A program made the position numbers and the translations under genes. A stretch of DNA of 64,000 bases from Schlegelella aquatica (GTDB lineage Bacteria; Pseudomonadota; Gammaproteobacteria; Burkholderiales; Burkholderiaceae_C): positions 930,001 through 994,000 of the forward strand of contig NZ_CP110257.1 in NCBI RefSeq assembly GCF_026013905.1, given 5' to 3'. Below are positions 1 to 64,000 of this stretch, piece by piece. Numbering within the stretch: position 1 is the first letter of the stretch; each line of letters begins with the position of its first letter. A model generated the notes under the pieces. That model did not search any database. It saw nothing but the letters and a program-made list of their open reading frames with translations, and was not told where the DNA came from.

Positions 1-669
1 CTTGCGGTAGAGGACGGGGTTGGTGCGTTTGTGGGCCGGGTCGCCCAGGATCACCCACCGCCCGTCCTCGGCCGGCTGCGCCCAGTGCGGCGCCAGCCAG
101 CTGGCGAACTCCGGCCGCAGCAGGGGGTTGTTCTTGCACAGCCGCTCGGCCACCGCGTCGAGCGAGTCGTAGCTGCGCAGCTCCATCGGCGTCTTCAGCT
201 CGTCGAGCCACTTGGCGTAGCGGGCAGGGGCTTGGTCGGGCGTCGTCTCGGGCAGGCCGAAGCCCTCCAGGTTCACCAGCCGCCGTACCCGCTCGGGCCT
301 CACGCCGGCGTAGATCATCGCGACGTTGCCGCCCATGCTGTGGCCCACCAGGTCCACCGCCTGGCCAGGAGCAAGAGCGTCCAGCAGCGCGTCCAGGTCG
401 CCCAGGTAGTCAGGGAACCAGTAACAGTCGGCCCCAGGCGCCTGGGTGAGGCCGAAGCCGCGCCAGTCAGGCGCGATCACGTGCCGGTCCTGTGCCAGCG
501 CGTCGACCACGAACTGGAACGAGGCCCCGACGTCCATCCAGCCGTGGAGCATCACGAGCGGCGGCTGCGCTCCCTGGGCAGCGCCCCACACCTGCACGTG
601 ATAGCGCAACCCGCGGATGGTCCGGTACTCGCTGCGTGCAGTGCGATGGGGGGTATAGGGGCTCGTCAT
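1..669 (-). CDS. alpha/beta hydrolase, 3' end outside window
   Basis: The frame starts with ATG at 669 and runs off the window at base 1, so about 223 N-terminal residues are visible. It shows the alpha/beta hydrolase fold signatures: an oxyanion-hole stretch LHGWMD near residue 42 and the nucleophile elbow VGHSMGG near residue 104, whose serine would be the catalytic nucleophile. The substrate cannot be named. The gene starts 6 bases after the msbA stop on the same strand and is probably the last gene of the LPS-core operon, although hydrolases of this type are general esterases and need not act on LPS. Confidence 0.85.
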   Translation of the reverse strand, partial: MTSPYTPHRTARSEYRTIRGLRYHVQVWGAAQGAQPPLVMLHGWMDVGASFQFVVDALAQDRHVIAPDWRGFGLTQAPGADCYWFPDYLGDLDALLDALAPGQAVDLVGHSMGGNVAMIYAGVRPERVRRLVNLEGFGLPETTPDQAPARYAKWLDELKTPMELRSYDSLDAVAERLCKNNPLLRPEFASWLAPHWAQPAEDGRWVILGDPAHKRTNPVLYRK

Positions 670-675
670 TCGTGT

Positions 676-2409
676 TCACTCCATCGCCTGCGCGGCCACC
701 ATACCGGCGTACAGGCCGCCGCGCTCCATCAGTTCCTTGTGCGTGCCGGCTTCCACCACGCGGCCGTCCGACATTACATAGATGCGGTCGGCATTGCGCA
801 CCGTGCTCAACCGGTGCGCGATGAGGATCAGCGTCTTCTCGCCGTGCCATTGCTCAATGGACTGCTGGACGATGCGCTCCGACTCCGAGTCCAGCGCCGA
901 AGTGGCCTCGTCGAACACCCAGATTCGCGCCTGTTTGTACAGCGCCCGCGCGATCGCGAGCCGCTGCCGCTGCCCGCCCGAGAGACGGCTGCCGTTGGTG
1001 CCGATCATCATGTTCACCCCCTCCGGCTGCGACTGCACGAAGTCCCAGAGGTTGGCGGCCTTCAGGCACGCCTCGATGCGCGCCATGTCCTTCGGCGCGG
1101 CGTAGGCCACGTTATCGGCCAGCGGCCCGTCGAAGAGCACGATGTCCTGCGACACCACCGCGAACTGCCGCCTCAACGAGGCCTTGCGGATCTCCGTGAT
1201 GTCGATGCCGTCGAGCGTGATCCGCCCTTCGGTGGGGGCGACAAAGCCGAGCATCGCGTTGACGATGGTCGTCTTGCCCGACCCGGAGGGCCCCACGAGG
1301 GCGATCGTCTTGCCGGCGGGGATCTCCAGCTCGAGTTGATTGAGGGCCTTGTGCTCGCTGCCGGGGTATACCACCGTCACCCTATCAAAGCGAATATCGC
1401 CCCGGCACTGGCCCGCCTCCAATTCACGTGTGCCCGTGTCCGGCTCCGGCGGCGTGTCCATCAAATCGAAGCACGCTCTGGCCCCAATCAACCCACCGAT
1501 GATTGGTTGGGTCACGTCTGTCAGGTGCCGCATCGGCGAGATGGTCATCAGCATCGCGGTGATAAACGCCACGAACTCGCCGACGGAGGTGCCTCCCCGG
1601 TTTGCGTCGATCAAGGCAAGAGTCAGGATGAGCGCAACTCCCGCACTTGCCACGACTTGGGTAAGGGGTGTCATAGTAGCGCCGGCCGCTACGCTCTTAA
1701 GCGTCATCCGACGCAGACGCTTCGCTTCCTCCGTAAATCTCTGGTGCTCAAATTCACCGGCATCAAAGGTCCGCACCACTCTCCAGGCGCGGGTGATGTC
1801 GTCCACAATGCCCACGAGCTTGATTTGGGACTCGTATGACCTACTCCCCACGGAGAGGACGCGTTTTTGCACGGTCCTCACCACGTAGCCTAGTAACGGC
1901 ATCGTCACGAGGGAAATCAGGGTCAATTTCCAGTTTAGGTAAAAAAGGTACCCGAGTAGAGCGAGGAGGGTCGTCCCATCGCGCAATATTGTTGTCAGCG
2001 CACCGGCCAACGAGCTGGTGGCGTGGTGCGGATCATTGATAACTCGCGTCGCCGCAACGCCGGGAGAGAGTTGAGTGTATAAACTCGCATCGGCGCGCAT
2101 CACGGATCTAATAAGGTCGGTCCGCAGAGCGAGTACGGCTTGCGAAGTAGACCAATTGAATAGATATGTGCCAGTGAATGCGAGCAGCCCCCGGGTGGCG
2201 AAGAGTCCAATCACTGCCACCGGGACAAGCCAGACGGGAAACGCAATATCGGCTGTCCTGAAACCCTTATCGAGAAGCTGCTTCAGAAGCGCCGGAACCA
2301 GGGGTTCGATAGCAGCGGATGCAAAGAAGCACAAAATCCCCAGCGCAATCCCCGCCTTATGGGGGGTAATGTACGCAAATAGCCGGTGGGAAACGTCTTT
2401 AAGGTTCAT
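676..2409 (-). CDS. msbA: lipid A/core export ABC transporter MsbA-type (permease fused to ATPase)
   Basis: This 577-residue half-transporter has an N-terminal six-helix membrane domain (about residues 15-310) and a C-terminal ATPase with Walker A GPSGSGKTT, signature LSGGQRQRLAIARAL and Walker B IWVFDEATSALD. Length and order match MsbA, which flips lipid A-core across the inner membrane. It follows methyltransferase and glycosyltransferase genes on the same strand, which fits the export step for their product. Composition changes inside the gene: the ATPase half (about 676-1380) is near 70 percent GC, while the membrane half (about 1400-2409) is near 52 percent. This suggests a recombination breakpoint within the gene. 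Confidence 0.93.
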   Translation of the reverse strand: MNLKDVSHRLFAYITPHKAGIALGILCFFASAAIEPLVPALLKQLLDKGFRTADIAFPVWLVPVAVIGLFATRGLLAFTGTYLFNWSTSQAVLALRTDLIRSVMRADASLYTQLSPGVAATRVINDPHHATSSLAGALTTILRDGTTLLALLGYLFYLNWKLTLISLVTMPLLGYVVRTVQKRVLSVGSRSYESQIKLVGIVDDITRAWRVVRTFDAGEFEHQRFTEEAKRLRRMTLKSVAAGATMTPLTQVVASAGVALILTLALIDANRGGTSVGEFVAFITAMLMTISPMRHLTDVTQPIIGGLIGARACFDLMDTPPEPDTGTRELEAGQCRGDIRFDRVTVVYPGSEHKALNQLELEIPAGKTIALVGPSGSGKTTIVNAMLGFVAPTEGRITLDGIDITEIRKASLRRQFAVVSQDIVLFDGPLADNVAYAAPKDMARIEACLKAANLWDFVQSQPEGVNMMIGTNGSRLSGGQRQRLAIARALYKQARIWVFDEATSALDSESERIVQQSIEQWHGEKTLILIAHRLSTVRNADRIYVMSDGRVVEAGTHKELMERGGLYAGMVAAQAME

Positions 2410-2430
2410 GTTTCTGCGCGCCCGACTCTC

Positions 2431-3405
2431 CTAGGCCGCGATCCCGAGTCGTTTTCGAATGCTCCTCAGCCATTTTCTCCGGCGCCGCTGCCATTTTCCA
2501 TCGACCGCCGGAACATCGAAAGTCGAAAGCGTGCTGCGCTCGGCGAGCAGAATTTGGGCCAGCCGAAGACGTTCGTTCTCCTCACGCAAGCGGGTGATGG
2601 TCTTCTGTGCGGAGTCGTACAGCCGCCAGATCTCTATGGAAGCAGGCAACGACTGCGGTGCGGTAACAATGGCCGGTGTTAGCGCCGCGGGCCCCCACCT
2701 CCCAACATAGTAAGCGCAATTCTCAGTCTGCGCGCGAGTTCCAGCCTGCGGGGGGATCATCCACGGCTGCGCACGATGCGTAGCGGTTTTCAGAACATCC
2801 CGAGCCGACGTCGCTTCCGCAGGCAACGCATCTGGCGAAAGATGACAATGTCCGAGAGCGGGAGTGCCAAGAAGCCACTCGTCTGCCTTGCCGAGCACCT
2901 CCTCGGTCAGAGTTCTGAATTCCTCAAAAGTATACTTGCGCAAATGGAAAGGATTGTTCGTCTCTCCATACGCGTGATCATTCGGGCAGCTTATGATAAT
3001 CGTTCCGCCCGGCGCGACACACTCTGTGAGGGCGCGAAGAAACAAGTGTGGAGATTCAAGGTGTTCTATCGTCTCAAGGGAGACAATCAGGTCGAACTTC
3101 GTGCCATCGACTGCCGTTCTCAAATCCAACGCTGACGCGCACTGGTACTCCACCCCGTCAGTCGCAAAATATTTCCTTGCGCGCGCAATAGCATCCGGCG
3201 ATATGTCGATTCCGAGAACGTCGGCCGCTCCCCAGTCTCGCATCAGCCTAGAGCCATATCCTTCGCCGCAGGCGATGTCCAGAACCCGAGCGCCTCTGCA
3301 CGCGTTGTACGCGAGGGCATACCTCGCGACGTGTTCACCAAAGTAGAAGGCATGGTACGTGGTACCGTCCGCCGAGAAGCTGATACGTTCTTCACTCATG
3401 CTCAA
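2431..3405 (-). CDS. class I SAM-dependent methyltransferase with C-terminal coiled coil
   Basis: This 324-residue protein has SAM-binding motif I near residue 40 (VLDIACGEGYG) and a Methyltransf_11/UbiE-like fold up to about residue 200. Its tail carries a short predicted coiled coil (TRLREENERLRLAQ) and a basic end. The start overlaps the stop of the upstream glycosyltransferase by 4 bases (ATGA), so translation is probably coupled. By context it may methylate a sugar of the LPS outer core or O-chain, perhaps as a cap; the acceptor is unknown. GC is about 50 percent, well below the chromosomal average. Confidence 0.88.
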   Translation of the reverse strand: MSMSEERISFSADGTTYHAFYFGEHVARYALAYNACRGARVLDIACGEGYGSRLMRDWGAADVLGIDISPDAIARARKYFATDGVEYQCASALDLRTAVDGTKFDLIVSLETIEHLESPHLFLRALTECVAPGGTIIISCPNDHAYGETNNPFHLRKYTFEEFRTLTEEVLGKADEWLLGTPALGHCHLSPDALPAEATSARDVLKTATHRAQPWMIPPQAGTRAQTENCAYYVGRWGPAALTPAIVTAPQSLPASIEIWRLYDSAQKTITRLREENERLRLAQILLAERSTLSTFDVPAVDGKWQRRRRKWLRSIRKRLGIAA

Positions 3406-5492
3406 AGCTCATAGATATTTCTGACCCGCTCAAGGTGCTGGCGTCTGTCGCGCTTTTCTCGGCAGTAGGCCCAAGCACCCTCGCTCACCTTCCTGCATTC
3501 ATTGAAGTCGGTGTACATAGCAAGTATGGCGGTAACGTAAGCTTCTGCTGCGGCGCCATCTTCGGCTAGGTGAGGTACAAGAAAACCTGTTTCAGAATGC
3601 CGTACTGCTTCCGGGATTCCGCCAACGCTAGGGGCAATGACTGGCAATCCGAAGCTCATGGCTTCCAAAATCACGTTCGGCATCCCATCGTAGAAAGAGG
3701 TGTAGATTAGTCCGTCATACTCAGATAGGGGAAGCTCTCCCAAGCTGGAAAATGCCGGTCGATTTTCAATATTAGGTGCTGCGAGAAACATCGTTTTCGC
3801 CCGGAATAGGCTGTGCGTTGGGGCAAAAACGTCGATATGAACCTGGGGGGCGCGCTCTTTCAGCAACTGGGCAATTCGAACCACGAGCTCGGGCCGCTTC
3901 TGCCTATCCAAGCGCGAGGCCCACATCAGGCGAAAGCGAAAGCCGTCCTTCAAACGATAAACGGGTTCGGAATGAGCAGATTCTACATATGCAGGCAGAA
4001 CGTGGTAGTTTTCCGCTGGACAACCCATCCGCCTCTGGTCCTCTATAGTGATCGCTTCGCAATCGGAAACTACCCGCCAGAAGTTGTCCTTCATTTCGTC
4101 CAGCAAGGCAGTCACAAAAGGGGCCTTGTACCGCGCTGACCCGAATTCAACTTCCACGTCGCACCACCGGTAGTAGATTAGCCTATTCGCAAGCTTTTTT
4201 CCATATCTGCGGAGGAATAGGTGATTGAAATCCGAGGGCTTGAAGTGAAGCCGGGCATCGTTTGCGCACGACTGTAGCAGCCGAAAAACAGCTATGGCAA
4301 CGCCGTCAAAAGAGGTGTCTCCTATCCGGCAATCCGAGAGCGCCAAGAAGTCCGCTCCGGGTGGAACCCGAGACTGCCAAGGATGAGGGCCATGAGGATC
4401 AGTCGCAACAATTAAGACGCGAGCTTGGCCGGTAGACTGGAGCGCCTCAGCCACTTGCAGCAAGTACTTCTCGCCTCCTCCGACGCAAAGGCTGGGGAGG
4501 AGGATTACGTCAGTGTAGTTCGACTTTATGGCGCAATTCCTTACCGCCTCACATATCCTCAGATAGAGGTCGCCTACAGCTGTGGGCGGCATGTACGCCA
4601 CATCCATCAGGCATTTGCTGGACTTCTCAGGGTCGATGGCAGGCTCGATCTCCGATGCGAGTTGGATGGCTTTTCTAACCGCGGTATCGCGCCAAAACGC
4701 GGCGGTGAGAGCAGTCTTGGGAACGCCGAAGTTCGGACGTCTTTGCAGGGGGGCGATCGCATCCTCGTTACATGTAGCGAAATACACTTCGGGGTCGAAT
4801 AGGGAACTACGGCTCTGCACGAAGTACGCATGAAGGCGTCGGCTCTGAGCCATGATACTCCGGGCGTGTTGCCGATAGAACAAGACGGTAGAGGGTGCTG
4901 AATCGAAGTTCCAGCCCTTTGCGATGCTTTCGCAGTGAAAGTGCCAATCTTCGTATGCGTACTCTCTTGAAACGTCGGGGTGTGCATACTCGAGCTCGGC
5001 CCACAAAGCCCTGGGTGCGAAAATTTGTGAGATGTAGGGGTGGTTGTCAATTAACGCTCGCGGATTGGCAGTCTGATAGCGGCAAAGAAAGTGTCGATCT
5101 CCAAACGCATAAACATACTCGGGAAGGATGATGGTGCGCGGCTGGTGCTGGGCTGTGCGTACCTTCTCCACCAGAGAGTTATAAGACCATAAATCGTCGG
5201 CATCCAATAGCGCGACATACTTTCCTTGTGCTGCACGGCAGCCATAATTACGCGCCCGCGCAAGTGAGCGCTCGTGGATACGAAGAATCGTGTGTGCAGT
5301 TAGAAAGCCGTAATCCCAATTGTCGAACGCGCCCTCGGTCACCGGATCAGGATCGTCTAAGACGACAATGAGTTCGCACGACAGACCATGATGGCGGGCG
5401 AAGATGACCTGATCGTAAATTGAGCGCAGGGTCCTGGTTATGTAATGCGCTTCGCGGTGGGCATTGAGAACAATCGAGACGTCGATGCTCAT
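3402..5492 (-). CDS. two-domain glycosyltransferase (GT2 N-terminal, GT4 C-terminal)
   Basis: The 696-residue protein joins two transferase domains. Residues 1-230 form a GT-A GT2 domain with the nucleotide-binding start SIVLNAHREAHY and a metal site in LLDADDLW. Residues about 330-696 form a GT-B GT4 domain, with the core WASRLDRQKRPELV and the donor-binding stretch EAMSFGLPVIAPSVGG. Such fusions add two successive sugars. It overlaps both neighbours by 4 bases (ATGA at 3402-3405 and 5489-5492), which marks a tight operon. GC falls to about 47 percent in places, suggesting foreign origin. Donor and acceptor sugars cannot be deduced. Confidence 0.9.
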   Translation of the reverse strand: MSIDVSIVLNAHREAHYITRTLRSIYDQVIFARHHGLSCELIVVLDDPDPVTEGAFDNWDYGFLTAHTILRIHERSLARARNYGCRAAQGKYVALLDADDLWSYNSLVEKVRTAQHQPRTIILPEYVYAFGDRHFLCRYQTANPRALIDNHPYISQIFAPRALWAELEYAHPDVSREYAYEDWHFHCESIAKGWNFDSAPSTVLFYRQHARSIMAQSRRLHAYFVQSRSSLFDPEVYFATCNEDAIAPLQRRPNFGVPKTALTAAFWRDTAVRKAIQLASEIEPAIDPEKSSKCLMDVAYMPPTAVGDLYLRICEAVRNCAIKSNYTDVILLPSLCVGGGEKYLLQVAEALQSTGQARVLIVATDPHGPHPWQSRVPPGADFLALSDCRIGDTSFDGVAIAVFRLLQSCANDARLHFKPSDFNHLFLRRYGKKLANRLIYYRWCDVEVEFGSARYKAPFVTALLDEMKDNFWRVVSDCEAITIEDQRRMGCPAENYHVLPAYVESAHSEPVYRLKDGFRFRLMWASRLDRQKRPELVVRIAQLLKERAPQVHIDVFAPTHSLFRAKTMFLAAPNIENRPAFSSLGELPLSEYDGLIYTSFYDGMPNVILEAMSFGLPVIAPSVGGIPEAVRHSETGFLVPHLAEDGAAAEAYVTAILAMYTDFNECRKVSEGAWAYCREKRDRRQHLERVRNIYEL

Positions 5493-6226
5493 GAACTGGG
5501 CGGAGATGATGGTTGTCCGGTAATTTGATTGCGTAGTGCCGCGATTGCGGCTCTCTTTTTTATCGAGCGGCGGAGTCGCTGAATGAGCGGAAGAGAGGTA
5601 TTGATTGGGGCGCGGCCGCTGGGATCGATAGTCGATTCGAGATGCAAGTTGTGATGAACGACCGGTTCGCTCAGTAACAAGACTTTTAATCCGTACTCCC
5701 AGTACTGGTTGAGCTGGCGGTCAATGGGAGCGGTAGGGCGGGAGATCCGCCTCAATAAGGCTTCGGCTCCTGATCGGGTGATAAGATACCCTTGTGTTCC
5801 ATCCGGGGCGGCAGTAGCAAGAAGCAGTTCGTGTCCGGTGGGTAAGCGGCCGACCGGAATGCCTTTCGCCTTCCTCAAGCTTCCCAGGCGAACGAGGTCA
5901 AAAACTAGGTGAGAGCTAGTCAGCTCTTTGCACACCTGCAAGAAAGCGGGGGAGAGACAAACGTCATCCTCCAGAACAACCGCGGATGGCAGTGCCGAGT
6001 ACGCTATGCGTTTCCACAGCGCTACGTGGCTCATATAGCACCCTAGTTCGCCGTCTGTGAGATTGTTATGTGGGTCTTTGATATGGATCTCGTGGCGTAT
6101 ATCGGACCCACGGATCGCAGGAAAGAACTCAGCTGTTGCACCTAGGCGATTGAGTTCGCATTCCATGAGCGCTCGCCTGTCGGTGCTGCTGGGCAAGTTG
6201 ATAACAAAAATGGGGAGGAGGTACAT
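5489..6226 (-). CDS. glycosyltransferase family 25 (LPS core galactosyl-type)
   Basis: The start is placed at ATG 6226, just ahead of the conserved N-terminus MYLLPIFVINLPSSTDRR; longer versions would run into the upstream gene. The 245-residue product shows the GT25 pattern: N-terminal INL..S..R, then a helical stretch with GCYMSHVALWKRI, then the acidic motif VVLEDDVCL that binds the nucleotide sugar. GT25 enzymes usually add galactose or glucose to lipooligosaccharide. The gene lies 5 bases after the GT9 stop and overlaps the next gene by 4 bases. It belongs to the low-GC block. Confidence 0.88.
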   Translation of the reverse strand: MYLLPIFVINLPSSTDRRALMECELNRLGATAEFFPAIRGSDIRHEIHIKDPHNNLTDGELGCYMSHVALWKRIAYSALPSAVVLEDDVCLSPAFLQVCKELTSSHLVFDLVRLGSLRKAKGIPVGRLPTGHELLLATAAPDGTQGYLITRSGAEALLRRISRPTAPIDRQLNQYWEYGLKVLLLSEPVVHHNLHLESTIDPSGRAPINTSLPLIQRLRRSIKKRAAIAALRNQITGQPSSPPSS

Positions 6227-6231
6227 GCTTA

Positions 6232-7296
6232 CTATACGTCTGGGAAGGCCTTCCGCGGTGAATTGGCCTGGGGCCGGAACCGAAAGCCTATTGATTCTTG
6301 GGCCGTTTCCTGCATGACGGCGAGAACTTGCTCGACTGTGATCGAAGCTAGAGAGGCACCTTGTATAGAGCGAACTAGCGGATCGTGGGCAAGCGGCGGG
6401 CGGTCGCCGAGGATGACGTATGTAGGGCAACTACATGCCGCTGCGACGTTGACCATACCGGTGTCATTGCCCACGCATGCGTCGGCCGAGTTCAGCACCT
6501 GGGCGCTCTCCAAGACTGTCAAATGCGTTACGGGGTGGCAGCGCTCTCGTAGGTATTCAGGAGTAGCCTCGCAAATCTCTCTCGCCAGTTCGGTTTCCGC
6601 TGGACCGCCAAGGACTAGCACGCTGCCGCCCTTCTCGAGCAGGCATGTTGTTAAGGCGCTGAATTTTGCCTGGCCCCATTGCTTATGTGGTTCCGAGGTT
6701 CCAATGGCGAGCACGTGTAGAGGTCGCTCTATCTTCGCCAAGATTTCAAGAACGTTCCTCCCAGCGTTTGGCGGTAAATCAAGGCGTGGCACAATTGGGG
6801 CTGAGACGAAACGGTGCGCGGCTGCAAGGGCACTCGCTTCGAAGTACACGGGAACCTCCTCACCCTTGTACCGGTCGATGTAGGGCGGCTGGTTGAGAAA
6901 GATGCGTTGCAGCCGGCGATACCCATAGCCGATGCGCACGGGGATGCCCGTCATCCATGCCAGCAGCCCCCGGCTCACCCGGCCGGAGAACAGCACGATG
7001 CGATCGAAGTCGCGCTGCTTGAGCTCCTGCGCGAAGCGCCACATGCCCAGCAGTCCCGCGTGCCGGCCCTTGCGCTTCTCGCTGCGCCGGGGGCGGTGGT
7101 CATGGTCGATGATCTCTTCGACCCAAGGTTCGTGGCCAATCAGTTGGCGAGCCAGGGTAGACGGCTGTGCGATCACGCTGACCTTGCCCCCTCGGCTTTG
7201 CTCGGCCACGGCCTTGAAGTAGGGGATGTGCCAAACCAAGTCACCGATGCCGGTGAACTGATGGAGTACGACAGTCTTGGGACGAGGGTCTGACAT
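6232..7296 (-). CDS. glycosyltransferase family 9 (heptosyltransferase-like)
   Basis: This 354-residue GT-B protein has the GT9 N-terminal motif GDLVWHIPYFKAV near residue 18 and the C-terminal donor-site motif GNDTGMVNVAAACSCP near residue 275, as in ADP-heptose:LPS heptosyltransferases. It probably adds heptose or another sugar to the inner core; which linkage is not visible. Composition changes inside the gene: the 5' part (about 6900-7296) is near 70 percent GC, the 3' part near 55 percent. This mirrors the break in msbA and marks the other edge of the low-GC block. Confidence 0.87.
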   Translation of the reverse strand: MSDPRPKTVVLHQFTGIGDLVWHIPYFKAVAEQSRGGKVSVIAQPSTLARQLIGHEPWVEEIIDHDHRPRRSEKRKGRHAGLLGMWRFAQELKQRDFDRIVLFSGRVSRGLLAWMTGIPVRIGYGYRRLQRIFLNQPPYIDRYKGEEVPVYFEASALAAAHRFVSAPIVPRLDLPPNAGRNVLEILAKIERPLHVLAIGTSEPHKQWGQAKFSALTTCLLEKGGSVLVLGGPAETELAREICEATPEYLRERCHPVTHLTVLESAQVLNSADACVGNDTGMVNVAAACSCPTYVILGDRPPLAHDPLVRSIQGASLASITVEQVLAVMQETAQESIGFRFRPQANSPRKAFPDV

Positions 7297-7326
7297 ACGA
7301 ATCGAACACGGCTGCGGCGGCCCCTC

Positions 7327-8427
7327 TTACCGCGGCCGGCGGCACCCGAGGACTGCTTGGTACACGCTGGCATTGCCGGCCACCATGGCCGGAATAGAGA
7401 AACGCGACACTACATATTCTCGCCCAGCCTGCCCGTATTGGTTTCGTAACGATTCGTTGCTAACCAGGGCCGCCAGGGCGGTGGCCAATGCGTGCGGGTT
7501 TTCCGGAGGGACCAGTTCCCCGTTGAGACCCGGCCTGACGACTTCGGGGATGCCTCCGGCGCGCCCCGCCACGATCGGTCGCCCGCATGCGGCGGCTTGC
7601 AAGAGGGCGACGCCCAGCCCTTCCATCGAGGCCGGATGCACGACGACGTCCACGCACGGAAGGATTCGCTCCAGGTCGCGCCGGAAACCGGCGAAGGTGA
7701 CGGCGCGCTCGAGCCCCTTTTGCTGGACCAGCGCCTGGATGTCGGGCAACAGTGGGCCCTGGCCGAAGAGCAGCACGCGCAGGTTCGGATGTTGAGCGAG
7801 CACGGCGGGCAGGGCTTCAATCAGCGTGCGGTGGCCCTTGCGGGGGATGAACTGGGCGGCCATGGCCAGAGTCACCTCGTTCTCGCGCAAGCCGAACTCG
7901 GACAGGAAGAAGCCCCTATCCTGGCAGCCAGGTCGATAGAGTTCGGTGTCGACTGCGTCGAGCACCACTTCAACCTGTTGTGGCGGGACGCCCTCGCCGA
8001 TGAGCACATCGCGGATCGCACCGGAGATGGCGATGACCCGGTCGTACAGCCGGTACTTGCGGCGGGCCAGCCACCCGGGCTCTGGGTTGTCGACACGACG
8101 ACTCAATACGCAGGGCACGCCCTCCAGCTTGGCAGCGATGCCGCCCCACACGTCGGTGCCACGGCGGCTGTGCAGGTGGACTACGTCCGGCCGGTGAGCG
8201 CGTATGAGGCGACGCAGTCGCCCAACCATGCCGACGTCCAAGTCGCCTTTCATCTCGAGTTCGAAAACCTGGACGCCCAGCTCGGAGGCGGCCTTCGCAA
8301 TCGCGCTGCCTTTGGGGCAGGCAAGCAGGTTCTGGTGACCCGATTCGGCCAGGCCCTTCATCAGGAAGATCACCTGCAGTGGACCGCCGTAGTAGTGCTT
8401 GCCTGACTCCACATGCAGTATCTTCAT
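7327..8427 (-). CDS. glycosyltransferase family 4
   Basis: The 366-residue product is a single GT4 domain. The N-terminus MKILHVESGKHYYGGPLQV is the usual start with a glycine-rich acceptor loop. The C-terminal half has MAAQFIPRKGHRTLIEALP and a donor-binding stretch ending in GRAGGIPEVV. Its ATG overlaps the stop of the upstream GT9 gene by 4 bases (8424-8427); a 30-base gap separates it from the next GT9 gene. It is high in GC, so it lies outside the foreign block. It is presumed to act at the membrane face on LPS core or a related polymer. Confidence 0.89.
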   Translation of the reverse strand: MKILHVESGKHYYGGPLQVIFLMKGLAESGHQNLLACPKGSAIAKAASELGVQVFELEMKGDLDVGMVGRLRRLIRAHRPDVVHLHSRRGTDVWGGIAAKLEGVPCVLSRRVDNPEPGWLARRKYRLYDRVIAISGAIRDVLIGEGVPPQQVEVVLDAVDTELYRPGCQDRGFFLSEFGLRENEVTLAMAAQFIPRKGHRTLIEALPAVLAQHPNLRVLLFGQGPLLPDIQALVQQKGLERAVTFAGFRRDLERILPCVDVVVHPASMEGLGVALLQAAACGRPIVAGRAGGIPEVVRPGLNGELVPPENPHALATALAALVSNESLRNQYGQAGREYVVSRFSIPAMVAGNASVYQAVLGCRRPR

Positions 8428-9467
8428 CGGCTCAACTCCAGAACCTCGCGGCCGGCGTGGAAGACGTCATCGACTGTGTGCGCTCTCATGCAGTCGAAGC
8501 GGCCTCCACAGGTGGGATGCCGGTGGCAGGGAGAGCAGGGGAGCTGGTGATAGAGGATGCGAGTCGACGGAACGCCCGCGTCGGCGTACGGGCAGGTGGA
8601 GCCGAAGAGGGCCAAGGTCGGTACTCGCAGCGCGGAGCCGAGGTGAGTCAGTCCTGTGTCCACGCCAACGAGCAGTGCCGCCTTCTCGATGACCGCGGCG
8701 CTCACGTCCAGAGGCAGTTGACCGGCAAGGTTGACGATGTGCGGGCTGCCCCTGCAGATCCGCGATGCGGCCTCACGGTCACCCGGGCCACCCAGCACCA
8801 CGCAGCGCAGCCCTTGGACTCGCCAACGCGCGGCGAGCTGGGCCCATCTGTCCTCGAACCAGTGCTTCTGAGGGCGGGTCGTGAAAGGCGCGAGCACCGT
8901 GTAAGGCCCTTCGATTCCGGCGGCGCGCAAGGCGCGTTCGGCGGCCTGTGCCGGCTCCTGCCCGATCGCGATGTCGAGATGAAAGGCCTGCGCGGGCGCG
9001 CCAAGGTACTGTGCGAGCTGACGGTACTCGGAGCCGATGAGAGGGTGGGGGCCGGGCGAATGCTGTAGGGATTCGGTGGCCAGCCACTGGCTGCCTTCGC
9101 GCGGGTGGAGGGCGACGCGGCGGGGCGCTCGGCTCCACCAGGCGCACAGCCCGCTCTTCAGCAGGCCCTGCACGTCCAGCACGAGGTCGAAGCGTCGTTC
9201 GCGCAGCATGCGACGGAAAGTGCCCGCGGCGCGCCAGAGCGAACCGTAGCGCCCCTCTTTCCACAACACCTGCCAGGACTTGCGGTCCCAGAGAAGAAGT
9301 TCGTCCAGCCGCGGGTTGTGGCGCAGCAGCGGTGCGGCCGCGGGCTCGGTCAGCCAGGCGAGGTAAGCCTGGGGGTAGCGAGCGCGCAATGCGGGGATGA
9401 GGCCCGAAGCCATCACCACGTCGCCCAGGGCCGACAGGCGAACGATGAGGATGCGCGGCGTGGTCAT
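8424..9467 (-). CDS. glycosyltransferase family 9 (heptosyltransferase-like)
   Basis: ATG 9467 begins MTTPRILIVRLSALGDVVMA, the diagnostic GT9 N-terminus with the conserved glycine-aspartate acceptor loop. The C-terminal motif GVDTGLTHLGSALRVPTLAL near residue 260 carries the donor site. The 347-residue length matches WaaC/WaaF-type heptosyltransferases. With hldE just upstream this is a good candidate for an inner-core heptosyltransferase I or II, but the two cannot be told apart here. The start overlaps the upstream 42-codon remnant by 4 bases, so its translation may depend on that short frame. Confidence 0.9.
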   Translation of the reverse strand: MTTPRILIVRLSALGDVVMASGLIPALRARYPQAYLAWLTEPAAAPLLRHNPRLDELLLWDRKSWQVLWKEGRYGSLWRAAGTFRRMLRERRFDLVLDVQGLLKSGLCAWWSRAPRRVALHPREGSQWLATESLQHSPGPHPLIGSEYRQLAQYLGAPAQAFHLDIAIGQEPAQAAERALRAAGIEGPYTVLAPFTTRPQKHWFEDRWAQLAARWRVQGLRCVVLGGPGDREAASRICRGSPHIVNLAGQLPLDVSAAVIEKAALLVGVDTGLTHLGSALRVPTLALFGSTCPYADAGVPSTRILYHQLPCSPCHRHPTCGGRFDCMRAHTVDDVFHAGREVLELSR

Positions 9468-9592
9468 GCCGGCTCCACCAGCCGTGCAAGGAGTCCTTCC
9501 ATGCGCTCCACGATCGGCGGGGCAGAGTCGCGCAGATGCAGGACCTCCGCGCCCCGATGGCCGCGCGTATGAACAACCTGAACGAGGCGCAT
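9464..9592 (-). pseudogene. 42-codon GT4 remnant, coupled on both sides
   Basis: A 42-residue frame lies exactly between hldE and the GT9 gene. Its ATG at 9592 shares bases with the hldE stop (TGATG), and its own stop overlaps the GT9 start (ATGA). The first 16 residues, [16 protein letters not shown], match the opening of GT4 glycosyltransferases, and the tail PPIVERMEGLLARLV resembles the last helix of such enzymes. The catalytic body is absent. The simplest reading is an in-frame internal deletion of a formerly full-length GT4 gene that kept both junctions. A genuine small protein, or an assembly collapse, remains possible. Confidence 0.6.
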
Positions 9593-11016
9593 CAGGAGGA
9601 CGTGGAGCGTATACGGTCGACAATCGACGACGTGGACCGTCCGTCGACGAAGCGCAGGACTTTGACTTCGCCGCCGCGGGCGAGGACGCCTTCGTGGCCC
9701 GCGATCTGGTCGATGCGGTAGTCGCCGCCCTTGACGAGCACGTCGGGCTGGACGGCGTCGATGAGGCGGGCGGGGGTGTCTTCGGAGAAGGGCACGACCC
9801 AATCCACCGCGGCGAGCGCGGCGAGCACGGCCATGCGGTCTTCCAGCGGGACGATGGGCCGCGTGGGACCTTTGAGGCGGGCCACCGAGGCGTCGTCGTT
9901 GACGGCGACGACGAGCCGGTCGCCCAGCGCACGGGCCTCGGCCAGGTAGCGCACGTGCCCCGCGTGCAGGATGTCGAAGCAGCCGTTGGTCATCACGATG
10001 CGTTCGCCGCGCGCGCGGGCCTCGCGCACGCGGGCCAGCAGTGTCGCCTCGTCGACGACGCCGTGCGCGTCGCGCAGGCCGGGCGCCTCGGCGGCCTGCA
10101 CCAGCTCGCTGCGCGAGACGGTCGCCGTGCCCAGCTTGCCGACGGCGATGCCGGCGGCCACATTGGCCAGACGGGCTGCGGCCTGCCAGGAGGCACCGGT
10201 GGCGCGCGCTGCCGCGAGCACCGCGATGACGGTGTCGCCCGCGCCGGTGACGTCGTACACCTCGTGCGCCTGGGCGGGAATGTGCAACGGCTCGCGCCGG
10301 CGTTCGAGCAGCGTCATGCCTTCTTCGCTGCGGGTGATCAGCAGGGCCTCCCAGCTCAGGCGCTCCACCAGCTCCATCCCCTTGGCGACCAGTTCCTCCT
10401 CGGTCGCGCAGCGGCCCACGGCCCGTTCGAACTCGGCGCGGTTGGGCGTGACGATGCTGGCGCCGCGGTACACCGAGAGGTCGGCCTGCTTGGGGTCGAC
10501 GAGGACGGCTCTGCCGGCCGCGCGTGCGGCCTGGATGAGCGTGGTCACCTGGGCCAGTGCGCCCTTGCCGTAGTCGGAAAGCACCACCGCATCCACGTCG
10601 GCGAGCCACGGGGCGAGATGCTGGGGTGCCAGCGCGGCGGCCTCGCCGGGCGGGTCTTCGAAGTCGAGCCGGATCATCTGCTGGTGATGGCTCAGCACGC
10701 GCAGCTTGGTGATGGTGCGCAGGCGCGCTTCGCGGCGGAAGGCGCAGGACACGCCGCCTCGCTCGAGCAGCCCCGCCAGCGTGGTGGCTGCGTCGTCTTC
10801 GCCCACCGGACCCACCAGCGTGACGCGGGCGCCGAGGGCCGCCAGACCGAGGGCGACGTTGGCCGCCCCCCCGGCGCGGTGGTCGGCCGCCCGTACGTTG
10901 ACGACGGGCACCGGCGCTTCGGGGGAAATGCGCTGCGTGCTGCCGGTCCAGTACTGGTCCAGCATCACATCGCCTGCGACCAGCAAACGAACGGAGGAAA
11001 AGTCTGGGACGCGCAT
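9592..11016 (-). CDS. hldE: bifunctional D-glycero-beta-D-manno-heptose-7-phosphate kinase / 1-phosphate adenylyltransferase
   Basis: The 474-residue protein has a ribokinase-type kinase domain (about 1-315), with [15 protein letters not shown] near residue 45 and the catalytic DVTGAGDTV near residue 258. A nucleotidyltransferase domain (about 340-474) follows, with [16 protein letters not shown]. Together they make ADP-heptose precursor for LPS inner core. The start was set at MRVPDFSS because the usual HldE N-terminus begins here and the longer frame upstream is arginine-rich shadow. It is the first gene of the minus-strand LPS operon. The matching 7-phosphatase gene gmhB lies at 31348-31992. 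Confidence 0.95.
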
Positions 11017-11197
11017 GAATGTCGATGGGTGGGCGTGCCCCGCTGGACGCGCGGTGCGGCGGCAGGGGGCGAAGTGCGCATTTTCCCTGATTCCGCGCCG
11101 GCGAGCGGCCGTGAGGCCCAAGAGTGCGCGGCCCGGGACCGCCCCGATGCCCGGCCGAGGCGCGGCCGGTTAATCTCGGCGCGAGGAGAACAAGCGC

Positions 11198-12979
11198 ATG
11201 ACAACCACTCGCCGTCCGGGGACCGATCATTACGAGGCCATCTACCGCCAGTTCCGCTGGCACGTGCCGGCGCTGTTCAACATCGCGCAGGTGTGCTGCA
11301 CGCGGTGGGCACGCAGCCGCGCCGAGGCGCCGGCGATCCTGCACGAGCATGAGGACGGCCGGCAAAGTGCGCTCACCTACGGGGAGTTGCAGGCGCGTGC
11401 CAACCGGCTTTCGCACCTGCTGGAGCGGCTGGGGGTCGCGCCCGGAGACCGCGTGGCCGTCGTGATGCCGCAGCGCGTCGAAACGGCGATCGCCCACATG
11501 GCGATCTACCAGATGGGCGCGGTCGCAATGCCGTTGTCCATGCTCTTCGGACCCGAGGCGCTGGAGTACCGGCTGGCCGACAGCGAGGCCAAGGTCGCCA
11601 TTGCCGACGAGAGCTCGATCGCCAATCTGCTCGCCGCCCGGGCGGGTGCGCCGGCGTTGCAGTGCGTGGTGGCCGTCGGCGCGGCGCAAGGCCAGGGTGA
11701 CATCGACTGGGAGGCGGCGCTCGCCCGGGAGTCCTCGGTCTACAGCGCGCGGCTGACGCACGCCGACGACCCGGCCGTGCTCATCTACACCAGCGGCACG
11801 ACCGGCCCCCCCAAGGGCGCGCTCATCCCCCACCGCGCGCTCATCGGCAACCTGCCGGGTTTCGTTGCGAGCCAGAATTGGTTTGGCTTCGAGCCGTTTG
11901 CGTCGCAGGCGCCTTCCGGCGAGCAGGCGACACCGGGTGAGGCGGCCGAGATGCCGGCGGCCGCGGGAGCGGGGGGCCAGGTCTTCTGGTCGCCAGCGGA
12001 CTGGGCCTGGACGGGCGGACTGATGGACGCCCTGTTGCCCACGCTTTACTTCGGGCGCCCGATCGTCGCCTACCAGGGCCGTTTCGACGCCGAGAAGGCC
12101 TTCGGACTGATGGAGCGGTACCGCGTCACGCACACGTTTCTCTTTCCGACCGCGCTCAAGGCGATGATGAAGGCAGTGCCGAACCCGCGGGAGCACTACC
12201 AGTTGCACCTGCAGGCCATCATGAGCGCCGGCGAGGCGGTGGGTGATGCCGTGTTCGCCTACGGCGAGGAAAAGCTCGGCGTCACCATCAACGAGATGTT
12301 CGGCCAGACCGAGATCAACTACGTGGTCGGCAACTGCGCGCGCTTGTGGCCCGCGCGGCCGGGCAGCATGGGCAGGCCTTACCCGGGCCATCGCGTGGCG
12401 GTCATCGACGACGAGGGTCGTGAATGCCCGCCCGGTACGCCGGGCGACGTGGCGGTGCACCGCTGCGACATCCACGGCGATCCGGACCCCGTGTTCTTCC
12501 TCGGTTACTGGCGCAACGAGACGGCCACCCGCGCCAAGTTCACGGGCGACCCGGACAACTCCTGGTGCCGCACGGGCGACACCGCGGTGATGGACGAGGA
12601 CGGCTACCTCTGGTACCAGGGGCGCAGCGACGATGTGTTCAAGTCGGCCGGCTACCGCATCGGCCCGAGCGAGATCGAGAACTGCCTCGTCAAGCATCCC
12701 GCGGTGGCCAACGCGGCGGTCGTGCCCAAACCCGACCCGCAACGCGGCGCGTTGGTCAAGGCCTACGTGGTGCTGGCACCGGGCCACGTCGGCGACGAGC
12801 GGCTGGTGCAGGAACTGCAGCACCATGTGCGCGGGCGGCTGGCGCCGTACGAGTACCCGAAGGAGATCGAGTTCATCGACGCGCTGCCGATGACGACCAC
12901 CGGCAAGGTCCAGCGGCGCGTGCTGCGCCAGCGCGAGGAGGAGCGGGCCCGCCAGAGCCGCACCGGGGCGGAGGTCTGA
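11198..12979 (+). CDS. acyl-CoA synthetase (AMP-forming)
   Basis: This 593-residue member of the ANL superfamily activates a carboxylic acid to acyl-AMP and then acyl-CoA. It shows the P-loop YTSGTTGPPKGA near residue 195, the adenine-binding NEMFGQTEINYV near residue 367, the hinge TGD, and the catalytic lysine in TTTGKVQRR near residue 575. The overall pattern is closest to medium-chain or propionate/acetate-type synthetases. An alanine/glycine/proline-rich insert at about residues 230-260 interrupts the core and is unusual. A GAGGAG ribosome site lies upstream. It is transcribed away from hldE; the 181-base gap between them must hold both promoters. Confidence 0.92.
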   Translation: MTTTRRPGTDHYEAIYRQFRWHVPALFNIAQVCCTRWARSRAEAPAILHEHEDGRQSALTYGELQARANRLSHLLERLGVAPGDRVAVVMPQRVETAIAHMAIYQMGAVAMPLSMLFGPEALEYRLADSEAKVAIADESSIANLLAARAGAPALQCVVAVGAAQGQGDIDWEAALARESSVYSARLTHADDPAVLIYTSGTTGPPKGALIPHRALIGNLPGFVASQNWFGFEPFASQAPSGEQATPGEAAEMPAAAGAGGQVFWSPADWAWTGGLMDALLPTLYFGRPIVAYQGRFDAEKAFGLMERYRVTHTFLFPTALKAMMKAVPNPREHYQLHLQAIMSAGEAVGDAVFAYGEEKLGVTINEMFGQTEINYVVGNCARLWPARPGSMGRPYPGHRVAVIDDEGRECPPGTPGDVAVHRCDIHGDPDPVFFLGYWRNETATRAKFTGDPDNSWCRTGDTAVMDEDGYLWYQGRSDDVFKSAGYRIGPSEIENCLVKHPAVANAAVVPKPDPQRGALVKAYVVLAPGHVGDERLVQELQHHVRGRLAPYEYPKEIEFIDALPMTTTGKVQRRVLRQREEERARQSRTGAEV

Positions 12980-12999
12980 ACGGCCGCTCCCGCCGGTCC

Positions 13000-13971
13000 T
13001 CAGGACAAGGCCGGTTCGCGCAGCAGCGCCAGGACGGCCTGTTCGATCGCCGGCGCCTGCGGCACGAACGCCTGCTCCAGCGGCCGCGAGGACGGCGCGG
13101 GGGCGTCCGGCCCAGTGAGCCGCACGACCGGCGCCTTGAGCAGCGGGAACGCCCGTTCCACGACGAGCGCGGCGATCTCCGCCCCCACGCCGCAGGTGCG
13201 GCTCGCCTCGTGCACCACGACGAGCCGGCCCGTCTTGCGCACCGACGCGAGGAGGCCCGCCTCATCCAGCGGTTTGAGGCTGCGCAGGTCCAGCACCTCG
13301 GCGGAGATGCCGCGTTGCGCGAGCGACTCGGCGGCGCGCAAGCAGTGGCCCACGGTCTTGGCGTAGGAGACGAGCGTCACGTCGCATCCCGCGCGCCGAA
13401 CCACCGACTGGCCGATCGGCACGAGGTGGTCGCCCGCGGGCACCGGCCCCGCGGCCTCGCCGAGGGCAAGGTCGATGAAGAAGATCACTGGGTTGTCGTC
13501 GCGTATGGCCGACTTGAGCAAACCCTTGAAGTCGTCCGCCGTTGAGGGCATCACGACCTTCAACCCGGGCGCGTGGACGAACAGGGCCTCCAGGTTGTGG
13601 TTGTGCTGGGCGCCCACGCCCCAGCCGGCGCCCGTATGGGCCAGCGCCACCATCGGGAAGCTGAACTGCCCGCCCGAGAGGTAGCGCAGCTTGCCGGCAC
13701 TGTTGACCAGGGCGTCCATCGCCAGCGTCATGAACGGCGCGAAGAGCAGGTCCACCACCGGCCGCAGGCCCATTGCCGCCGCACCGGCCGCGGTGCCCGC
13801 GATGATGGCTTCGGCCAGCGGCGTGTTGCGTACCCGCTCGGCGCCGAACTCCTGCATCAGATCCGCGCGCTTGGTCGCGACACCCTCTCCGAACATGAGG
13901 ACTCGCTCGTCGCGCCGCATCTCCTCGGCCAGCGCGCTGGCGATGGCTTGGTTGACGGTCATCGTGTGCAT
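13000..13971 (-). CDS. 2-oxoacid/acetoin dehydrogenase E1 component, beta subunit
   Basis: The 323-residue protein matches transketolase-like E1 beta subunits (AcoB/PdhB): an N-terminal pyrimidine-binding domain with FGEGVATKRADLMQEFGAERV and a C-terminal transketolase domain with LDLRSLKPLDEAGLL and VVVHEASRTCGVGAEI. With the alpha subunit it would decarboxylate a 2-oxoacid or cleave acetoin using thiamine diphosphate. It begins 13 bases after the alpha-subunit stop, so the two are co-transcribed. No E2 or E3 gene follows; the next gene is convergent. Confidence 0.9.
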   Translation of the reverse strand: MHTMTVNQAIASALAEEMRRDERVLMFGEGVATKRADLMQEFGAERVRNTPLAEAIIAGTAAGAAAMGLRPVVDLLFAPFMTLAMDALVNSAGKLRYLSGGQFSFPMVALAHTGAGWGVGAQHNHNLEALFVHAPGLKVVMPSTADDFKGLLKSAIRDDNPVIFFIDLALGEAAGPVPAGDHLVPIGQSVVRRAGCDVTLVSYAKTVGHCLRAAESLAQRGISAEVLDLRSLKPLDEAGLLASVRKTGRLVVVHEASRTCGVGAEIAALVVERAFPLLKAPVVRLTGPDAPAPSSRPLEQAFVPQAPAIEQAVLALLREPALS

Positions 13972-13984
13972 GGCGGTTCCTCGT

Positions 13985-14947
13985 TCAGGCGTAGACGTCG
14001 GTGATCAGCTCGTCCGCCGAGGGGAAGGGCGACGCCTCGGCGAAGGCGAAGGCGGCGTCGAGCGTGGCCTCGACCCGCTGCCGGACGTGGGCCCATTCGC
14101 CCTCGGAGAGCACGCCCCGGTCGATCAACCGGCGGGCGAGGAGCTGGATGGGATCGCGGCTCTTCCAGGCGGTCAGTTCATCCGCGTCCACATAGCCCTG
14201 ATCGTCGGGCTCGAAGTGACCGCGCAGCCGGTAGGTGACGGCTTCGATGAAGCACGGGCCGCCTTGGACCCGGATCGTGTCCACCGCATGCCGGGCGGCG
14301 GCATGGACGGCTTCGACGTCGTTGCCGTCCACCACCACCGCCGGCAAACCGTGCGCGGCCGCCCAGGGTCGCACGTGGTCCTGAGGCATCGTCTCCTTGC
14401 GATGCACGTAGGCCTGCCACTGGTTGTTCTCGCAGACGAAGAGCACCGGCAACTTCCACACGACCGCGAGGTTGAGCGCCTCGTGGAAGATGCCCTCGCA
14501 AGCCGCGCCATCGCCGAAGAAGCAGGCGACGACGCCGGGGCGACCCTGCATCCTCTGCGCGAGCGCCACACCGGGAGCGAGCGAGAGCTCGCCGCCAACG
14601 ATTGTCGAGGTGAGCACGATGCCCAGCTCCCTGGCCGAGACGTGCAACGAGCCGCTCTTGCCCTTGCAGTAGCCGGTGCTGCGGCCCAGGATCTCGGCGA
14701 TCAGCCGGCCGGGGTCGGCGCCACGGGCCAGCAAGTGCCCGGCGCTGCGGTGGTTGGTGAGGATGAGGTCGTCCGCGCCGAGCGCGTGCACGACGCCGAC
14801 CGCTGCGGCTTCCTGGCCGACGGCGGTGCAGGTGCCTGCTGCGCGGCCAGCGGCCTGCAGTTCGGCGAGCCGTTCCTCGTGGCGACGGATCAGTTGCATG
14901 GCCTCCAGCATGGAGACCTGTTCGGTGTCTGAAAGCGGGCGGTGCAT
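13985..14947 (-). CDS. 2-oxoacid/acetoin dehydrogenase E1 component, alpha subunit
   Basis: This 320-residue thiamine-diphosphate enzyme subunit carries the ThDP/Mg motif GDGAACEGIFHEALN ending near CENN (about residues 144-175) and KGKSGSLHVS near residue 95, as in AcoA and PdhA. The substrate could be pyruvate, acetoin or a branched-chain 2-oxoacid; sequence alone does not decide. It is the first gene of a two-gene unit read toward lower coordinates, divergent from the aldo/keto reductase. An AGGAGGA-like site precedes its ATG. Confidence 0.9.
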   Translation of the reverse strand: MHRPLSDTEQVSMLEAMQLIRRHEERLAELQAAGRAAGTCTAVGQEAAAVGVVHALGADDLILTNHRSAGHLLARGADPGRLIAEILGRSTGYCKGKSGSLHVSARELGIVLTSTIVGGELSLAPGVALAQRMQGRPGVVACFFGDGAACEGIFHEALNLAVVWKLPVLFVCENNQWQAYVHRKETMPQDHVRPWAAAHGLPAVVVDGNDVEAVHAAARHAVDTIRVQGGPCFIEAVTYRLRGHFEPDDQGYVDADELTAWKSRDPIQLLARRLIDRGVLSEGEWAHVRQRVEATLDAAFAFAEASPFPSADELITDVYA

Positions 14948-15152
14948 CGTGTCCTCCTGGGCTCCGGCCCGTCGTGGGCGTGGTCAGGAGGCGAACTGTA
15001 GGCGCGGCGCGCCCCGCTTTGTCGCGCGGCGAGGGAGCCTAAGATTCTTTTAAGAAGGCTTGAGGACAGTTTTAGTCGGAGCGGCTGACAAACGGCCCTG
15101 CCTGCGGGTTCGCGCGGCATGCGGCACACTGACGGTCTTCATGGAGGACCGA

Positions 15153-16211
15153 ATGGAGTACGTCAAGCTGGGAGACAGCGATCTCAGCGTGTCCAGAGTG
15201 TGCCTGGGCACGATGACCTTCGGCGAGCAGGTCGACGAAGCGACCGCCCACGCCATCATGGACCGCGCGCTGGAGCGCGGCATCAACTTCCTCGACACCG
15301 CGGAGATGTACTCGGTGCCGCCGCGTGCAGAGACTTTCGGGGCCACCGAGCGCATCCTGGGCAACTGGTTCGCCTCGCGGCCCGGCGTGCGAGACGGCGT
15401 GGTGCTCGCATCCAAGGTGGCCGGCCCGGCCCGAGGCTACGACTGGATCCGCAACGCTAGCCCCGACCTCACGGGCGCGGACATCATCGCCGCGTGCGAC
15501 GCGAGCCTCCGGCGCCTGCGTACCGACCGCATCGACCTCTACCAGATCCACTGGCCCGTGCGCAACGCGCCGATGTTCGGCGCGATCTATTTCGACCCGG
15601 CGCGTGACAAGCAGGTGAGCTCGATCCACGAACAGCTGGATGCGATGGGCAAGCTGGTGAAGGCCGGCAAGGTGCGCGCCATCGGCCTGTCGAACGAGAC
15701 GCCCTACGGGGTGATGGAGTTCCTGCACGTGGCCGAGCAGCACGGCCTGCCTCGCGTGGTCAGCGTGCAGAACCCGTACTGCCTCGTGAACCGCTCGGTC
15801 GAGAACGGCCTGGACGAAGTGTTGTACCGCACCGGCGTGTCGCTGCTCGCGTACTCGCCGCTGGGCTTCGGTCTGCTGACCGGCAAGTATGACGAGTGCG
15901 GCTTGGCGGCCGGTACGGGGGCGGGGCGTCTTGCGATCTACGACTCTATGAAGAAGCAGCGCTGGGGCCGCGCGGACGCGCTCGCGGCCGCGCGCCGCTA
16001 CAACGCCCTGGCGCGCCAGCACGGGCTCACGCCCACGCGCATGGCACTGGCCTACTGCTACACGAAGTGGTTGGTGACGAGCACCATCATCGGCGTCACG
16101 ACGCGCGAGCAGCTCGACGAGGACCTGGACGCCTGGGGCACGACGCTGTCGCCCGAGCTCCTGCAGGCGATCGACCAGGTGCGCTGGGAGATGCGCGACC
16201 CGGCGCAGTGA
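15153..16211 (+). CDS. aldo/keto reductase (Tas-like)
   Basis: The start MEYVKLGDSDLSVSRVCLGT is fixed by GGAGG five bases upstream; longer frames lack the family N-terminus. The 352-residue TIM-barrel enzyme shows the AKR pattern: catalytic Asp in NFLDTAEMYS, Tyr in that same segment, Lys in VVLASKVAG, and His in YQIHWP. An NADPH-binding end (STIIGVTTREQLDED) closes the chain. Length and motifs fit the Tas/YajO branch, whose physiological carbonyl substrates are uncertain. It is divergent from the E1 alpha gene across a 205-base gap. A ybaK fragment follows it directly. Confidence 0.93.
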   Translation: MEYVKLGDSDLSVSRVCLGTMTFGEQVDEATAHAIMDRALERGINFLDTAEMYSVPPRAETFGATERILGNWFASRPGVRDGVVLASKVAGPARGYDWIRNASPDLTGADIIAACDASLRRLRTDRIDLYQIHWPVRNAPMFGAIYFDPARDKQVSSIHEQLDAMGKLVKAGKVRAIGLSNETPYGVMEFLHVAEQHGLPRVVSVQNPYCLVNRSVENGLDEVLYRTGVSLLAYSPLGFGLLTGKYDECGLAAGTGAGRLAIYDSMKKQRWGRADALAAARRYNALARQHGLTPTRMALAYCYTKWLVTSTIIGVTTREQLDEDLDAWGTTLSPELLQAIDQVRWEMRDPAQ

Positions 16212-16221
16212 AGAGAGGGGC

Positions 16222-16425
16222 TTGGCCGACGACATGGGACGACGCGACCACGCTGGCGAAACACCGGCCACCACGATGCTGCGCGAGCATGGGGTGGCGT
16301 TCGAGCCGCACCTGTACGAGTACGAGGAGCGTGCTCAAGCCCACGCCCGTGAAGGTCGGGCAGTGCTGAGCACCCTCAACTCGATTCGCTTCCACCCGAG
16401 GAGCCCTCCTGCGAGTACTCCTTGA
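16222..16425 (+). pseudogene. ybaK: truncated YbaK/ProX-type Cys-tRNA(Pro) deacylase, N-terminal fragment
   Basis: An open frame 10 bases after the aldo/keto reductase stop encodes ETPATTMLREHGVAFEPHLY followed by EYEER, which closely matches the first 35-40 residues of YbaK (Cys-tRNA(Pro) deacylase). Similarity ends after about residue 40. The remaining 27 codons are unrelated and run into the 3' end of the opposite-strand response-regulator gene. The catalytic lysine region and most of the roughly 160-residue domain are missing, so the gene is dead. It shows that a deletion joined the reductase region to the regulator. Confidence 0.7.
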
Positions 16426-17746
16426 GCCGGTTGTACAGCGTCTTGAGGCTCACGCCCAGCGCGGCGGCCGTCTTTTCCTTGTGGCTGTTGAAGTGCTGCA
16501 AGGTGGCGAGGATCAGCGAGCGCTCGACATCGGCCAGCGGGGTGCCGACACGCACGGTGATGTACGGGCCCTTCTGCTCCTGCGCGCTCGGGGCGTCGAA
16601 GACCAGCCACTCGTCACCGATGACGGGGCCTTCTTCCATTACGTAGGCGCGCTGCACCACGTTGCGCAACTCGCGCACGTTGCCGGGCCAGCGATGGCTT
16701 TGCATCTTCTGCAGGGCTTGCGGCGCGAAGCGCTTGTTCTCGCCTTCGCGCTTGCAGATGTCGTGCAGGAAGTGCTCTGCCAGCAGCGGAATGTCCTCGA
16801 TGCGGTCGCGCAGCGGGGGCAGATTGATCGGGAAGACGTTCAGGCGGTAGAGCAAATCCTCCCGCAGCTTGCCCTGGGCCACGGCCTGCTCCGGCACCCG
16901 GTTGGTCGCGGCGATGATGCGCACGTCGGCCTCGATCGGGGTGGTGGAACCCACACGCATGAAGGTGCCCGTCTCGAGCACGCGCAGGAGCTTGACCTGC
17001 AACTCGAGCGGCATCTCGGTGATCTCGTCCAGGAACAGCGTCCCCCCGTGGGCGCGCTCGAAGAAGCCCTGGTGCATGCGGTCGGCGCCCGTGAAGGCGC
17101 CTTTCTCGTGGCCGAAGATCTCGCTTTCGATGAGTTGCGGGGAGATGGCCCCGCAGTTCACCGCGAGGAAGAGCTTCTTGCGCCGGCGGCTCAGCTCATG
17201 GATGGTTTGCGCGACGACTTCCTTGCCGGTGCCGCTTTCGCCGGTGATGAGCACGGTGATCGCCGTCCCGGAGACGCGGCCGATCTGCTCGTAGACGCGC
17301 TGCATGGACGTCGAACGCCCCCACAGCAGGCCGAAACGGCCGGTGCGCTCGAACTCGGCCTTCATGTCGGCCAGCTCGGCGCGCAACTTGGACGGGCGCA
17401 TGACGCGCGACAGGATGCCCTGCAACTGCTTGATGTTGATGGGCTTGATGAGATAGTCGGCGGCGCCCAGGCGCAGCGCTTGGATCGAAGTCTCCAGGCT
17501 GGCGTGGCCGGTGATCAGCACGACCTCCGAATTGGCGAGCGTCTGCGGATCGTTGAACAGCTCCATCCCGCTGCCGTCGGGCAGCATCAGATCCAGCAGC
17601 ACGATGTCGGGCTCCTGCAGCGCCAGCTGCCGACGCGCATCGCGCAGGCTGTTGGCGGTGGCTGCAGTGAAGCCCTCGCTCGCGATCAAGGCCGCCATCA
17701 TTTCGGCCGAATCGGCATCGTCCTCGACGATGAGTGCGTGGCCCAT
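16376..17746 (-). CDS. sigma-54-dependent response regulator (NtrC family)
   Basis: The ATG at 17746 has GGAGG eight bases upstream. The 456-residue protein has a receiver domain (1-120; phospho-acceptor Asp in LLDLMLPDG near residue 52), then an AAA+ domain (about 145-385) with Walker A TGESGTGKE, the sigma-54-contact loop GAFTGA, and Walker B GGTLFLDEI. A Fis-type helix-turn-helix at the C-terminus (EKTAAALGVSLKTLYNRL) binds DNA. It activates sigma-54 promoters when phosphorylated. No kinase is in the same operon, but a hybrid kinase lies next upstream. Sigma-54-type promoters at 21349, 24252, 28112 and 29150 are plausible targets. Confidence 0.95.
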   Translation of the reverse strand: MGHALIVEDDADSAEMMAALIASEGFTAATANSLRDARRQLALQEPDIVLLDLMLPDGSGMELFNDPQTLANSEVVLITGHASLETSIQALRLGAADYLIKPINIKQLQGILSRVMRPSKLRAELADMKAEFERTGRFGLLWGRSTSMQRVYEQIGRVSGTAITVLITGESGTGKEVVAQTIHELSRRRKKLFLAVNCGAISPQLIESEIFGHEKGAFTGADRMHQGFFERAHGGTLFLDEITEMPLELQVKLLRVLETGTFMRVGSTTPIEADVRIIAATNRVPEQAVAQGKLREDLLYRLNVFPINLPPLRDRIEDIPLLAEHFLHDICKREGENKRFAPQALQKMQSHRWPGNVRELRNVVQRAYVMEEGPVIGDEWLVFDAPSAQEQKGPYITVRVGTPLADVERSLILATLQHFNSHKEKTAAALGVSLKTLYNRLKEYSQEGSSGGSESS

Positions 17747-18091
17747 GTGTTCCTCCAGGCAGAGCCCTGTGGCCGGGCTCGTGTTGAACTTCGAGTCAGC
17801 CTCGGCGCAGCGCTTTCGGCGGCGCTGAGGCAAGAGGGCTGGGCTTGGCGGCGAGGCCCGCCTCGCATCCCTGCCCTTGCATCGCCGCGCAGAGTCGGCA
17901 CCGCTGTCGCATCGCAAAGCGGTGCCGATTCATTGCGCGCGCAGCGGCGTTGCGGGACCCCTCCACCATACGGCTGACCTTTCTGATCGCTCTCGCGACG
18001 TGAGTCGATTATCGAGGCGAAGCTCGAGTTTTCAATCGACAAGACCCTGCGGGGAAGTTACGAACCGCGTGTCCAGGGGTAGTGGCTCGTT
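17747..18091. other. 345-base gap with an 11-bp inverted repeat
   Basis: No coding frame is convincing here. The most distinct structure is a perfect inverted repeat TCGGCACCGCT (17895-17905) and its complement (17918-17928) with a 12-base loop. No T-run follows it on either strand, so an operator or mRNA hairpin ahead of the response-regulator gene is more likely than an intrinsic terminator. It resembles a reversed sigma-54 site, but the spacing between the GG and GC elements is 9 instead of the required 10. Confidence 0.5.
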
Positions 18092-20866
18092 TTAGTTCCG
18101 ACAAAACGTTTCGGCGCGTCGCTTCTCGCCGGCAGAGGCTGGCTGCAGCAGATGGACCAGCGCATCGACGAGCGCATGCGAGTCGATGGGCTTGCCCAGG
18201 TGTGCGTCGAAACCCGCGCGCATCGCCCGGGCGCGGTCCTGTGCGCTGGAGAACGCGGTGAGGGCCAGGGCCGGCAGACGGCGCCAACCCTGCCGGGCCT
18301 CCTGGGCGCGCCAGCGCCGAAGAAACCCGTAACCGTCCTCGTCCGGCATCGCGATGTCGGAGATCAGCACATCGGGACGGCCCTGCGGGGCCTGTTCGCT
18401 CAGGTAGCTGTAAGCAGAAAGCGATCGGTCGAAAGCGCACACCTGCACCCCGTGCTCGCGCAAGATGAACTGGAGAATCTCGCGGCCGTCCGGGTCGTCC
18501 TCGACGATGACGGCTTGCTTGCCTGCGAGCAGATGCCGCTGCGGGTGGGCCGGCGATGCGGGTGCGGGCGAGGGGGCGTCGCGTTCGACGCCCACCAGGC
18601 GCGAGGAGGGCAGCTCGATCACGAAGGCCGCTCCCCGGCCCCGGCCTTCGCTGCGCGCGTGGAGGCGTCCTCCGTGCAGCTCCACCAGCTGCCGGGCCAG
18701 GGTGAGGCCCAGGCCGAGCCCCCCTTGCCGCCGCGTGCTGGAGGCGTCGGCCTGCCGGAAGCGGTCGAAGATCGTCGGCAGCAGGGACGGGTCGATGCCG
18801 ATGCCCGAGTCCCGCACCTCGATCTCGAAGGCGGCGCCCGCACGGCGCGTCCCGATGTGGATGTGCCCGCCTTCGGGCGTGAACTTGACCGCGTTGGAGA
18901 TGAGGTTCACCAGCGCCTGGCGCAGACGCTCCACATCGACGCTCACCCTCTCGAGGCTCGGGTCGTGGTGCACCTCCAGCGAGATGCCCTTGGCCTGCAC
19001 CGCGGGGCGGAAGGTGTCGACCGCCTGCTCGACCACCGGTGCCAACGCCACGCTGCGGCTCTCGAGCTGGACCTTGCTGCGCAGCAGGCGCTGCGTGTCC
19101 AGCAAGTCGTCCACCATACGGGCCTGGGCCTGCGTGTTGCGGTCGATGGCGTCCAGCGCCTTGGTCTGCGCTTCGCTCAGTCCGCCGGTCTGCCTCAGCA
19201 CGTGAGCCCAGCCGCGAATTGCGTTGAGAGGCGAGCGCAGTTCGTGCGAGACGACGGCCAGGAACTCGTCCTTGGCCGAGGCGAGCGCCTCGGCCTCGGC
19301 ACGGGCGCTGCGCTCGCGCTCGAGCAGCTCCTCGCGTTCGATCTCGCGGTGCTTGCGCTCGGTGATGTCCTCGGCGATGCCGCCGATGCGCACCGGGCGG
19401 CCGGCCTGGTCGCGCAGCAGGAAGCGCCGATCGCGGATCCACCGGATGTCGCCGTCGGGCCTGCGAATCCGGTACTCGCGCACGGCATCGTGCTGCGCGG
19501 CGTCCGCGAAGAAGGGCTCGCGCAGATGGTGGCGGTCGGCGGGCACGACGGCGTCCGTCCAGCACTGCGGGCGTTGACGGACGGCCTGCACGGGCAGGCC
19601 CCACAGCCGTTCGAAGGCCGGGCTCACGTAGAGCAGTTCGCCCCCGTCCACGTCGGCGAGCCAGAACACGTCCTCGCTGCTTTCGGCGAACTGGCGGAAG
19701 CGCTGCTCGCTTTCCTCGAGCGCGGAGACGGCATGGCGGCGCTGCGTGATGTCGTAGGCGATGCACAGCACGCTCTCGATCTCGCCATGGCGGTCGAGTT
19801 CAGGGATCAGGCGGCAGATGTAGTGCCCCTGGCGCGGTTCTGCGCCCGGCGGGCGCTGCACGGTGAACTGGCACTCCTGCTCCTCGCCTTGGGCGAGCGC
19901 CGCGAGGGCCGCCGCACGCCATGCCTGGGCCACCTGCACCGGCAAGCCCGCCTCGGCGCTCGTGCGGCCGATGAGCGCCGCGGGCGGTACGCCGAACGCC
20001 GACTCGATCGCTCGGTTGGCATACACGTGGCGCAACTGCAGGTCCAGCCGGGTGATGATGTCCGGCGCGTTCTCGACCAAAGTGCGGAACTCGCGCTCGC
20101 GCCGGTCCAGGGCGTCCTCGATGAGTTTCTGGTGCTCGATCTCGGTGGCGATGCCGGCCCACAGCATCGGGGAGCCGTCTGCCCGCGACAGCAGCCGCGC
20201 GCGACACAGATGCCAGCGGTAGCGGCCCTGCGCATCGCGCAGGCGGAACTCGGCCTCGAAGACGCCGCCTGCCGATTGCGCCCGGTGCCAGTGCTGGGCG
20301 AGGACGCGTCGGTCGTGGGGGTGCACCAGATCGACCCATTGCTCGGCGATCGGCCCGGCGGGCGCGAGGCCGGTGTACTCGAACCATTGCTGGTTGACGT
20401 ACACCGCGCTGCCGTCCGGCGAGCAGGCGAACAACAGCGCCGGCACCGCATGCGCCAGCCCAGCGAAAGGCAGGCCCGCCAGCGCCGGCAAGCTCTGTTG
20501 GCCCTTCACGGGCCGGGGCTGCAGCGTGTGGAAGCTCACGAGCCAAGCCTCGTGTGCCACCGTGTGCAAGCGCTGCAGGCGCACGAACCCCTGCGCGCGC
20601 GTGCCCGCGCACAGTCGCGCGACGAGCGGCTCCCCGCTCGCGCCCGGTTCGTCGCGGTGATCCCGCGGATCGACGTCCTCGATCACGTCGGCCAGCGGCC
20701 GGCCGATGAGATCACCGGGGGGCATGCCGAGCAGTTCGTCGACGGCGCCAGCGGCGCTGGCTACCCAGGGCGCGGCGCCGTCATCGGGCTCGAGGACCAC
20801 GAAGTGCAACTCGCCGAGCGCGACGCCGGCGTCGGTGAGCATGGGAGGGGTGGGAAACGTAAGCAA
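18092..20866 (-). CDS. hybrid sensor histidine kinase, three PAS domains plus receiver
   Basis: This 924-residue protein without clear membrane segments is predicted cytoplasmic. PAS domains centre near residues 160 (AVYVNQQWFEYTGL), 280 (HVYANRAIESAFG) and 412 (LYVSPAFERLWGLP), each followed by a PAC-like stretch. The HisKA histidine is near 541 in VVSHELRSPLNAIRGW and the ATP-binding N box near 655 (NLISNAVKFTPEGG). G boxes follow, then a C-terminal receiver with the Asp near 837 (DVLISDIAMPDEDGYG). No transfer (HPt) domain is visible, so phosphate would need to pass through another protein. It may act with the adjacent sigma-54 regulator; this is inferred from position. Confidence 0.92.
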   Translation of the reverse strand: MLTFPTPPMLTDAGVALGELHFVVLEPDDGAAPWVASAAGAVDELLGMPPGDLIGRPLADVIEDVDPRDHRDEPGASGEPLVARLCAGTRAQGFVRLQRLHTVAHEAWLVSFHTLQPRPVKGQQSLPALAGLPFAGLAHAVPALLFACSPDGSAVYVNQQWFEYTGLAPAGPIAEQWVDLVHPHDRRVLAQHWHRAQSAGGVFEAEFRLRDAQGRYRWHLCRARLLSRADGSPMLWAGIATEIEHQKLIEDALDRREREFRTLVENAPDIITRLDLQLRHVYANRAIESAFGVPPAALIGRTSAEAGLPVQVAQAWRAAALAALAQGEEQECQFTVQRPPGAEPRQGHYICRLIPELDRHGEIESVLCIAYDITQRRHAVSALEESEQRFRQFAESSEDVFWLADVDGGELLYVSPAFERLWGLPVQAVRQRPQCWTDAVVPADRHHLREPFFADAAQHDAVREYRIRRPDGDIRWIRDRRFLLRDQAGRPVRIGGIAEDITERKHREIEREELLERERSARAEAEALASAKDEFLAVVSHELRSPLNAIRGWAHVLRQTGGLSEAQTKALDAIDRNTQAQARMVDDLLDTQRLLRSKVQLESRSVALAPVVEQAVDTFRPAVQAKGISLEVHHDPSLERVSVDVERLRQALVNLISNAVKFTPEGGHIHIGTRRAGAAFEIEVRDSGIGIDPSLLPTIFDRFRQADASSTRRQGGLGLGLTLARQLVELHGGRLHARSEGRGRGAAFVIELPSSRLVGVERDAPSPAPASPAHPQRHLLAGKQAVIVEDDPDGREILQFILREHGVQVCAFDRSLSAYSYLSEQAPQGRPDVLISDIAMPDEDGYGFLRRWRAQEARQGWRRLPALALTAFSSAQDRARAMRAGFDAHLGKPIDSHALVDALVHLLQPASAGEKRRAETFCRN

Positions 20867-20935
20867 CGCGAGTGACGACCACGAGGACGGGACAGGGGGC
20901 GGCGGTGGCAGCCTGCCGCCGAACGGGCGGCCGCT

Positions 20936-21157
20936 TCAGCGGTACCGGGCCGAGCGCTCCCAGGGCGGGCACCCGGGACGTACCGGTCTGGGGGTGCCCC
21001 AGGTGGCGGTGTCGTTGCAGAGGTCGGAGGCTTCTTGCGAGCCGTCGGCGCGCGCGGTGCCCGAAGTGTCGGGCGAACCGGGCTGTGCCGCGGCCTCGGA
21101 GGCCTCGCTCGCGGCGGACGCCCCTGGCGGGGGCGGCTGGACTGCGTGGCGGCGCAT
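20936..21157 (-). CDS. possible small hypothetical protein, 73 residues
   Basis: In the 574-base gap between the sensor kinase and the GlsB-like gene, one short minus-strand frame has a good ribosome site (AGGAGA eight bases before ATG 21157). The product starts MRRHAVQPPPPGASAASEAS, is rich in Ala, Pro, Ser and Glu, and has no recognisable domain or membrane segment. Longer overlapping frames on both strands look like GC-rich shadows. The gap otherwise holds a sigma-54-type promoter and a 9-bp inverted repeat. Confidence 0.3.
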   Translation of the reverse strand: MRRHAVQPPPPGASAASEASEAAAQPGSPDTSGTARADGSQEASDLCNDTATWGTPRPVRPGCPPWERSARYR

Positions 21158-21348
21158 GCTGTTCTCTCCTACACATTCCGCTTCGCAGTCGCGGCACGGG
21201 CCGGCCGAAGCGGTGCCATCGATCCGAATGCAATGGGCGGCCCCCCGCGCCGCGCCGCAGCGCCGCCGGGTCGGCCGTCCCTCGGATGCACGGCATGGGG
21301 CTAGCAACGCGCGTGCCCGAGTCGGTCGCCGGCAGTCCTACAAGTGCG

Positions 21349-21364
21349 CGGCACAAACGTTGCT
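21349..21364 (+). promoter_or_regulatory. sigma-54-type -24/-12 promoter ahead of the GlsB-like gene
   Basis: CGGCACAAACGTTGCT matches the consensus TGGCACGN4TTGCW at all but the first base and the seventh position, with exactly 10 bases between GG and GC. A start near 21375 would give a 5' leader of about 65 bases before the GTG at 21441. The -12 element overlaps one arm of an inverted repeat (CGTTGCTCG at 21358-21366 with its complement at 21393-21401). Confidence 0.6.
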
Positions 21365-21440
21365 CGGAGGGGGCGTGGGCGCGTGCCCCATGCGAGCAAC
21401 GCGTGCACAGTCTGTGTCACTTCAACTGGAAGGAGCTGCC

Positions 21441-21713
21441 GTGGTCAATTTCATCGTATGGCTAGTCGTAGGAGGAGTGATCGGCTGGATCGCCAGCATG
21501 ATCATGCGCACTGACGCTCAGCAGGGCGTCATCCTCAATGTCGTGGTCGGCATCGTCGGCGCTGCGCTGGGCGGGTGGCTGATCTCCCCGCTGGTGGGGG
21601 TCCCCAGCATCAACCAGGACAGCTTCAGTATCGGCGCCATGCTGGTGTCGCTGGTGGGTGCGATCGTGCTGCTTGCGATCGTCAACCTTTTCCGTCGAGG
21701 CAGCGTGCGCTGA
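21441..21713 (+). CDS. GlsB/YeaQ/YmgE family stress-response membrane protein
   Basis: The frame begins with GTG at 21441, preceded by GGAAGGAG at good spacing; there is no in-frame ATG before the first helix. The 90-residue protein consists of three glycine-rich membrane helices (IVWLVVGGVIGWIASMI, then VVVGIVGAALGGWLI, then MLVSLVGAIVLLAIV), the hallmark of the transglycosylase-associated/YeaQ family. These small inner-membrane proteins rise under envelope or acid stress; their mechanism is unknown. A sigma-54-type promoter lies at 21349. Confidence 0.88.
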   Translation: MVNFIVWLVVGGVIGWIASMIMRTDAQQGVILNVVVGIVGAALGGWLISPLVGVPSINQDSFSIGAMLVSLVGAIVLLAIVNLFRRGSVR

Positions 21714-21800
21714 GGGAATCCTTCAGAAAAACTGGCCGAAATTCCTACCAACCATGCGGGTCTTACGCCGGTGCAGCCTTCGTCATGCAGCCTTCTCGAC

Positions 21801-21818
21801 AAGGGGCCGCGGCCCCTT
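21801..21818. terminator. GC-rich 18-base palindrome, possible terminator
   Basis: AAGGGGCC and its complement GGCCCCTT, separated by GC, form a perfect palindrome 88 bases after the GlsB-like stop. No clear T-run follows, so termination would be imperfect or Rho-assisted; an operator role is also possible. Confidence 0.4.
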
Positions 21819-21896
21819 GCGCGAGCAGGCGATGACGGGTCCGCGGGCACCGAGCCACGTGGCCGGCAGGCCCGCCGCTTAAACGGGAGCACGTTC

Positions 21897-22259
21897 ATGG
21901 AAAACCAACCGAGCACCTCGATCGGTACCGGGATGTCGGGCACCAACTCGGCGACCTCGTCGGCTACCGGGGCCGGCACCAGCGCCTCCAGCGCGCACGC
22001 CACGGTGGACCGTCTCGCGCAGACGGCCCACGAGACGGTGGACAAGCTGGCCGCCAAGGCCGGTCCGGCACTGGAGCGCATGCGCGGCACGACCACCAAC
22101 CTGCGCGAGCAGATGCGCGGCAAGGCGAGCGAGTGGAGCTCGATGGAGCAGGAGTGGGTGGAGGCGGCCCGCGGTTACGTGCGCGAGCACCCGTTCACTT
22201 CGCTGGCGATCGCCGCGCTGGCGGGCATGGTCATCGCGCGCATGACCCACCACCGGTGA
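21897..22259 (+). CDS. ElaB/YqjD-like DUF883 membrane-anchored protein
   Basis: Start ATG 21897 follows GGGAG. The 120-residue product has a Ser/Thr/Gly-rich N-terminus and a central amphipathic helical region (DRLAQTAHETVDKLAAKAG). A single C-terminal membrane helix preceded by REHPF (SLAIAALAGMVIARM) completes it. This is the layout of DUF883 proteins such as YqjD and ElaB, which tether ribosomes or other partners to the inner membrane in stationary phase. It heads a tight unit with the YqjE-like and YqjK/lipocalin genes. Confidence 0.88.
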   Translation: MENQPSTSIGTGMSGTNSATSSATGAGTSASSAHATVDRLAQTAHETVDKLAAKAGPALERMRGTTTNLREQMRGKASEWSSMEQEWVEAARGYVREHPFTSLAIAALAGMVIARMTHHR

Positions 22260-22264
22260 CCACG

Positions 22265-22759
22265 ATGGAGCGCCCGACCATCGCGCCGGAAGCCGGATCG
22301 CCCTCGGAGGTCGGTGCCTCGTCGGCAGGGTTGCCGCCCGCCGGCGAGGCGGCGCCGCCCGGGGCGGGCACCGCCCCTGCGGCCACCTCTTTCACGCACG
22401 CCCTGGGCCTGACGTGGGAGGAGGTGCGCGGGGTGCTCCAGGAGCGCATGCGCCTGTTTTCGTTGGAGGCTCAGCGCAGCGGGCTCGCCCTCGTGCAGAT
22501 CGTGCTGTACGGCGTGATGGCGGCCGTGCTCGTCGTCACCGCGTGGCTGGCGCTGATGGGCGGCATTGCGGTGTGGCTGGTGCTCAACGCCGGCTTGCAC
22601 TGGGCGGTGGCCGTGGTGGTGATCGCGGCGTCCAATGTCGTCGTGGCCGCCGTGCTCGGCGCGGCCATGCGCAAGCTTGTTCCTCAACTGGGGTTTCCCG
22701 CCACGGTGCGGCAGTTGCGCGGCGGGGTGGCGCCGCAGCCGCCGGGCCCCCGCTCGTGA
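22265..22759 (+). CDS. YqjE-like phage-holin-family membrane protein (DUF1469)
   Basis: The 164-residue protein starts 5 bases after the DUF883 stop. After a Pro/Ala-rich N-terminal 40 residues comes an amphipathic segment (VLQERMRLFSLEAQRSG), then two membrane helices around residues 78-98 and 104-128, and a short cytoplasmic tail. This is the Actino-holin/DUF1469 (YqjE) arrangement. The yqjD-yqjE-yqjK order is conserved in proteobacteria, and the product is thought to support envelope integrity; it is not a prophage holin. Confidence 0.86.
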   Translation: MERPTIAPEAGSPSEVGASSAGLPPAGEAAPPGAGTAPAATSFTHALGLTWEEVRGVLQERMRLFSLEAQRSGLALVQIVLYGVMAAVLVVTAWLALMGGIAVWLVLNAGLHWAVAVVVIAASNVVVAAVLGAAMRKLVPQLGFPATVRQLRGGVAPQPPGPRS

Positions 22760-22768
22760 GAGGTCGCC

Positions 22769-23719
22769 ATGTTGCGTTCGACGTTGCGCCGGCTCGAGGA
22801 TGAGATCCGTCAGTGCGAAGCCCGGGTGGAGTGGCAGGACGCGCGGGCGGCGGCCCAGTGGCACGAGTTGCACCGTGCCGGGCGCCGCCGTCTGAAATCG
22901 CTGGCCTTGGGCGGCGTGGTCACCGCGGCCAGCGGGCTGGCCTTGCGGCGCTACAGCCGTCGCCGGGCCGCGTCTCGGCCCGGCGGTCGGGCCCCGTGGT
23001 GGCACCATCTGCTCGGACCGGCTTTCCTGCCGCTGGTGGCCTCTGCGGCAGCGCCCCTCGTGGGCCGCAAGGGAGCGAGCTTCCTTGCCGGTCTGGGGCT
23101 GCCCTTTCACGTGAAGGAGCCCGAGCCCCTGGAGTTGGTGGCGGAGCTCGACCCCTCCTTGCTGGCCGGACAGTGGTACGAGATCGCCCGCCTGCCCGCC
23201 CACCCGGCGCGCGAGGTGGCGAGCGACGTGACGCTGGAGTACCTGTGGCACGACGACGGGAGCCTGGAGGTGGTCGAGCGCGGCCGCCGGGGCGACGGCA
23301 GCGAGCACGTCGCGCACTTCGCCGCCCGCCTTGCACCGGGCGCGGTCACGCTGGCCCAGCTCGAACTCACCGGCGCGCCTTTCTGGCTGCGCTGGTGGCC
23401 GGGCAGCTGGGCCGACCACTGGGTGCTCGATCTGAGCGGGGACGGTCAAGCCCTGATGGTGGGCACGCCGGAGCGCGACCGGTTGTGGATTCTGGCGCGC
23501 ACGCCGGCGCTGGACGAGTCGGGCTACCAGGCCTTCGTGGCGCGGGCGGCGGCCCAGGGTTTCGACGTGCAGCGGCTGGTGCGCACGGCGCATGAACCGC
23601 GCAAGGTGGCGCAGGCCCATGTGGAGGCGGCCGCGCCGCAGGCGCAAAGCCAGGAGGCGGCCATGACCTGGCCGGTCCCCGAGCGCGAGGGCCGCTCCGC
23701 AGCGCGTCCGGGTCTGTGA
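22769..23719 (+). CDS. YqjK-like N-terminus fused to a Blc-type lipocalin
   Basis: The first 100 residues form a charged helix (MLRSTLRRLEDEIRQCEARV) and a weakly hydrophobic stretch, in the position yqjK holds in related operons. Residues about 130-275 are a lipocalin of the bacterial Blc type. Its first strand has LAGQWYEIARLPAH, and the later signature LDLSGDGQALMVGTPERD is followed by LWILARTP. The 316-residue length is far above the roughly 180 of Blc. There is no lipoprotein signal, so unlike Blc it would sit at or behind the inner membrane. It may bind fatty acids or lysophospholipids; that is inference. Confidence 0.8.
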   Translation: MLRSTLRRLEDEIRQCEARVEWQDARAAAQWHELHRAGRRRLKSLALGGVVTAASGLALRRYSRRRAASRPGGRAPWWHHLLGPAFLPLVASAAAPLVGRKGASFLAGLGLPFHVKEPEPLELVAELDPSLLAGQWYEIARLPAHPAREVASDVTLEYLWHDDGSLEVVERGRRGDGSEHVAHFAARLAPGAVTLAQLELTGAPFWLRWWPGSWADHWVLDLSGDGQALMVGTPERDRLWILARTPALDESGYQAFVARAAAQGFDVQRLVRTAHEPRKVAQAHVEAAAPQAQSQEAAMTWPVPEREGRSAARPGL

Positions 23720-23746
23720 CCGGGCCCTTCGCGGGGCTCCCTGCTC

Positions 23747-24220
23747 ATGGAGGCCTTGTTCGCGCTGGAGGTGCCGGTGTGGGAGATCGTCCTGCGCGGC
23801 ACCTTGGTCTACTGGTTCCTGTTTCTCATCTTCCGCTTCATCGTGCGGCGCGACGTCGGCTCGGTGGCGATTGCCGACGTGCTGCTGCTCGTGCTCATCG
23901 CGGATGCCTCCCAGAACGCGATGGCCGGCGGCTACAAGACGGTGAGCGAGGGAGCGCTGCTGGTGGCCACGATCGTCTCCTGGAACTACCTGTTGGACTG
24001 GGCCAGCTTCCGCTTCGAATGGGTGCGCCGGCTGGCCGAGCCGCCTCCGTTGCCGCTGGTGTGGCGGGGACGCATCCTCTACCGCAACCTGCGCAAGGAG
24101 TTCCTGCCGGTGGAGGAGCTGAAGGCGCACCTGCGCCAGAAGGGCATCGAGGACCTGTCGCAGGTGAAGGTGGCCTACATGGAAAGCGACGGCAGCCTGA
24201 GCGTCATTCGCAGGCGCTGA
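23747..24220 (+). CDS. DUF421 (YetF-like) membrane protein
   Basis: This 157-residue protein has three N-terminal membrane helices (WEIVLRGTLVYWFLFLIFRF, VAIADVLLLVLIAD, ALLVATIVSWNYLLDW) and a cytoplasmic mixed alpha/beta domain with LVWRGRILYRNLRKE, as in the DUF421/YetF family. It begins 27 bases after the lipocalin-fusion stop and probably shares its transcript. Family members are linked to stress or spore envelope functions, but the biochemical activity is not established. Confidence 0.88.
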   Translation: MEALFALEVPVWEIVLRGTLVYWFLFLIFRFIVRRDVGSVAIADVLLLVLIADASQNAMAGGYKTVSEGALLVATIVSWNYLLDWASFRFEWVRRLAEPPPLPLVWRGRILYRNLRKEFLPVEELKAHLRQKGIEDLSQVKVAYMESDGSLSVIRRR

Positions 24221-24251
24221 GCGGGCGGGGCGCGGTCTCGTGCTGCTTGCG

Positions 24252-24267
24252 GGGCACCGCGCTTGCT
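24252..24267 (+). promoter_or_regulatory. sigma-54-type -24/-12 promoter ahead of the acidic stress protein gene
   Basis: GGGCACCGCGCTTGCT keeps GGCAC, the 10-base GG-to-GC spacing and TTGCT of the sigma-54 consensus; only the first base and the seventh differ. It lies in the 149-base gap and about 103 bases before ATG 24370. Confidence 0.55.
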
Positions 24268-24369
24268 GCGACATGCAGGAACACCGCACCCCCGCCTGCG
24301 GCTCCGCCCGCGGCGCGACAGCCCGGGCACCTCCGGTGACCGGGCGGGTGCCTGGCGAAGGAGAGCTTC

Positions 24370-24849
24370 ATGGCACACAGCAACATCCTGGGCGGCGACC
24401 GTTCGCCCCAGCAGCCCAGCGGGCGCACGCTGCGCGATCTCGGTCCCAGCGACACGTCGGACACCGGCAGCGACATCGCCGGCGCACCGGGGGCGATCGA
24501 CCACCTGCCGGACGACCTCGACGGCGGGCCCATCTCCGACATCGGGCGGGCCGCGGGGGCGGGAGCCGATGTGGGTGACGCCGAGATGGACGGCGACAGC
24601 GATCACGGCGGCACCGGGGAGGCCACCGCGGCCGGCCGCGAGCCGCGAGGCGTCGAAGGAGCCGACATCATGCCGGACCGCATCATCGGCCCCGAGGGCG
24701 AGGAGGTGTTCGACGACGAGGCACTCGCAGGCGCCGCGGCCGAACCCGCCGAAGACGTGGGCGACGAGGAGGCCGGCGAGGACGAGCGTCTCGACGGCCA
24801 GGACTCCGCCCGCACCGTGCCCCCGGGGCCGGCGAAGAGGCCCGCGTGA
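24370..24849 (+). CDS. acidic low-complexity hypothetical protein
   Basis: The 159-residue product is strongly acidic, rich in Gly, Asp and Ala, and likely disordered. It opens MAHSNILGGDRSPQQPSGRT and contains LGPSDTSDTGSDIAGA, a pattern I recall from conserved short proteins of Burkholderiales that are sometimes annotated loosely as chemotaxis protein without evidence. No catalytic or membrane feature is seen. An AAGGAGAG site is well placed before the ATG. Its sigma-54-type promoter and stress-gene neighbours suggest an envelope or desiccation stress role. Confidence 0.75.
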   Translation: MAHSNILGGDRSPQQPSGRTLRDLGPSDTSDTGSDIAGAPGAIDHLPDDLDGGPISDIGRAAGAGADVGDAEMDGDSDHGGTGEATAAGREPRGVEGADIMPDRIIGPEGEEVFDDEALAGAAAEPAEDVGDEEAGEDERLDGQDSARTVPPGPAKRPA

Positions 24850-24883
24850 TGACGCCGGCGAGGCGCGCTCAGGCGAGGTGGGC

Positions 24884-27800
24884 TCAGCCGAGGTAACGCT
24901 GCAACTGCGTCACATCGACCGGCTTGACCATGTGGGCGTCGAAGCCCGCCGCCAGGGCGCGCTCCACGTCCTGCGGCTGGCCGTAGCCCGACAGCGCCAC
25001 CAGGGTGGTGCGCCGGCCGGCCGCCCGCACGCGCTGGGCGATCTCGTAGCCGGTGAGGCCGGGCAGGCCGATGTCCACCAGCGCGAGGTCGGGGTCTTCC
25101 TCCAGCAGCAGTTGCAGGCCCGAGGTGCCGTCCTCGGCGGAGCGCACCTGGTGGCCCGCCAGCGTGAGGAGGCTTTCGATCGCGAGGCGGGCGTCGTCGT
25201 TGTCTTCCACCACGACGACACGCTTGCTGTTCGAGGGCCCCGGGGCGGTTCGCGTGAGAGCGGCGCCGGACGGGTGAATGCGCGGCAGTCGCACGGTGAA
25301 GGTGCTGCCGCGGTTGGGGCCTTCACTGTGGGCCCCCACGCTGCCGCCGTGGAGCTCGACCAAGCGCCGCACCAGGGTGAGCCCGATCCCCAATCCGCCC
25401 TGGCGGCGGTCCAAGGCGCGCTCGCCCTGGACGAACAGGTCGAAGATGCGCGGCAGCAGCTCGGGAGCGAGACCGATGCCGGTATCGCGCACTTCCAGCA
25501 GGGCCTGCTCGCCGTCCTCGCCGACTCGCACGTGGATCGACCCGTCTGCCGGGGTGTACTTCACGGCGTTCGTGAGCAGGTTGGTGATCACCTGCTCCAT
25601 GCGCACCGGGTCCGCCTCGATCCACACATCGTGGTACTCGACGCTGAGCTTGTGTTGCCTCAGCGAGCCGGCCACCTCCATGGCGCCCAGCGTGCGCCGG
25701 ACCAACTGGGCCAAGTTGACAGGCTGGCGTGTCAGGGTGATCTTGCCGGCGGTGGCGCGCGCCATGTCGAGCAGGTCGTTCATGAGCCGCGCCAGGTGGC
25801 TCGTCTGCCGGGCGATGATGCGACGGGCGCTGGCGGCGGTCTCGTGACGGTGATCCACCCGGTTGAGCACCTCGACGGCCGCGGCGATGGCTCCCAGGGG
25901 GTTGCGCAGCTCGTGACCGAGCATGGCGAGGAACTCGTCCTTGGCGCGGTTGGCGTTCTCGGCCTCCCGGCGGGCGGCTTGTTCGCGGGCGACCAAGGCG
26001 GCGCGCTCTTGCTCGACCAGCTTCTGGTCGGTGACGTCCACGCACACCCCCACCATGCGCCAGGGCTGCCCGGCATCGTCGTAGGTCAGCAAGGCCCGGC
26101 TCGCGAGCCAGCGCAGCGTGCCGTCCGGCCGGATGGCGCGGAACTCGAACGTGGCGCGGTCGGCGTGCCGCGCGATGGCTTCCCGGATCTGGGCCCGGGT
26201 CCGGTGGGCGTCCTCCTTCACCACCCGGCGCCACCAGCCCCGTGCGCCGGGCTCCACCGCCTGGAGCTCGACGCCGAAAAGCTTGGCGAGGCCCGACGTC
26301 CACACGGCGCTGTCGTCGGCGAAGTGGTAGTCGAAGAAGCCGACGTGCCCGGCCTCCTGCGCGAGCTCGACCAGGTTCTGGCTCTCTCGCAGCCGGCGCT
26401 CGGCGAGGATGAGCCGCCGTTCGGCCTGCTTGCGCTCGGTGATGTCCACGAACGCGCCGACGGCGCCGCGCGGGCGGCCATCGGCTGCGCGCAAGGGCAC
26501 GGCATAGGCCAGCAGGTTGACCCTGCGCCCGTCGTCGTAGACGATTTCCAGCTCCAGGTCGCGCGTCTCCAGGCCCTCGAGGCAGGCCCGCTGCAGGGGG
26601 CGTTCCGAGGGCGGCAGCTCACGCCCGTAACGCATGATCTTCGGCGAGGCTCCCAGCGAGCGGGGCCGCTCGTGCCCGTCGTGGCCCCAGCGGCCCGGGG
26701 AGGCATTGAGGATGGCCGCCAGCGCCGGATTCATCAGCGTGGAGCGGCAATCCGGGTCTTGCGCGATGACGAGACCGATCGGGCTGCCGTTGAACAAGGC
26801 CTCGAACTCGTCGGCCTTGGCCTGTAGACGCTGGCGGGCCAGCTCGCGTTGCTCCGCGGCGTAGCGCAATGCGTCGCGCAGCACCGCGATCTCGCGCACC
26901 ACCACGTTGCGGCGCACCGCATCCGGGCCGAACAGCGCGAGCTGGCGCAAGGGACCGGTGACCTGGCGGGCGACGACCAGGGCGAGCGCCAGGCCGATCG
27001 AGAACGACAGCAAGCCAGCCCCCAGCGCGGAGGCGATGGCGCCCAGCTGGGCCCGGTCGAGCGGCCCGGCTTCCACGCCCACGCCCACCCCCCAGCCCGC
27101 CAGCGGCACCCGTTGCCAGGCGGCGTACATCGCGTCCGAGCCCCGGTGGGGGGCCGGGCGCACGCCGGCCCGCGCGTCGCCCGTGGCCCAGGGCAGCGCG
27201 GCCTGCTCGCCCGTGCCGAGGGAGCCCGGATCCAGACTGTGCGCGATGATGCGGGAATTGCCGTCGTAAAGGGACAGGAACCCGCCGCTGGGCACGCTCG
27301 CGTCGCGCATGAGCTTTTGCCAGTTGGAGGCGGGGATGACCGCGCCCAGCACGTACTGAAGGCGCCCGTCCCTCAGGACGGGGACCTGGATGGTCGTGAC
27401 CAGCTCGCCGCGGCCGGCGGTGTCGTCGTAGCTCACGCCCAGATCCGAGATGACCGGCTCGCGCAGCGTGCGAAGTTGCTCGAACTCGATGGTGCCCGCC
27501 AGTTCGCCCACGGGCCGCCCCAAGGGGCGCTTGGTCGAGAACAGCACGCGCCCGTCCGGTGCGGCGAGGTAGGCGTGGTCCCAGCTGGCGCGCAGCGTGG
27601 GCCAGCGCGTCAAGGTGTCATAGAAGCGCGCGATGTCGTGGCGCTGCAGGGATTCGGCGTAGGCGAGGATCGACAGCGCATCGATCGAGGACACCAGTTC
27701 GCGCTCCACGGCCAGCGCGAAGGTGTTGGCCGTGCGGCGCAGGCCTTCCTCGAGCTGGGTGCGGGCGGCCAGGGTCTCGCGGTAGACGAGGTAGGACACA

Positions 27801-27955
27801 TACAGCGCCATGGGGACCGTCGCAATGACGATCACGAGCACCCAGTAGGCGCCTAGAGATGCGGCCGGCCATTGCACACGCAACCGCCACCCCCGCAAGG
27901 CCTTGCTCGCGTGCGCGGTGATTGTTGCGACGCGGCGCCACCCGAACGACTGCAT
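24884..27955 (-). CDS. membrane hybrid sensor histidine kinase (Cache-type sensor, PAS x2, HisKA, receiver)
   Basis: Start ATG 27955 is tentative; ATG 28006 or 28048 in the same frame would add 17 or 31 residues but coding character is weak there. A membrane helix at about residues 34-58 and another near 300-325 enclose a periplasmic Cache-like sensor domain. PAS domains centre near 385 and 535. The HisKA His is near 678 (LGHELRNPLGAIAAAV), the N box near 792 (NLLTNAVKYTPADG), and the receiver Asp near 961 (LALVDIGLPGLTGYE). It senses an external small ligand by family analogy. The gene is divergent from the PRC-barrel operon and convergent with the acidic-protein gene. Confidence 0.9.
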   Translation of the reverse strand: MQSFGWRRVATITAHASKALRGWRLRVQWPAASLGAYWVLVIVIATVPMALYVSYLVYRETLAARTQLEEGLRRTANTFALAVERELVSSIDALSILAYAESLQRHDIARFYDTLTRWPTLRASWDHAYLAAPDGRVLFSTKRPLGRPVGELAGTIEFEQLRTLREPVISDLGVSYDDTAGRGELVTTIQVPVLRDGRLQYVLGAVIPASNWQKLMRDASVPSGGFLSLYDGNSRIIAHSLDPGSLGTGEQAALPWATGDARAGVRPAPHRGSDAMYAAWQRVPLAGWGVGVGVEAGPLDRAQLGAIASALGAGLLSFSIGLALALVVARQVTGPLRQLALFGPDAVRRNVVVREIAVLRDALRYAAEQRELARQRLQAKADEFEALFNGSPIGLVIAQDPDCRSTLMNPALAAILNASPGRWGHDGHERPRSLGASPKIMRYGRELPPSERPLQRACLEGLETRDLELEIVYDDGRRVNLLAYAVPLRAADGRPRGAVGAFVDITERKQAERRLILAERRLRESQNLVELAQEAGHVGFFDYHFADDSAVWTSGLAKLFGVELQAVEPGARGWWRRVVKEDAHRTRAQIREAIARHADRATFEFRAIRPDGTLRWLASRALLTYDDAGQPWRMVGVCVDVTDQKLVEQERAALVAREQAARREAENANRAKDEFLAMLGHELRNPLGAIAAAVEVLNRVDHRHETAASARRIIARQTSHLARLMNDLLDMARATAGKITLTRQPVNLAQLVRRTLGAMEVAGSLRQHKLSVEYHDVWIEADPVRMEQVITNLLTNAVKYTPADGSIHVRVGEDGEQALLEVRDTGIGLAPELLPRIFDLFVQGERALDRRQGGLGIGLTLVRRLVELHGGSVGAHSEGPNRGSTFTVRLPRIHPSGAALTRTAPGPSNSKRVVVVEDNDDARLAIESLLTLAGHQVRSAEDGTSGLQLLLEEDPDLALVDIGLPGLTGYEIAQRVRAAGRRTTLVALSGYGQPQDVERALAAGFDAHMVKPVDVTQLQRYLG

Positions 27956-28111
27956 GCGACAACCCGACAACCCGTGCTTTGTGTATGTGTCGTGCAGACG
28001 GCCCATCGACCCGCCGCCTGCGTCGGCCACCCTCGAGGGCGCAATCATGCGGCGAAGACGCCCTCCAACCTTGAACGAATGTAACCGAGCGCAGCGGCTG
28101 CGCGGTGCCCC

Positions 28112-28127
28112 GGGCATGGGGGTTGCC
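28112..28127 (+). promoter_or_regulatory. probable sigma-54-type promoter ahead of the PRC-barrel gene
   Basis: GGGCATGGGGGTTGCC keeps the invariant GG and GC with 10 bases between and the TTGC core; it departs from consensus at three positions, so it is weaker than the other three. It lies about 96 bases upstream of ATG 28223. A small inverted repeat (GCGCAG/CTGCGC at 28089-28103) sits just upstream. Confidence 0.42.
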
Positions 28128-28222
28128 GCCTAAAGGGCAGTCGCACCCCGGGACGCGAGTCTCGGCTCGGGGGCATCCGGGCCGACCGAGAGGTGGCCCT
28201 CACGACGGAAAGGAGTACGACG

Positions 28223-28627
28223 ATGGCAGACATCACTTCGGGCGAAGGCGCCCGCATCGACATCAACGCGAGCGGCCCCGGGCCGCGGCTCATGACCGCG
28301 GACACGCTCACGGGCGACAAGGTGGTCAACCGCCAGGGCGAGACGCTCGGCACGATCGACCACATCATGCTCGACGTGCCGCGCGGACGGATCGCCTACG
28401 CGGTCATGTCTTCCGGCGGGTTCCTCGGCCTGGGCGACAAGCTGTTCGCGATTCCATGGAGCGCGCTCACGCTCGACACCGAGCGCAAGTGCTTCATCCT
28501 GGACGCCGACAAGGAGTTCTTCAAGAGCGCACCGGGTTTCGACAAGGACCACTGGCCGGCCGAAGCCGACATGAGCTGGCACCAGGCGCTGCACTCGACG
28601 TACCGGTCGCGGCCCTACTGGGAATGA
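28223..28627 (+). CDS. PRC-barrel domain protein
   Basis: AAAGGAG precedes ATG 28223. The 134-residue protein carries one PRC-barrel (about residues 22-95): GDKVVNRQGETLGTIDHIML, then AYAVMSSGGFLGLGDKLFAI with PWSAL. PRC-barrels are small beta folds used in photosynthetic reaction-centre H subunits, RimM and many stress proteins. The remaining C-terminus (FDKDHWPAEADMSWHQ) is common to a Burkholderiales subgroup. Function is not known; the operon context is envelope stress. It is followed after 10 bases by a small membrane protein gene. Confidence 0.88.
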   Translation: MADITSGEGARIDINASGPGPRLMTADTLTGDKVVNRQGETLGTIDHIMLDVPRGRIAYAVMSSGGFLGLGDKLFAIPWSALTLDTERKCFILDADKEFFKSAPGFDKDHWPAEADMSWHQALHSTYRSRPYWE

Positions 28628-28637
28628 GGAGGCTCAG

Positions 28638-28931
28638 ATGCAAGACACTGCACGCACCGGCGGCCGCGGTCTGTGGACCGCGCTGATCCTCGGCGCGCTG
28701 GCCGGCGCCAGCATCGCCGCTTACCGTGCCCGCCGCCGCCAGCAGGCGATGGGCGAGACGCAGGGCCGCTCCTACGGCAGCCGCGCGGACGTCACGTCGT
28801 CACTGCGGCCAGAGGAGGGCGAGGCGGCGGGTCTGGGCGGCTCGGCTCTCTACCGGGGCGACGGCTCGGGCGGCTCCACACTGCCCGCGGGGACGGGCGC
28901 GGTCGGCGGGCCGAGCAGCACCGTGTTGTGA
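28638..28931 (+). CDS. small single-span membrane protein, hypothetical
   Basis: The 97-residue product has one N-terminal membrane helix (GLWTALILGALAGASIAAYRA) followed by a basic patch and a Gly/Ser-rich disordered tail. No family was recognised. It lies 10 bases after the PRC-barrel gene, is preceded by GAGGAGGC, and ends at an intrinsic terminator at 28967, so the two genes form a complete transcription unit. Confidence 0.75.
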   Translation: MQDTARTGGRGLWTALILGALAGASIAAYRARRRQQAMGETQGRSYGSRADVTSSLRPEEGEAAGLGGSALYRGDGSGGSTLPAGTGAVGGPSSTVL

Positions 28932-28966
28932 GGCGGGCAGACGCAGTCTTCCCTGCCTTCTCGCGC

Positions 28967-28998
28967 AAGGCCGCCCTGGAGGCGGCCTTTTCTATTTC
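28967..28998 (+). terminator. intrinsic terminator of the PRC-barrel unit
   Basis: The stem AAGGCCGCC pairs perfectly with GGCGGCCTT across a 5-base loop and is followed by TTCTATTT. It lies 36 bases after the last stop codon. Confidence 0.85.
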
Positions 28999-29149
28999 CT
29001 CGTGTCGTCTTGGTGCTTCATTCCGTGGGGCAGGCGCCTCACGGCGTTCCAGGGAAGTTTTACCGGCGCCTCGCCGCACCTGCGGGGGTGCAGAGCCCGC
29101 GTCGCACGCCGGCCACCGCAGGCCCGTCGGTCGCAGGGCGGGGCGAGAG

Positions 29150-29164
29150 TGGCACACCGTTTGC
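29150..29164 (+). promoter_or_regulatory. sigma-54 promoter of the glycan operon
   Basis: TGGCACACCGTTTGCC contains the complete TGGCAC and TTGC elements with the obligatory 10-base spacing between GG and GC. Transcription would start near 29176, about 25 bases before ATG 29201. It is the best sigma-54 match seen in the window, and no competing sigma-70 promoter stands out in the 269-base gap. Activation would need an NtrC-type protein such as the one encoded at 16376-17746. Confidence 0.72.
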
Positions 29165-29200
29165 CAGAGCGGGGGGACCTTCCACCGCTGGAACGACGCC

Positions 29201-30526
29201 ATGAAGAACCGCGCACGCCGAGCCCCGTTGAAGATCGCTCTCATCAGCGAGCATGCGTCTCCGCTGGCCACCCTCGGCGGCGTGGACGCCGGGGGCCAGA
29301 ACATCTACGTGGCCCACATGGCCCGTTGTCTGGCCGAGGCCGGTCATCAGGTCGACGTGTTCACGCGGCGCGACGACGCGATGCTGCCCACCGTCGTGCA
29401 CCTGCGGCCCGGGCTGCGCGTCGTCCACATCGATGCCGGCCCGCCGAGCTTCGTGCCCAAGGAGCACTTGCTGCCCCACATGGCGCGCTTTGCCAGCGAG
29501 TGCGAGCGTCTCTTTCGCAACACGGGGGGCTACGACGTCGTTCACGCGAACTTCTTCATGTCGGGCCTGGTCGCGTTGCACCTCAAGCACACGCTGGGCG
29601 TTCCGTTCGCGATCACCTTCCATGCGCTGGGCTTGGTGCGCCGCGAGCATCAGGGCGAAGCGGACGGCTTTCCGGCCGAGCGCATCGACATCGAGCGGCA
29701 ACTCGTCGCCGAGGCGGACTGCATCGTCGCGGAATGCCCGCAGGACCGCGCCGACCTGGTGAGGCTGTACGGCGCCGACGAGCGCCGCATGGTGATGGTG
29801 CCCTGCGGGTTCGATCCGGCGGAGTTCTCGCCGATGGACCGGCGCCGGGCGCGCCTCGAACTGGGCCTCGACCCGGGCGAGTTCGTGGTGCTGCAGCTCG
29901 GCCGGATGGTGCCTCGCAAGGGCGTGGACAACGTGATTCGCTCGATCGCGCACTTGCCCACCGACGTGCCGGCCAGGGTGTTGGTCGTCGGCGGCGAGTC
30001 GGAGGAGCCCGACGAGCGCGCCACGCCCGAGATCGGCCGCCTGCGCGCCATCGCGCGTGAGCTGGGCGTGGAGTCGCGCATGAGCTTTGCCGGGCGCCGG
30101 CAGCGCGCTGACCTGCGGCGCTACTACTGCGCGGCCGATGTGTTCGTCACCACGCCTTGGTACGAGCCGTTCGGGATCACCCCCTTGGAGGCGATGGCCT
30201 GCGGCACGCCGGTGATCGGCAGTGCGGTGGGAGGCATCCAGTACTCGGTGGTGCAAGGCGTCACCGGCTACCTCGTGCCCGCCCGCGACCCGGCCGCGCT
30301 CGCCGAGCGTCTGGCCTGGTTGCACCGCAACCCCGAGCTGGCCCGCGCGCTGGGGCGCGCCGGCATTCGGCGGGCGCGCTCGCTGTTCACCTGGGAGCGG
30401 GTGGCGGGGCAACTGGGCCAGGTGCTGCAGACGCTGCGGCACACCGAGCGCAGGCGCCAATCGGCCGTGGTGGTGCCGCTGCGACGCACCGCGGTGCTGA
30501 CCGCCGTGCAGGGCGCCACCCCGTGA
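29201..30526 (+). CDS. glycosyltransferase family 4 (sucrose-synthase/MshA-like)
   Basis: The 441-residue GT-B enzyme starts at ATG 29201. The N-terminal loop LGGVDAGGQNIYVAHMA is the form found in sucrose-phosphate synthase and MshA-like GT4 enzymes. The core LQLGRMVPRKGVDNVIRSIA and donor site EPFGITPLEAMACGTPVIGS complete the fold. It is the first gene of the sigma-54-driven glycan operon; SDR and gmhB genes follow. Acceptor and product are unknown. Confidence 0.92.
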   Translation: MKNRARRAPLKIALISEHASPLATLGGVDAGGQNIYVAHMARCLAEAGHQVDVFTRRDDAMLPTVVHLRPGLRVVHIDAGPPSFVPKEHLLPHMARFASECERLFRNTGGYDVVHANFFMSGLVALHLKHTLGVPFAITFHALGLVRREHQGEADGFPAERIDIERQLVAEADCIVAECPQDRADLVRLYGADERRMVMVPCGFDPAEFSPMDRRRARLELGLDPGEFVVLQLGRMVPRKGVDNVIRSIAHLPTDVPARVLVVGGESEEPDERATPEIGRLRAIARELGVESRMSFAGRRQRADLRRYYCAADVFVTTPWYEPFGITPLEAMACGTPVIGSAVGGIQYSVVQGVTGYLVPARDPAALAERLAWLHRNPELARALGRAGIRRARSLFTWERVAGQLGQVLQTLRHTERRRQSAVVVPLRRTAVLTAVQGATP

Positions 30527-30598
30527 CGGCCCGCTCGGCCGCCGGCTTTGTTCCCTTCGTCCCCTATCACTCATCAAAACACTGATCAGGAGAGTTGA

Positions 30599-31357
30599 AT
30601 GACGCGTTCGCAAGCGCCAGAGATGACGCAGTTGCAGGACCAGGTGGCGCTGGTCACAGGGGCCGGGCGAGGGCTCGGGGCGGAGATCGCTCACGCGCTC
30701 GCCGATGCGGGATGCCGCGTGGCCGTGGCCGATCTGGACCGCGGGCTGGCCGAGCGCGTGGCCGGCGAGATCGACAAGGCCGGCGGACACGCCTTGCCGC
30801 TCGTGCTCGATGTGGCCGACGCGGCCGCGGCGCGCCAGGCAGTGGAGCAGACCGTCTCGCACTTCGGCTCGCTCGACATCCTCATCAACAACGCGGGCAC
30901 CGACGTCACCAAGCCGATCGACGAGCTGGCCCTCGAGGAATGGGACCGCGTGCTCGCCACCAACCTGCGTGGACCGTTCGTGCTGTGCAAGGTGGCGCTG
31001 GAGGCCCTCAAGCGCGGCGACCGCGGACGCGGCGGGCAGATCGTGAACGTCGCCTCCACGGCCGCCAAACGCTGCTGGCCGAACGCCAGCGCCTACCACG
31101 CCAGCAAGTGGGGGCTCGTCGGGCTGTCGCACGCGCTGCATGCCGAGTTGCGGCCGCATGGCGTGCGCGTCTCGACGCTGGTGGCTGGCGGCATGCGCAC
31201 GCCCTTCCTGCTCGACCGCTTCCCGGGCATCGACGAGACGAAGCTGCAGGACCCGGCCAATGTCGCGCTGGCCGTGCGCTTCCTGCTCACGATGCCGCGT
31301 GAGTCGGTCATTCCCGAACTCATGGTGCTGCCCGTGCAGGAGACTTCATGGCCCTGA
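30599..31357 (+). CDS. short-chain dehydrogenase/reductase
   Basis: The 252-residue classical SDR has the cofactor motif TGAGRGLG near residue 21, the structural NNAG near 99, and the catalytic YHASK near 162. AGGAG lies seven bases before the ATG. Its 3' end overlaps gmhB by 10 bases, so it belongs to the glycan operon and may oxidise or reduce a nucleotide sugar or a precursor. SDRs have many substrates and the sequence does not identify one. Confidence 0.9.
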   Translation: MTRSQAPEMTQLQDQVALVTGAGRGLGAEIAHALADAGCRVAVADLDRGLAERVAGEIDKAGGHALPLVLDVADAAAARQAVEQTVSHFGSLDILINNAGTDVTKPIDELALEEWDRVLATNLRGPFVLCKVALEALKRGDRGRGGQIVNVASTAAKRCWPNASAYHASKWGLVGLSHALHAELRPHGVRVSTLVAGGMRTPFLLDRFPGIDETKLQDPANVALAVRFLLTMPRESVIPELMVLPVQETSWP

Positions 31358-31992
31358 CCCTCGGCATGCGCGCCAGCGGTCGGCACCCGGCCGTCTTCGT
31401 GGACAAGGACGGCACGGTCGTCGAGAACGTGCCGTACAACGTCGATCCGGCGCTGGTGAGCTTCACCCCCGGTGCGATCGAGGGCCTGCAACTGTTGGCC
31501 GACGCCGGTTTCCGGCTGGTGATGATCACCAACCAGCCCGGCGTGGGGCTGGGGCTCTTCGACGAGGCCGCGTTGGTGCGCTTGCAGCGCTGGCTCACCG
31601 ACCGGCTGGCCGAGCGCGGCATTCCGCTGGAGGGCTTCTACGCATGCACGCACGCGCCGGGGTTGGATGCCTCGCGTCCGCCCTGTGCGTGCCGCAAACC
31701 GGCGCCCGGGCTGTTGCTGCAGGCCGCCGAGGACCTCGATCTCGACCTCGCCCGCTCGTGGATGGTGGGCGACATCCTCGACGACATCGAGGCCGGGCGC
31801 CGTGCGGGGTGCCGCACGGTGATGCTGGATGTCGGCAACGAGACCGTGTGGCGCACCTCGCAGTGGCGCGTGCCGCACCATCGCGCCGCCGACTTCTGGG
31901 AAGCCGCCTGCCACATCGTCGAGCACTCCGGCGTGGATGCACGCGCCCCTGACGTCGGGAGGCTTGCGCATGACGCGGCAGCCCGAGGCTGA
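31348..31992 (+). CDS. gmhB: D,D-heptose 1,7-bisphosphate phosphatase-like HAD-IIIA hydrolase
   Basis: The 214-residue protein shows the HAD-IIIA order: DKDGTVVENVPYNVD (nucleophile Asp in an unusual DKDGT form), ITNQPGVGLGLF, and the zinc-loop cysteines and histidine in CTHAPGL..PPCACRKP. The final motif is MVGDILDDIEAG. GmhB removes the 7-phosphate of heptose bisphosphate on the way to ADP-heptose, between the two activities of HldE (9592-11016). A role in the local glycan, in LPS, or in both is possible. It overlaps the SDR and GT9 genes by 10 and 23 bases. Confidence 0.85.
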   Translation: MALTLGMRASGRHPAVFVDKDGTVVENVPYNVDPALVSFTPGAIEGLQLLADAGFRLVMITNQPGVGLGLFDEAALVRLQRWLTDRLAERGIPLEGFYACTHAPGLDASRPPCACRKPAPGLLLQAAEDLDLDLARSWMVGDILDDIEAGRRAGCRTVMLDVGNETVWRTSQWRVPHHRAADFWEAACHIVEHSGVDARAPDVGRLAHDAAARG

Positions 31993-33133
31993 GGCCCAGC
32001 GGATGCGGCGCTGGCGGCGCGCGAGGCGGGTGCTCGCGGTGCGCTTGGACAACCTCGGCGATCTCCTGATGACCACACCGGCCATCGCCGCGCTGCGCGA
32101 GGGCCTGCCGGACGATGCGCGCATCACCCTGTTGTGCTCGCGCGCCACGAGCCAGGCACTGCCGCACCTGCCCGACGTGAACGACGCGATCGTCTATGAC
32201 GCGCCATGGGTCAAGGGCGAGGGTGGGCACCGCCCACCCCGGCAGGACCACGAACTGATCGGGCAGCTGGCCGCGCGCGGGTTCGACGCCGCGGTGATCT
32301 TCACCGTCTACACCCAAAGCGCGCTGCCTGCGGCGTTGATCTGCCGGCTGGCCGGCATCCCCCTTCGGCTGGCGCACTGCCGCGAGAACCCATACGACCT
32401 CCTGACCGACTGGGTGCCGGACCCCGAGCCCGCCAGCGGCATCCGCCACGAGGTGGAACGGCAGCTGGCACTGGTCGCGCGGCTGGGGTTTCGGACCGAG
32501 GACGCGCGGCTGCGCTTTCGCACCCGGGCCCTCGACGAGGCGAGCCTGGACGAGCGCCTGCACGAACTCGGCGTGGACCGCGGCCAGCCTTACGTGGTGG
32601 TGCATCCCGGTGCGACGGCCTCCTCGCGCCGCTATCCCGCCGAGCGCTTCGGCATGGCGGCCGATGCCATTGCCCACGCGACGGGCGCCGCGATCCTCTA
32701 CACCGGCTCGGGCGCCGAGGAGGAGCTGGTGCGCAGGGCCCAGGCGTCGATGCGGCGGCCCTCGTACAGCCTGGCGGGGCGGCTCGGCCTGGGCGAGTTC
32801 GCGGTGCTGTTGCGCGATGCGCGCCTCTTGGTGTCGAACAACAGCGGGCCGGTGCACCTGGCGGCGGCGCTCGCCACGCCGGTGGTCGACCTGTACGCGC
32901 TCACCAACCCGCAGCACACGCCCTGGCAGGTGCCCTCGCGGGTGCTCAACCACGACGTGCCCTGCCGCAACTGCCTCAAGAGCGTGTGTCCCCAGGGCCA
33001 CCACGACTGCCTGCTCAAGGTCGAGCCCGAGGCGGTGGTGCGTGCCGCGCTGGAGCTTTACGGCCTGCGCGACAGCGTCGCGCCTTGTCCCGCGTTCTCG
33101 ACCGATCGGCTCTCGCAGCCCGCCTACGCATGA
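31970..33133 (+). CDS. glycosyltransferase family 9
   Basis: ATG 31970 has GGGAGG upstream and lies inside the end of gmhB. The 387-residue enzyme has the GT9 start VLAVRLDNLGDLLMTTPAI near residue 21 and the donor-site motif VSNNSGPVHLAAALATPVV near residue 290. A cysteine-rich segment (CRNCLKSVCPQGHHDC) near the C-terminus is common in GT9 relatives outside the LPS core. Next to gmhB, it is a candidate for adding ADP-heptose to the unknown glycan. Its stop overlaps the carbamoyltransferase start by 4 bases. Confidence 0.9.
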   Translation: MTRQPEAEAQRMRRWRRARRVLAVRLDNLGDLLMTTPAIAALREGLPDDARITLLCSRATSQALPHLPDVNDAIVYDAPWVKGEGGHRPPRQDHELIGQLAARGFDAAVIFTVYTQSALPAALICRLAGIPLRLAHCRENPYDLLTDWVPDPEPASGIRHEVERQLALVARLGFRTEDARLRFRTRALDEASLDERLHELGVDRGQPYVVVHPGATASSRRYPAERFGMAADAIAHATGAAILYTGSGAEEELVRRAQASMRRPSYSLAGRLGLGEFAVLLRDARLLVSNNSGPVHLAAALATPVVDLYALTNPQHTPWQVPSRVLNHDVPCRNCLKSVCPQGHHDCLLKVEPEAVVRAALELYGLRDSVAPCPAFSTDRLSQPAYA

Positions 33134-34878
33134 TCACACTCGGTATCAACGCCGCTTTTCACGACAGCTCGGCCGCTCTCGTCGTCGACGGACGTGTGGT
33201 GGCCGCAGCCGAAGACGAGCGCTTCACCCGCATCAAGCACGGCAAGCGGCCGGTGCCCTTCACGGCCTGGGAGCTGCCGTTCCACGCGATCGACTACTGC
33301 CTGCAGGAGGCGGGGGTGACCCTGGCCGACGTGGACCACGTGGCCTACAGCTACGATCCCGCGCGCTTCATCCGCGACCGCCTGCCCGAGGGGCGCATCG
33401 AGTTGCCGCTGGAGCCCTCGGCCCATGCGGCGGGCCCCTGGGAGAACGTGTGGGACCCGCTCTTCGCGAGCTACGTCCTCAATGCCCCGCGCCAGCTCGC
33501 CAGCGGCGCGCCTCACCACCTGAAGGCTCGGTTCCGGGGCGTCCAGCACGACGGCCCGTTCCAGTGGCATCACGTGGAGCACCACCAGTGCCACCAGGCG
33601 AGTGCCTTTCTCGCCGCCCCGTACGAACGCTGCGCTGTGATGACGCTGGACGGGCGGGGCGAGGAGGCGACCACGACCTACGGCGTATGGAGCGGGGAGC
33701 GGTACGAGTCGCTCGGTGAGGTGACGATGCCGCACTCCCTGGGCCTGCTGTACGAGCGCATCACCTCGCACCTGGGCTTCCTGCATTCGAGCGACGAGTA
33801 CAAGGTGATGGCGCTGGCCGCCCTGGGCCGGCCGGTCTATGCCGACGCGTTCCGCGAGCTGGTGCGGCCGCGCGGGCAGGGCCGCTACGAAGTGCTGCCC
33901 TTCGACGCACCCGCCCTGTTCGGGCCACCGCGGCAACGCGGCGAGCCCTTGGAGCAGCGGCACTTCGACATCACGGCGTCGTTGCAGACGGTGCTCGAAG
34001 AGACGGTGATCGAGCTGGCGCGCTGGCTGCGACGCGCGAGCGGGGAGCGCTACCTGGCGATGGCGGGGGGTGTGGCCCTCAACTGCGTGATGAACGCGAA
34101 GCTGCGGGATGCGGGGGTGTTCGACGGCGTGTGGGTTCAACCGGCGGCGGGCGATGCCGGCACCGCCCTCGGCGCGGCGCTGTGGATCGACTGGCAGCAA
34201 CGCAGCGCTGGGGCCGCACGGCCCGCGCCGCGCGAGTGGGTGATGGAACATGCCTACTGGGGGCCGCAGTTCTCCGACGACGAGATCGAGCGGTTGCTGC
34301 GCTGGGCCAAGCTGCCGTACCGCCGGCTGGACGACGTGCCGCGGCAGACCGCGCAGCTGCTGGCGGCCGATCGCATCGTGGGGTGGTTCCAGGGGCGCAT
34401 GGAGTTCGGTCCCCGCGCGCTGGGGGCCCGCTCGATCCTGGCCTCGCCGCTGGATGGCGCCATGCAGGCGCGGCTGAACGAACTCAAGGACCGCGAGGAC
34501 TTCAGACCGGTCGCTCCCGTGGTCCCGGAAGATGACCTGGCGCAGTGGTTCATGCCGGCGCATGCCAACCACGGCCAGTCCCCGTTCATGCTGTTCGTCT
34601 ACGACGTGCGGCCCGAGCAGGCGTCGCGCATTCCCGCGGTGTGCCACGCCGACCGCACGGCGCGCGTGCAGACGGTGCGACGCGACACCCACCCGTGCTA
34701 CTACGACACGCTCAAGGCCTTCGGTGCGCTCACCGGGGTGCCGGTGCTCGTCAACACGTCGTTCAACGTGCGCGGCGAGCCCATCGTGTGCACGCCGCGC
34801 GATGCGCTCAACGCCTTCTTCAGCACCCCGCTCGACGCCCTGGTAATCGGCTCGTTCCTCGTGGAGAAGCGCTCATGA
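33130..34878 (+). CDS. carbamoyltransferase (NodU/CmcH family)
   Basis: This 582-residue protein has an N-terminal ASKHA/TsaD-like domain (ITLGINAAFHDSSAALV; catalytic histidines in HHQCHQASAF near residue 155; GGVALNCVMNAKLRDAG near 313). A C-terminal YrdC-like synthetase domain (about 370-580) contains GRMEFGPRALGARSILA. Such enzymes use carbamoyl phosphate and ATP to O-carbamoylate a sugar hydroxyl, as NodU does on Nod factors. Pseudomonas aeruginosa core heptose is carbamoylated, so a heptose acceptor is plausible here, but that is inference. It is coupled to both neighbours by ATGA overlaps (33130-33133, 34875-34878). Confidence 0.93.
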   Translation: MITLGINAAFHDSSAALVVDGRVVAAAEDERFTRIKHGKRPVPFTAWELPFHAIDYCLQEAGVTLADVDHVAYSYDPARFIRDRLPEGRIELPLEPSAHAAGPWENVWDPLFASYVLNAPRQLASGAPHHLKARFRGVQHDGPFQWHHVEHHQCHQASAFLAAPYERCAVMTLDGRGEEATTTYGVWSGERYESLGEVTMPHSLGLLYERITSHLGFLHSSDEYKVMALAALGRPVYADAFRELVRPRGQGRYEVLPFDAPALFGPPRQRGEPLEQRHFDITASLQTVLEETVIELARWLRRASGERYLAMAGGVALNCVMNAKLRDAGVFDGVWVQPAAGDAGTALGAALWIDWQQRSAGAARPAPREWVMEHAYWGPQFSDDEIERLLRWAKLPYRRLDDVPRQTAQLLAADRIVGWFQGRMEFGPRALGARSILASPLDGAMQARLNELKDREDFRPVAPVVPEDDLAQWFMPAHANHGQSPFMLFVYDVRPEQASRIPAVCHADRTARVQTVRRDTHPCYYDTLKAFGALTGVPVLVNTSFNVRGEPIVCTPRDALNAFFSTPLDALVIGSFLVEKRS

Positions 34879-36035
34879 GTCGGCAAGCCACCGTGATGGA
34901 TCGCCCGCCCGCAGACGACTTGCGCCAGCCCGCCGACGAACCGCTGGCGCGCACACGCGAGCAGCAAGCGCCCGCACCCGGCAAAGGGCCCGAGGCCGAG
35001 CAGCGCCGTCGCCCGCACGTCGAGCACGGCGGACTCGCCGGTCGGCGCGCGGCCTTGGCAGTGGTCAAGGTCTCCGTGGTGATTCCGACCTGCGGCCGGC
35101 CCCAGTTGCTGCTGCGATGCCTCAATGCGCTGGTGGAGCAAAGCCTCTCGCCCGACGACTACGAGATCGTCGTGGTCGACGACGGCCACCACGACGAGAC
35201 GGAAACGCTGGTGGCCCGCGTGGCCGAGCAAACGCAAGGGCGTCCGGTCGTCCGCTACCTGAGGCCCGAAGGCACCCGCGGGCCCGCCGCGGCGCGCAAC
35301 CGGGGATGGCGCGCTGCGCGGGCGGAGTTGATCGCCTTCACCGATGACGACACCATCCCGGACCGCGACTGGCTGCGCTACGGCCTTTTCGCCATGCAGA
35401 CGGGCGAGCGGCCGGCCATCTGGGGCCGTACCGTCGTGCCGACCCCTCCGGTGCCCACCGACCACGAGAAGAACACGCGCGGGCTCGAGGCCGCGCGTTT
35501 CATCACGGCCAACTGCTTCGTGCGCAAGGCGGCTCTCGACGCGGTGGGCGGGTTCGACGAACGCTACCGCAAGGCCTGGCGAGAGGACGCCGACCTGTAC
35601 TTCGCGTTGATGGAGCGCTACGGCGAGATCGACCAGGTCAGCGCGGCGGTCGTCGTGCATCCCGTGCGCGAGGCGCCGTGGGGGGTGAGCCTCAAACAGC
35701 AGTCCAACGTGTACTACGACGCGCTGCTCTACAAGAAGTACCCGCGCCTGTACCGCGAGCGCATCCGGCCGGTGCCGCCGTTGCGCTACTACGCCATCGT
35801 CGGCTCGACCTTCCTGGGCGTGGTGTGCGCCGTCTTCGGTGAGTGGGCCTGGGCGGGAGCCGCGTGGGCGGCGAGCGCGGTGCTCATCGGCAGCTTCGCC
35901 TGGCAGCGGCTGCGCGACACCTCGCGCGCGCCACGGCACGTGGCCGAGATGATCGTCACCTCTGCGGCGATCCCTTTCCTCTCCATTTACTGGCGGGTGC
36001 GGGGAGCCTTCCATTTCCGCACCCCCTTCGTGTGA
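34875..36035 (+). CDS. glycosyltransferase family 2 with C-terminal membrane helices
   Basis: The 386-residue protein has about 60 extra N-terminal residues, polar and likely disordered, before the GT2 domain (VKVSVVIPTCGRPQLLLRCL near residue 60). The nucleotide-sugar site is in AFTDDDTIPDRDWL and the catalytic region in FDERYRKAWREDADLYFAL. Two hydrophobic helices at about 300-345 and a further one near the end would anchor it in the inner membrane. It starts within the carbamoyltransferase stop and precedes the broken radical-SAM gene by 12 bases. Confidence 0.9.
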   Translation: MSRQATVMDRPPADDLRQPADEPLARTREQQAPAPGKGPEAEQRRRPHVEHGGLAGRRAALAVVKVSVVIPTCGRPQLLLRCLNALVEQSLSPDDYEIVVVDDGHHDETETLVARVAEQTQGRPVVRYLRPEGTRGPAAARNRGWRAARAELIAFTDDDTIPDRDWLRYGLFAMQTGERPAIWGRTVVPTPPVPTDHEKNTRGLEAARFITANCFVRKAALDAVGGFDERYRKAWREDADLYFALMERYGEIDQVSAAVVVHPVREAPWGVSLKQQSNVYYDALLYKKYPRLYRERIRPVPPLRYYAIVGSTFLGVVCAVFGEWAWAGAAWAASAVLIGSFAWQRLRDTSRAPRHVAEMIVTSAAIPFLSIYWRVRGAFHFRTPFV

Positions 36036-36582
36036 CGGAGCCCGCGCGTGAACGAGGCCGCCCCGAACGAGAGCACCCTGGCACCCCCGTTGCCGAGGTT
36101 CGCCCAGATCGAGCCCAGCAGCACGTGCAACCTTGCGTGCCGCATGTGCACGGTCAACCATCGGCCCGACGCCGGACCGATGCTGTCGATGGAGGACTTC
36201 GTGCACCTGCTGGACCAGCTGCCGGGGTTGGAGCAACTGCATCTGCAGGGGCTGGGCGAGCCGATGCGCAATCCTCGCTTCTTCGACATGGTGAGCCTGG
36301 CGGCCTCGCGCGGCATCCGTGTCACGGCCAACACCAACCTCACGTTGCTCACTCCCGAGCGGGCCGAGCGTTGCGTGACCAGCGGCTTGCACACCTTGTC
36401 GGTGTCCGTCGATGCGGCCGAGCGCGCACCGTACGAGGACATCCGCCGCAAGGCTTCGTTCGACAAGGTCGTTCGCAACCTTCATCGGCTCGCGCAGGCG
36501 AGGCGGCGCCACCGCAGCGCCCTGCAAGTCCGCTTGGTGATGGTGCTCATGCGACACAACCTCGACCAGCTCCTGCCTCTAG

Positions 36583-37742
36583 GGAAGGTCTGAACAACTC
36601 CGCCCGATTGCGCGACAATGCCTCACCGTGATCGGGGTGAGTGCGATGCAGCTGTCGTTCGGTGATGCCGAGGGTCTGGGGAGCCGCAAGCGCACGCGGC
36701 GCGAGGTGTTTTTGGCGGAGATGGAGCAGGTGGTGCCGTGGCAGGCGCTGCTGGGTCTGATCGAGCCGCACTACCCGAAGATGGGCCGTCCCGGTCGCCA
36801 GCCCTATCCGTTGGCGACGATGCTGCGCATCCACTTCCTGCAGCAGTGGTATGCGCTCAGCGACCCGGCGATGGAAGAAGCCTTGTACGACACGCCGGTG
36901 ATGCGCCGCTTCGCGCAGTTGGGCGGGCTTGCCGACATCCCGGACGAGACGACGATCCTCAACTTCCGCCGGCTGTTGGAGACGCACGGGCTGGCCGAGA
37001 AGCTCTTCGAGCAGGTCAACGCCCATCTTCAGCGCAAGGGCCTGAGCCTGCGCAGTGGCACGATCGTGGATGCCACGATCATCAGTGCGCCGAGCTCGAC
37101 CAAGAACAAGGCGGGCGAGCGCGATCCGGCGATGCACCAGACCAAGAAGGGCAACCAGTGGTTCTTCGGGATGAAGGCGCACATCGGCGTGGATGACGCG
37201 TCCGGTCTGGTGCACCACGTGGAATGCACGGCGGCGAACGTGGCCGACGTGACGCAGGTGTACAAGCTGCTGCACGGCCGGGAAGACACGGTGTGCGGCG
37301 ACAGCGGCTACACGGGTGCCGAGAAGCGCGAGGAGCTGCAGGACGTGGACGCCGGATTCCTGATCGCGGAGAAGCCGTCGAAGCTGCGTGCGATGAAGAA
37401 CGAGCGCGAGCGGCGCTACGCCGAGCGGTGGGAGCGCTACAAGGCCAGTCTGCGGGCGAAGGTGGAGCACCCGTTCCGGGTGATCAAGCGGCAGTTCGGC
37501 TACACGAAGGTGCGCTACCGCGGCCTGGCGAAGAACGCGGCGCAGGTGCTGACGCTGTTCGCGCTGTCGAACCTGTGGATGGCGCGCCGGCGTTTGTTGC
37601 CGACGACGGGAGCAGTGCGTCCGTAAGGCGGGGAAACCCGCCAAAAACCGCCCTGCACGGGCGAAATCCGGCTCGAAAGCGACGCCAGGCCGGCGCCACG
37701 ATGCCGCAATCCGGGCGGCAGAGCGGGTTGTTCAGACCTTCC
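36583..37742 (+). mobile_element. IS5-family insertion sequence, 1160 bp
   Basis: The ends are perfect 16-base terminal inverted repeats, GGAAGGTCTGAACAAC at 36583-36598 and its complement at 37727-37742. The target duplication is CTAG at 36579-36582 and 37743-37746, agreeing with the YTAR target of the IS5 group. It carries one transposase gene in the same direction as the interrupted operon. Identical duplications and an intact transposase indicate recent insertion. It is likely polar on the two downstream glycosyltransferase genes unless outward promoters exist. Confidence 0.95.
36646..37626 (+). CDS. IS5-family transposase (InsH-like)
   Basis: The 326-residue DDE transposase has the same length as InsH of E. 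coli IS5 and matches it along the chain: RKRTRREVFLAEMEQVVPWQ, then TIVDATIISAPSSTKNK with the first catalytic Asp. The second Asp is in VCGDSGYTGAEKREEL, and the Glu region is VEHPFRVIKRQFGYTKVRYRG. ATG 36646 was chosen; a GTG at 36628 would add six residues. The frame is intact, so the element is probably active. Confidence 0.95.
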   Translation: MQLSFGDAEGLGSRKRTRREVFLAEMEQVVPWQALLGLIEPHYPKMGRPGRQPYPLATMLRIHFLQQWYALSDPAMEEALYDTPVMRRFAQLGGLADIPDETTILNFRRLLETHGLAEKLFEQVNAHLQRKGLSLRSGTIVDATIISAPSSTKNKAGERDPAMHQTKKGNQWFFGMKAHIGVDDASGLVHHVECTAANVADVTQVYKLLHGREDTVCGDSGYTGAEKREELQDVDAGFLIAEKPSKLRAMKNERERRYAERWERYKASLRAKVEHPFRVIKRQFGYTKVRYRGLAKNAAQVLTLFALSNLWMARRRLLPTTGAVRP

Positions 37743-38224
37743 CTAGTGCGGCTCGCGGTGCAGGTCGACGTGCACGAGTTGCTGGTGCAGCGCCTGTCCT
37801 CGGACCTCGAGGAGCCCGGGGCGCCGACGCGCTACATCCCCATCCGGGAGTACGTGCGCGAGGCGCAGTTGCGCGAGGTCGACACACCGCATGCGAGCGA
37901 GGTGTTCGCGCAGGCGTGCCGGCTGGCCGCGGCGCTCGGTGTGCGCTTGCATCTGCCCCGGCTCACGCCGCCGGCCGAGGCGCCCGGCTGCCGCTGGCCC
38001 TGGGAGCAGCTCTACCTGACCGCCTCGGGCGAGATGCTGCCTTGCTGCATGGTCGCCACGCCCGATCGGGCACGCTTCGGCAACGCGCTGCGAGACGGCC
38101 TGCTTGCCGTCTGGCACGGGCAGGCCGCGCGGCGCTTCCGGGCCCAGCTCGCCAGCGGCCGCCCGCCGTCGGTGTGCCGGCACTGCGCGCTCTACCAGGG
38201 TGCGTTCTGAGGGGATGATCGATC

Positions 38225-39379
38225 ATGAAGCCGCCCTTGCCACTGGCCCAAGCCTTGCACTGCGAGCCGGGCGAGGTGGTGCGCATCGGCGTCTTTCGCG
38301 CCTTGATGCTTGGCGACCTGTTATGCGCGATACCGGCCTGGCGGGCCCTGAAGAATGCCTGCCCGCATTCGGTGGTCACGCTCATCGGGTTGCCCTGGGC
38401 GCGGGCCTTGGCCGAGCGCCTGTCGTGCATCGACGATTTCGTCGCGTTTCCCGGCCATCCGTTCCTGCCCGAGGCCAGTGCAGACTTGCCCGCCTGGCCG
38501 GGCTTTCTCGCCCAGGTGCAAGAGCGGCGCTTCGATCTGCTGCTGCAGATGCACGGCAGCGGCACCTTGAGCAACGCGCTGGTCTCGCTCTTCGGTGCCC
38601 GCAGGCTGGTGGCCTTCCATCCGCCCGGCGAGCCTGCGCCGCCGGGAGTCGATGTGGCGGTGGCGTGGCCGCAGGCGGGCCACGAGACCGAGCGCTTGAT
38701 GCGGCTGGTGCGCGCGCTCGGCATCAGCGGGGCAGAGGGGGCGGAGGAGTTCCCGCTGCGTGACGAGGACCGCGCCCGCCTTCGCGCCCTCTGGCCGGCG
38801 GGTCAAACCGTCGGACGGTACGTGGTGCTCCACCCCGGCGCGCAGTTGCCGTCGCGCCGTTGGCCGGCCGAGCGGTTCGCTCAGGTCGGCGATGTGCTGG
38901 CGGCGCGGGGCCTGTCGGTCGTCGTCACGGGAACGGCCGCCGAGCGCGAGCTGGCACGCGAAGTGGTGGCACGCATGCACCGTCCGGCCCTCGACCTGTG
39001 CGGTCTCACCGGGCTGTGGGAGCTCGGGGCATTGCTCGAAGGCGCCGCCTTGCTCGTGAGCAACGACACCGGGGTCGCCCACGTGGCCGCCGCACTCGGG
39101 ACGCCGCGCGTGGTCGTGAGCTGCGGCGGCGACGTGTACCGCTGGCAGCGCCCGGCGCCCGAGGCCCGGGTGCTGTGGCACGACGTGCCGTGCCGGCCTT
39201 GCGCCTACCGCCAATGCCCGATCGCGCACCCCTGCGCGCGGGCCGTCACCGCCGAACTGGTGGCCGAGGCCGCGCTCGATCTGATCGAAGCCCCTGCGAG
39301 GCCCGAAGGCGGCCTCGCCCCCGGCTCCACGCCCTGGCGTGGCGAGGCGGTGCGTCTCGCCGGGCGCCATCTCTCATAG
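38225..39379 (+). CDS. glycosyltransferase family 9
   Basis: The 384-residue GT-B protein starts 14 bases after the radical-SAM stop. GT9 motifs are VRIGVFRALMLGDLLCAIPA near residue 19 and VSNDTGVAHVAAALGTP near residue 278. A cysteine group (CRPCAYRQCPIAHPC) near residue 325 resembles that of the GT9 at 31970-33133. The two may therefore act in the same polymer. It is downstream of the IS insertion and may be under-expressed in this strain. Confidence 0.9.
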   Translation: MKPPLPLAQALHCEPGEVVRIGVFRALMLGDLLCAIPAWRALKNACPHSVVTLIGLPWARALAERLSCIDDFVAFPGHPFLPEASADLPAWPGFLAQVQERRFDLLLQMHGSGTLSNALVSLFGARRLVAFHPPGEPAPPGVDVAVAWPQAGHETERLMRLVRALGISGAEGAEEFPLRDEDRARLRALWPAGQTVGRYVVLHPGAQLPSRRWPAERFAQVGDVLAARGLSVVVTGTAAERELAREVVARMHRPALDLCGLTGLWELGALLEGAALLVSNDTGVAHVAAALGTPRVVVSCGGDVYRWQRPAPEARVLWHDVPCRPCAYRQCPIAHPCARAVTAELVAEAALDLIEAPARPEGGLAPGSTPWRGEAVRLAGRHLS

Positions 39380-39387
39380 AACCACCC

Positions 39388-40350
39388 ATGCACACCTCGC
39401 GACCTCTGAGAATCCTCACCTGGCACGTCCACGGCAACTACCTGTACTACCTGACGCAGGTGCCGCACGAGTTCTACCTCGTGGTCGACGATGAGCGGTC
39501 CGTCCACCACACGGGCCGCAGCGGCACGCTGCCGTGGGGCGACAACGTGCACGAGGCGAGCGTCGACCGCATCCGTGACATGCCGTTCGACATCATCCTG
39601 TTCCAGTCGAAGCACGCGTGGGTGGAGGAGCAGCACCGGGTACTGAGCGCCGCCCAGCGGCGCCTGCCGCGCATCTACCTCGAGCACGACCCGCCGCAGG
39701 AGCATCCCACCGGCACCCGCCATTGGGTGCAGGACCCGAACGTGCTGCTCGTGCATTGCACGCCGTTCAATGCCCTCATGTGGGACAGCGGCACGACGCC
39801 GACGAGGGTGATCGAGCACGGCGTGAAGCTGATGAACGATGCGCGATACCGCGGCACCAAGGCCGAGGGCATCGTGGTGGTGAACAATCTCGCCAAGCGC
39901 GGTCGCCGGCTGGGGCTCGATGTGTACCGACAGATGCGGCAGGAGGTCCCGCTCGCACTGGTGGGGATGGGCGCCGACGAACTGGCCGGTGAGGGCGGGC
40001 TCGGCGAAGTGGAGAACCGGCGCTTGGCCGAGTTCGTGGCCGACTACCGGTTCTTCTTCAACCCGATCCGCTACACGAGCCTGGGGTTGGCGATCATCGA
40101 AGCGATGATGGTCGGCCTGCCGGTGGTGGGTTTGGCCACCACCGAGCTGGTGACGGTGATCCGCAACGGCGAGAACGGCTTCGTCGACACCCGGCTGGAC
40201 CGCTTGGCCGAGGCGATGAAGCACCTGCTCGCGCACCCCGAGGAGGCCCGGCGCCTGGGCGAGGCCGCGCGACGCACCGCGCTGGAGCGGTTCGGCATCG
40301 AGCGCTTCGTGCGCGACTGGATGGACGCGTTCGCGCTCGTCACCTCCTGA
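39388..40350 (+). CDS. glycosyltransferase family 4, short form
   Basis: This 320-residue protein keeps the C-terminal GT4 donor domain (SLGLAIIEAMMVGLPVVGLA near residue 230). Its N-terminal half (RILTWHVHGNYLYYLTQV, then YLEHDPPQEHPTGTRHWV) is shorter than in classic GT4 enzymes and is typical of a subgroup often called glycosyltransferase family 1. It is the last gene of the glycan operon, 8 bases after the GT9 stop, and meets the lldD-like gene convergently. Confidence 0.88.
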   Translation: MHTSRPLRILTWHVHGNYLYYLTQVPHEFYLVVDDERSVHHTGRSGTLPWGDNVHEASVDRIRDMPFDIILFQSKHAWVEEQHRVLSAAQRRLPRIYLEHDPPQEHPTGTRHWVQDPNVLLVHCTPFNALMWDSGTTPTRVIEHGVKLMNDARYRGTKAEGIVVVNNLAKRGRRLGLDVYRQMRQEVPLALVGMGADELAGEGGLGEVENRRLAEFVADYRFFFNPIRYTSLGLAIIEAMMVGLPVVGLATTELVTVIRNGENGFVDTRLDRLAEAMKHLLAHPEEARRLGEAARRTALERFGIERFVRDWMDAFALVTS

Positions 40351-40393
40351 AGCGGCAGGGCAGGGCGTGGCCCGCACCCCGCCGCCTGCCTCG

Positions 40394-41605
40394 TCAGGCC
40401 GACTTCAACGCGTACACCGCCGCCGAGTCGCTCGCCGCCGTCCACGAGCCCGGGGTCGGGTAGGTCCCGGGCAGCAGGATGCTGCGGTCCACCTGCTCGA
40501 TGCGCGTGCGCCCGCAGAAGGCCATGGTCAGGTCCAGCTCGCGCTGGATGATCTCCAGGCAGCGCGTCACGCCGGCTTCGCCCATCGCCCCCAGGCCATA
40601 GAGGAACGGCCGGCCGATCAGTGTGCCGCGCGCGCCCAGCGCCACCGCCTTCAGCACGTCCTGGCCCGAACGGATGCCGCCGTCCATCCACACCTCGATG
40701 CGTGAGCCCACCGCCTGCACGATCTCGGGCAAGGCGCGGATGGACGAAGGCGCGCCGTCGAGCTGCCGGCCCCCGTGGTTGGACACCACCAGCGCGTCGG
40801 CGCCGCTGTCGGCCGCCAGCCGCGCGTCCTCCACGTCCAGGATGCCCTTGAGGATCAGCTTGCCGCCCCAGCGCTTCTTGATCCACTCCACATCGCCCCA
40901 GTTCAAGCGGGGATCGAACTGCTCGGCCGTCCAGCTCGACAGCGACGACAGATCCCCCACGCCCTTGGCATGGCCCACGATGTTGCCGAACGTGCGGCGG
41001 CGCGTGCCGAGCATGCCCAGGCACCACCGCGGCTTGGTCGCCAGGTTGACGAGGTTGCGCAGCGTCGGCTTCGGCGGGGCCGACAGCCCGTTCTTGATGT
41101 CCTTGTGCCGCTGGCCGAGGATCTGCAGGTCCAGCGTGAGCATCAGCGCCGAGCAGCCCGCGGCTTTGGCACGGTCGATCAGCCGCTCGATGAAGTCGCG
41201 GTCACGCATCACGTACAGCTGGAACCAGAACGGCCGCGTGGTGTGCGCGGCGACGTCCTCGATCGAGCAGATGCTCATCGTCGAGAGCGTGAACGGCACG
41301 CCGAACTTCTCCGCCGCGCGGGCCGCGAGGATCTCGCCGTCGGCATGCTGCATCCCCGTCAGGCCCGTCGGCGCCAGCGCCACCGGCATGGCCACGTCCT
41401 CACCGATCATCGTCGTACGGGTGCTGCGGCCTTCCATGTTCACGGCCACGCGCTGTCGCAGCAGGATCGAATGGAAGTCGCTCTCGTTCGCCCGGTAGGT
41501 GCTCTCGGTCCACGAGCCCGAGTCGGCATAGTCGTAGAACATGCGCGGAACGCGCTTCTTCGCGAGCACTCGCAGGTCTTCGATGCAGGTGATGGGTGCG
41601 CTCAT
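40394..41605 (-). CDS. lldD: FMN-dependent alpha-hydroxy acid dehydrogenase/oxidase (LldD-like)
   Basis: Start ATG 41605 gives a 403-residue TIM-barrel flavoprotein beginning MSAPITCIEDLRVLAKKRVP. Visible active-site parts include FYDYADSGSWTESTYR, FQLYVMRDRDF (FMN and substrate tyrosine region), and the catalytic His in VVSNHGGRQLDGA near residue 285. The phosphate-binding loop DGGIRSGQDVLKA and ALGARGTLIGRPFLYGLGA follow. The family oxidises L-lactate, glycolate or mandelate at the inner membrane; L-lactate is likely but not proven. The longer upstream frame is a shadow. Confidence 0.9.
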   Translation of the reverse strand: MSAPITCIEDLRVLAKKRVPRMFYDYADSGSWTESTYRANESDFHSILLRQRVAVNMEGRSTRTTMIGEDVAMPVALAPTGLTGMQHADGEILAARAAEKFGVPFTLSTMSICSIEDVAAHTTRPFWFQLYVMRDRDFIERLIDRAKAAGCSALMLTLDLQILGQRHKDIKNGLSAPPKPTLRNLVNLATKPRWCLGMLGTRRRTFGNIVGHAKGVGDLSSLSSWTAEQFDPRLNWGDVEWIKKRWGGKLILKGILDVEDARLAADSGADALVVSNHGGRQLDGAPSSIRALPEIVQAVGSRIEVWMDGGIRSGQDVLKAVALGARGTLIGRPFLYGLGAMGEAGVTRCLEIIQRELDLTMAFCGRTRIEQVDRSILLPGTYPTPGSWTAASDSAAVYALKSA

Positions 41606-41750
41606 CGTGTCTCGGTCTGGTGATTCGGAGGGCGGGCGTCGCGGCGCCCTCCTCAGGCCGGGCGGCCCCTTCGCCACGCAGGCGCGAGCCGGGGGGCGCC
41701 CGGACACGGGGATCGTAGGACGAATCGCCGCCCGTGTGCCGGAAAACTCT

Positions 41751-42665
41751 TCAGGCCCGCCCCGAAAGCCATTCCGCCGCCCGGCGCTCCACCTCGGCGC
41801 ACACCCCTTGCAGCCAGGCCGCGAAGCCCGCGGCCGCCCCTTGGGGCACAGCCGGCACCAGGTAGTACGCGTGGGCCGCTGGCACGGTGAGCGCAAAAAG
41901 CGGCACCAGCGTGCCCGAGGTGAGCCAGTGGTGCGCCAGGCTCGGCCGGGCCAAGGCCACACCCTGACCGCTCACCGCGGCCTCCAGCAGCAAGCCCAGG
42001 TCGACGAACTTCGGCCCTTGTTGGGGCTCGGGCCAGTCCAGTCCCGCGGCGCGGAACCACGGCGTCCACGGGTCCAGCGGCGTGCGCAGCAGCGGCGCGT
42101 GGCGCAGGTCGGCCGGCGCGCGCACGGCCGGCAAGCGGTCGAGCAGGGCGGGCGAGGCCACCGGCACGAGCCGGTCGTGCATCAGCGCCGAGCTGCCCGC
42201 CGCGCCGGGGTCGCCGTGCCGCACCTCCAGGTCGGCCTCGCTCCAGCGGGCCTCCAGGTACGGAATGCTCAGCACGAGCTCCAGTTCCACCTCGGGGTGG
42301 GCGCGGGTGTAGGCCTCCAGGTGCGGCACCAGGATCTGCCGGGCGAAGGTGGGCGGCGCGCACACGCGCAGGCGCTGCGGGCCCGAGGCGGCGCGCCGGT
42401 GCAAGGGCACGGCGGCCAGCACGCCCAGCGCAGTGCGCACCTGCTCGAGGTACTCCCGTCCCTGCGGCGTGAGCTGCAAGCCCTTGCCCTGCCGCATCAA
42501 GAGTTGCGTGTGCAGCAGCTCTTCCAACGTGGCGACGCGCTTGCTCACGGCGCTGGCCGTCACGTGCAACTCCTCGGCGGCCCGCTCGAAGCTGCCGAGC
42601 CGGGCCACGGCCTCGAAGGCGCGCAGGCCGTCGAGCGAGGGCAGGCGCAAGTCGGCGTGGGTCAT
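41751..42665 (-). CDS. LysR-type transcriptional regulator (GcvA-like)
   Basis: The 304-residue protein begins with the LysR winged helix: PSLDGLRAFEAVARLGSFER then AAEELHVTASAVSKRVATLE. A periplasmic-binding-like effector domain follows (about 95-300). The start was set at ATG 42665. Spelling of the recognition helix and the phrase LDGLRAFEAVARLGS point to the GcvA/AmpR branch. Target genes are unknown. It lies 145 bases upstream of lldD on the same strand and 34 bases after dinB, so either could be controlled with it. Confidence 0.92.
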   Translation of the reverse strand: MTHADLRLPSLDGLRAFEAVARLGSFERAAEELHVTASAVSKRVATLEELLHTQLLMRQGKGLQLTPQGREYLEQVRTALGVLAAVPLHRRAASGPQRLRVCAPPTFARQILVPHLEAYTRAHPEVELELVLSIPYLEARWSEADLEVRHGDPGAAGSSALMHDRLVPVASPALLDRLPAVRAPADLRHAPLLRTPLDPWTPWFRAAGLDWPEPQQGPKFVDLGLLLEAAVSGQGVALARPSLAHHWLTSGTLVPLFALTVPAAHAYYLVPAVPQGAAAGFAAWLQGVCAEVERRAAEWLSGRA

Positions 42666-42699
42666 GCCGCAATGGTAGGCCAGCGCTGGGCGGGCGGCT

Positions 42700-43896
42700 T
42701 CAGAACAAGGGCAGGGTGTAGGGCGCGCTCGGCTCCGCGGCGACGGGTGGACCCGGGCGGGCCACCTCCTCCTTGCGGCGCAGGCCGCCCACGCGCACAC
42801 CGAGCAGGCGCAGACGCCGGTCCAGCGTGACGCGCTTGAGGCACTGCCCTGCGGCGTGGCGGATGAGGCGCGCGTCGTCGGTGGGCGAGGGCAGGCTCTG
42901 GTCGCGCGTGACGGTGCGGAAGTCGTCGAACCGCAGCTTGATGCCGATCGTGCGGCCCACGTAGCCCTTGCGCGCCAGGTCGGCGGCCACCTGCTCGCAC
43001 AGCCGTGTGAAGAGGGCGCCGAGTTGCTCGCGGTCGGCGCGCGGGTGCAAGTCGCGTTCGAAGGTGGTTTCGCGGCTCATGGACTTGGGCTCGCTGTGCG
43101 TGACCACCGGCCGGTCGTCGCGCCCGTGCGCCGCCTCGTGGAGCCAGGCGCCGTAACTCGGCCCGAAATGCTCCACCAGCCACTGCCGCTCGCAGGCGGC
43201 CAGTTCGCCGATGGTGCGGATGCCCAGCGCCTCCAGCCGCGCGTTGGCCTTGGGCCCGATGCCGTTGATGCGCCGCGCGGGCAGCGGCCAGATCCGCGCG
43301 GGGATGTCCGCCTCGGTGAGCACCGTCAGGCCATCGGGCTTGTCCAGATCCGAGCACAGCTTGGACAGCAGCTTGTTGGGCGTGACACCGATCGAGCAGG
43401 TGAGCCCCGTGGCTCGCCGCACGTTCTCCTTGATCGCCCGGGCCACCGCCCGCACCCCGCCCAGCGGATCACCCCCCACGGCGTCCTGAGCCCCGGGCAC
43501 GTCGGTGAGGTCCATGTAGATCTCGTCGATGCCGCGGTCCTCGATCTGCGGCGCGATCTCGGCCACCGCCGCCTTGAAGAGCCGCGAGTAGCGCCGGTAC
43601 TCGTCGAAGTCGGTCGGCAGCAAAATGGCCTGCGGCGCCAGAGCGGCGGCCTTCATGAGACCCATGCCGGAATGAACGCCCAGGGCCCGGGCCTCATAGG
43701 TAGCGGTCGTGACGACACCCCGCCCCGCGTACTCGGCCAGGCGAGCGTAGCGGCGGGTGCCATCGGCCAGCAGCGCGGGCTGATGACGGCGGCCACCGCC
43801 GATCACCACCGGCTGACCACGCAGGTCCGGGTAGCGCAGCAGCTCCACGGACGCATAGAAGGCGTCCATGTCGAGGTGGGCGATGTAGCGGGGCAT
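42700..43896 (-). CDS. dinB: DNA polymerase IV (Y family)
   Basis: The 398-residue product starts MPRYIAHLDMDAFYASVELL, with the first metal ligands Asp9 and Asp11 visible, and carries the catalytic DRGIDEIYMDLT near residue 120. Thumb helices (RINGIGPKANARLEALGI) and a little-finger domain follow. The last residues, YTLPLF, fit a beta-clamp binding motif. It performs error-prone lesion bypass. An integron cassette array starts 175 bases upstream of its ATG; the promoter of dinB would lie in that gap. Confidence 0.94.
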   Translation of the reverse strand: MPRYIAHLDMDAFYASVELLRYPDLRGQPVVIGGGRRHQPALLADGTRRYARLAEYAGRGVVTTATYEARALGVHSGMGLMKAAALAPQAILLPTDFDEYRRYSRLFKAAVAEIAPQIEDRGIDEIYMDLTDVPGAQDAVGGDPLGGVRAVARAIKENVRRATGLTCSIGVTPNKLLSKLCSDLDKPDGLTVLTEADIPARIWPLPARRINGIGPKANARLEALGIRTIGELAACERQWLVEHFGPSYGAWLHEAAHGRDDRPVVTHSEPKSMSRETTFERDLHPRADREQLGALFTRLCEQVAADLARKGYVGRTIGIKLRFDDFRTVTRDQSLPSPTDDARLIRHAAGQCLKRVTLDRRLRLLGVRVGGLRRKEEVARPGPPVAAEPSAPYTLPLF

Positions 43897-44070
43897 GGGT
43901 GGGGCCGTCGTGCCGGCAAGGCAGTATGCCCCGGCGTCAGGGGCCCAGCAGCGCATCCAGCTGCGGCGGTTCGCGTGAGTGGAACCGACGCTTCTGCGGC
44001 AAGGTCGTCTCGGGTATCTTGGCGGCGAAGAAGAGTCGGAGGTGCTTGTTGTGCTGTGTCCCGGCCGAGC
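43897..44070. other. gap between dinB and the first attC
   Basis: No gene is supported. On the minus strand a frame stays open from about 44280, through the attC-like site at 44071, to a stop at 43937, ending in LRLFFAAKIPETTLPQKRRF. That end has protein-like codon use and could be the 3' remnant of a lost gene, but no family was recognised. No integron integrase or attI site was seen. Confidence 0.4.
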
Positions 44071-44124
44071 ACTTAACCCCTCCTTCGAGCGGCCCCCCGC
44101 CGGCAAGCCGGTGTCTGCGGCCCC
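44071..44124 (+). repeat. attC-like site 1, degenerate
   Basis: ACTTAACCCCTCCTTCGAGC begins with an RYYYAAC box and shares 17 bases with the left half of attC site 3. A CCGGC/GCCGG hairpin follows. No GTTRRRY box is found on the right, so the site is truncated or diverged. Confidence 0.55.
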
Positions 44125-44356
44125 AGGAATCGAGCCCCAAACACGCTGGGTGGATTGGTGGCCAACTTGCGCCACTCAGTCGCACACTCACTTCCGCATA
44201 CAGCTCATGCCGAAGGAAGATGACGTCATCGCCTTCGAGCTCCAGAACGACAGGGGATTCATACCGTAATCTCTCAGCCAGCTCCGCCTGTTGGTCAAGA
44301 ACTTATTCACATCTAAAGGAGAGTAGCTCACCTCTGCAGACTCAGAGGCGCATGCG
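44125..44356. other. cassette without a convincing gene
   Basis: The 232 bases between attC sites 1 and 2 hold only a 20-codon frame on the plus strand (MPKEDDVIAFELQNDRGFIP, ending at 44269). A minus-strand frame without a clear start also crosses it (VLDQQAELAERLRYESPVVL onward). Neither has a recognised family. It may be a non-coding or decayed cassette. Confidence 0.4.
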
Positions 44357-44469
44357 GTATAACAGGTCCTTCGACACGGACACGCAGCGGCATCGCGCCG
44401 CGAGTGTGTTGGTGAGCGTACGCTTCTCGACGCAATGCCACTGCGTGCCGGTCAACTCCGACGTTAGGC
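44357..44469 (+). repeat. attC site 2, complete, 113 bp
   Basis: The left box GTATAAC (44357-44363) and right box GTTAGGC (44463-44469) bracket imperfectly complementary arms: TTCGACACGGACACGCAG on the left and CTGCGTGCCGGTCAAC on the right. A long variable loop lies between them. This is the expected fold of an attC recombination hairpin. Confidence 0.85.
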
Positions 44470-44496
44470 CGCACAAGGCCGCCACGGAGGTCTCGT

Positions 44497-45045
44497 ATGA
44501 CTCGTGATATGGAATTCGAGATGACATTTCGCCTGATCTTCGGAGACCGGGCGAAGTGCATCGAAGGCCAGCAGCAGATTGCAAAGTCACGAGTTATGTG
44601 GCTCCGCAAGGCGCTTAGCAAGATCGAGTCAGAACTAGCTGCGCTTGACACTACTGAGCGCCACAAGCAAATGCTGCTGGGCGAATTGGAAGCCGCCAGA
44701 GAAGCGGTTGACGCGAGGCAAGAAGTTCAGTGGTCCCTTGTTTACAGCCTCTTGCGGCTTGTCGGCAGGCTGCTCGGGTATGACTTTGTTCGGGGAGCAA
44801 AGTGCCACACCGCGACGTACTGGCAGACCGTGCCCCAAAACCTCAACTCTGTGGTGTTCCAGGGCGGCGACATCATGCAGGACTACTACGACAAGAAGAA
44901 CGCGATCGCAATACGAAGGGAGGTTGTCGCGCACCTCAAGAAGCAAGGTCTTTCTGACTATCGAGTCGCGCTCGTGTTGAACACCACTGAGCACGAGATC
45001 AAGAAGTTGAAGAATGAGCCAATTGGTGAAGCGAGTGCAGCCTAA
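44497..45045 (+). CDS. integron cassette protein, hypothetical, 182 residues
   Basis: GGAGG lies six bases before ATG 44497 and 28 bases after the attC site 2 crossover point. The product has a charged helical region likely to form a coiled coil (about residues 38-75: LSKIESELAALDTTERHKQM). A short hydrophobic stretch (LVYSLLRLVGRLLGYDF) and a C-terminal helix-turn-helix-like region (KKQGLSDYRVALVLNTTEHE) follow. No known family was recognised. Its TAA stop is part of the next attC box, and its codon use is AT-richer than the chromosome, both typical of cassettes. Confidence 0.8.
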   Translation: MTRDMEFEMTFRLIFGDRAKCIEGQQQIAKSRVMWLRKALSKIESELAALDTTERHKQMLLGELEAAREAVDARQEVQWSLVYSLLRLVGRLLGYDFVRGAKCHTATYWQTVPQNLNSVVFQGGDIMQDYYDKKNAIAIRREVVAHLKKQGLSDYRVALVLNTTEHEIKKLKNEPIGEASAA

Positions 45046-45114
45046 CCCCTCCTTCGAGCGGACGTCTTCGAGCTGGCTTCGCGAGCCCGAAGCCGCCAAA
45101 AGGCGAAGGTCTAG

Positions 45115-46293
45115 GGAAGGTCTGCACAAATCCGCCCCCGCCGTGCTTGGCAAGAGCATGAGCTGCTGAGACCATATCGCCCATGAAGCAACACAGCCTG
45201 GGCCTGGGGATGACGGCCAAGCGCACGCGGCGGCGCGAGTTTCTGGAAGAGATGGAACGCGTGGTGCCCTGGGCCGAGCTGGTGGCGCTGGTGTCGCCCT
45301 ACCTGCCCGAGGGCCGGCGCGGACGCCCGCCGTTTGCCCCGGAGACCATGCTGCGCATCCGCTTCATGCAGCAGTGGTTCAACCTGAGCGACCCGGCCAT
45401 GGAGGAGGCGCTGCACGACGCGCCGCTGTTTCGCGAGTTTGCCGGACTGGAAGGCTGGGACGAACAGCTGCCCGACGAGAGCACCATCCTCAGGTTCCGC
45501 CACGTGCTCGAACAGCACCAGCTGGCCGCCCAGATCCTGAAGACCGTCAACGACCTGCTGGGCGCCAAGGGGCTGCTGCTCAGGAGCGGCACGGTGGTGG
45601 ATGCCACGCTGATCGCCGCCCCGAGCTCCACCAAGAACACCTCGGGGCAGCGTGATCCCGAGATGAAGCAAAGCCGCAAGGGCCAGCAGTGGTACTTCGG
45701 CATGAAGTGCCACATCGGCGTGGATGCCGACTCGGGCCTGGTGTACACCGTGCGCGGCACCGGCGGGCACGTCAACGACGTGGTCGAGGCCGCCAGCCTG
45801 CTGCATGGGCACGAGCGCGACGTGTTTGCCGATGCGGGCTACCAGGGCGCGGGCAAACGAGCCGACGCCCCGCCCGGAGTGCCGTGGCACATCGCCATGA
45901 AGCCGGGCCAGCGGCGGGCCTTGGACAAGACCGATCCCATCGAAGGGCTGACCGAGCAACTCGAGCGGCTGAAGGCGCGCATCCGGGCCAAGGTGGAGCA
46001 TCCCTTCCGGGTGGTCAAGCGCCAGTTCGGGCATGTGAAGGTGCGCTACCGGGGCCTGGCCAAGAACACGGCGCAGCTGCACACGCTGTTTGCGCTGGCC
46101 AACCTGTGGCTGGCGCGCCGCCAACTCCTGGGAGCCGGGGCATGAGTGCGCCCGAAATGGGCCTGCGGGGCCGCCACGGCCGCCGAATCGGCGGGAGTGT
46201 TGGCGCATTGGGGCCGAAGCAGGCATCGCAGACATTCGATTTCGAGTCACTCGGGGCGCAAGCACGCTTCAGGGGGCTTTGTGCAGACCTTCC
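45115..46293 (+). mobile_element. IS5-family insertion sequence, 1179 bp, second type
   Basis: Terminal inverted repeats start GGAAGGTCTGCACAAA on both ends (45115-45130 and the complement at 46278-46293). They share GGAAGGTCTG with the element at 36583, but the transposases differ clearly. Both flanks fit the YTAR target rule but are not identical (CTAG and TTAA), so no true target duplication is present. This suggests recombination between two copies, with loss of the DNA between, rather than a simple insertion. Confidence 0.9.
45183..46145 (+). CDS. IS5-family transposase
   Basis: The 320-residue DDE transposase matches the IS5 group: TAKRTRRREFLEEMERVVPW, VVDATLIAAPSSTKNTSGQR with the first Asp, DVFADAGYQGAGKRAD with the second, and VEHPFRVVKRQFGHVKVRYR with the Glu region. 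ATG 45183 is used; ATG 45210 is an alternative. It is intact. It is related to, but clearly different from, the transposase at 36646-37626, so two IS5 lineages are active in this genome. Confidence 0.94.
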   Translation: MKQHSLGLGMTAKRTRRREFLEEMERVVPWAELVALVSPYLPEGRRGRPPFAPETMLRIRFMQQWFNLSDPAMEEALHDAPLFREFAGLEGWDEQLPDESTILRFRHVLEQHQLAAQILKTVNDLLGAKGLLLRSGTVVDATLIAAPSSTKNTSGQRDPEMKQSRKGQQWYFGMKCHIGVDADSGLVYTVRGTGGHVNDVVEAASLLHGHERDVFADAGYQGAGKRADAPPGVPWHIAMKPGQRRALDKTDPIEGLTEQLERLKARIRAKVEHPFRVVKRQFGHVKVRYRGLAKNTAQLHTLFALANLWLARRQLLGAGA

Positions 46294-46328
46294 TTAACGA
46301 AGGTGTTAGGTCCCAGTTGATCCATCAC

Positions 46329-46739
46329 ATGTTCAAGAAGACCTGCTCGTCTTGTCACTACTTCATACGGTTGCACTACCCCGAGCGTGCCGCGCCCTTC
46401 TCGCTTGAAGTGCCCCGCGAAGCCCGTCGGCGTGCGGCAGCCGGCGATCTGTCTTGGCAGCGCGAAAGCGAGTCTCTGGCTTGTCACCGCGGAATCTGGG
46501 ACGAAGGGGTAGGTTGTTCTGAATCGTCAAAGATCGAACAGGTGTCCAAGTTGAACCGTCGGGGCCGGTGCTACTACCTTCCGTACCAGCCTGGCATGCT
46601 GCTCCCAGCGGCGGAGAAGCTGCAGGCCGAACGCGCGAGCCAATCACGGGAGCTTCAGAGGTGGCGCATTGCGGTGTACAGTCTGGTAATTGCCATTGCT
46701 GGTCTTGCCGCCAAGCTCTTCATCGGGGGTGGGGACTAA
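46329..46739 (+). CDS. integron cassette protein with CxxC motif and C-terminal membrane helix
   Basis: The 136-residue product begins MFKKTCSSCHYFIRLHYPE, with a CxxC pair followed by cysteines at LACHRG, GCSES and RCYY. This pattern could bind zinc or form disulfides. Residues 112-133 form one membrane helix (WRIAVYSLVIAIAGLAAKLF) with the rest presumably cytoplasmic. ATG 46329 lies 23 bases after the cassette boundary; the stop TAA is inside the next attC box. No family was recognised. Confidence 0.72.
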   Translation: MFKKTCSSCHYFIRLHYPERAAPFSLEVPREARRRAAAGDLSWQRESESLACHRGIWDEGVGCSESSKIEQVSKLNRRGRCYYLPYQPGMLLPAAEKLQAERASQSRELQRWRIAVYSLVIAIAGLAAKLFIGGGD

Positions 46740-46810
46740 CACCTCCATCGAGCGGACGTTCTCCGGCAAGCTTCGCTTGCCTGCGCCCACCGATATGTCC
46801 AACGTTAGGT
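46734..46810 (+). repeat. attC site 4, complete, 77 bp
   Basis: Left box GACTAAC (46734-46740) and right box GTTAGGT (46804-46810) enclose an internal hairpin GGCAAGC/GCTTGCC with a 3-base loop. It shares CGAGCGGAC with attC site 3. Confidence 0.88.
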
Positions 46811-47087
46811 GCCACAGGGGAGTCCGGCCTCCCGTTTCGCATACCTCTTAAATGCCGTCGGACCGAAGCTTGCAAAGCACTGTGTGGTAACACGGTCAGA
46901 ACAGTGCCTCTGGGACTCCTGGTGTACGCAGCTCGAAACCAGCATGCTCACTTCACCGACTGCTCACCGAAGGCGTCGCGCGCAGCCGGCTGTGAAGGTT
47001 CAATAGGGTGTTTCGGGTGTTCACCCGGTGAGGTTTTGAGAGACTGGAGATCGCCAAACCACCAGTCAACTGCGAAACCAGAACCGG
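46811..47087. other. decayed cassette segment
   Basis: A 65-codon frame (46809-47006, GTG start inside the attC box, MPQGSPASRFAYLLNAVGPK) is the only candidate and has no recognised family. It is followed by an inverted pair, GGTGTTCACCCGGT (47016-47029) and ACCGGATGAACACC (47083-47096), flanking the start of an IS481-like fragment. The pair may be the remains of an insertion end. Confidence 0.35.
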
Positions 47088-47396
47088 ATGAACACCCATA
47101 AGAATGCCCGATTGACGTACCTTCGTCGCGTGGAGCTTGTCCAAGACATGATCGAAAGAGGTTTGTCGCCAGCCGAGGCCGGCGACAAGCACGGCGCCAG
47201 TGCGGTCACTGCTCGCAAGTGGCGTGCTCGCTTCCTGGCCGGCGGCGCCCCGGCTGTGCTGGAAAAATCCTCACGCCCAGCCCGCTCGCCAAGGGCGATC
47301 GACCGCGCTGATTGGCCGGCGAGACTACGACTCGTGTATCTCGCGGCTATGCAAGCAACGCTTCCGGCAGGAGCTGAGGTCGTCAACGACGTCTAA
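47088..47396 (+). pseudogene. IS481-type transposase, N-terminal fragment inside a cassette
   Basis: The first 70 residues (MNTHKNARLTYLRRVELVQD, then a helix-turn-helix with HGASAVTARKWRARFLAGG, then SRPARSPRAID) match the N-terminus of IS481-family transposases. The DDE catalytic domain is absent. The last 32 codons are unrelated and end at a TAA inside attC site 5, so the fragment was captured as, or inserted into, a cassette. It could still bind DNA but cannot transpose. Confidence 0.75.
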
Positions 47397-47456
47397 CAGG
47401 TCATTCGAGGCGGACACGCAGTGGAATTGCGCCGCGAGGCCACTGCGTGCCCGTCC
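47391..47456 (+). repeat. attC-like site 5, right end missing
   Basis: GTCTAAC (47391-47397) starts the site, and the arms GGACACGCAGTGG and CCACTGCGTGCC are nearly complementary around a GCGCCGCG loop. The expected GTTRRRY box is replaced by chromosomal-looking sequence (CTGAGGCGC). This marks the edge of the array. Confidence 0.7.
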
Positions 47457-47503
47457 CCTGAGGCGCTTTGCACCGACGCGCCGTGCCGAACCCGCGGGCC
47501 GCG

Positions 47504-47998
47504 TCAATCCGCGAAGGAAGGTGCCGGCGGCTGCGATCCCCCCGATGCCGTGTGCGGCGCATCCTCGCGCACGTAGTAGTCGCCGAGGCCGGCCTGCTCG
47601 GCGTGGCGGCGTGCGCGCACCGGGTTGACGTGTTCGAGTTTGACGTCCTCTTCGTAGGCGTAGAGCACCACGGCTTCGCCGTTGGCCAGGTGCAGCATCA
47701 CGTCGCCGTTGACCAGGGGCTCGGCCATCACGATGGTTTGGCCTTCGAGCCGTTCGCACATCAGGCGGCGGCGCAGGTTGCGCTCGCGCTGCAATCGCAG
47801 CTCCTCGGTGCGGCGGTGCGGCTCCAGTTCTGAGACGGCAAGCTCCAGCAGCGTATCGAGCTCGTCGGTCCAGTCCCGCAGGGCGTCGCGGCGCAGGCCG
47901 GCAGGAGCTTGCGCGAAAGCGGTTTCCACCTCGACCCGGCCGATCCCGGATTCCCAATCTACCTTCAGCGTCGCCGCGGTGCTGCTGATGCGCTCCAT
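47504..47998 (-). CDS. hypothetical protein, 164 residues
   Basis: The frame starts at ATG 47998 behind AAGGAAAG and encodes MERISSTAATLKVDWESGIG. A predicted helical, arginine-rich middle (RTEELRLQRERNLRRRLMCE) and a small beta region (VMLHLANGEAVVLYAYEEDV) follow. No domain, signal or membrane segment was recognised. High GC places it with the chromosome, just outside the cassette array. It is divergent from the DUF72 gene. Confidence 0.72.
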   Translation of the reverse strand: MERISSTAATLKVDWESGIGRVEVETAFAQAPAGLRRDALRDWTDELDTLLELAVSELEPHRRTEELRLQRERNLRRRLMCERLEGQTIVMAEPLVNGDVMLHLANGEAVVLYAYEEDVKLEHVNPVRARRHAEQAGLGDYYVREDAPHTASGGSQPPAPSFAD

Positions 47999-48153
47999 GC
48001 TTCTTGCTTTCCTTCGTCGTGTCGATATTGGCGCGATGAGAGGCAGTCTAGGGGCGTGGTGCGGCAGCGATCCCGCGATCAACCCCGGCCGGCCGGGGCA
48101 CTTCCTCGCTTTCCGCGTCTTGCGATGCGCACCGTTCTTGCCCGGGTCTCGGC

Positions 48154-49068
48154 ATGACGGTGCGCATCGGCATCTCCGGGTGGCGTTACGAAGGCTGGCG
48201 CGGCGTGTTCTATCCGCTCGGGTTGCCGCAGCGCGACGAACTCGCATTCGCCTCGCGCGCGTTCGACACCATCGAGATCAACGGCTCGTTCTACGGCTTG
48301 CTGCGCCCGCCACACTACGAGGCCTGGTATGCCCAGACGCCCCCGGGCTTCGTCCTCGCCGTCAAGGCGCCGCGCTACATCACGCACGTGAAACGGCTGC
48401 GCGACGTGGAACGGGCGCTGGCCAACTTCTTCGCCTCCGGCGTGCTGCGGCTGCGCGAGAAGATGGGGCCGCTGCTGTGGCAGCTGCCGCCGAACTTCGA
48501 GTTCGACGCCGAGCGCATCGACGGCTTCCTGCGGCTGTTGCCGCGCGATTCGCAGGAGGCGGCGGCCCTGGCCCGTCGGCGCGACAGCGGGTTCATGAAG
48601 GGCCGCACCGCCTTGGCCGTCGATGCCCCTCGCCCGTGGCGCCACGCGATCGAAGTCCGGCACGAGAGCTTCATCACCCCTCGCTTCATCGAGCTGCTGC
48701 AGCGCCACGGGGTGGCGGTGGTCGTGGCCGACGCGGCCGGCAAGTGGCCCTGCATCGAGGACGTGACGGCCGACTTCGTGTATCTGCGCCTGCACGGGCA
48801 CGAGGATCTGTACGCCAGCGGGTACTCCGACGCCGCGTTGAGCGGCTGGGCCCGCCGCATCGGCGCGTGGCACGAGGGCAGCCAGCCCGGCGACGCCCGC
48901 CTCGCCGACGGCACGCGCGAGCCACACCGCCGTCCGCGCGACGTCTATGCCTACTTCGACAACGACGCGAAGGTGCACGCGCCGTTCGACGCGGCCGCCT
49001 TGCGCGCCATGCTCCGCCTCCCACCGCTCGAGCACACCCCGCAGCGGCGGCATCCCACGGGTTCATGA
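48154..49068 (+). CDS. DUF72 family protein
   Basis: The 304-residue TIM-barrel-like protein opens with VRIGISGWRYEGWRGVFYP and continues FDTIEINGSFYGLLRPPHYE and FVLAVKAPRYITH, the classic DUF72 (YecE) pattern. Near the end comes RDVYAYFDNDAKVHAPFDA. DUF72 proteins are widespread; a link to metal or cofactor chemistry has been proposed, but no activity is established. It stands alone between divergent and unrelated neighbours. Confidence 0.92.
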   Translation: MTVRIGISGWRYEGWRGVFYPLGLPQRDELAFASRAFDTIEINGSFYGLLRPPHYEAWYAQTPPGFVLAVKAPRYITHVKRLRDVERALANFFASGVLRLREKMGPLLWQLPPNFEFDAERIDGFLRLLPRDSQEAAALARRRDSGFMKGRTALAVDAPRPWRHAIEVRHESFITPRFIELLQRHGVAVVVADAAGKWPCIEDVTADFVYLRLHGHEDLYASGYSDAALSGWARRIGAWHEGSQPGDARLADGTREPHRRPRDVYAYFDNDAKVHAPFDAAALRAMLRLPPLEHTPQRRHPTGS

Positions 49069-49204
49069 AGCAGGCAAGACGCCCGCGGGCACGCCCTTTG
49101 CCGCTGTGGGCCCCCGGGTGCACCATTCGCCCTGACGTGCCCCGGGGGCGGCGCAGGTCGCTTGCCGGGTGAACCGCCTGCAAGCAGGTGCCCCTCACGA
49201 TGCC

Positions 49205-49924
49205 ATGCTCGACACACTGACCCAGACCGTTCGAGATCCCGACCACCTGGCGATGGCCCTCCGGCTCCTGGCCGCGCTCGTCATCGGCGGCGCGATCGGC
49301 CTCGAACGCAGCTATCACGGCCGCCCCGCCGGCTTTCGCACTCACGCGCTCGTGTGCCTGTCCACGGCGCTGCTGATGCTCGTCACCGTCTACGAGACGC
49401 GCTGGTTTCCGGGCATCAGCCAGGGCCGCATCACGCTCGACCCGACCCGCATGGCCCAGGGCATCATGACGGGCATCGGCTTTCTCGGCGCCGGCACCAT
49501 CATGAAAGAGGGCCTGTCCGTGCGCGGCCTCACCACCGCCGCCTCGATCTGGGTCACGGCCGCGCTCGGCGTGTTGATCGGGATCGGCTTCTACTTCCCG
49601 GCCGTGGTGGCCACGCTGCTCACGCTGGGCACCCTGTCCTTGTTCCGCTGGATCGAGAACAGCATCCCCACCCAGTTCTATGCGAACTTCGTCGTGCGTT
49701 TCGCGCGCGGGGCCAGCATCAGCGAAGCCGAGATGCGCCGGATGCTGGAGCAGTTCGGCTTCTCGATTGCTCGGCTCAACTACCGTCTGGACGCGGAAGC
49801 CGGCTTCTTCGAGTACCGCATGGTCATCCGCAGCGGCCGCGCGGCCAATGCGGCGGCCCTGTCCGATATGCTGAGCAAGCTCGACGTGGTCAAGGAGTTC
49901 CGCGTCTCGCCCCTGGGCGACTGA
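49205..49924 (+). CDS. MgtC/SapB family membrane protein
   Basis: ATG 49205 (MLDTLTQTVRDPDHLAMALR) is preferred over GTG 49169, which adds 12 atypical residues. The 239-residue protein has the MgtC core, LVIGGAIGLERSYHGRPAGF, then GIMTGIGFLGAGTIMKEG with TTAASIWVTAALG. These form about four to five inner-membrane helices (residues 15-145). A C-terminal cytoplasmic ACT-like domain follows (about 155-239). MgtC proteins affect Mg2+ homeostasis and the proton ATPase; the exact role here is unknown. Confidence 0.9.
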   Translation: MLDTLTQTVRDPDHLAMALRLLAALVIGGAIGLERSYHGRPAGFRTHALVCLSTALLMLVTVYETRWFPGISQGRITLDPTRMAQGIMTGIGFLGAGTIMKEGLSVRGLTTAASIWVTAALGVLIGIGFYFPAVVATLLTLGTLSLFRWIENSIPTQFYANFVVRFARGASISEAEMRRMLEQFGFSIARLNYRLDAEAGFFEYRMVIRSGRAANAAALSDMLSKLDVVKEFRVSPLGD

Positions 49925-49979
49925 CCCCGCGCCCGTCTGGCCGCGCCGGTGCAATCGCCCTGCTGCAAGAGAGGTGTCC

Positions 49980-50735
49980 ATGATCCAACGCTGGTCGATC
50001 ACGGCCGTGGCCGCCGCCCTCCTGGGGCTGGCCGGGTGCGCCGCGAGCCCCCGTGCGCCCGAAGTCCCTCCACCGGGCACGTTGCGCTACGTCGGCGTGC
50101 TGCCCTGTGCCGAGTGCCCGGGGCTGCGTACCGAACTCTGGCTGATGCGCGCCGCAGACGGCACGCCGTCCGGCTACCGCATGACGCAGCAGCCGCTCGG
50201 GGCGCCGAAGGACGCCGCGGCCGAGAACCGGGGAAGTTGGGTCCTGGGTTCCGGCGCGGCCGACGATCCCCGGGCCGTCGTCATCCAGACCGATCCCGAC
50301 CAGCCGGCCCGCATGCGCAGCTTCCGCCAGGCCGGGCCGTGGGTGCTGCGTGCGCTGGACCACCAGCTGCAGGAGCTGCCCGCCGCATGGCCCCGCAGCC
50401 TGGTGCGCGTGCCGGACGACCTGCCGCCCCAGGCTTTGGTGCTCACGGCCGGCGACAGGCTCGTTCGCCATGCCGTGCGGGCGGGGCAGGAGGTGGCGCT
50501 GATCCTGCCGGCCCGGGCCGCGGAGGGGTGGCGCTGGCGCGTGGCCGATGCCCCCCCGGGCTTGCAGCCGCTCGCCCACGTGGGCCACGTGCCCGACCCG
50601 GCTTCTCCCGGCTCCGGCTTCGACGTGCTGCGCTTCCGCGCCGTGGGCACCGGGGTCATGAACCTGCGCGCACAGTACACCCGAGAAGGAGGGGCGGTCG
50701 CCCAGACGCTGCCCTACGAGTTGGAGGTCAGGTAA
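49980..50735 (+). CDS. lipoprotein with NlpE-like and chagasin-like (I42) domains
   Basis: The start is ATG 49980, with AAGAGAGG ahead; an in-frame GTG at 49974 is less likely. A lipoprotein signal ends in the lipobox LAGC (Cys near residue 18). Residues 35-130 show the copper/envelope-stress NlpE repeat pattern with YVGVLPCAECPGLRTEL, whose CxxC is typical. Residues about 150-250 resemble an inhibitor-I42/chagasin fold (WRWRVADAPPGL; FRAVGTGVMNLRAQYTR). The combination suggests an outer-membrane sensor that also restrains a cysteine protease, but only by fold analogy. Confidence 0.78.
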   Translation: MIQRWSITAVAAALLGLAGCAASPRAPEVPPPGTLRYVGVLPCAECPGLRTELWLMRAADGTPSGYRMTQQPLGAPKDAAAENRGSWVLGSGAADDPRAVVIQTDPDQPARMRSFRQAGPWVLRALDHQLQELPAAWPRSLVRVPDDLPPQALVLTAGDRLVRHAVRAGQEVALILPARAAEGWRWRVADAPPGLQPLAHVGHVPDPASPGSGFDVLRFRAVGTGVMNLRAQYTREGGAVAQTLPYELEVR

Positions 50736-50751
50736 GGCGGTGCGGGCCCGA

Positions 50752-50799
50752 AAATGTGCATCCCGCACATTTCTCTTGAAATGTGCAGCTTGCACATTT
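50752..50799 (+). promoter_or_regulatory. tandem palindromes, probable operator of the DUF6502 gene
   Basis: Two near-identical palindromes, AAATGTGC-N5-GCACATTT (50752-50772) and AAATGTGCA-N3-TGCACATTT (50779-50799), have centres 27 bases apart. They lie in the 97-base gap before the GTG at 50833. Their AT-rich arms stand out from the GC-rich surroundings. A dimeric repressor or activator is expected to bind both; autoregulation by the DUF6502 protein, which looks DNA-binding, is the simplest guess. Confidence 0.75.
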
Positions 50800-50832
50800 A
50801 AACTGGAGGCCAGACCCTAGCACTGGACCTCC

Positions 50833-51723
50833 GTGGACACCCGCCTGCACCCCACCGCCCTCGCGTCGGACCTCGACGCCCAGGGGCCTCTCGGTGAACT
50901 GCACGCCGCGCTGCGCGCCGTGCTGCTGCCGTTGGCCCGACTGGCGGTGGCCCAGGGCCTGCCCTATGCGCAGGCCGAGGCTCTGCTCAAGCTCGCCTTT
51001 CTCGAGGCAGGGCGCGAGGCCCACGGGGGCCACGCCCAACGGGCGGTCAGCCGCATCAGCGCGGCCACCGGGTTGAGCCGGCGCGAGGTCACGCGCCTCC
51101 TCCAGCGGCCCGAGGGCGACCCCCCGCCCCGCCGCTCGCCCGCCACCGAGCTCTTCACCCGCTGGCTGTCGGACCCGGCACTGCGCACTCCCGAGGGGCG
51201 CCCCATGGCCTTGCCCCGCCAAGGGCCGGCCCCGAGCTTCGAAAGCCTGGCGCAGGCCGTGACACGCGACGTGCATCCCCGCAGCCTGCTGGAGGAGCTG
51301 TGCCGGCTGGGCCTGGCGGAGCTGGACGCCGCCGGCGAGACGGTGCACCTGCTGCGAGAGACGTACGTGCCGCAGGGCGATCTGGTGCGCATGCTCGGCT
51401 TCCTGGGCGCCAACGTCGGCGACCACTTCAGTGCGGCCGTCGCCAACGTGCTCACCGACGGCAAACGGCACTTCGAGCAGGCGCTGTTCGCCGACGAGTT
51501 GTCCGGCGAGTCCCTGGAACAAGTGCGCCGCCTCGTCACCGAGCAATGGCAGGCCCTGCTCACGGCGCTCGTGCCCGCCATCACCCGCCTGATCGAAGAA
51601 GACCGCGCCGCCGGCCGCGCACAGGACCAGCGCCTGCGCATCGGCCTGTACACCTACACGGATGCCATGCCCGCCGCGTCCGGTTCGAACCCCCCCTCAC
51701 CACCGTCCGACCAGGAGAACTGA
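50833..51723 (+). CDS. DUF6502 family protein (putative DNA-binding)
   Basis: The frame begins with GTG 50833 and encodes 296 residues. An N-terminal helical region is followed by a winged-helix-like segment, LAVAQGLPYAQAEALLKLAF then RISAATGLSRREVTRLLQRP, with a recognition-helix look. The C-terminal half is helical (FLGANVGDHFSAAVANVLTD). This is the DUF6502 pattern, found in many betaproteobacteria next to DUF5666 proteins. The helix-turn-helix and the upstream double palindrome suggest a transcription factor that controls this pair. Its stop is 1 base before the next ATG. Confidence 0.82.
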   Translation: MDTRLHPTALASDLDAQGPLGELHAALRAVLLPLARLAVAQGLPYAQAEALLKLAFLEAGREAHGGHAQRAVSRISAATGLSRREVTRLLQRPEGDPPPRRSPATELFTRWLSDPALRTPEGRPMALPRQGPAPSFESLAQAVTRDVHPRSLLEELCRLGLAELDAAGETVHLLRETYVPQGDLVRMLGFLGANVGDHFSAAVANVLTDGKRHFEQALFADELSGESLEQVRRLVTEQWQALLTALVPAITRLIEEDRAAGRAQDQRLRIGLYTYTDAMPAASGSNPPSPPSDQEN

Positions 51724-51724
51724 G

Positions 51725-52921
51725 ATGTCCTCGCCTCTTTCATTGCGATCCCTGCGAGCGTGGAGAGCCGGCCTCGCCGGCTTGGTGGCCGCCTTCAGCC
51801 TCGTCGCCTGCGGCGGCGGCTCGGGCGGCGTGGACACCGGCGGCACGGGCGCCTTCTCGGTCGGGCGCATCTCCGGCTTCGGCTCCATCATCGTCAATGG
51901 TGTGCGCTACGACGACTCGAGCGCCCATGTGCAAGACGACGACGGCAACGACCTGAAGGGCCAGCTCAAGCTCGGCATGGTGGTGGAGGTGCAAGGCACG
52001 GCCCCGACCCCGGGCGCCGCAGGTGAGTTGCCCCGCAGCACGGCCTCCCACGTGGAGGTGTCCAGCGTCGTCAAGGGGCCGGTGACGGCCGCAAGCAGCA
52101 ATTCGCTCACCGTCCTCGGCCAGTCCGTGACGCTCACGGCCTCCACGGTGCTCGATCTGGGCTCCGTCGCTGCCGCAGACCTGGAGGGCCGGGTGGTCGA
52201 GGTGTACGGCTATCCGAGCGCCTCGGGGCCGATCGTGGCGACCCGGGTGGAGCTTGAATCGTCTGCGCCGGCCTTCTACAAGCTCACCGGGTTCGTGAGC
52301 AACCCCAACACGTCCGGCGGCACCACCACGTTCACCCTCGGGGGCACCAGCCTCACCTACACCGGGGCGCTGCCCGAAGGCTTCGCCAACGGCCGTCTCG
52401 TGCGCGTGAAGCTCCGGGCCGACTCGCCTGCGCCGGCCGTCTGGACGGCCACCGAGATCCGCGTGCGCAAGGTCTATGACGACCACGCCGAGGCCGAGGT
52501 GGAGGGCGTGGTGACCTCGTACACGAGTGCGGGCGACTTCACGGTCAACGGACTGCGGGTCGACGCCAGCCGAGCCACGTTCGAAGGCAGCGGCACGCTC
52601 GCCGCCGGGGTGCGCGTCGAAGTCGAAGGTTCGATCCAGAACGGCGTGCTCATCGCGCGGAAGGTGGAGTTCGAGGACGACGAGTCCGAGGACGAGCGCG
52701 AGATCGAGCTGCACGGCGCGATCAGCGGCTTCACTGCGGGCACCGGCAGCAGCGCCACCTTCGTCGTCCGCGGGGTCGCGGTGCGGGTCGACGGCACCAC
52801 CACCTACAAGGACGGTCTGAGCTTCGGCGCCCTGGCCAACAGCTTGGCGGTCGAGGTCAAGGGCCGGCTGCACACCGACGGTGCGACCGTCATCGCCACC
52901 GAGGTCAAGCGCGACGACTGA
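51725..52921 (+). CDS. DUF5666 repeat lipoprotein
   Basis: The 398-residue product has a lipoprotein signal ending in LVAC (Cys near residue 29) followed by a Gly/Ser linker. At least four repeats of a small beta-barrel-like DUF5666 unit follow (for example GRISGFGSIIVNGVRYDDSS, GPVTAASSNSLTVLGQSVTL and GVVTSYTSAGDFTVNGLRVD). The family is of unknown function, and the OB-like repeats point to a ligand-binding or scaffold role in the periplasm or at the outer membrane. It is translationally linked to the DUF6502 gene and ends at the terminator at 52944. Confidence 0.85.
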   Translation: MSSPLSLRSLRAWRAGLAGLVAAFSLVACGGGSGGVDTGGTGAFSVGRISGFGSIIVNGVRYDDSSAHVQDDDGNDLKGQLKLGMVVEVQGTAPTPGAAGELPRSTASHVEVSSVVKGPVTAASSNSLTVLGQSVTLTASTVLDLGSVAAADLEGRVVEVYGYPSASGPIVATRVELESSAPAFYKLTGFVSNPNTSGGTTTFTLGGTSLTYTGALPEGFANGRLVRVKLRADSPAPAVWTATEIRVRKVYDDHAEAEVEGVVTSYTSAGDFTVNGLRVDASRATFEGSGTLAAGVRVEVEGSIQNGVLIARKVEFEDDESEDEREIELHGAISGFTAGTGSSATFVVRGVAVRVDGTTTYKDGLSFGALANSLAVEVKGRLHTDGATVIATEVKRDD

Positions 52922-52943
52922 TCCCCGCTCGTCGCCTTGCTGG

Positions 52944-52972
52944 AAAGGGCCGCACGCTGCGGCCCTTTTTGA
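52944..52972 (+). terminator. intrinsic terminator after the DUF5666 gene
   Basis: AAAGGGCCGCA and TGCGGCCCTTT pair perfectly around a CGC loop and are followed by TT. The stem ends 45 bases after the stop codon. The A-run on the left also lets it serve the convergent MerR gene. Confidence 0.88.
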
Positions 52973-52999
52973 TCGCCGCCCGCGGCCGCCCACCCGGCT

Positions 53000-53452
53000 T
53001 CAGCGAGGCTTGTGCAAGGTCGCCACGCAGGCCGGCCCTTCTCGCGGCACGGCGGGGGCGGGCTCGTCTTCCAGCCGCGCCAGGATGCCGCATTCGCCGC
53101 CCCGGTGCCCGGGCCCGCAGGCGGCGCGAAGGTCCTGCAACTGGGCCTCGAGCTGCCGCAGCTCCTCGATGCGCCGGCGCACGTGCACGAGGTGCTCGTC
53201 GATCAGGTCGTTCGCGTCGGCGCAGTCCGACTGCGGATCGTCGCGCACCCGCAGCAGCGTGCGGATCTCGTCGAGCGAGAGGTCCAACGCCCGGCAGTGG
53301 CGGATGAACCGCAGCCGGGCCACGTGGGTGTCGTCGTAGCGCCGGTAGTTCGCATCGCTGCGCGGTGGCACGGGCATGAGCCCGGCCTTCTCGTAGTAGC
53401 GCACCGTGTCCACCGGGGTGTCGCTCAGCCGGGCCAGATCGCCGATCTTCAT
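53000..53452 (-). CDS. MerR-family metal-responsive regulator (CadR/PbrR-like)
   Basis: The 150-residue protein begins MKIGDLARLSDTPVDTVRYY, a MerR winged helix, followed by a coiled-coil dimer helix. Metal-site cysteines are DPQSDCADANDLIDEHL near residue 77 and, in the C-terminal loop, AACGPGHRGGECGI. This set of three cysteines is that of CadR/PbrR regulators of Cd(II) and Pb(II). It is divergent from a cation-efflux gene whose promoter has the MerR-type 19-base spacer. It would repress without metal and activate with it. Confidence 0.9.
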   Translation of the reverse strand: MKIGDLARLSDTPVDTVRYYEKAGLMPVPPRSDANYRRYDDTHVARLRFIRHCRALDLSLDEIRTLLRVRDDPQSDCADANDLIDEHLVHVRRRIEELRQLEAQLQDLRAACGPGHRGGECGILARLEDEPAPAVPREGPACVATLHKPR

Positions 53453-53455
53453 CGC

Positions 53456-53486
53456 TTGACTCTGGAGTTGCTACAGGGTTTGCAAT
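53456..53486 (+). promoter_or_regulatory. MerR-type promoter and operator of the cation-efflux gene
   Basis: A -35 element TTGACT (53456-53461) and a -10 element TGCAAT (53481-53486) are separated by 19 bases, the overlong spacer that MerR-family activators untwist. The spacer holds the imperfect dyad ACTCTGGAG...CTACAGGGT, the form seen in zntA and cadA/pbrA promoters. The -35 overlaps the start region of the divergent regulator gene, as usual. Confidence 0.88.
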
Positions 53487-53527
53487 CACTGTAATTGCTT
53501 GACCCCGACCCCGACGAAAGGAGTGCG

Positions 53528-54166
53528 ATGTCCGCCCACTGTCACGATCACTGCCCGTCCAGCGCACAAGAAGCCCGGGACCCCCGCTGGCGACGGGTGC
53601 TCTGGGTGGCGCTCGTCGTCAACGCCGCCATGTTCTTCGTCGAGCTCGCGGGCGGGTTGTCGGCCGACTCGGCCTCCCTGCTGGCCGATGCGGTGGATTT
53701 CGCGGCCGATGCACTGAACTACGGGGCATCGCTCCTGGTGCTCGGCATGGCGGCGCACTGGAGCACCCGGCTCGCGAGCGTCAAGGGTGCGCTGATGGTC
53801 GGCTACGGCCTCGTCGTGCTCGGCCGCGCGGCGTGGTCCGCGTGGGCCGGGTCCTCACCGCAGCCCGTCACGATGGGCGGGATCGGCCTGCTGGCCTTCG
53901 CGGCCAACCTGACGGTGGCGGCGCTGCTCTACCGCTACCGCGGCGGCAGCGCCAATGCCCGCTCGGTGTGGCTGTGCTCACGCAACGACGCGCTCGGCAA
54001 CCTCGCGATCGTCCTCGCGGCGCTGGGCGTGTTCGGCACCGGCACGGCGTGGCCCGACCTGGTGGTGGCCACCCTCATGGCCTCGCTGGGCATCTCCGGC
54101 GGCTGGCAGGTGCTGCGCTATGCCCGCGACGAGCGCCGCGAGGGGCGGGTGCACGTGCACGGCTGA
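53528..54166 (+). CDS. cation diffusion facilitator-like efflux protein
   Basis: The 212-residue membrane protein has six helices (from VLWVALVVNAAMFFVELAGG onward) and an acidic transport-site segment, SLLADAVDFAADALNYGASL, in helix 2. The N-terminus carries CHDHC, and the C-terminus ends HVHG; both could bind metal. It lacks the usual cytoplasmic CDF domain, so it is a short CDF form. The adjacent MerR gene points to Cd, Pb or Zn export. AAAGGAG precedes the ATG. Confidence 0.87.
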   Translation: MSAHCHDHCPSSAQEARDPRWRRVLWVALVVNAAMFFVELAGGLSADSASLLADAVDFAADALNYGASLLVLGMAAHWSTRLASVKGALMVGYGLVVLGRAAWSAWAGSSPQPVTMGGIGLLAFAANLTVAALLYRYRGGSANARSVWLCSRNDALGNLAIVLAALGVFGTGTAWPDLVVATLMASLGISGGWQVLRYARDERREGRVHVHG

Positions 54167-54167
54167 A

Positions 54168-54210
54168 GGGCACGGGGCCCCGACGCCCATGCTCTTGTGT
54201 GCCCGTGCCC
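54168..54210. terminator. inverted repeat between convergent genes
   Basis: GGGCACGGG (54168-54176) and CCCGTGCCC (54202-54210) form a 9-bp stem with a 25-base loop in the 46-base gap between the convergent efflux and hemerythrin genes. There is no clear T-run, so it is a weak terminator candidate. Confidence 0.4.
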
Positions 54211-54212
54211 CG

Positions 54213-54692
54213 CTAGCTGCACGCGGTGCCGCCGCAGTGCGTCAGGGGCTGTTCGGGCAGCGCGGCCCGTGCACGCTGCGGGTCGATGCTCTCCGTGCTG
54301 GTGTCGAAGCCGACCTGACTGCAGTGGAAGGCGAGGGCCGCGTCCATCGTCTGCACATGGTGGGCGAACCAGATGCCCAGCTCCTGCGCCAGCCGCGAAA
54401 AATCGACCGCCTCCCCGCGACGCGCACGGCCCGCCTGGTCACGCAGCACGGCCAGCACCTGGGCGTGCTGCGTCTCGTGACAGCTGCCCGGGGCAAAGCC
54501 GGTGGCACGCATCCAGCGGTCTTCCTGGCCGAAGTGCGCCTCGGTGTGGCCGATCAGGTCGTCCAGCCGCGCCAGTCGCTCGTCCTCGCCGGCGTCTCGC
54601 AGGCTTTCGAGCAGCACGAGGAACTCCTCGTGCGTGGTGTCCATGCGGGGGTTGTCGAGGGCGAGGTCTTCGCTCCAGCTTGCGGCAGTCAT
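54213..54692 (-). CDS. bacteriohemerythrin-like oxygen-binding protein
   Basis: The 159-residue protein has the hemerythrin ligand pattern for a di-iron site: His in MDTTHEEF, HTEAHFGQED, ETQHAQV, and HH followed by DAAL in WFAHHVQTMDAAL. Residues about 125-159 add a short tail with two cysteines. Bacteriohemerythrins bind oxygen reversibly and may store, sense or deliver it. It is transcribed away from argH in its own unit; no regulator is adjacent. Confidence 0.9.
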   Translation of the reverse strand: MTAASWSEDLALDNPRMDTTHEEFLVLLESLRDAGEDERLARLDDLIGHTEAHFGQEDRWMRATGFAPGSCHETQHAQVLAVLRDQAGRARRGEAVDFSRLAQELGIWFAHHVQTMDAALAFHCSQVGFDTSTESIDPQRARAALPEQPLTHCGGTACS

Positions 54693-54787
54693 CGGGGCCT
54701 CCGGTCGGGAAGGCCCGAGACTAGACGCAGACGAGGGGGCCGGTCTTGACGTGGATCAGGGCCGGCCCACCGCCCCGGACACGCGCC

Positions 54788-56188
54788 TCAGCCCGCCAGC
54801 CGCGCGCGGTGCCGGGCGATCTGGGCCCGCACCTGCGCGGGCGCCGTGCCGCCGAGGATGTCGCGCGCTTGCAGCGAGCCGCGCAGGGAGAGCACCTGGT
54901 ACACGTCGTCCTCGATCGCGGCGCTGTAGCCCTGCAACGTGGCCAGTGGCAGCTCGGCGAGGTCCACCCCGCGAGCGATGGCGTCCTTGACCGCGTGAGC
55001 CACCACCTCGTGCGCGTCGCGGAAGGGCAGGCCCTTCTTGACGAGGTAGTCGGCCAGGTCGGTCGCAGTGGCGTAGCCCTTGAGGGCGGCGCGCTCCATC
55101 GCCTCGGGCTTCACGGTGATGCCGCCCACCATCTCGGCGAAGATGCGCAGCGTGTCCTTGAGGGTGTCCACCGTGTCGAAGAGCGGCTCCTTGTCTTCCT
55201 GGTTGTCTTTGTTGTAGGCGAGGGGCTGGCCCTTCATCAGCGTGATGAGGCCCATCAGGTGGCCCACCACGCGGCCCGTCTTGCCGCGGGCGAGCTCCGG
55301 CACGTCCGGGTTCTTCTTCTGCGGCATGATCGACGAGCCGGTGCAGAAGCGGTCCGCGATGTCGATGAAGCCGAAGCTCTGGCTCATCCAGAGGATGAGC
55401 TCCTCCGACAGCCGCGACACATGCACCATCGCGAGCGACGCGGCGGCCGTGAACTCGATCGCGAAGTCGCGGTCGCTCACCGCGTCCAGCGAGTTCTGGC
55501 AGATGCCCTCCATGCCCAGCGTGCGGGCCACCCGTTCGCGGTCCAGCGGGTAGCTGGTGCCGGCCAGCGCCGCGGCACCCAGCGGCAGTCGATTCACGCG
55601 CTTTCTCACGTCGCGCATGCGCTCGGCGTCGCGCGCGAACATTTCCACATAGGCCAGCATGTGGTGGCCGAAGCTCACCGGCTGCGCGACCTGCAGGTGC
55701 GTGAAGCCCGGCAGGATCACCTCCGCGTGGCGCTCGGCCAGGTCGAGCAAGGCTTTCTGCAGGTCGCCCAGCAGCCCGTCGATCAGGTCGATCTCCTCGC
55801 GCAGCCACAGCCGCACGTCGGTGGCGACCTGGTCGTTGCGCGAGCGGCCGGTGTGCAAGCGCTTGCCGGCGTCGCCCACCAGTTGCGTGAGGCGCGCCTC
55901 GATGTTCAGGTGCACGTCCTCCAGGTCCAGCTTCCAGTCGAAGCGGCCGGACTCGATCTCCTCGCGGATCTGCGCCATGCCGCGCTGGATCGCCGCCCAG
56001 TCGTCCTGAGAGATGACACCCTGCGCCGCCAGCATCTCGGCGTGCGCGAGCGAGCCCTGGATGTCGGCCTTCCACAGCCGCTTGTCGAAGAAGACGCTGG
56101 CGGTGTAGCGCTTGACCAGATCGCTCATCGGCTCGGAGAAGAGGGCGGACCAGGCTTCGGATTTCTTGTCGAGTTGATTGGCGGACAT
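54788..56188 (-). CDS. argH: argininosuccinate lyase
   Basis: The 466-residue enzyme begins [20 protein letters not shown] at ATG 56188; the longer frame upstream is shadow. It has the fumarase/aspartase superfamily signature [20 protein letters not shown] near residue 285, with the flexible catalytic serine, and [16 protein letters not shown] near residue 110. It releases fumarate and arginine from argininosuccinate in the cytoplasm, the last step of arginine synthesis. The algZ/algR-type pair lies divergently upstream, an arrangement also known in Pseudomonas. Confidence 0.97.
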
Positions 56189-56351
56189 GATGGACGCGAG
56201 GTAGGGGCCGGGCGACAGCGTGCAGCCCGGCGCTTGCCGGGGGCGGCTTCCGTCTTGGAGAATCGCTGCGGCGCCGGGTGCCGGGCCGCCACGTCGACGG
56301 GCCGGCACTTCTTCACGAAAGCGCCACCCCTGGATTCTAGGAGACTCGTCT

Positions 56352-57449
56352 TTGCGACCTTCGCCCGCGCCGACGCGCCCTTCGGGCCTCACGTCGCCCA
56401 GCCAGTTCGGCACCACGACGATCTTCGATCACGTCGCAGGCCCCGCAGCGGGCGGCCGGCGGCCTACCTCCGCGCTCGAGACCTGCCAGATCGGCGTGGT
56501 GCTGCGCGCTGTGCTGTTCGTCCACGGCGTGCTGGCGGTGGGGCTGGGCCTGGCGGCGGTGGACGGGCAGGACTGGCTGCTGCGTTTTGCCTCGGCCACG
56601 GCGGTGGCGCTGCCGGGCACGCTCGCCTGGCTCGTGGTGGTGTGTGCGCTGCGCCGCTGGATCGTCCGCATGACGGACGTAGGGCAGTGGGTCCTGGTGA
56701 CGGGGTTGGGAGCGCTCGCCGGGGCCTACGGCATGTGGCAGGTGGGCTTGACCGGCCTGGCCACGCCGCACATGGGGCTGGACGGGGCACCGCTCGTCGC
56801 CGGCGCCGCGCTGGCCGCGGCGCTCTTCTACGCCTTGCGCCTGCGCGCCCGCAGCCAGCTGCCGGCGGTCACGGCCGCCCGGCTGGCCGAGCTCCAGTCG
56901 CGCATCCGGCCGCATTTCCTGTTCAATACGCTGAACACGGCGATCGCGCTGGTGCGGATCGATCCGGCGCGTGCCGAGGCCGTGCTCGAGGATCTGTCCG
57001 AGCTGTTCCGGGTCGCGCTGATCGAGTCCGGCTCGTCCGTGACGCTGGCGGAGGAGGTGGAGCTCGCCCAGCGGTATCTGGCGATCGAGCAGATCCGCTT
57101 CGGCGAGCGGCTCAAGGTCACCTGGGAGCTCGACGCCCGTGCCGGCGAGGCCCGCGTGCCTCCGCTGCTGTTGCAACCGCTCGTGGAGAATGCGGTGCGG
57201 CACGGGATCGAACCGGCACCCCAAGGAGGGTGGGTGCGGGTGCGCACGGCAGTGCGCGGCGGGCAGGCGCTCATCTCGGTGAGCAACTCCCTGCCGCCCG
57301 CGGGCCAGGCGGCCCCGCCCGGCCACGGCATGGCGCTGCGCAATGTGAAGGAGCGCCTGCGGCTGATGCATGATGTGGCCGCCCAATTCTCGGCCGGGCC
57401 GGAGCGCGATACGTGGCGCGTCCATGTCGTCGTGCCGCTGAAGTCCTGA
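56352..57449 (+). CDS. LytS/AlgZ-type sensor histidine kinase
   Basis: The start is uncertain: TTG 56352 (product beginning [20 protein letters not shown]) has GGAG nine bases upstream; a GTG at 56220 would overlap the argH leader. The protein has four hydrophobic helices (about residues 45-160). A His_kinase domain of the LytS type follows, with the phospho-acceptor His in [20 protein letters not shown] near residue 190. The ATP-site region [18 protein letters not shown] lies near 280. It would phosphorylate the LytTR regulator encoded 35 bases downstream. In Pseudomonas the AlgZ/AlgR homologues control pili and exopolysaccharide. Confidence 0.85.
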
Positions 57450-57484
57450 CAAGAGAGAAGAGAAGAACGGGTCGGAGGCTCTAG

Positions 57485-58240
57485 ATGACGCTGAGGGTGT
57501 TGATCGTGGACGACGAGGAGCTCGCGCGGCTGCGGCTGCGCAGCCTCGTGCATGAGTGCGAAGAGCCGGGCGCGCAGGTCGTCGGCGAAGCGGCCAATGC
57601 GGTGCAGGCGCTGAGCTGGCTGGCACAGGAACGCTGCGACCTCGTGCTGCTGGACGTGCAGATGCCCGGGGCCGATGGCCTGAGGCTGGCGAGCGAGCTG
57701 CGCCGCCACGAACAGCCGCCGGCGGTGGTCTTCGTCACGGCCCACCCCGAGCATGCCGTCAGCGCCTTCGACCTCGAGGCCGTCGACTACCTCACGAAAC
57801 CGGTGCGGCGCGAGCGATTGCAGGCCGCCTTGCACCGGGCGCACGACCGGCTCAGGGCTCGCGGTGCCGCGGCCGATGCGGAGCCGGTGCTGGTCGTCAA
57901 CGACCGCGGCCGCGTCACCCGTGTCCCGGTCTCGGAGGTTCTCTACCTCAAGGCCGAGCTCAAGTACGTGACCTTGCGCACCGCGCGCCACACCTACGTG
58001 CTCGACGAATCGCTCTCCGAACTGGAAGAGCGGCTGGGCGAACGCTTCCTGCGGGTGCACCGCAACGCACTGGTCGCCCGCCGCGCCGTGCGCGCGCTCG
58101 AGCGCCGGGCAGTGCCGGGCGACGAGGAGGCAGGCAGGGAAGGCTGGGCCGTGCGCATCGAAGGCACCGACGAGTGGCTGGCAGTCTCGCGCCGGCAGGT
58201 CGCTGCGGTGCGCGAGGCGCTGACGGCCGAAGGGGTCTGA
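57485..58240 (+). CDS. algR: LytTR response regulator (AlgR-like)
   Basis: The 251-residue protein has a receiver domain (1-120; acidic pocket in LRVLIVDDEELARLRLR, phospho-acceptor Asp in LVLLDVQMPGADGL) and a LytTR DNA-binding domain (about 145-245). The latter contains LYLKAELKYVTLRTARHTYV and FLRVHRNALVARRAV. This is the AlgR layout. With the kinase gene just upstream it forms a two-component pair divergent from argH. The AlgR identity is by family and synteny only. Confidence 0.88.
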   Translation: MTLRVLIVDDEELARLRLRSLVHECEEPGAQVVGEAANAVQALSWLAQERCDLVLLDVQMPGADGLRLASELRRHEQPPAVVFVTAHPEHAVSAFDLEAVDYLTKPVRRERLQAALHRAHDRLRARGAAADAEPVLVVNDRGRVTRVPVSEVLYLKAELKYVTLRTARHTYVLDESLSELEERLGERFLRVHRNALVARRAVRALERRAVPGDEEAGREGWAVRIEGTDEWLAVSRRQVAAVREALTAEGV

Positions 58241-58346
58241 GCGTCGAGGCTCCGACGCCATCCAAGTCCCGAGCGCCCGGCACGTTCGGGGCGCGACGAT
58301 GACCGCGTGTATCGACCTCGCCGGCCCCGCCACGCGTGGAAACCGG

Positions 58347-58380
58347 CTGTCGTCGAACTGTCACGACCCGGTCATATACT
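58347..58380 (+). promoter_or_regulatory. Pho box and -10 element of ppk1
   Basis: CTGTCGTCGAACTGTCAC holds two PhoB half-sites, CTGTCGT (58347-58353) and CTGTCAC (58358-58364), with the canonical 4-base spacer. A third, weaker half-site CGGTCAT follows at 58369. The -10 hexamer TATACT (58375-58380) lies 10 bases after the second half-site, the spacing seen when a Pho box replaces the -35. This predicts induction of ppk1-sixA under phosphate starvation. Confidence 0.75.
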
Positions 58381-58388
58381 GAATTTCC

Positions 58389-60449
58389 ATGACTGCTGAG
58401 GTGCATGCGCCCCGCGCAGGGCTTGCGCTGCTCAACCGTGAGCGCGCGATCCTGGAATTCAATCACCGCGTGCTCGCGCAGGCGAGGCGCCCCGACGTGC
58501 CGCTGCTCGAGCGCCTGCGCTACATCTGCATCGTCTCGTCCAACCTCGACGAGTTCTTCGAAGTGCGCTTCGGCGACTACCTGGAGGCGTCCCGCCAGCC
58601 GGGGGCGGCGGTCTCGGCGCGCGACCTCGCCGAGGTGGCTGCGGCGGCGCACGATCTGATCGACCGGCAGTACGCCGTCTTCAACGACGAGGTCATGCCG
58701 GCGCTCGAGCTCGAAGGCATCGTCGTCCTCAACCATGCCGAGCGCAATCTGCAGCAGCGGCGTTGGGTGGACCACTTCTTCCAGCGGCAGGTGCGACCGC
58801 TGCTGGTGCCCGTCGGGCTGGACCCGTCGCATCCGTTTCCACAAGTCGCCAACAAGTCACTCAACTTCATCGTCAAGCTGGGCGGCAAGGACGCGTTCGG
58901 GCGCGAGAACTCCATCGCCATCGTCAAGGTGCCCCGCGTGCTGCCGCGCGTGATCCGTCTGCCCGATGAACTGGCCCCCGGACAGCAGGCCTTCGTGCTG
59001 CTGTCCAGCGTGATCCGTGCCCACCTGGAGGAGCTCTTTCCGGGCCGCACCGTGGAGGCGTTCTCGCAGTTCCGTGTCACCCGCGACTCGGACCTCGCGG
59101 TCGACGAGCAGGACGTCACCAACCTGCGCCAAGCCTTGCGCACGTCGCTGACCACCCGGCACTTCGGCCAGGCGATCCGGCTCGAGGTGGTGCGTACCTG
59201 CCCCGAGGAGCTGTCCTCCTTCCTGCTGCAACAGTTCGGCCTGCCGCCGCAGGCGCTGTACCGGGTCAACGGGCCGGTCAACCTGGTGCGGCTCGACCAG
59301 CTCATCGAGCAGGCCGACGCGCCGCATTTGCGCTATCCGTCCTACGAGCCCGCGTGGCCCGCGGCCTTGCCGCGCGGGGTCAGCATGTTCCAGCGCCTGC
59401 GCGAAGGCGACGTGCTCCTGCACCATCCCTTCGAGTCGTTCGAGCCCGTGGTGCAGCTGCTGCGCGAAGCGGTGCACGACCCGGACGTACTCGCCATCAA
59501 GCAGACCATCTACCGCACCGGGGCGCAGTCGGTGCTGATGGACTTGCTGCTGGAGGCCGCCCGCCGCGGCAAGGAGGTCACGGCCGTCGTGGAGCTCAAA
59601 GCACGCTTCGACGAGGAGGCCAACATCAACTGGGCCGAGCAGCTCGAGGCAGTCGGCGCGCAGGTGGTGTACGGCATCGTCGGGCTCAAGACGCATGCCA
59701 AGCTGCTGCTCGTCACCCGGCGCGAGGGCGGGCGGTTGCGCCGCTATGCGCACTTGTCCACCGGCAACTACAACCCCAAGACGGCGCGGCTTTACACCGA
59801 CATCGGCCACCTGACTGCCGACCCCGAGCTCACGGCCGACGCGGACACCGTGTTCCAGCAGCTGGCCAGCCTCACCAAGGTGCGCCCCCCGAGGCACCTG
59901 TTGCTCGCCCCGTTCACGCTGCACAAGCAGATGCTGCGCCACATCGACCAGGTCGCCGAAGCGGCGGCCGCCGGGCGCCCGGCGCGCATCGTGCTCAAGG
60001 TCAACGCATTGACCGACGTCCCGCTGATCGAGGCCCTCGTGCGCGCCGCGCAGGCCGGCGCCCGCATCGACCTCTTGGTGCGCGGCGCGTGCATGCTGCC
60101 CCCCGGCGTGCCCCGCTGGACCGAGCGCATCCGGGTGCGCTCGATCGTCGGGCGGTTCCTGGAGCACACGCGCGTCATCTACTTCCGCTGGGGCGACACC
60201 GAGGCACAGGAAGTGCTCTATCTCTCGAGTGCAGACTGGATGAGCCGCAACATGTTCCGGCGCATCGAGGTGGCTTGGCCGGTGCGCGAGGCACGGCTGC
60301 GCCAACGGGTCATCGACGAGTGCCTGGTGCCCTATCTGCACGACCGTATGGACGCCTGGGAATTGGCAAGCGACGGACACTACGTGCGTGTGGCCGAGGA
60401 CGGGCCCAGCGCCCAGCAAGCTCTGCTGGCGCGCTATGCGGCCCCCTGA
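58389..60449 (+). CDS. ppk1: polyphosphate kinase 1
   Basis: The 686-residue enzyme has the PPK1 domain order: N (LNRERAILEFNHRVLAQARR), head, and two phospholipase-D-like C domains. The autophosphorylated His is His455 in RRYAHLSTGNYNPKTARLYT, and nucleotide-binding arginines are present in the C2 domain (MSRNMFRRIEVAWPVRE). It makes polyphosphate from ATP reversibly. A Pho box lies upstream. sixA follows 26 bases downstream and ppx is convergent after it, so synthesis and breakdown genes are adjacent. Confidence 0.97.
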   Translation: MTAEVHAPRAGLALLNRERAILEFNHRVLAQARRPDVPLLERLRYICIVSSNLDEFFEVRFGDYLEASRQPGAAVSARDLAEVAAAAHDLIDRQYAVFNDEVMPALELEGIVVLNHAERNLQQRRWVDHFFQRQVRPLLVPVGLDPSHPFPQVANKSLNFIVKLGGKDAFGRENSIAIVKVPRVLPRVIRLPDELAPGQQAFVLLSSVIRAHLEELFPGRTVEAFSQFRVTRDSDLAVDEQDVTNLRQALRTSLTTRHFGQAIRLEVVRTCPEELSSFLLQQFGLPPQALYRVNGPVNLVRLDQLIEQADAPHLRYPSYEPAWPAALPRGVSMFQRLREGDVLLHHPFESFEPVVQLLREAVHDPDVLAIKQTIYRTGAQSVLMDLLLEAARRGKEVTAVVELKARFDEEANINWAEQLEAVGAQVVYGIVGLKTHAKLLLVTRREGGRLRRYAHLSTGNYNPKTARLYTDIGHLTADPELTADADTVFQQLASLTKVRPPRHLLLAPFTLHKQMLRHIDQVAEAAAAGRPARIVLKVNALTDVPLIEALVRAAQAGARIDLLVRGACMLPPGVPRWTERIRVRSIVGRFLEHTRVIYFRWGDTEAQEVLYLSSADWMSRNMFRRIEVAWPVREARLRQRVIDECLVPYLHDRMDAWELASDGHYVRVAEDGPSAQQALLARYAAP

Positions 60450-60475
60450 GCCACCAGCCACGCGGGGGCAGTGAC

Positions 60476-60964
60476 ATGGACCTGATCTTGTGGCGACATG
60501 CCGAGGCCGAGATGCTGCGTCCCGAGGACGTGGCCGCAGGCGCCGACCCGTACCCGCTGGACCTGGAGCGGGCCTTGACGGCCAAGGGCGAGCGCCAGGC
60601 ACAGCGGATGGCGGAATGGATCAACCGCCGCATCGCCGCCTCGACGCGCGTGCTGGTCAGCCCCGCGCGCCGCACCCGGCAGACGGCGGAGGCGCTGGGC
60701 AGGCCCTACAAGGTGGTGGCCTCGCTCGCGCCGGGCGCGACGGTGGAGGACGTCCTGCAGGCGGCCCGCTGGCCGGACGCCTCCGAACCGGTGCTGATCG
60801 TCGGTCACCAGCCCACGCTCGGACTGGTGGCGGCCCACCTGCTCGCCGGGTTGGACGAACACTGGTCGGTGAAGAAGGGGGCCGTGTGGTGGTTGCGGCA
60901 TCGCGTGCGCGACGGCCTCGCCGAGGTCACGCTGCAGGCCGTGCAGGCGCCGGACCTGCTCTAG
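60476..60964 (+). CDS. sixA: phosphohistidine phosphatase SixA
   Basis: The 162-residue histidine-phosphatase-superfamily protein starts MDLILWRHAEAEM, with the catalytic RHA motif near residue 8. A second His is in LIVGHQPTLGLVAAHLL. Compact length matches SixA, which removes phosphate from phosphohistidine in signalling proteins or the PTS. It is 26 bases after ppk1, which also forms a phosphohistidine intermediate; a functional link is possible but not shown. Confidence 0.9.
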   Translation: MDLILWRHAEAEMLRPEDVAAGADPYPLDLERALTAKGERQAQRMAEWINRRIAASTRVLVSPARRTRQTAEALGRPYKVVASLAPGATVEDVLQAARWPDASEPVLIVGHQPTLGLVAAHLLAGLDEHWSVKKGAVWWLRHRVRDGLAEVTLQAVQAPDLL

Positions 60965-60997
60965 CCTCCTGCCACTGCGGCCGGGCACCCGCCGGCG

Positions 60998-62527
60998 TCA
61001 GAGCGGGAGCGGCACTTCGAGCACGAGCGCGCCGACCCGCTCCCAGGCTTCGCGCTCCTGCTGCAGCAGATAGAGCGTGCGCGGATGGCGCTGCGCCCAC
61101 GCAGGCTCGGGCACGAGTCGCAGCTTGCGGCCCTCGCGCTGAAGGGTGAGCGCCTTCAGCTCGGGTGCCTGGCGCGCGTGGCACAGCAGCACCGCCAGGC
61201 GCAGGCTCACCAGCTGCAAGACGAAGGTCTCGTCGGGCAGCGACGCCTCCACCTTGCGCAGCCCGCCGCGCTGCCCCAGCACCAGCGCGGCCAGCCGGCG
61301 CTGCTGCGACTGAGAAAAACCCGCTGCGTCCACGTGGGCCAGGAGGTAGGCGCTGTGGCGGTGATGGTCATGGTGCGAGACGCTCATGCCCACCTCGTGC
61401 AGTTGGGCCGCCCACTCGAGCTCGCGCCGCGCCTCCCCGGCCGGCCCCTCGAGGCGGTCGTACAGCGCGAGCGCCACCTCGCGGACGCGTTCGGCCTGCG
61501 CGAGGTCCGCATGGAATCGCTCCTGCAACTGCCGCACCGACTCGTCACGCATGTCATGCACATGGGCCCCGGCCCGTGCCGCGTGCAGCCTCTCGTCCAG
61601 GTCGAAGATCACGCCCTGACGCAGCGCACCGCGGGCCGGCACGAGGGCATCCAGCCCGAACTGGATCGCCAGCGTGTAGAGGAGCGACAAACCACCACCG
61701 ATCACCGGGCGGCGGTCATCCTTCAGGCCGGGCAGGTCCAGCGCCTCGACGCGGCCCGCCTTGAGGCACTGGTCGATGCACCACCTCAAACCCTCGGGGG
61801 TCACCGTCCCGTCCGTCACGCCGCAGGCCGCAAGCACCTGCGAAACCGCCCCGACGGTGCCCGAGGAGCCGAAGGCGTGCCGCCAATGCCGCGGCGCGAA
61901 AGTCTCCAGCGCTTCCTCCAACTCGGCGCCCGCGGCCACCTGCGCCGCGCGAAAGGCTTCGGGCGTCAGGCGCCCATCGGCGAAGTACCGCAGCGACAAG
62001 CCCACGCTGCCCACCTGGAACGACTCGGCCACCAGCGGTGTGCGCCCCTCACCGAGGATCATCTCCGTCGAGCGCCCGCCGATGTCGACCACCAGCCGCC
62101 GCCCGGGCGAGGGCGGCAGCAGCCGAGCCACGCCGGCGTAGATGAGACGGGCCTCTTCGCGCCCGGAGATGACTTCGATCGGGTGGCCGAGGACGGCTTG
62201 GGCGCGCGAGAGGAAGGCGTCGCGATTGCGCGCCTCGCGCAGCGTCTGCGTCGCGACGGCCCGCACATGGGTGGCGGACAAGCCCTTGAGGCGCTCCGCG
62301 AAGCGGGCGAGACAGGCGAGTCCGCGCTGCGTCGCATCCTCGGTGAGCATGCCCTGGGCGTCCAGGCCGCCACCCAGTCGCACGGTTTCTTTCAGGTAGT
62401 CCAGCCGCTTGTAGCGGCCTCGCTGGATCTGGGCGATCTCCAGTCGAAAGCTGTTCGATCCAAGGTCGATGGCCGCCAGCAATGGGGCCGGCTCGCGTGC
62501 GAGCAGGGCGGTGTCGGGTCCACGCAT
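60998..62527 (-). CDS. ppx: exopolyphosphatase / guanosine pentaphosphate phosphatase (Ppx/GppA)
   Basis: The start is ATG 62527; the longer frame upstream would overlap other genes. The 509-residue protein has the ASKHA phosphate loop AIDLGSNSFRLEIAQI near residue 20 and the second loop LVVDIGGRSTEMILGEG near residue 145. A C-terminal HD-like helical domain (about 320-509) with VSHHDHHRHSAYLL follows. It hydrolyses terminal phosphates of polyphosphate, and GppA-like cleavage of pppGpp is also possible. It is convergent with ppk1-sixA. Confidence 0.93.
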   Translation of the reverse strand: MRGPDTALLAREPAPLLAAIDLGSNSFRLEIAQIQRGRYKRLDYLKETVRLGGGLDAQGMLTEDATQRGLACLARFAERLKGLSATHVRAVATQTLREARNRDAFLSRAQAVLGHPIEVISGREEARLIYAGVARLLPPSPGRRLVVDIGGRSTEMILGEGRTPLVAESFQVGSVGLSLRYFADGRLTPEAFRAAQVAAGAELEEALETFAPRHWRHAFGSSGTVGAVSQVLAACGVTDGTVTPEGLRWCIDQCLKAGRVEALDLPGLKDDRRPVIGGGLSLLYTLAIQFGLDALVPARGALRQGVIFDLDERLHAARAGAHVHDMRDESVRQLQERFHADLAQAERVREVALALYDRLEGPAGEARRELEWAAQLHEVGMSVSHHDHHRHSAYLLAHVDAAGFSQSQQRRLAALVLGQRGGLRKVEASLPDETFVLQLVSLRLAVLLCHARQAPELKALTLQREGRKLRLVPEPAWAQRHPRTLYLLQQEREAWERVGALVLEVPLPL

Positions 62528-62686
62528 GCGCGGATTGTCCCTGCAAAACCCGCCGCCCCCCGTGACAGGACGTGGACAGGACTGCGAGCCGCCCGGCTCT
62601 CGTGTAGGCTTCGCAACGCCCCGGCCGCTCGCGCGCAGGCCGGGCTCCACCCCCCAAGCGCGTGGGACCTCCAGGAGATCGCGACG

Positions 62687-63577
62687 ATGAACAAAGACGC
62701 CTTGAAGGACATGGAAAGTGACATGCAGAGCCTGCTGCCGGGCCGCGACTACTCGCGGCGCGGCTTCGTCAAGACGGCACTGGGCAGTGGCTTTGCCGCG
62801 GCCGTGCTGCCCGTCGCTGCCCAGGCCATCAAGACGGACGCGCAGGGGTTGGAGGCGGGCGAAGTGACGATTCCGGTCGGCGACTTCAAGATGCCCGCCT
62901 ACCGCGCCAAGCCCGCTGGCGAAGGCACCTACCCGGTGATCCTCGTCGTCTCCGAGATCTTCGGCGTGCACGAGTACATCGCGGACATCACGCGGCGCTT
63001 CGCCAAGCTCGGCTATCTGGCCATCGCCCCGGAGCTGTTCGTGCGCCAGGGCGATCCGCAGTCGTATGGCGAGATCGCGAAGCTGCAGGCCGAGGTGATC
63101 TCCAAGGTGCCCGATGCGCAGGTGATGGGCGACCTCGACGCGACCGTGGCCTGGGCCCGCTCCAACGGCGCAGACGCCAGCCGCGTGGGCATCACCGGGT
63201 TCTGCTGGGGCGGCCGCATCACCTGGCTGTATGCCGCGCACGGGCCGGTGAAGGCCGGGGTGGCGTGGTACGGCCGTCTCGTGGGCAATCAGACCGAGCT
63301 CACGCCGCGCCACCCGGTGGACGTGGCCGGGCGGCTCAAGGCCCCCGTGCTGGGGTTGTACGGCGGCCAGGACAGCGGCATTCCGCTTGACACGGTTGAT
63401 AAGATGAAGGCGGCCTTGGCCCAGGGCAGCGAGGCGGCGCGGCGGTCGCAGTTCCACATCTACCCCGACGCGCCGCACGCCTTCCATGCCGACTACCGTC
63501 CCTCCTACCGCAAGGAGGCGGCGGAAGACGGCTGGAAGCGGTGTCTCGCGTGGTTCAAGCAGCACGGCGTCGCTTGA
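62687..63577 (+). CDS. Tat-exported dienelactone hydrolase family protein
   Basis: ATG 62687 follows CAGGAG. Residues 22-48 form a Tat signal (YSRRGFVKTALGSGFAAAVL), placing the mature protein in the periplasm. The enzyme has the dienelactone hydrolase fold and triad: nucleophile Cys in GFCWGGRITWLY near residue 171, Asp in LYGGQDSGIPLD, and His in PDAPHAFHADYR. Dienelactone hydrolases open cyclic esters; many exported homologues have unknown substrates. It ends at the terminator at 63609. Confidence 0.9.
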   Translation: MNKDALKDMESDMQSLLPGRDYSRRGFVKTALGSGFAAAVLPVAAQAIKTDAQGLEAGEVTIPVGDFKMPAYRAKPAGEGTYPVILVVSEIFGVHEYIADITRRFAKLGYLAIAPELFVRQGDPQSYGEIAKLQAEVISKVPDAQVMGDLDATVAWARSNGADASRVGITGFCWGGRITWLYAAHGPVKAGVAWYGRLVGNQTELTPRHPVDVAGRLKAPVLGLYGGQDSGIPLDTVDKMKAALAQGSEAARRSQFHIYPDAPHAFHADYRPSYRKEAAEDGWKRCLAWFKQHGVA

Positions 63578-63608
63578 GCCCAAGACCCCCGGGTCGTTTT
63601 CCATCGAG

Positions 63609-63634
63609 GGCCGCGCAGGATGCGCGGCCTTTTT
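63609..63634 (+). terminator. intrinsic terminator after the dienelactone hydrolase gene
   Basis: GGCCGCGCA (63609-63617) and TGCGCGGCC (63621-63629) form a perfect 9-bp stem with a 3-base loop followed by five T residues, 31 bases after the stop. Confidence 0.92.
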
Positions 63635-63645
63635 GTTGACTCGTG

Positions 63646-64000
63646 ATGACCCTGACTTACATCGTTCTGGCAACGTTTCTCGGGGGTGCGCTGTCGGTGC
63701 TGATCGCGGCCAGCCTGACCTTGGCCGTTCTCAGTCGCCTCGTCAAGCACCTGGTGAGTCTGTCGGCGGGCGTGTTGCTGGGCACCGCGCTGCTCCATGT
63801 GCTGCCCGAGGCCTTCGAGGAAGGCGGTGTGGATGCGCACACGCTCTTCCTCACCTTGCTGGGCGGACTGATGTTCTTCTTCCTGCTCGAAAAGGCGGAG
63901 CTCTACCGGCACGGGCACCACCACGAGGAAGACGGACATCACCATCACCACGGCTTCGACCACGAACAAGCCGGCCGGGGCGGCTGGTCGGTGCTCGTGG
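63646..64000 (+). CDS. ZIP-family metal transporter, 3' end outside window
   Basis: ATG 63646 opens a frame that runs off the window; 118 residues are visible. It begins MTLTYIVLATFLGGALSVLI with membrane helices. The third helix contains GVLLGTALLHVLPEAFEEG, which carries the H..P metal-binding pattern typical of ZIP transporters. A histidine-rich cytoplasmic loop (HGHHHEEDGHHHHHGFDHEQ) follows, a known Zn/Fe-binding feature. It imports or moves divalent metals; the exact ion is unknown. A standalone terminator before it suggests a new transcript. Confidence 0.9.
   Translation, partial: MTLTYIVLATFLGGALSVLIAASLTLAVLSRLVKHLVSLSAGVLLGTALLHVLPEAFEEGGVDAHTLFLTLLGGLMFFFLLEKAELYRHGHHHEEDGHHHHHGFDHEQAGRGGWSVLV

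Follow-up and report, generated by a model that had tools for sequence, protein, structure and literature searches.

The nine-gene operon described here is probably a sigma-54-controlled, betaproteobacterial version of the pathway encoded by the cwg ("cell wall glycan") operon of Streptomyces; its predicted product is an envelope glycan, short and carbamoylated, that contains heptose and is distinct from the LPS core. Coordinates are given in Table 1 and refer to the window, that is, the whole stretch of 64,000 nucleotides that was analyzed.

Table 1. Features of the operon and its immediate surroundings (positions within the window)
Feature	Coordinates	Strand	Basis
PRC-barrel protein, upstream context outside the nine genes	28193..28627	+	PF05239
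Block GGAAGWTTTACCG, candidate activator site	29053..29065	+	98 bases ahead of the GG of the sigma-54 site
Predicted sigma-54 (−24/−12) promoter TGGCACACCGTTTGC	29150..29164	+	exact match to TGGCACNNNNNTTGC
GT4a, glycosyltransferase family 4	29201..30526	+	PF00534, 131 bits; MshA-like: TIGR03449, 289.9 vs cut-off 462.5 bits
SDR oxidoreductase	30599..31357	+	PF00106
GmhB-like HAD, heptose-bisphosphate 7-phosphatase	31348..31992	+	NF006506, 130.1 vs cut-off 178; TIGR00213, 118.2 vs 149.6 bits
GT9a, heptosyltransferase family, cysteine-rich C-terminus	31970..33133	+	PF01075; TIGR02195, 130.9 vs cut-off 134.6 bits
NodU/TobZ-type O-carbamoyltransferase (CarbT)	33130..34878	+	PF02543 and PF16861; solved relatives 9s2t, 7xb6, GdmN, TobZ
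GT2 glycosyltransferase	34875..36035	+	PF00535; MftF-like: TIGR03965, 120.8 vs cut-off 280 bits
5' portion of the interrupted radical SAM gene, with CxxxCxxC	36048..36593	+	PF04055
IS5-type element	36583..37742	+	inverted ends of 16 bases; flanked by CTAG at 36579-36582 and 37743-37746; transposase 36628-37626, PF01609
3' portion of the radical SAM gene, with the SPASM cysteines, severed	37745..38210	+	match to intact congeners
GT9b, second heptosyltransferase-family enzyme, cysteine-rich C-terminus	38225..39379	+	PF01075; TIGR02195, 80.5 vs 134.6 bits
GT4b, small GT4 glycosyltransferase	39388..40350	+	PF13692, PF00534

Pfam searches recovered all nine genes of the families named in the sequence-only reading. 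That reading also described several 4-base couplings; two were found, as ATGA overlaps at the GT9a/CarbT and CarbT/GT2 junctions, while the others comprise one 10-base overlap, a 23-base overlap if GT9a starts at 31970, and gaps of 8–72 bases. As it had further claimed, export and polymerase genes are missing: none of the ten proteins scanned matched Pfam families for Wzx, Wzy, chain-length, or ABC proteins. A capsule or O-antigen locus of the Wzx/Wzy or ABC type was rejected because no flippase, polymerase, or export gene occurs among the nine. GmhB, GT9a (the closest to the TIGR02195 threshold of the two GT9 enzymes), GT9b, GT4a, and GT2 all score below curated equivalog cut-offs, so their exact substrates may differ; further GmhB-like matches in the same genome likewise fall below cut-off. 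Hydrophobic stretches in the operon proteins are few and weak and thus lend no support to membrane anchoring. Anchoring of GT2 was considered specifically and rejected, with one marginal hydrophobic stretch in the window protein and none in that of the Streptomyces locus L071.

A working SPASM radical-SAM step, also proposed from the letters of this DNA, does not hold for this strain, in which an IS5-type element splits the gene between its radical-SAM and SPASM parts. The SPASM part alone (37745-38210) gave no Pfam match; PF13186 was found in the intact congener protein. An intact single frame with the CxxxCxxC motif and SPASM cysteines, absent from the window, is present in five congeners, and the whole gene occupies the same slot in 5/6 operon-bearing congeners. 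The operon might therefore be a decaying or non-functional relic since the insertion, as the element splits one gene and could stop transcription of GT9b and GT4b; its six copies in this genome are 100% identical, suggesting recent movement. However, the remaining eight frames are open and 54–80% identical to their congener counterparts, and the sigma-54 site fits the consensus. The interrupted gene also looks dispensable: it is missing from one operon-bearing congener (L114), from 10/10 other loci of the family, and from 75 of the 80 loci that rank best among 594 stretches, so that the pathway seems able to manage without a radical-SAM enzyme. We consider a relic distinctly unlikely.

The predicted sigma-54 promoter, which was likewise part of the initial proposal, matches the consensus exactly and is retained in relatives. 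The strict motif lies upstream of GT4a at 19 of 33 betaproteobacterial starts, against 0.47 expected, and at 0/15 other diderm or Chloroflexota loci (0.06 expected) and 0/31 Actinomycetota loci (0.01 expected). Within the genus, GGYAY-N5-TTGC occurs at the same place in all seven of the seven members that have the operon. The other 14 betaproteobacterial GT4a starts have a GG-N10-GC arrangement within 200 bases that agrees with 7–9 of 10 consensus letters, a figure for which GG and GC are preset and which is uncontrolled and uncounted. The same search in the window returned one further exact TGGCACNNNNNTTGC match, at 36079, within the radical-SAM gene. Phylum labels in these counts and in the 80-locus comparison were set by hand from record titles (L018 is labeled only "Proteobacteria"); L005 and L109 overlap, representing the same place, and L005 was excluded from the sigma-54 counts, the CarbT tree, and the distance correlations.

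The candidate activator site GGAAGWTTTACCG occurs six times in 1.92 Mb of loci, always 76–98 bases before the GT4a sigma-54 site and always in this genus; this count is descriptive only, since the pattern was derived from those same sequences. The block is missing from congener L114. A k-mer comparison of the regions preceding 26 sigma-54 sites turned up nothing convincing, and a common activator site beyond the genus was rejected.

A gene-neighborhood search, suggested as a check on the first reading, recovered the same gene order in five congeners and located the set in distant phyla as well. Among the best 80 of 594 stretches, which are those most similar to the query and no random sample, at least five of seven partner genes surround CarbT in 62 loci from six phyla, including 29 of 35 Actinomycetota loci (L005 was counted from the matches of L109, and several records are MAGs that may be misbinned). 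The other 18 loci have fewer than five partners; some of these are short contigs, yet L006, L008, L028, and L061 extend over at least 21.7 kb without most of the set. In the same best 80, the SDR is present in 14/27 Pseudomonadota and 2/8 Bacteroidota loci, and an ABC exporter gene is found close to the set in 16/27 Pseudomonadota loci, though not within the window operon. As a control, 10/10 more distant CarbTs of the same taxonomic family have no partners save one weak SDR ~8 kb away (one flank of control locus L139 measures only 4.2 kb).

At closer range, gene order from the PRC-barrel gene to GT4b is identical in 5/6 operon-bearing congeners; the PRC-barrel protein just upstream is 77–82% identical in 5/6 congener loci, and the sixth has a partial match at 43%. 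Across a sample of 300 genomes of the order, GT4b was found in 6/6 genomes with a close CarbT (the present one included) and in 0/18 with only a distant CarbT, the CarbT and GT4b searches having covered, we infer, the same 300 genomes. In a CarbT tree, built by a quick method and without TobZ, GdmN, 9s2t, and 7xb6, all 93 rows that are neither one of the ten controls nor L061 or L080 fall to the same side of a branch supported at 99. Distances for GT4b, GT4a, GT2, GmhB, and SDR (the GT9 pair was left out) correlate with those for CarbT at r of 0.732–0.945, a level reached in 0/499 permutations; within betaproteobacteria alone the correlations are 0.585–0.801. Kinship among the organisms accounts for part of these values.

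Heptose is the likely sugar of the pathway, because the homologous loci of Actinomycetota, which to our knowledge are without LPS, carry both GmhA (33/35) and HldE (31/35; loci among the best 80 of 594). The HldE adenylyltransferase domain scored above its curated cut-off in 3/3 proteins tested (one from Actinomycetota, two from Chloroflexota). The distribution of the gene set also implies that Actinomycetota use ADP-heptose away from LPS. These homologous clusters, together with the lack of a polymerase or exporter in the operon, favor the earlier suggestion of a heptose-type, carbamoylated, and probably short glycan. The Pseudomonadota loci of the same best 80 have GmhA in 2/27 and HldE in 2/27; with these genes usually missing, heptose in the proteobacterial form rests on GmhB, the GT9 enzymes, and homology. 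The sole HldE adenylyltransferase match in the present genome lies at window positions 9607-10029.

An accessory LPS-core locus, in which the two GT9 enzymes and CarbT would decorate inner-core heptose much as WapO reportedly does in Pseudomonas, was rejected as the main reading and appears very unlikely. In Actinomycetota, which are not known to make LPS, the set comes with a GmhA and an HldE of its own. The window also includes an LPS-type locus apart from the operon, with HldE and two additional GT9 genes, and another two GT9 genes are located at 463–465 kb. The operon is also patchy, with a close CarbT in 6/8 other congeners and in 10/119 other sampled genera of the family. On the side of an LPS-core function are the GT9 family itself, whose top NCBIfam matches are LPS heptosyltransferases, the presence of an LPS-type locus in the host, and carbamoylated HepII, which is reported from the Pseudomonas core (PMC8005017).

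The Streptomyces form of the set is identified as the cwg operon through L071, a relative of Streptomyces coelicolor, by gene order and promoter matches. Gene order in L071 agrees with the printed list for SCO6180-6188, and both printed promoters were located there with two and three mismatches (0/100 shuffles); the distance from the end of the cwg promoter to the first gene is 146 bases, as compared with 147 in print. Four more Streptomyces loci (L083, L059, L048, L070) gave no match to the printed promoter. A published account describes the S. coelicolor operon as SCO6179-6190, a sigmaE target with a predicted cell-wall glycan product, which is induced by vancomycin, in part sigmaE-dependently, together with other cell-envelope genes (PMC6767563). 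The operon was named in 2002 and is little understood; cwgE has been termed a putative heptosyl transferase in print. Pfam searches detected no GmhA, HldE, or NAD epimerase in the window operon, which is thus a cwg homolog and not the 12-gene cwg operon itself. The description of the locus as an undescribed system must therefore be narrowed: a homologous operon has been in print since 2002, but within the part of the open-access literature covered we found no paper linking cwg with proteobacteria, and no structure for the cwg product.

Sugars, acceptor, and linkage in the proposed pathway are assigned from enzyme families. ADP-heptose would be supplied by housekeeping enzymes together with a GmhB; the HldE and GmhB genes were found, and flux through them is presumed. 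GT9a and GT9b would, judging by their family, add heptose, and GT4a, GT4b, and GT2 may attach sugars of other kinds or initiate the chain on an acceptor. By analogy with TobZ-type enzymes and the carbamoylated HepII of the Pseudomonas core, CarbT would add a carbamoyl group. The SDR and, if intact, the SPASM radical-SAM enzyme could oxidize or remodel a sugar; an unbroken radical-SAM enzyme is missing in this strain. Transcription, from a promoter that is conserved, would require sigma-54 and an activator.

Instead of an envelope glycan, the same genes might make a natural product that is soluble or secreted, namely a small saccharide or a glycoside. MshA and MftF, which GT4a and GT2 resemble below cut-off, glycosylate small molecules; antibiotic enzymes are among the solved relatives of CarbT, the radical-SAM protein has BtrN, DesII, and cytosylglucuronate decarboxylase among its own, and no clear membrane anchor is evident. 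However, the Streptomyces form responds to vancomycin alongside other cell-envelope genes, as above, and a comparative study ties sigma-54 to exterior functions (PMC3162934); a small molecule is still compatible with both. A literature search for an ADP-heptose natural-product cluster gave nothing judged relevant. On balance a small-molecule product seems unlikely, and an envelope glycan is the reading that we prefer.

Whether a single stress-inducible, LPS-independent pathway for a carbamoylated heptose oligosaccharide serves both single-membrane and double-membrane bacteria of six or more phyla, under sigmaE in Streptomyces and sigma-54 in betaproteobacteria, is a question on which we see the chances as evenly balanced. 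If true, a shared oligosaccharide pathway would take heptose glycobiology well beyond LPS. Occurrence of the set in Gram-negatives under a recognizable promoter offers tractable hosts and a natural with/without comparison within one genus, and carbamate and heptose are defined targets for mass spectrometry.

Among known systems, the Pseudomonas LPS core cluster with WapO (PA5005) combines heptosyltransferases with a carbamoyltransferase said to modify heptose (PMC8005017). However, that cluster is part of the LPS core and includes heptose kinases, and the window operon is without these; the comparison with WapO is by description. TobZ, GdmN, decarbamoylnovobiocin carbamoyltransferase (9s2t), and 7xb6 are homologous to the window CarbT over both domains (280–317 bits) and have, judged by name, antibiotic acceptors. 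For the intact radical-SAM/SPASM proteins of congeners, the top solved relatives by profile are PqqE, BtrN, cytosylglucuronate decarboxylase, and DesII (E of 5e-12 to 1.6e-10), the last two being matched by single sequence as well; the likeness is weak, and NifB, MoaA, 5wgg, and 8wm2 also match at higher E. The cwg operon, as represented by L071, shares with the window a co-located CarbT, GT2, GmhB, two GT9, GT4b, and GT4a. Of the two, only the Streptomyces cluster also has an NAD epimerase, GmhA, HldE, and a further GT2. The window operon instead has an SDR and a (broken) radical-SAM gene, neither of which was found in the L071 cluster, and HldE lies elsewhere in its genome; cwg is read by sigmaE, whereas the window operon carries a predicted sigma-54 site.

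Family searches of the Pfam type placed all nine genes on the forward strand of the S. aquatica genome (a single contig of 3,348,564 bases, with the window at bases 930001-994000) in the families that a sequence-only reading had assigned: a lead GT4 (GT4a), an SDR, GmhB, a GT9, the carbamoyltransferase (CarbT), a GT2, a radical-SAM enzyme, a second GT9, and a small GT4 (GT4b). Four-base overlaps occur at two of the junctions. That reading had counted the radical-SAM gene as whole; in the window strain it is split by an IS5-type element, so that no intact copy of the gene remains at this place. The 3' part, scanned alone, gave no family match. The genome has six copies of the element, with 100% identity along their full 1160 bases, from which we infer that the insertion is probably recent. 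A second IS5-type stretch is 69% identical to this element, with a similar copy at 3.273 Mb; G+C around it (43-48 kb) falls to 0.62-0.64.

Features of the operon and its surroundings (window positions)
Feature	Position	Strand	Remarks
LPS-core-type locus	679-9932	-	ABC transporter, methyltransferase, GT2/GT4 fusion, GT25, two GT9, GT4
HldE adenylyltransferase match	9607-10029	-	only one in the genome; adjoins the LPS-type locus
Hybrid histidine kinase	24887-28117	-	dCache, PAS, HATPase, receiver; upstream of the PRC-barrel gene, opposite strand
PRC-barrel gene	28193-28627	+	upstream of GT4a
Nine-gene operon	29201-40350	+	GT4a to GT4b
IS5-type element	36583-37742		inside the radical-SAM gene; perfect 16-base inverted ends GGAAGGTCTGAACAAC; CTAG flanking both sides; transposase with PF01609
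Second IS5-type stretch	45200-46120	+	

The gene set recurs across phyla. A single genome-contig scan with CarbT as query gave at least 594 loci, the best 80 of which were retained and scored, using several queries per family, for seven partners (GT2, GmhB, two GT9, GT4b, GT4a, and SDR). At least five partners were present in 62 of these best 80 loci: 29/35 in Actinomycetota, 20/27 in Pseudomonadota, 7/8 in Bacteroidota, 3/4 in Chloroflexota, 2/3 in Planctomycetota, 1/1 in Verrucomicrobiota, and 0/1 each in Omnitrophota and Methylomirabilota, the latter locus being a 3.2 kb contig. All seven were found in 20, 10, 1, 2, 0, 1, 0, and 0 loci, respectively. Clustered reading frames from the same 80 loci recovered these genes around CarbT together with an NAD epimerase, HldE, GmhA, an extra GT2, and others. 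Some low-scoring loci are short contigs, though this does not apply to L006, L008, L028, and L061, which lack most of the set; L080 (14 kb) carries CarbT with no partners. Of the 27 Pseudomonadota loci among the best 80, 16 have an ABC exporter in the vicinity of the set; the one in L006 (7086-9800 of that locus) seems by eye to have a C-terminal receiver-like domain.

Ten other CarbTs from the same taxonomic family, among them the paralogue in the window strain's genome and three CarbTs of congeners, served as controls (30-43% identical to the query by tblastn). No partners were found in the stretches fetched around them (up to about 9 kb in either direction, with one flank of L139 covering 4 kb), except one weak SDR match (L138). 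Actinomycetota CarbTs among the best 80 loci are only slightly closer to the query (46-50% identical), yet have partners. In a CarbT tree of 105 rows built by a quick method, a branch with support of 99 separates 93 rows, including a few without the set (e.g., L006 and L008), from the remaining 12, namely the ten controls, L061, and L080. Partner distances correlate with those of CarbT both overall (r = 0.945 for GT4b, 0.936 for GT2, 0.867 for GT4a, 0.831 for GmhB, and 0.732 for SDR) and within betaproteobacteria alone (0.801, 0.791, 0.798, 0.661, and 0.585, respectively), with 0 of 499 permutations as high; part of this signal must be plain relatedness of the organisms.

Among 300 genomes sampled from the order, a close CarbT (799 bits or more) occurs in six, own genome included, and GT4b (E < 1e-40) in eight, which include all six; GT4b occurs in none of the 18 sampled genomes having only a distant CarbT (416 bits or less). 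Of the five genomes other than the window strain's, four have CarbT and GT4b separated by 2.1-2.4 kb, and the fifth, a draft (G267), has them on separate contigs. Two order genomes (G182 and G361) lack a close CarbT but have GT4b (55 and 63% identity), and are possibly pathway variants. In a family sample of 120 genomes (one per genus, own included), ten others have a close CarbT; seven of these loci have at least five partners, and L116, L117, and L119 have four, two, and none. CarbT matches in two pieces in different frames in L123 (G056), and in L122 (G052) large internal gaps interrupt the matches to GT4a and GT2, reflecting either decay or sequencing error. The pathway is real and conserved.

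The proposed sigma-54 promoter is supported by a strict motif (GGYAY-N5-TTGC, searched from -150 to +30 of gene starts, with expectation set by the rate in the same loci), present at 19 of 33 betaproteobacterial GT4a starts versus 0.47 expected. It also occurs at 5 of 42 CarbT starts (0.6 expected) and at no more than one start per gene for the remaining seven. All seven genus members with the set have the motif, amid DNA that hardly aligns. It was absent from all 31 Actinomycetota GT4a starts and all 15 in other phyla; Actinobacteria are described as lacking sigma-54 (PMC3162934). The block GGAAGWTTTACCG, picked by eye in the same sequences used for its count, occurs six times in 1.92 Mb, always in this genus and 76-98 bases before the sigma-54 site, and is a candidate activator site. 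The hybrid histidine kinase is a candidate sensor for the operon.

A same-genus search of nine genomes, window strain included, found CarbT in six of the eight others (75-80% identity), and all six loci were fetched. Five (L109-L113) share an identical order, from the PRC-barrel gene through GT4a, SDR, GmhB, GT9a, CarbT, GT2, radical SAM, and GT9b to GT4b, with the radical-SAM gene as a single open frame; the sixth (L114) has the set but lacks this gene. The gene looks accessory, since it is absent from all ten further loci of the taxonomic family and present in only 5 of the best 80 loci (L005, L009, L018, L020, and L077), of which L005 is itself a congener, the same place as L109 in Aquabacterium sp. 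A7-Y. In metagenome-assembled Chloroflexota and Planctomycetota loci (L009, L020, and L077), it is 47-48% identical to that of L110, which may mean that it was transferred separately, that it is an accessory gene of long standing, or that these loci are misbinned. The intact protein has a SPASM domain, and a profile search gives PqqE, BtrN, cytosylglucuronate decarboxylase, and DesII as its nearest relatives of solved structure. Because the last three act on sugars or aminocyclitols, a sugar substrate seems weakly favored over a peptide.

Among the best 80 loci, GmhA adjoins the set in 33 and HldE in 31 of the 35 from Actinomycetota. The HldE adenylyltransferase domain exceeded the NCBI cut-off of 181.5 in all three proteins tested (188.5 in Actinomycetota L071; 181.9 and 201.2 in Chloroflexota L017 and L009); GmhA was the best family for the single protein tested (L066), with a score below cut-off. 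As Actinomycetota are not known to make LPS, this points to a use of ADP-heptose outside LPS. Of the heptose-precursor genes, the window operon supplies GmhB only; two more GmhB-like matches lie at 2.788 Mb. G+C in the LPS-core-type locus is about 0.55 at 2-7 kb versus about 0.70 elsewhere. Alongside the observed gene content, order, linkage, promoter conservation, and insertion, a route can be proposed in which housekeeping enzymes and GmhB would provide ADP-heptose, the two GT9 enzymes would add heptose, GT4a, GT4b, and GT2 would add other sugars, the carbamoyltransferase would cap a hydroxyl, and the SDR and radical-SAM enzymes would alter a sugar. Family-profile searches recognized no lipid or peptidoglycan attachment family in the set, and hydrophobic stretches in its proteins are few.

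Likeness to SCO6179-6190 of Streptomyces coelicolor, the cwg ("cell wall glycan") operon reportedly named by Hong et al. in 2002, was tested. In published work, this operon is vancomycin-induced and partly sigmaE-dependent, with a predicted cell wall glycan product (PMC6767563); cwgB to cwgJ are tabulated, SCO6184 missing, and cwgH is given as a phosphoheptose isomerase and cwgI as a bifunctional synthase/transferase (PMC5839063); and cwgE is a putative heptosyl transferase (PMC5882110). The Streptomyces violaceorubidus locus (L071) reads epimerase, CarbT, GT2, GmhB, GT9, GT4b, GT4a, HldE, GT9, with GmhA also present, and fits the cwg list printed in PMC5839063. L071 contains a single match to the printed cwg promoter (PMC6767563), with 2 mismatches, and a single match to the promoter of the divergent SCO6178, with 3 (each 0 of 100 shuffles); the distance from the end of the cwg promoter to the first gene is 146 bases, versus 147 as printed. 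By gene list, both promoters, and spacing, L071 is identified as carrying the cwg operon. The cwg promoter is unrecognizable at L083, L059, L048, and L070, four further Streptomyces loci (best 18-20 of 29 letters), so that regulation may differ there. In searches of the open-access literature, which leaves out most subscription journals, no product structure and no proteobacterial homolog of cwg turned up. The suggestion of an undescribed system therefore holds in part: a homologous operon is in print for Streptomyces, where the pathway is partly known already, while its breadth and sigma-54 form are, as far as seen in that literature, apparently new.
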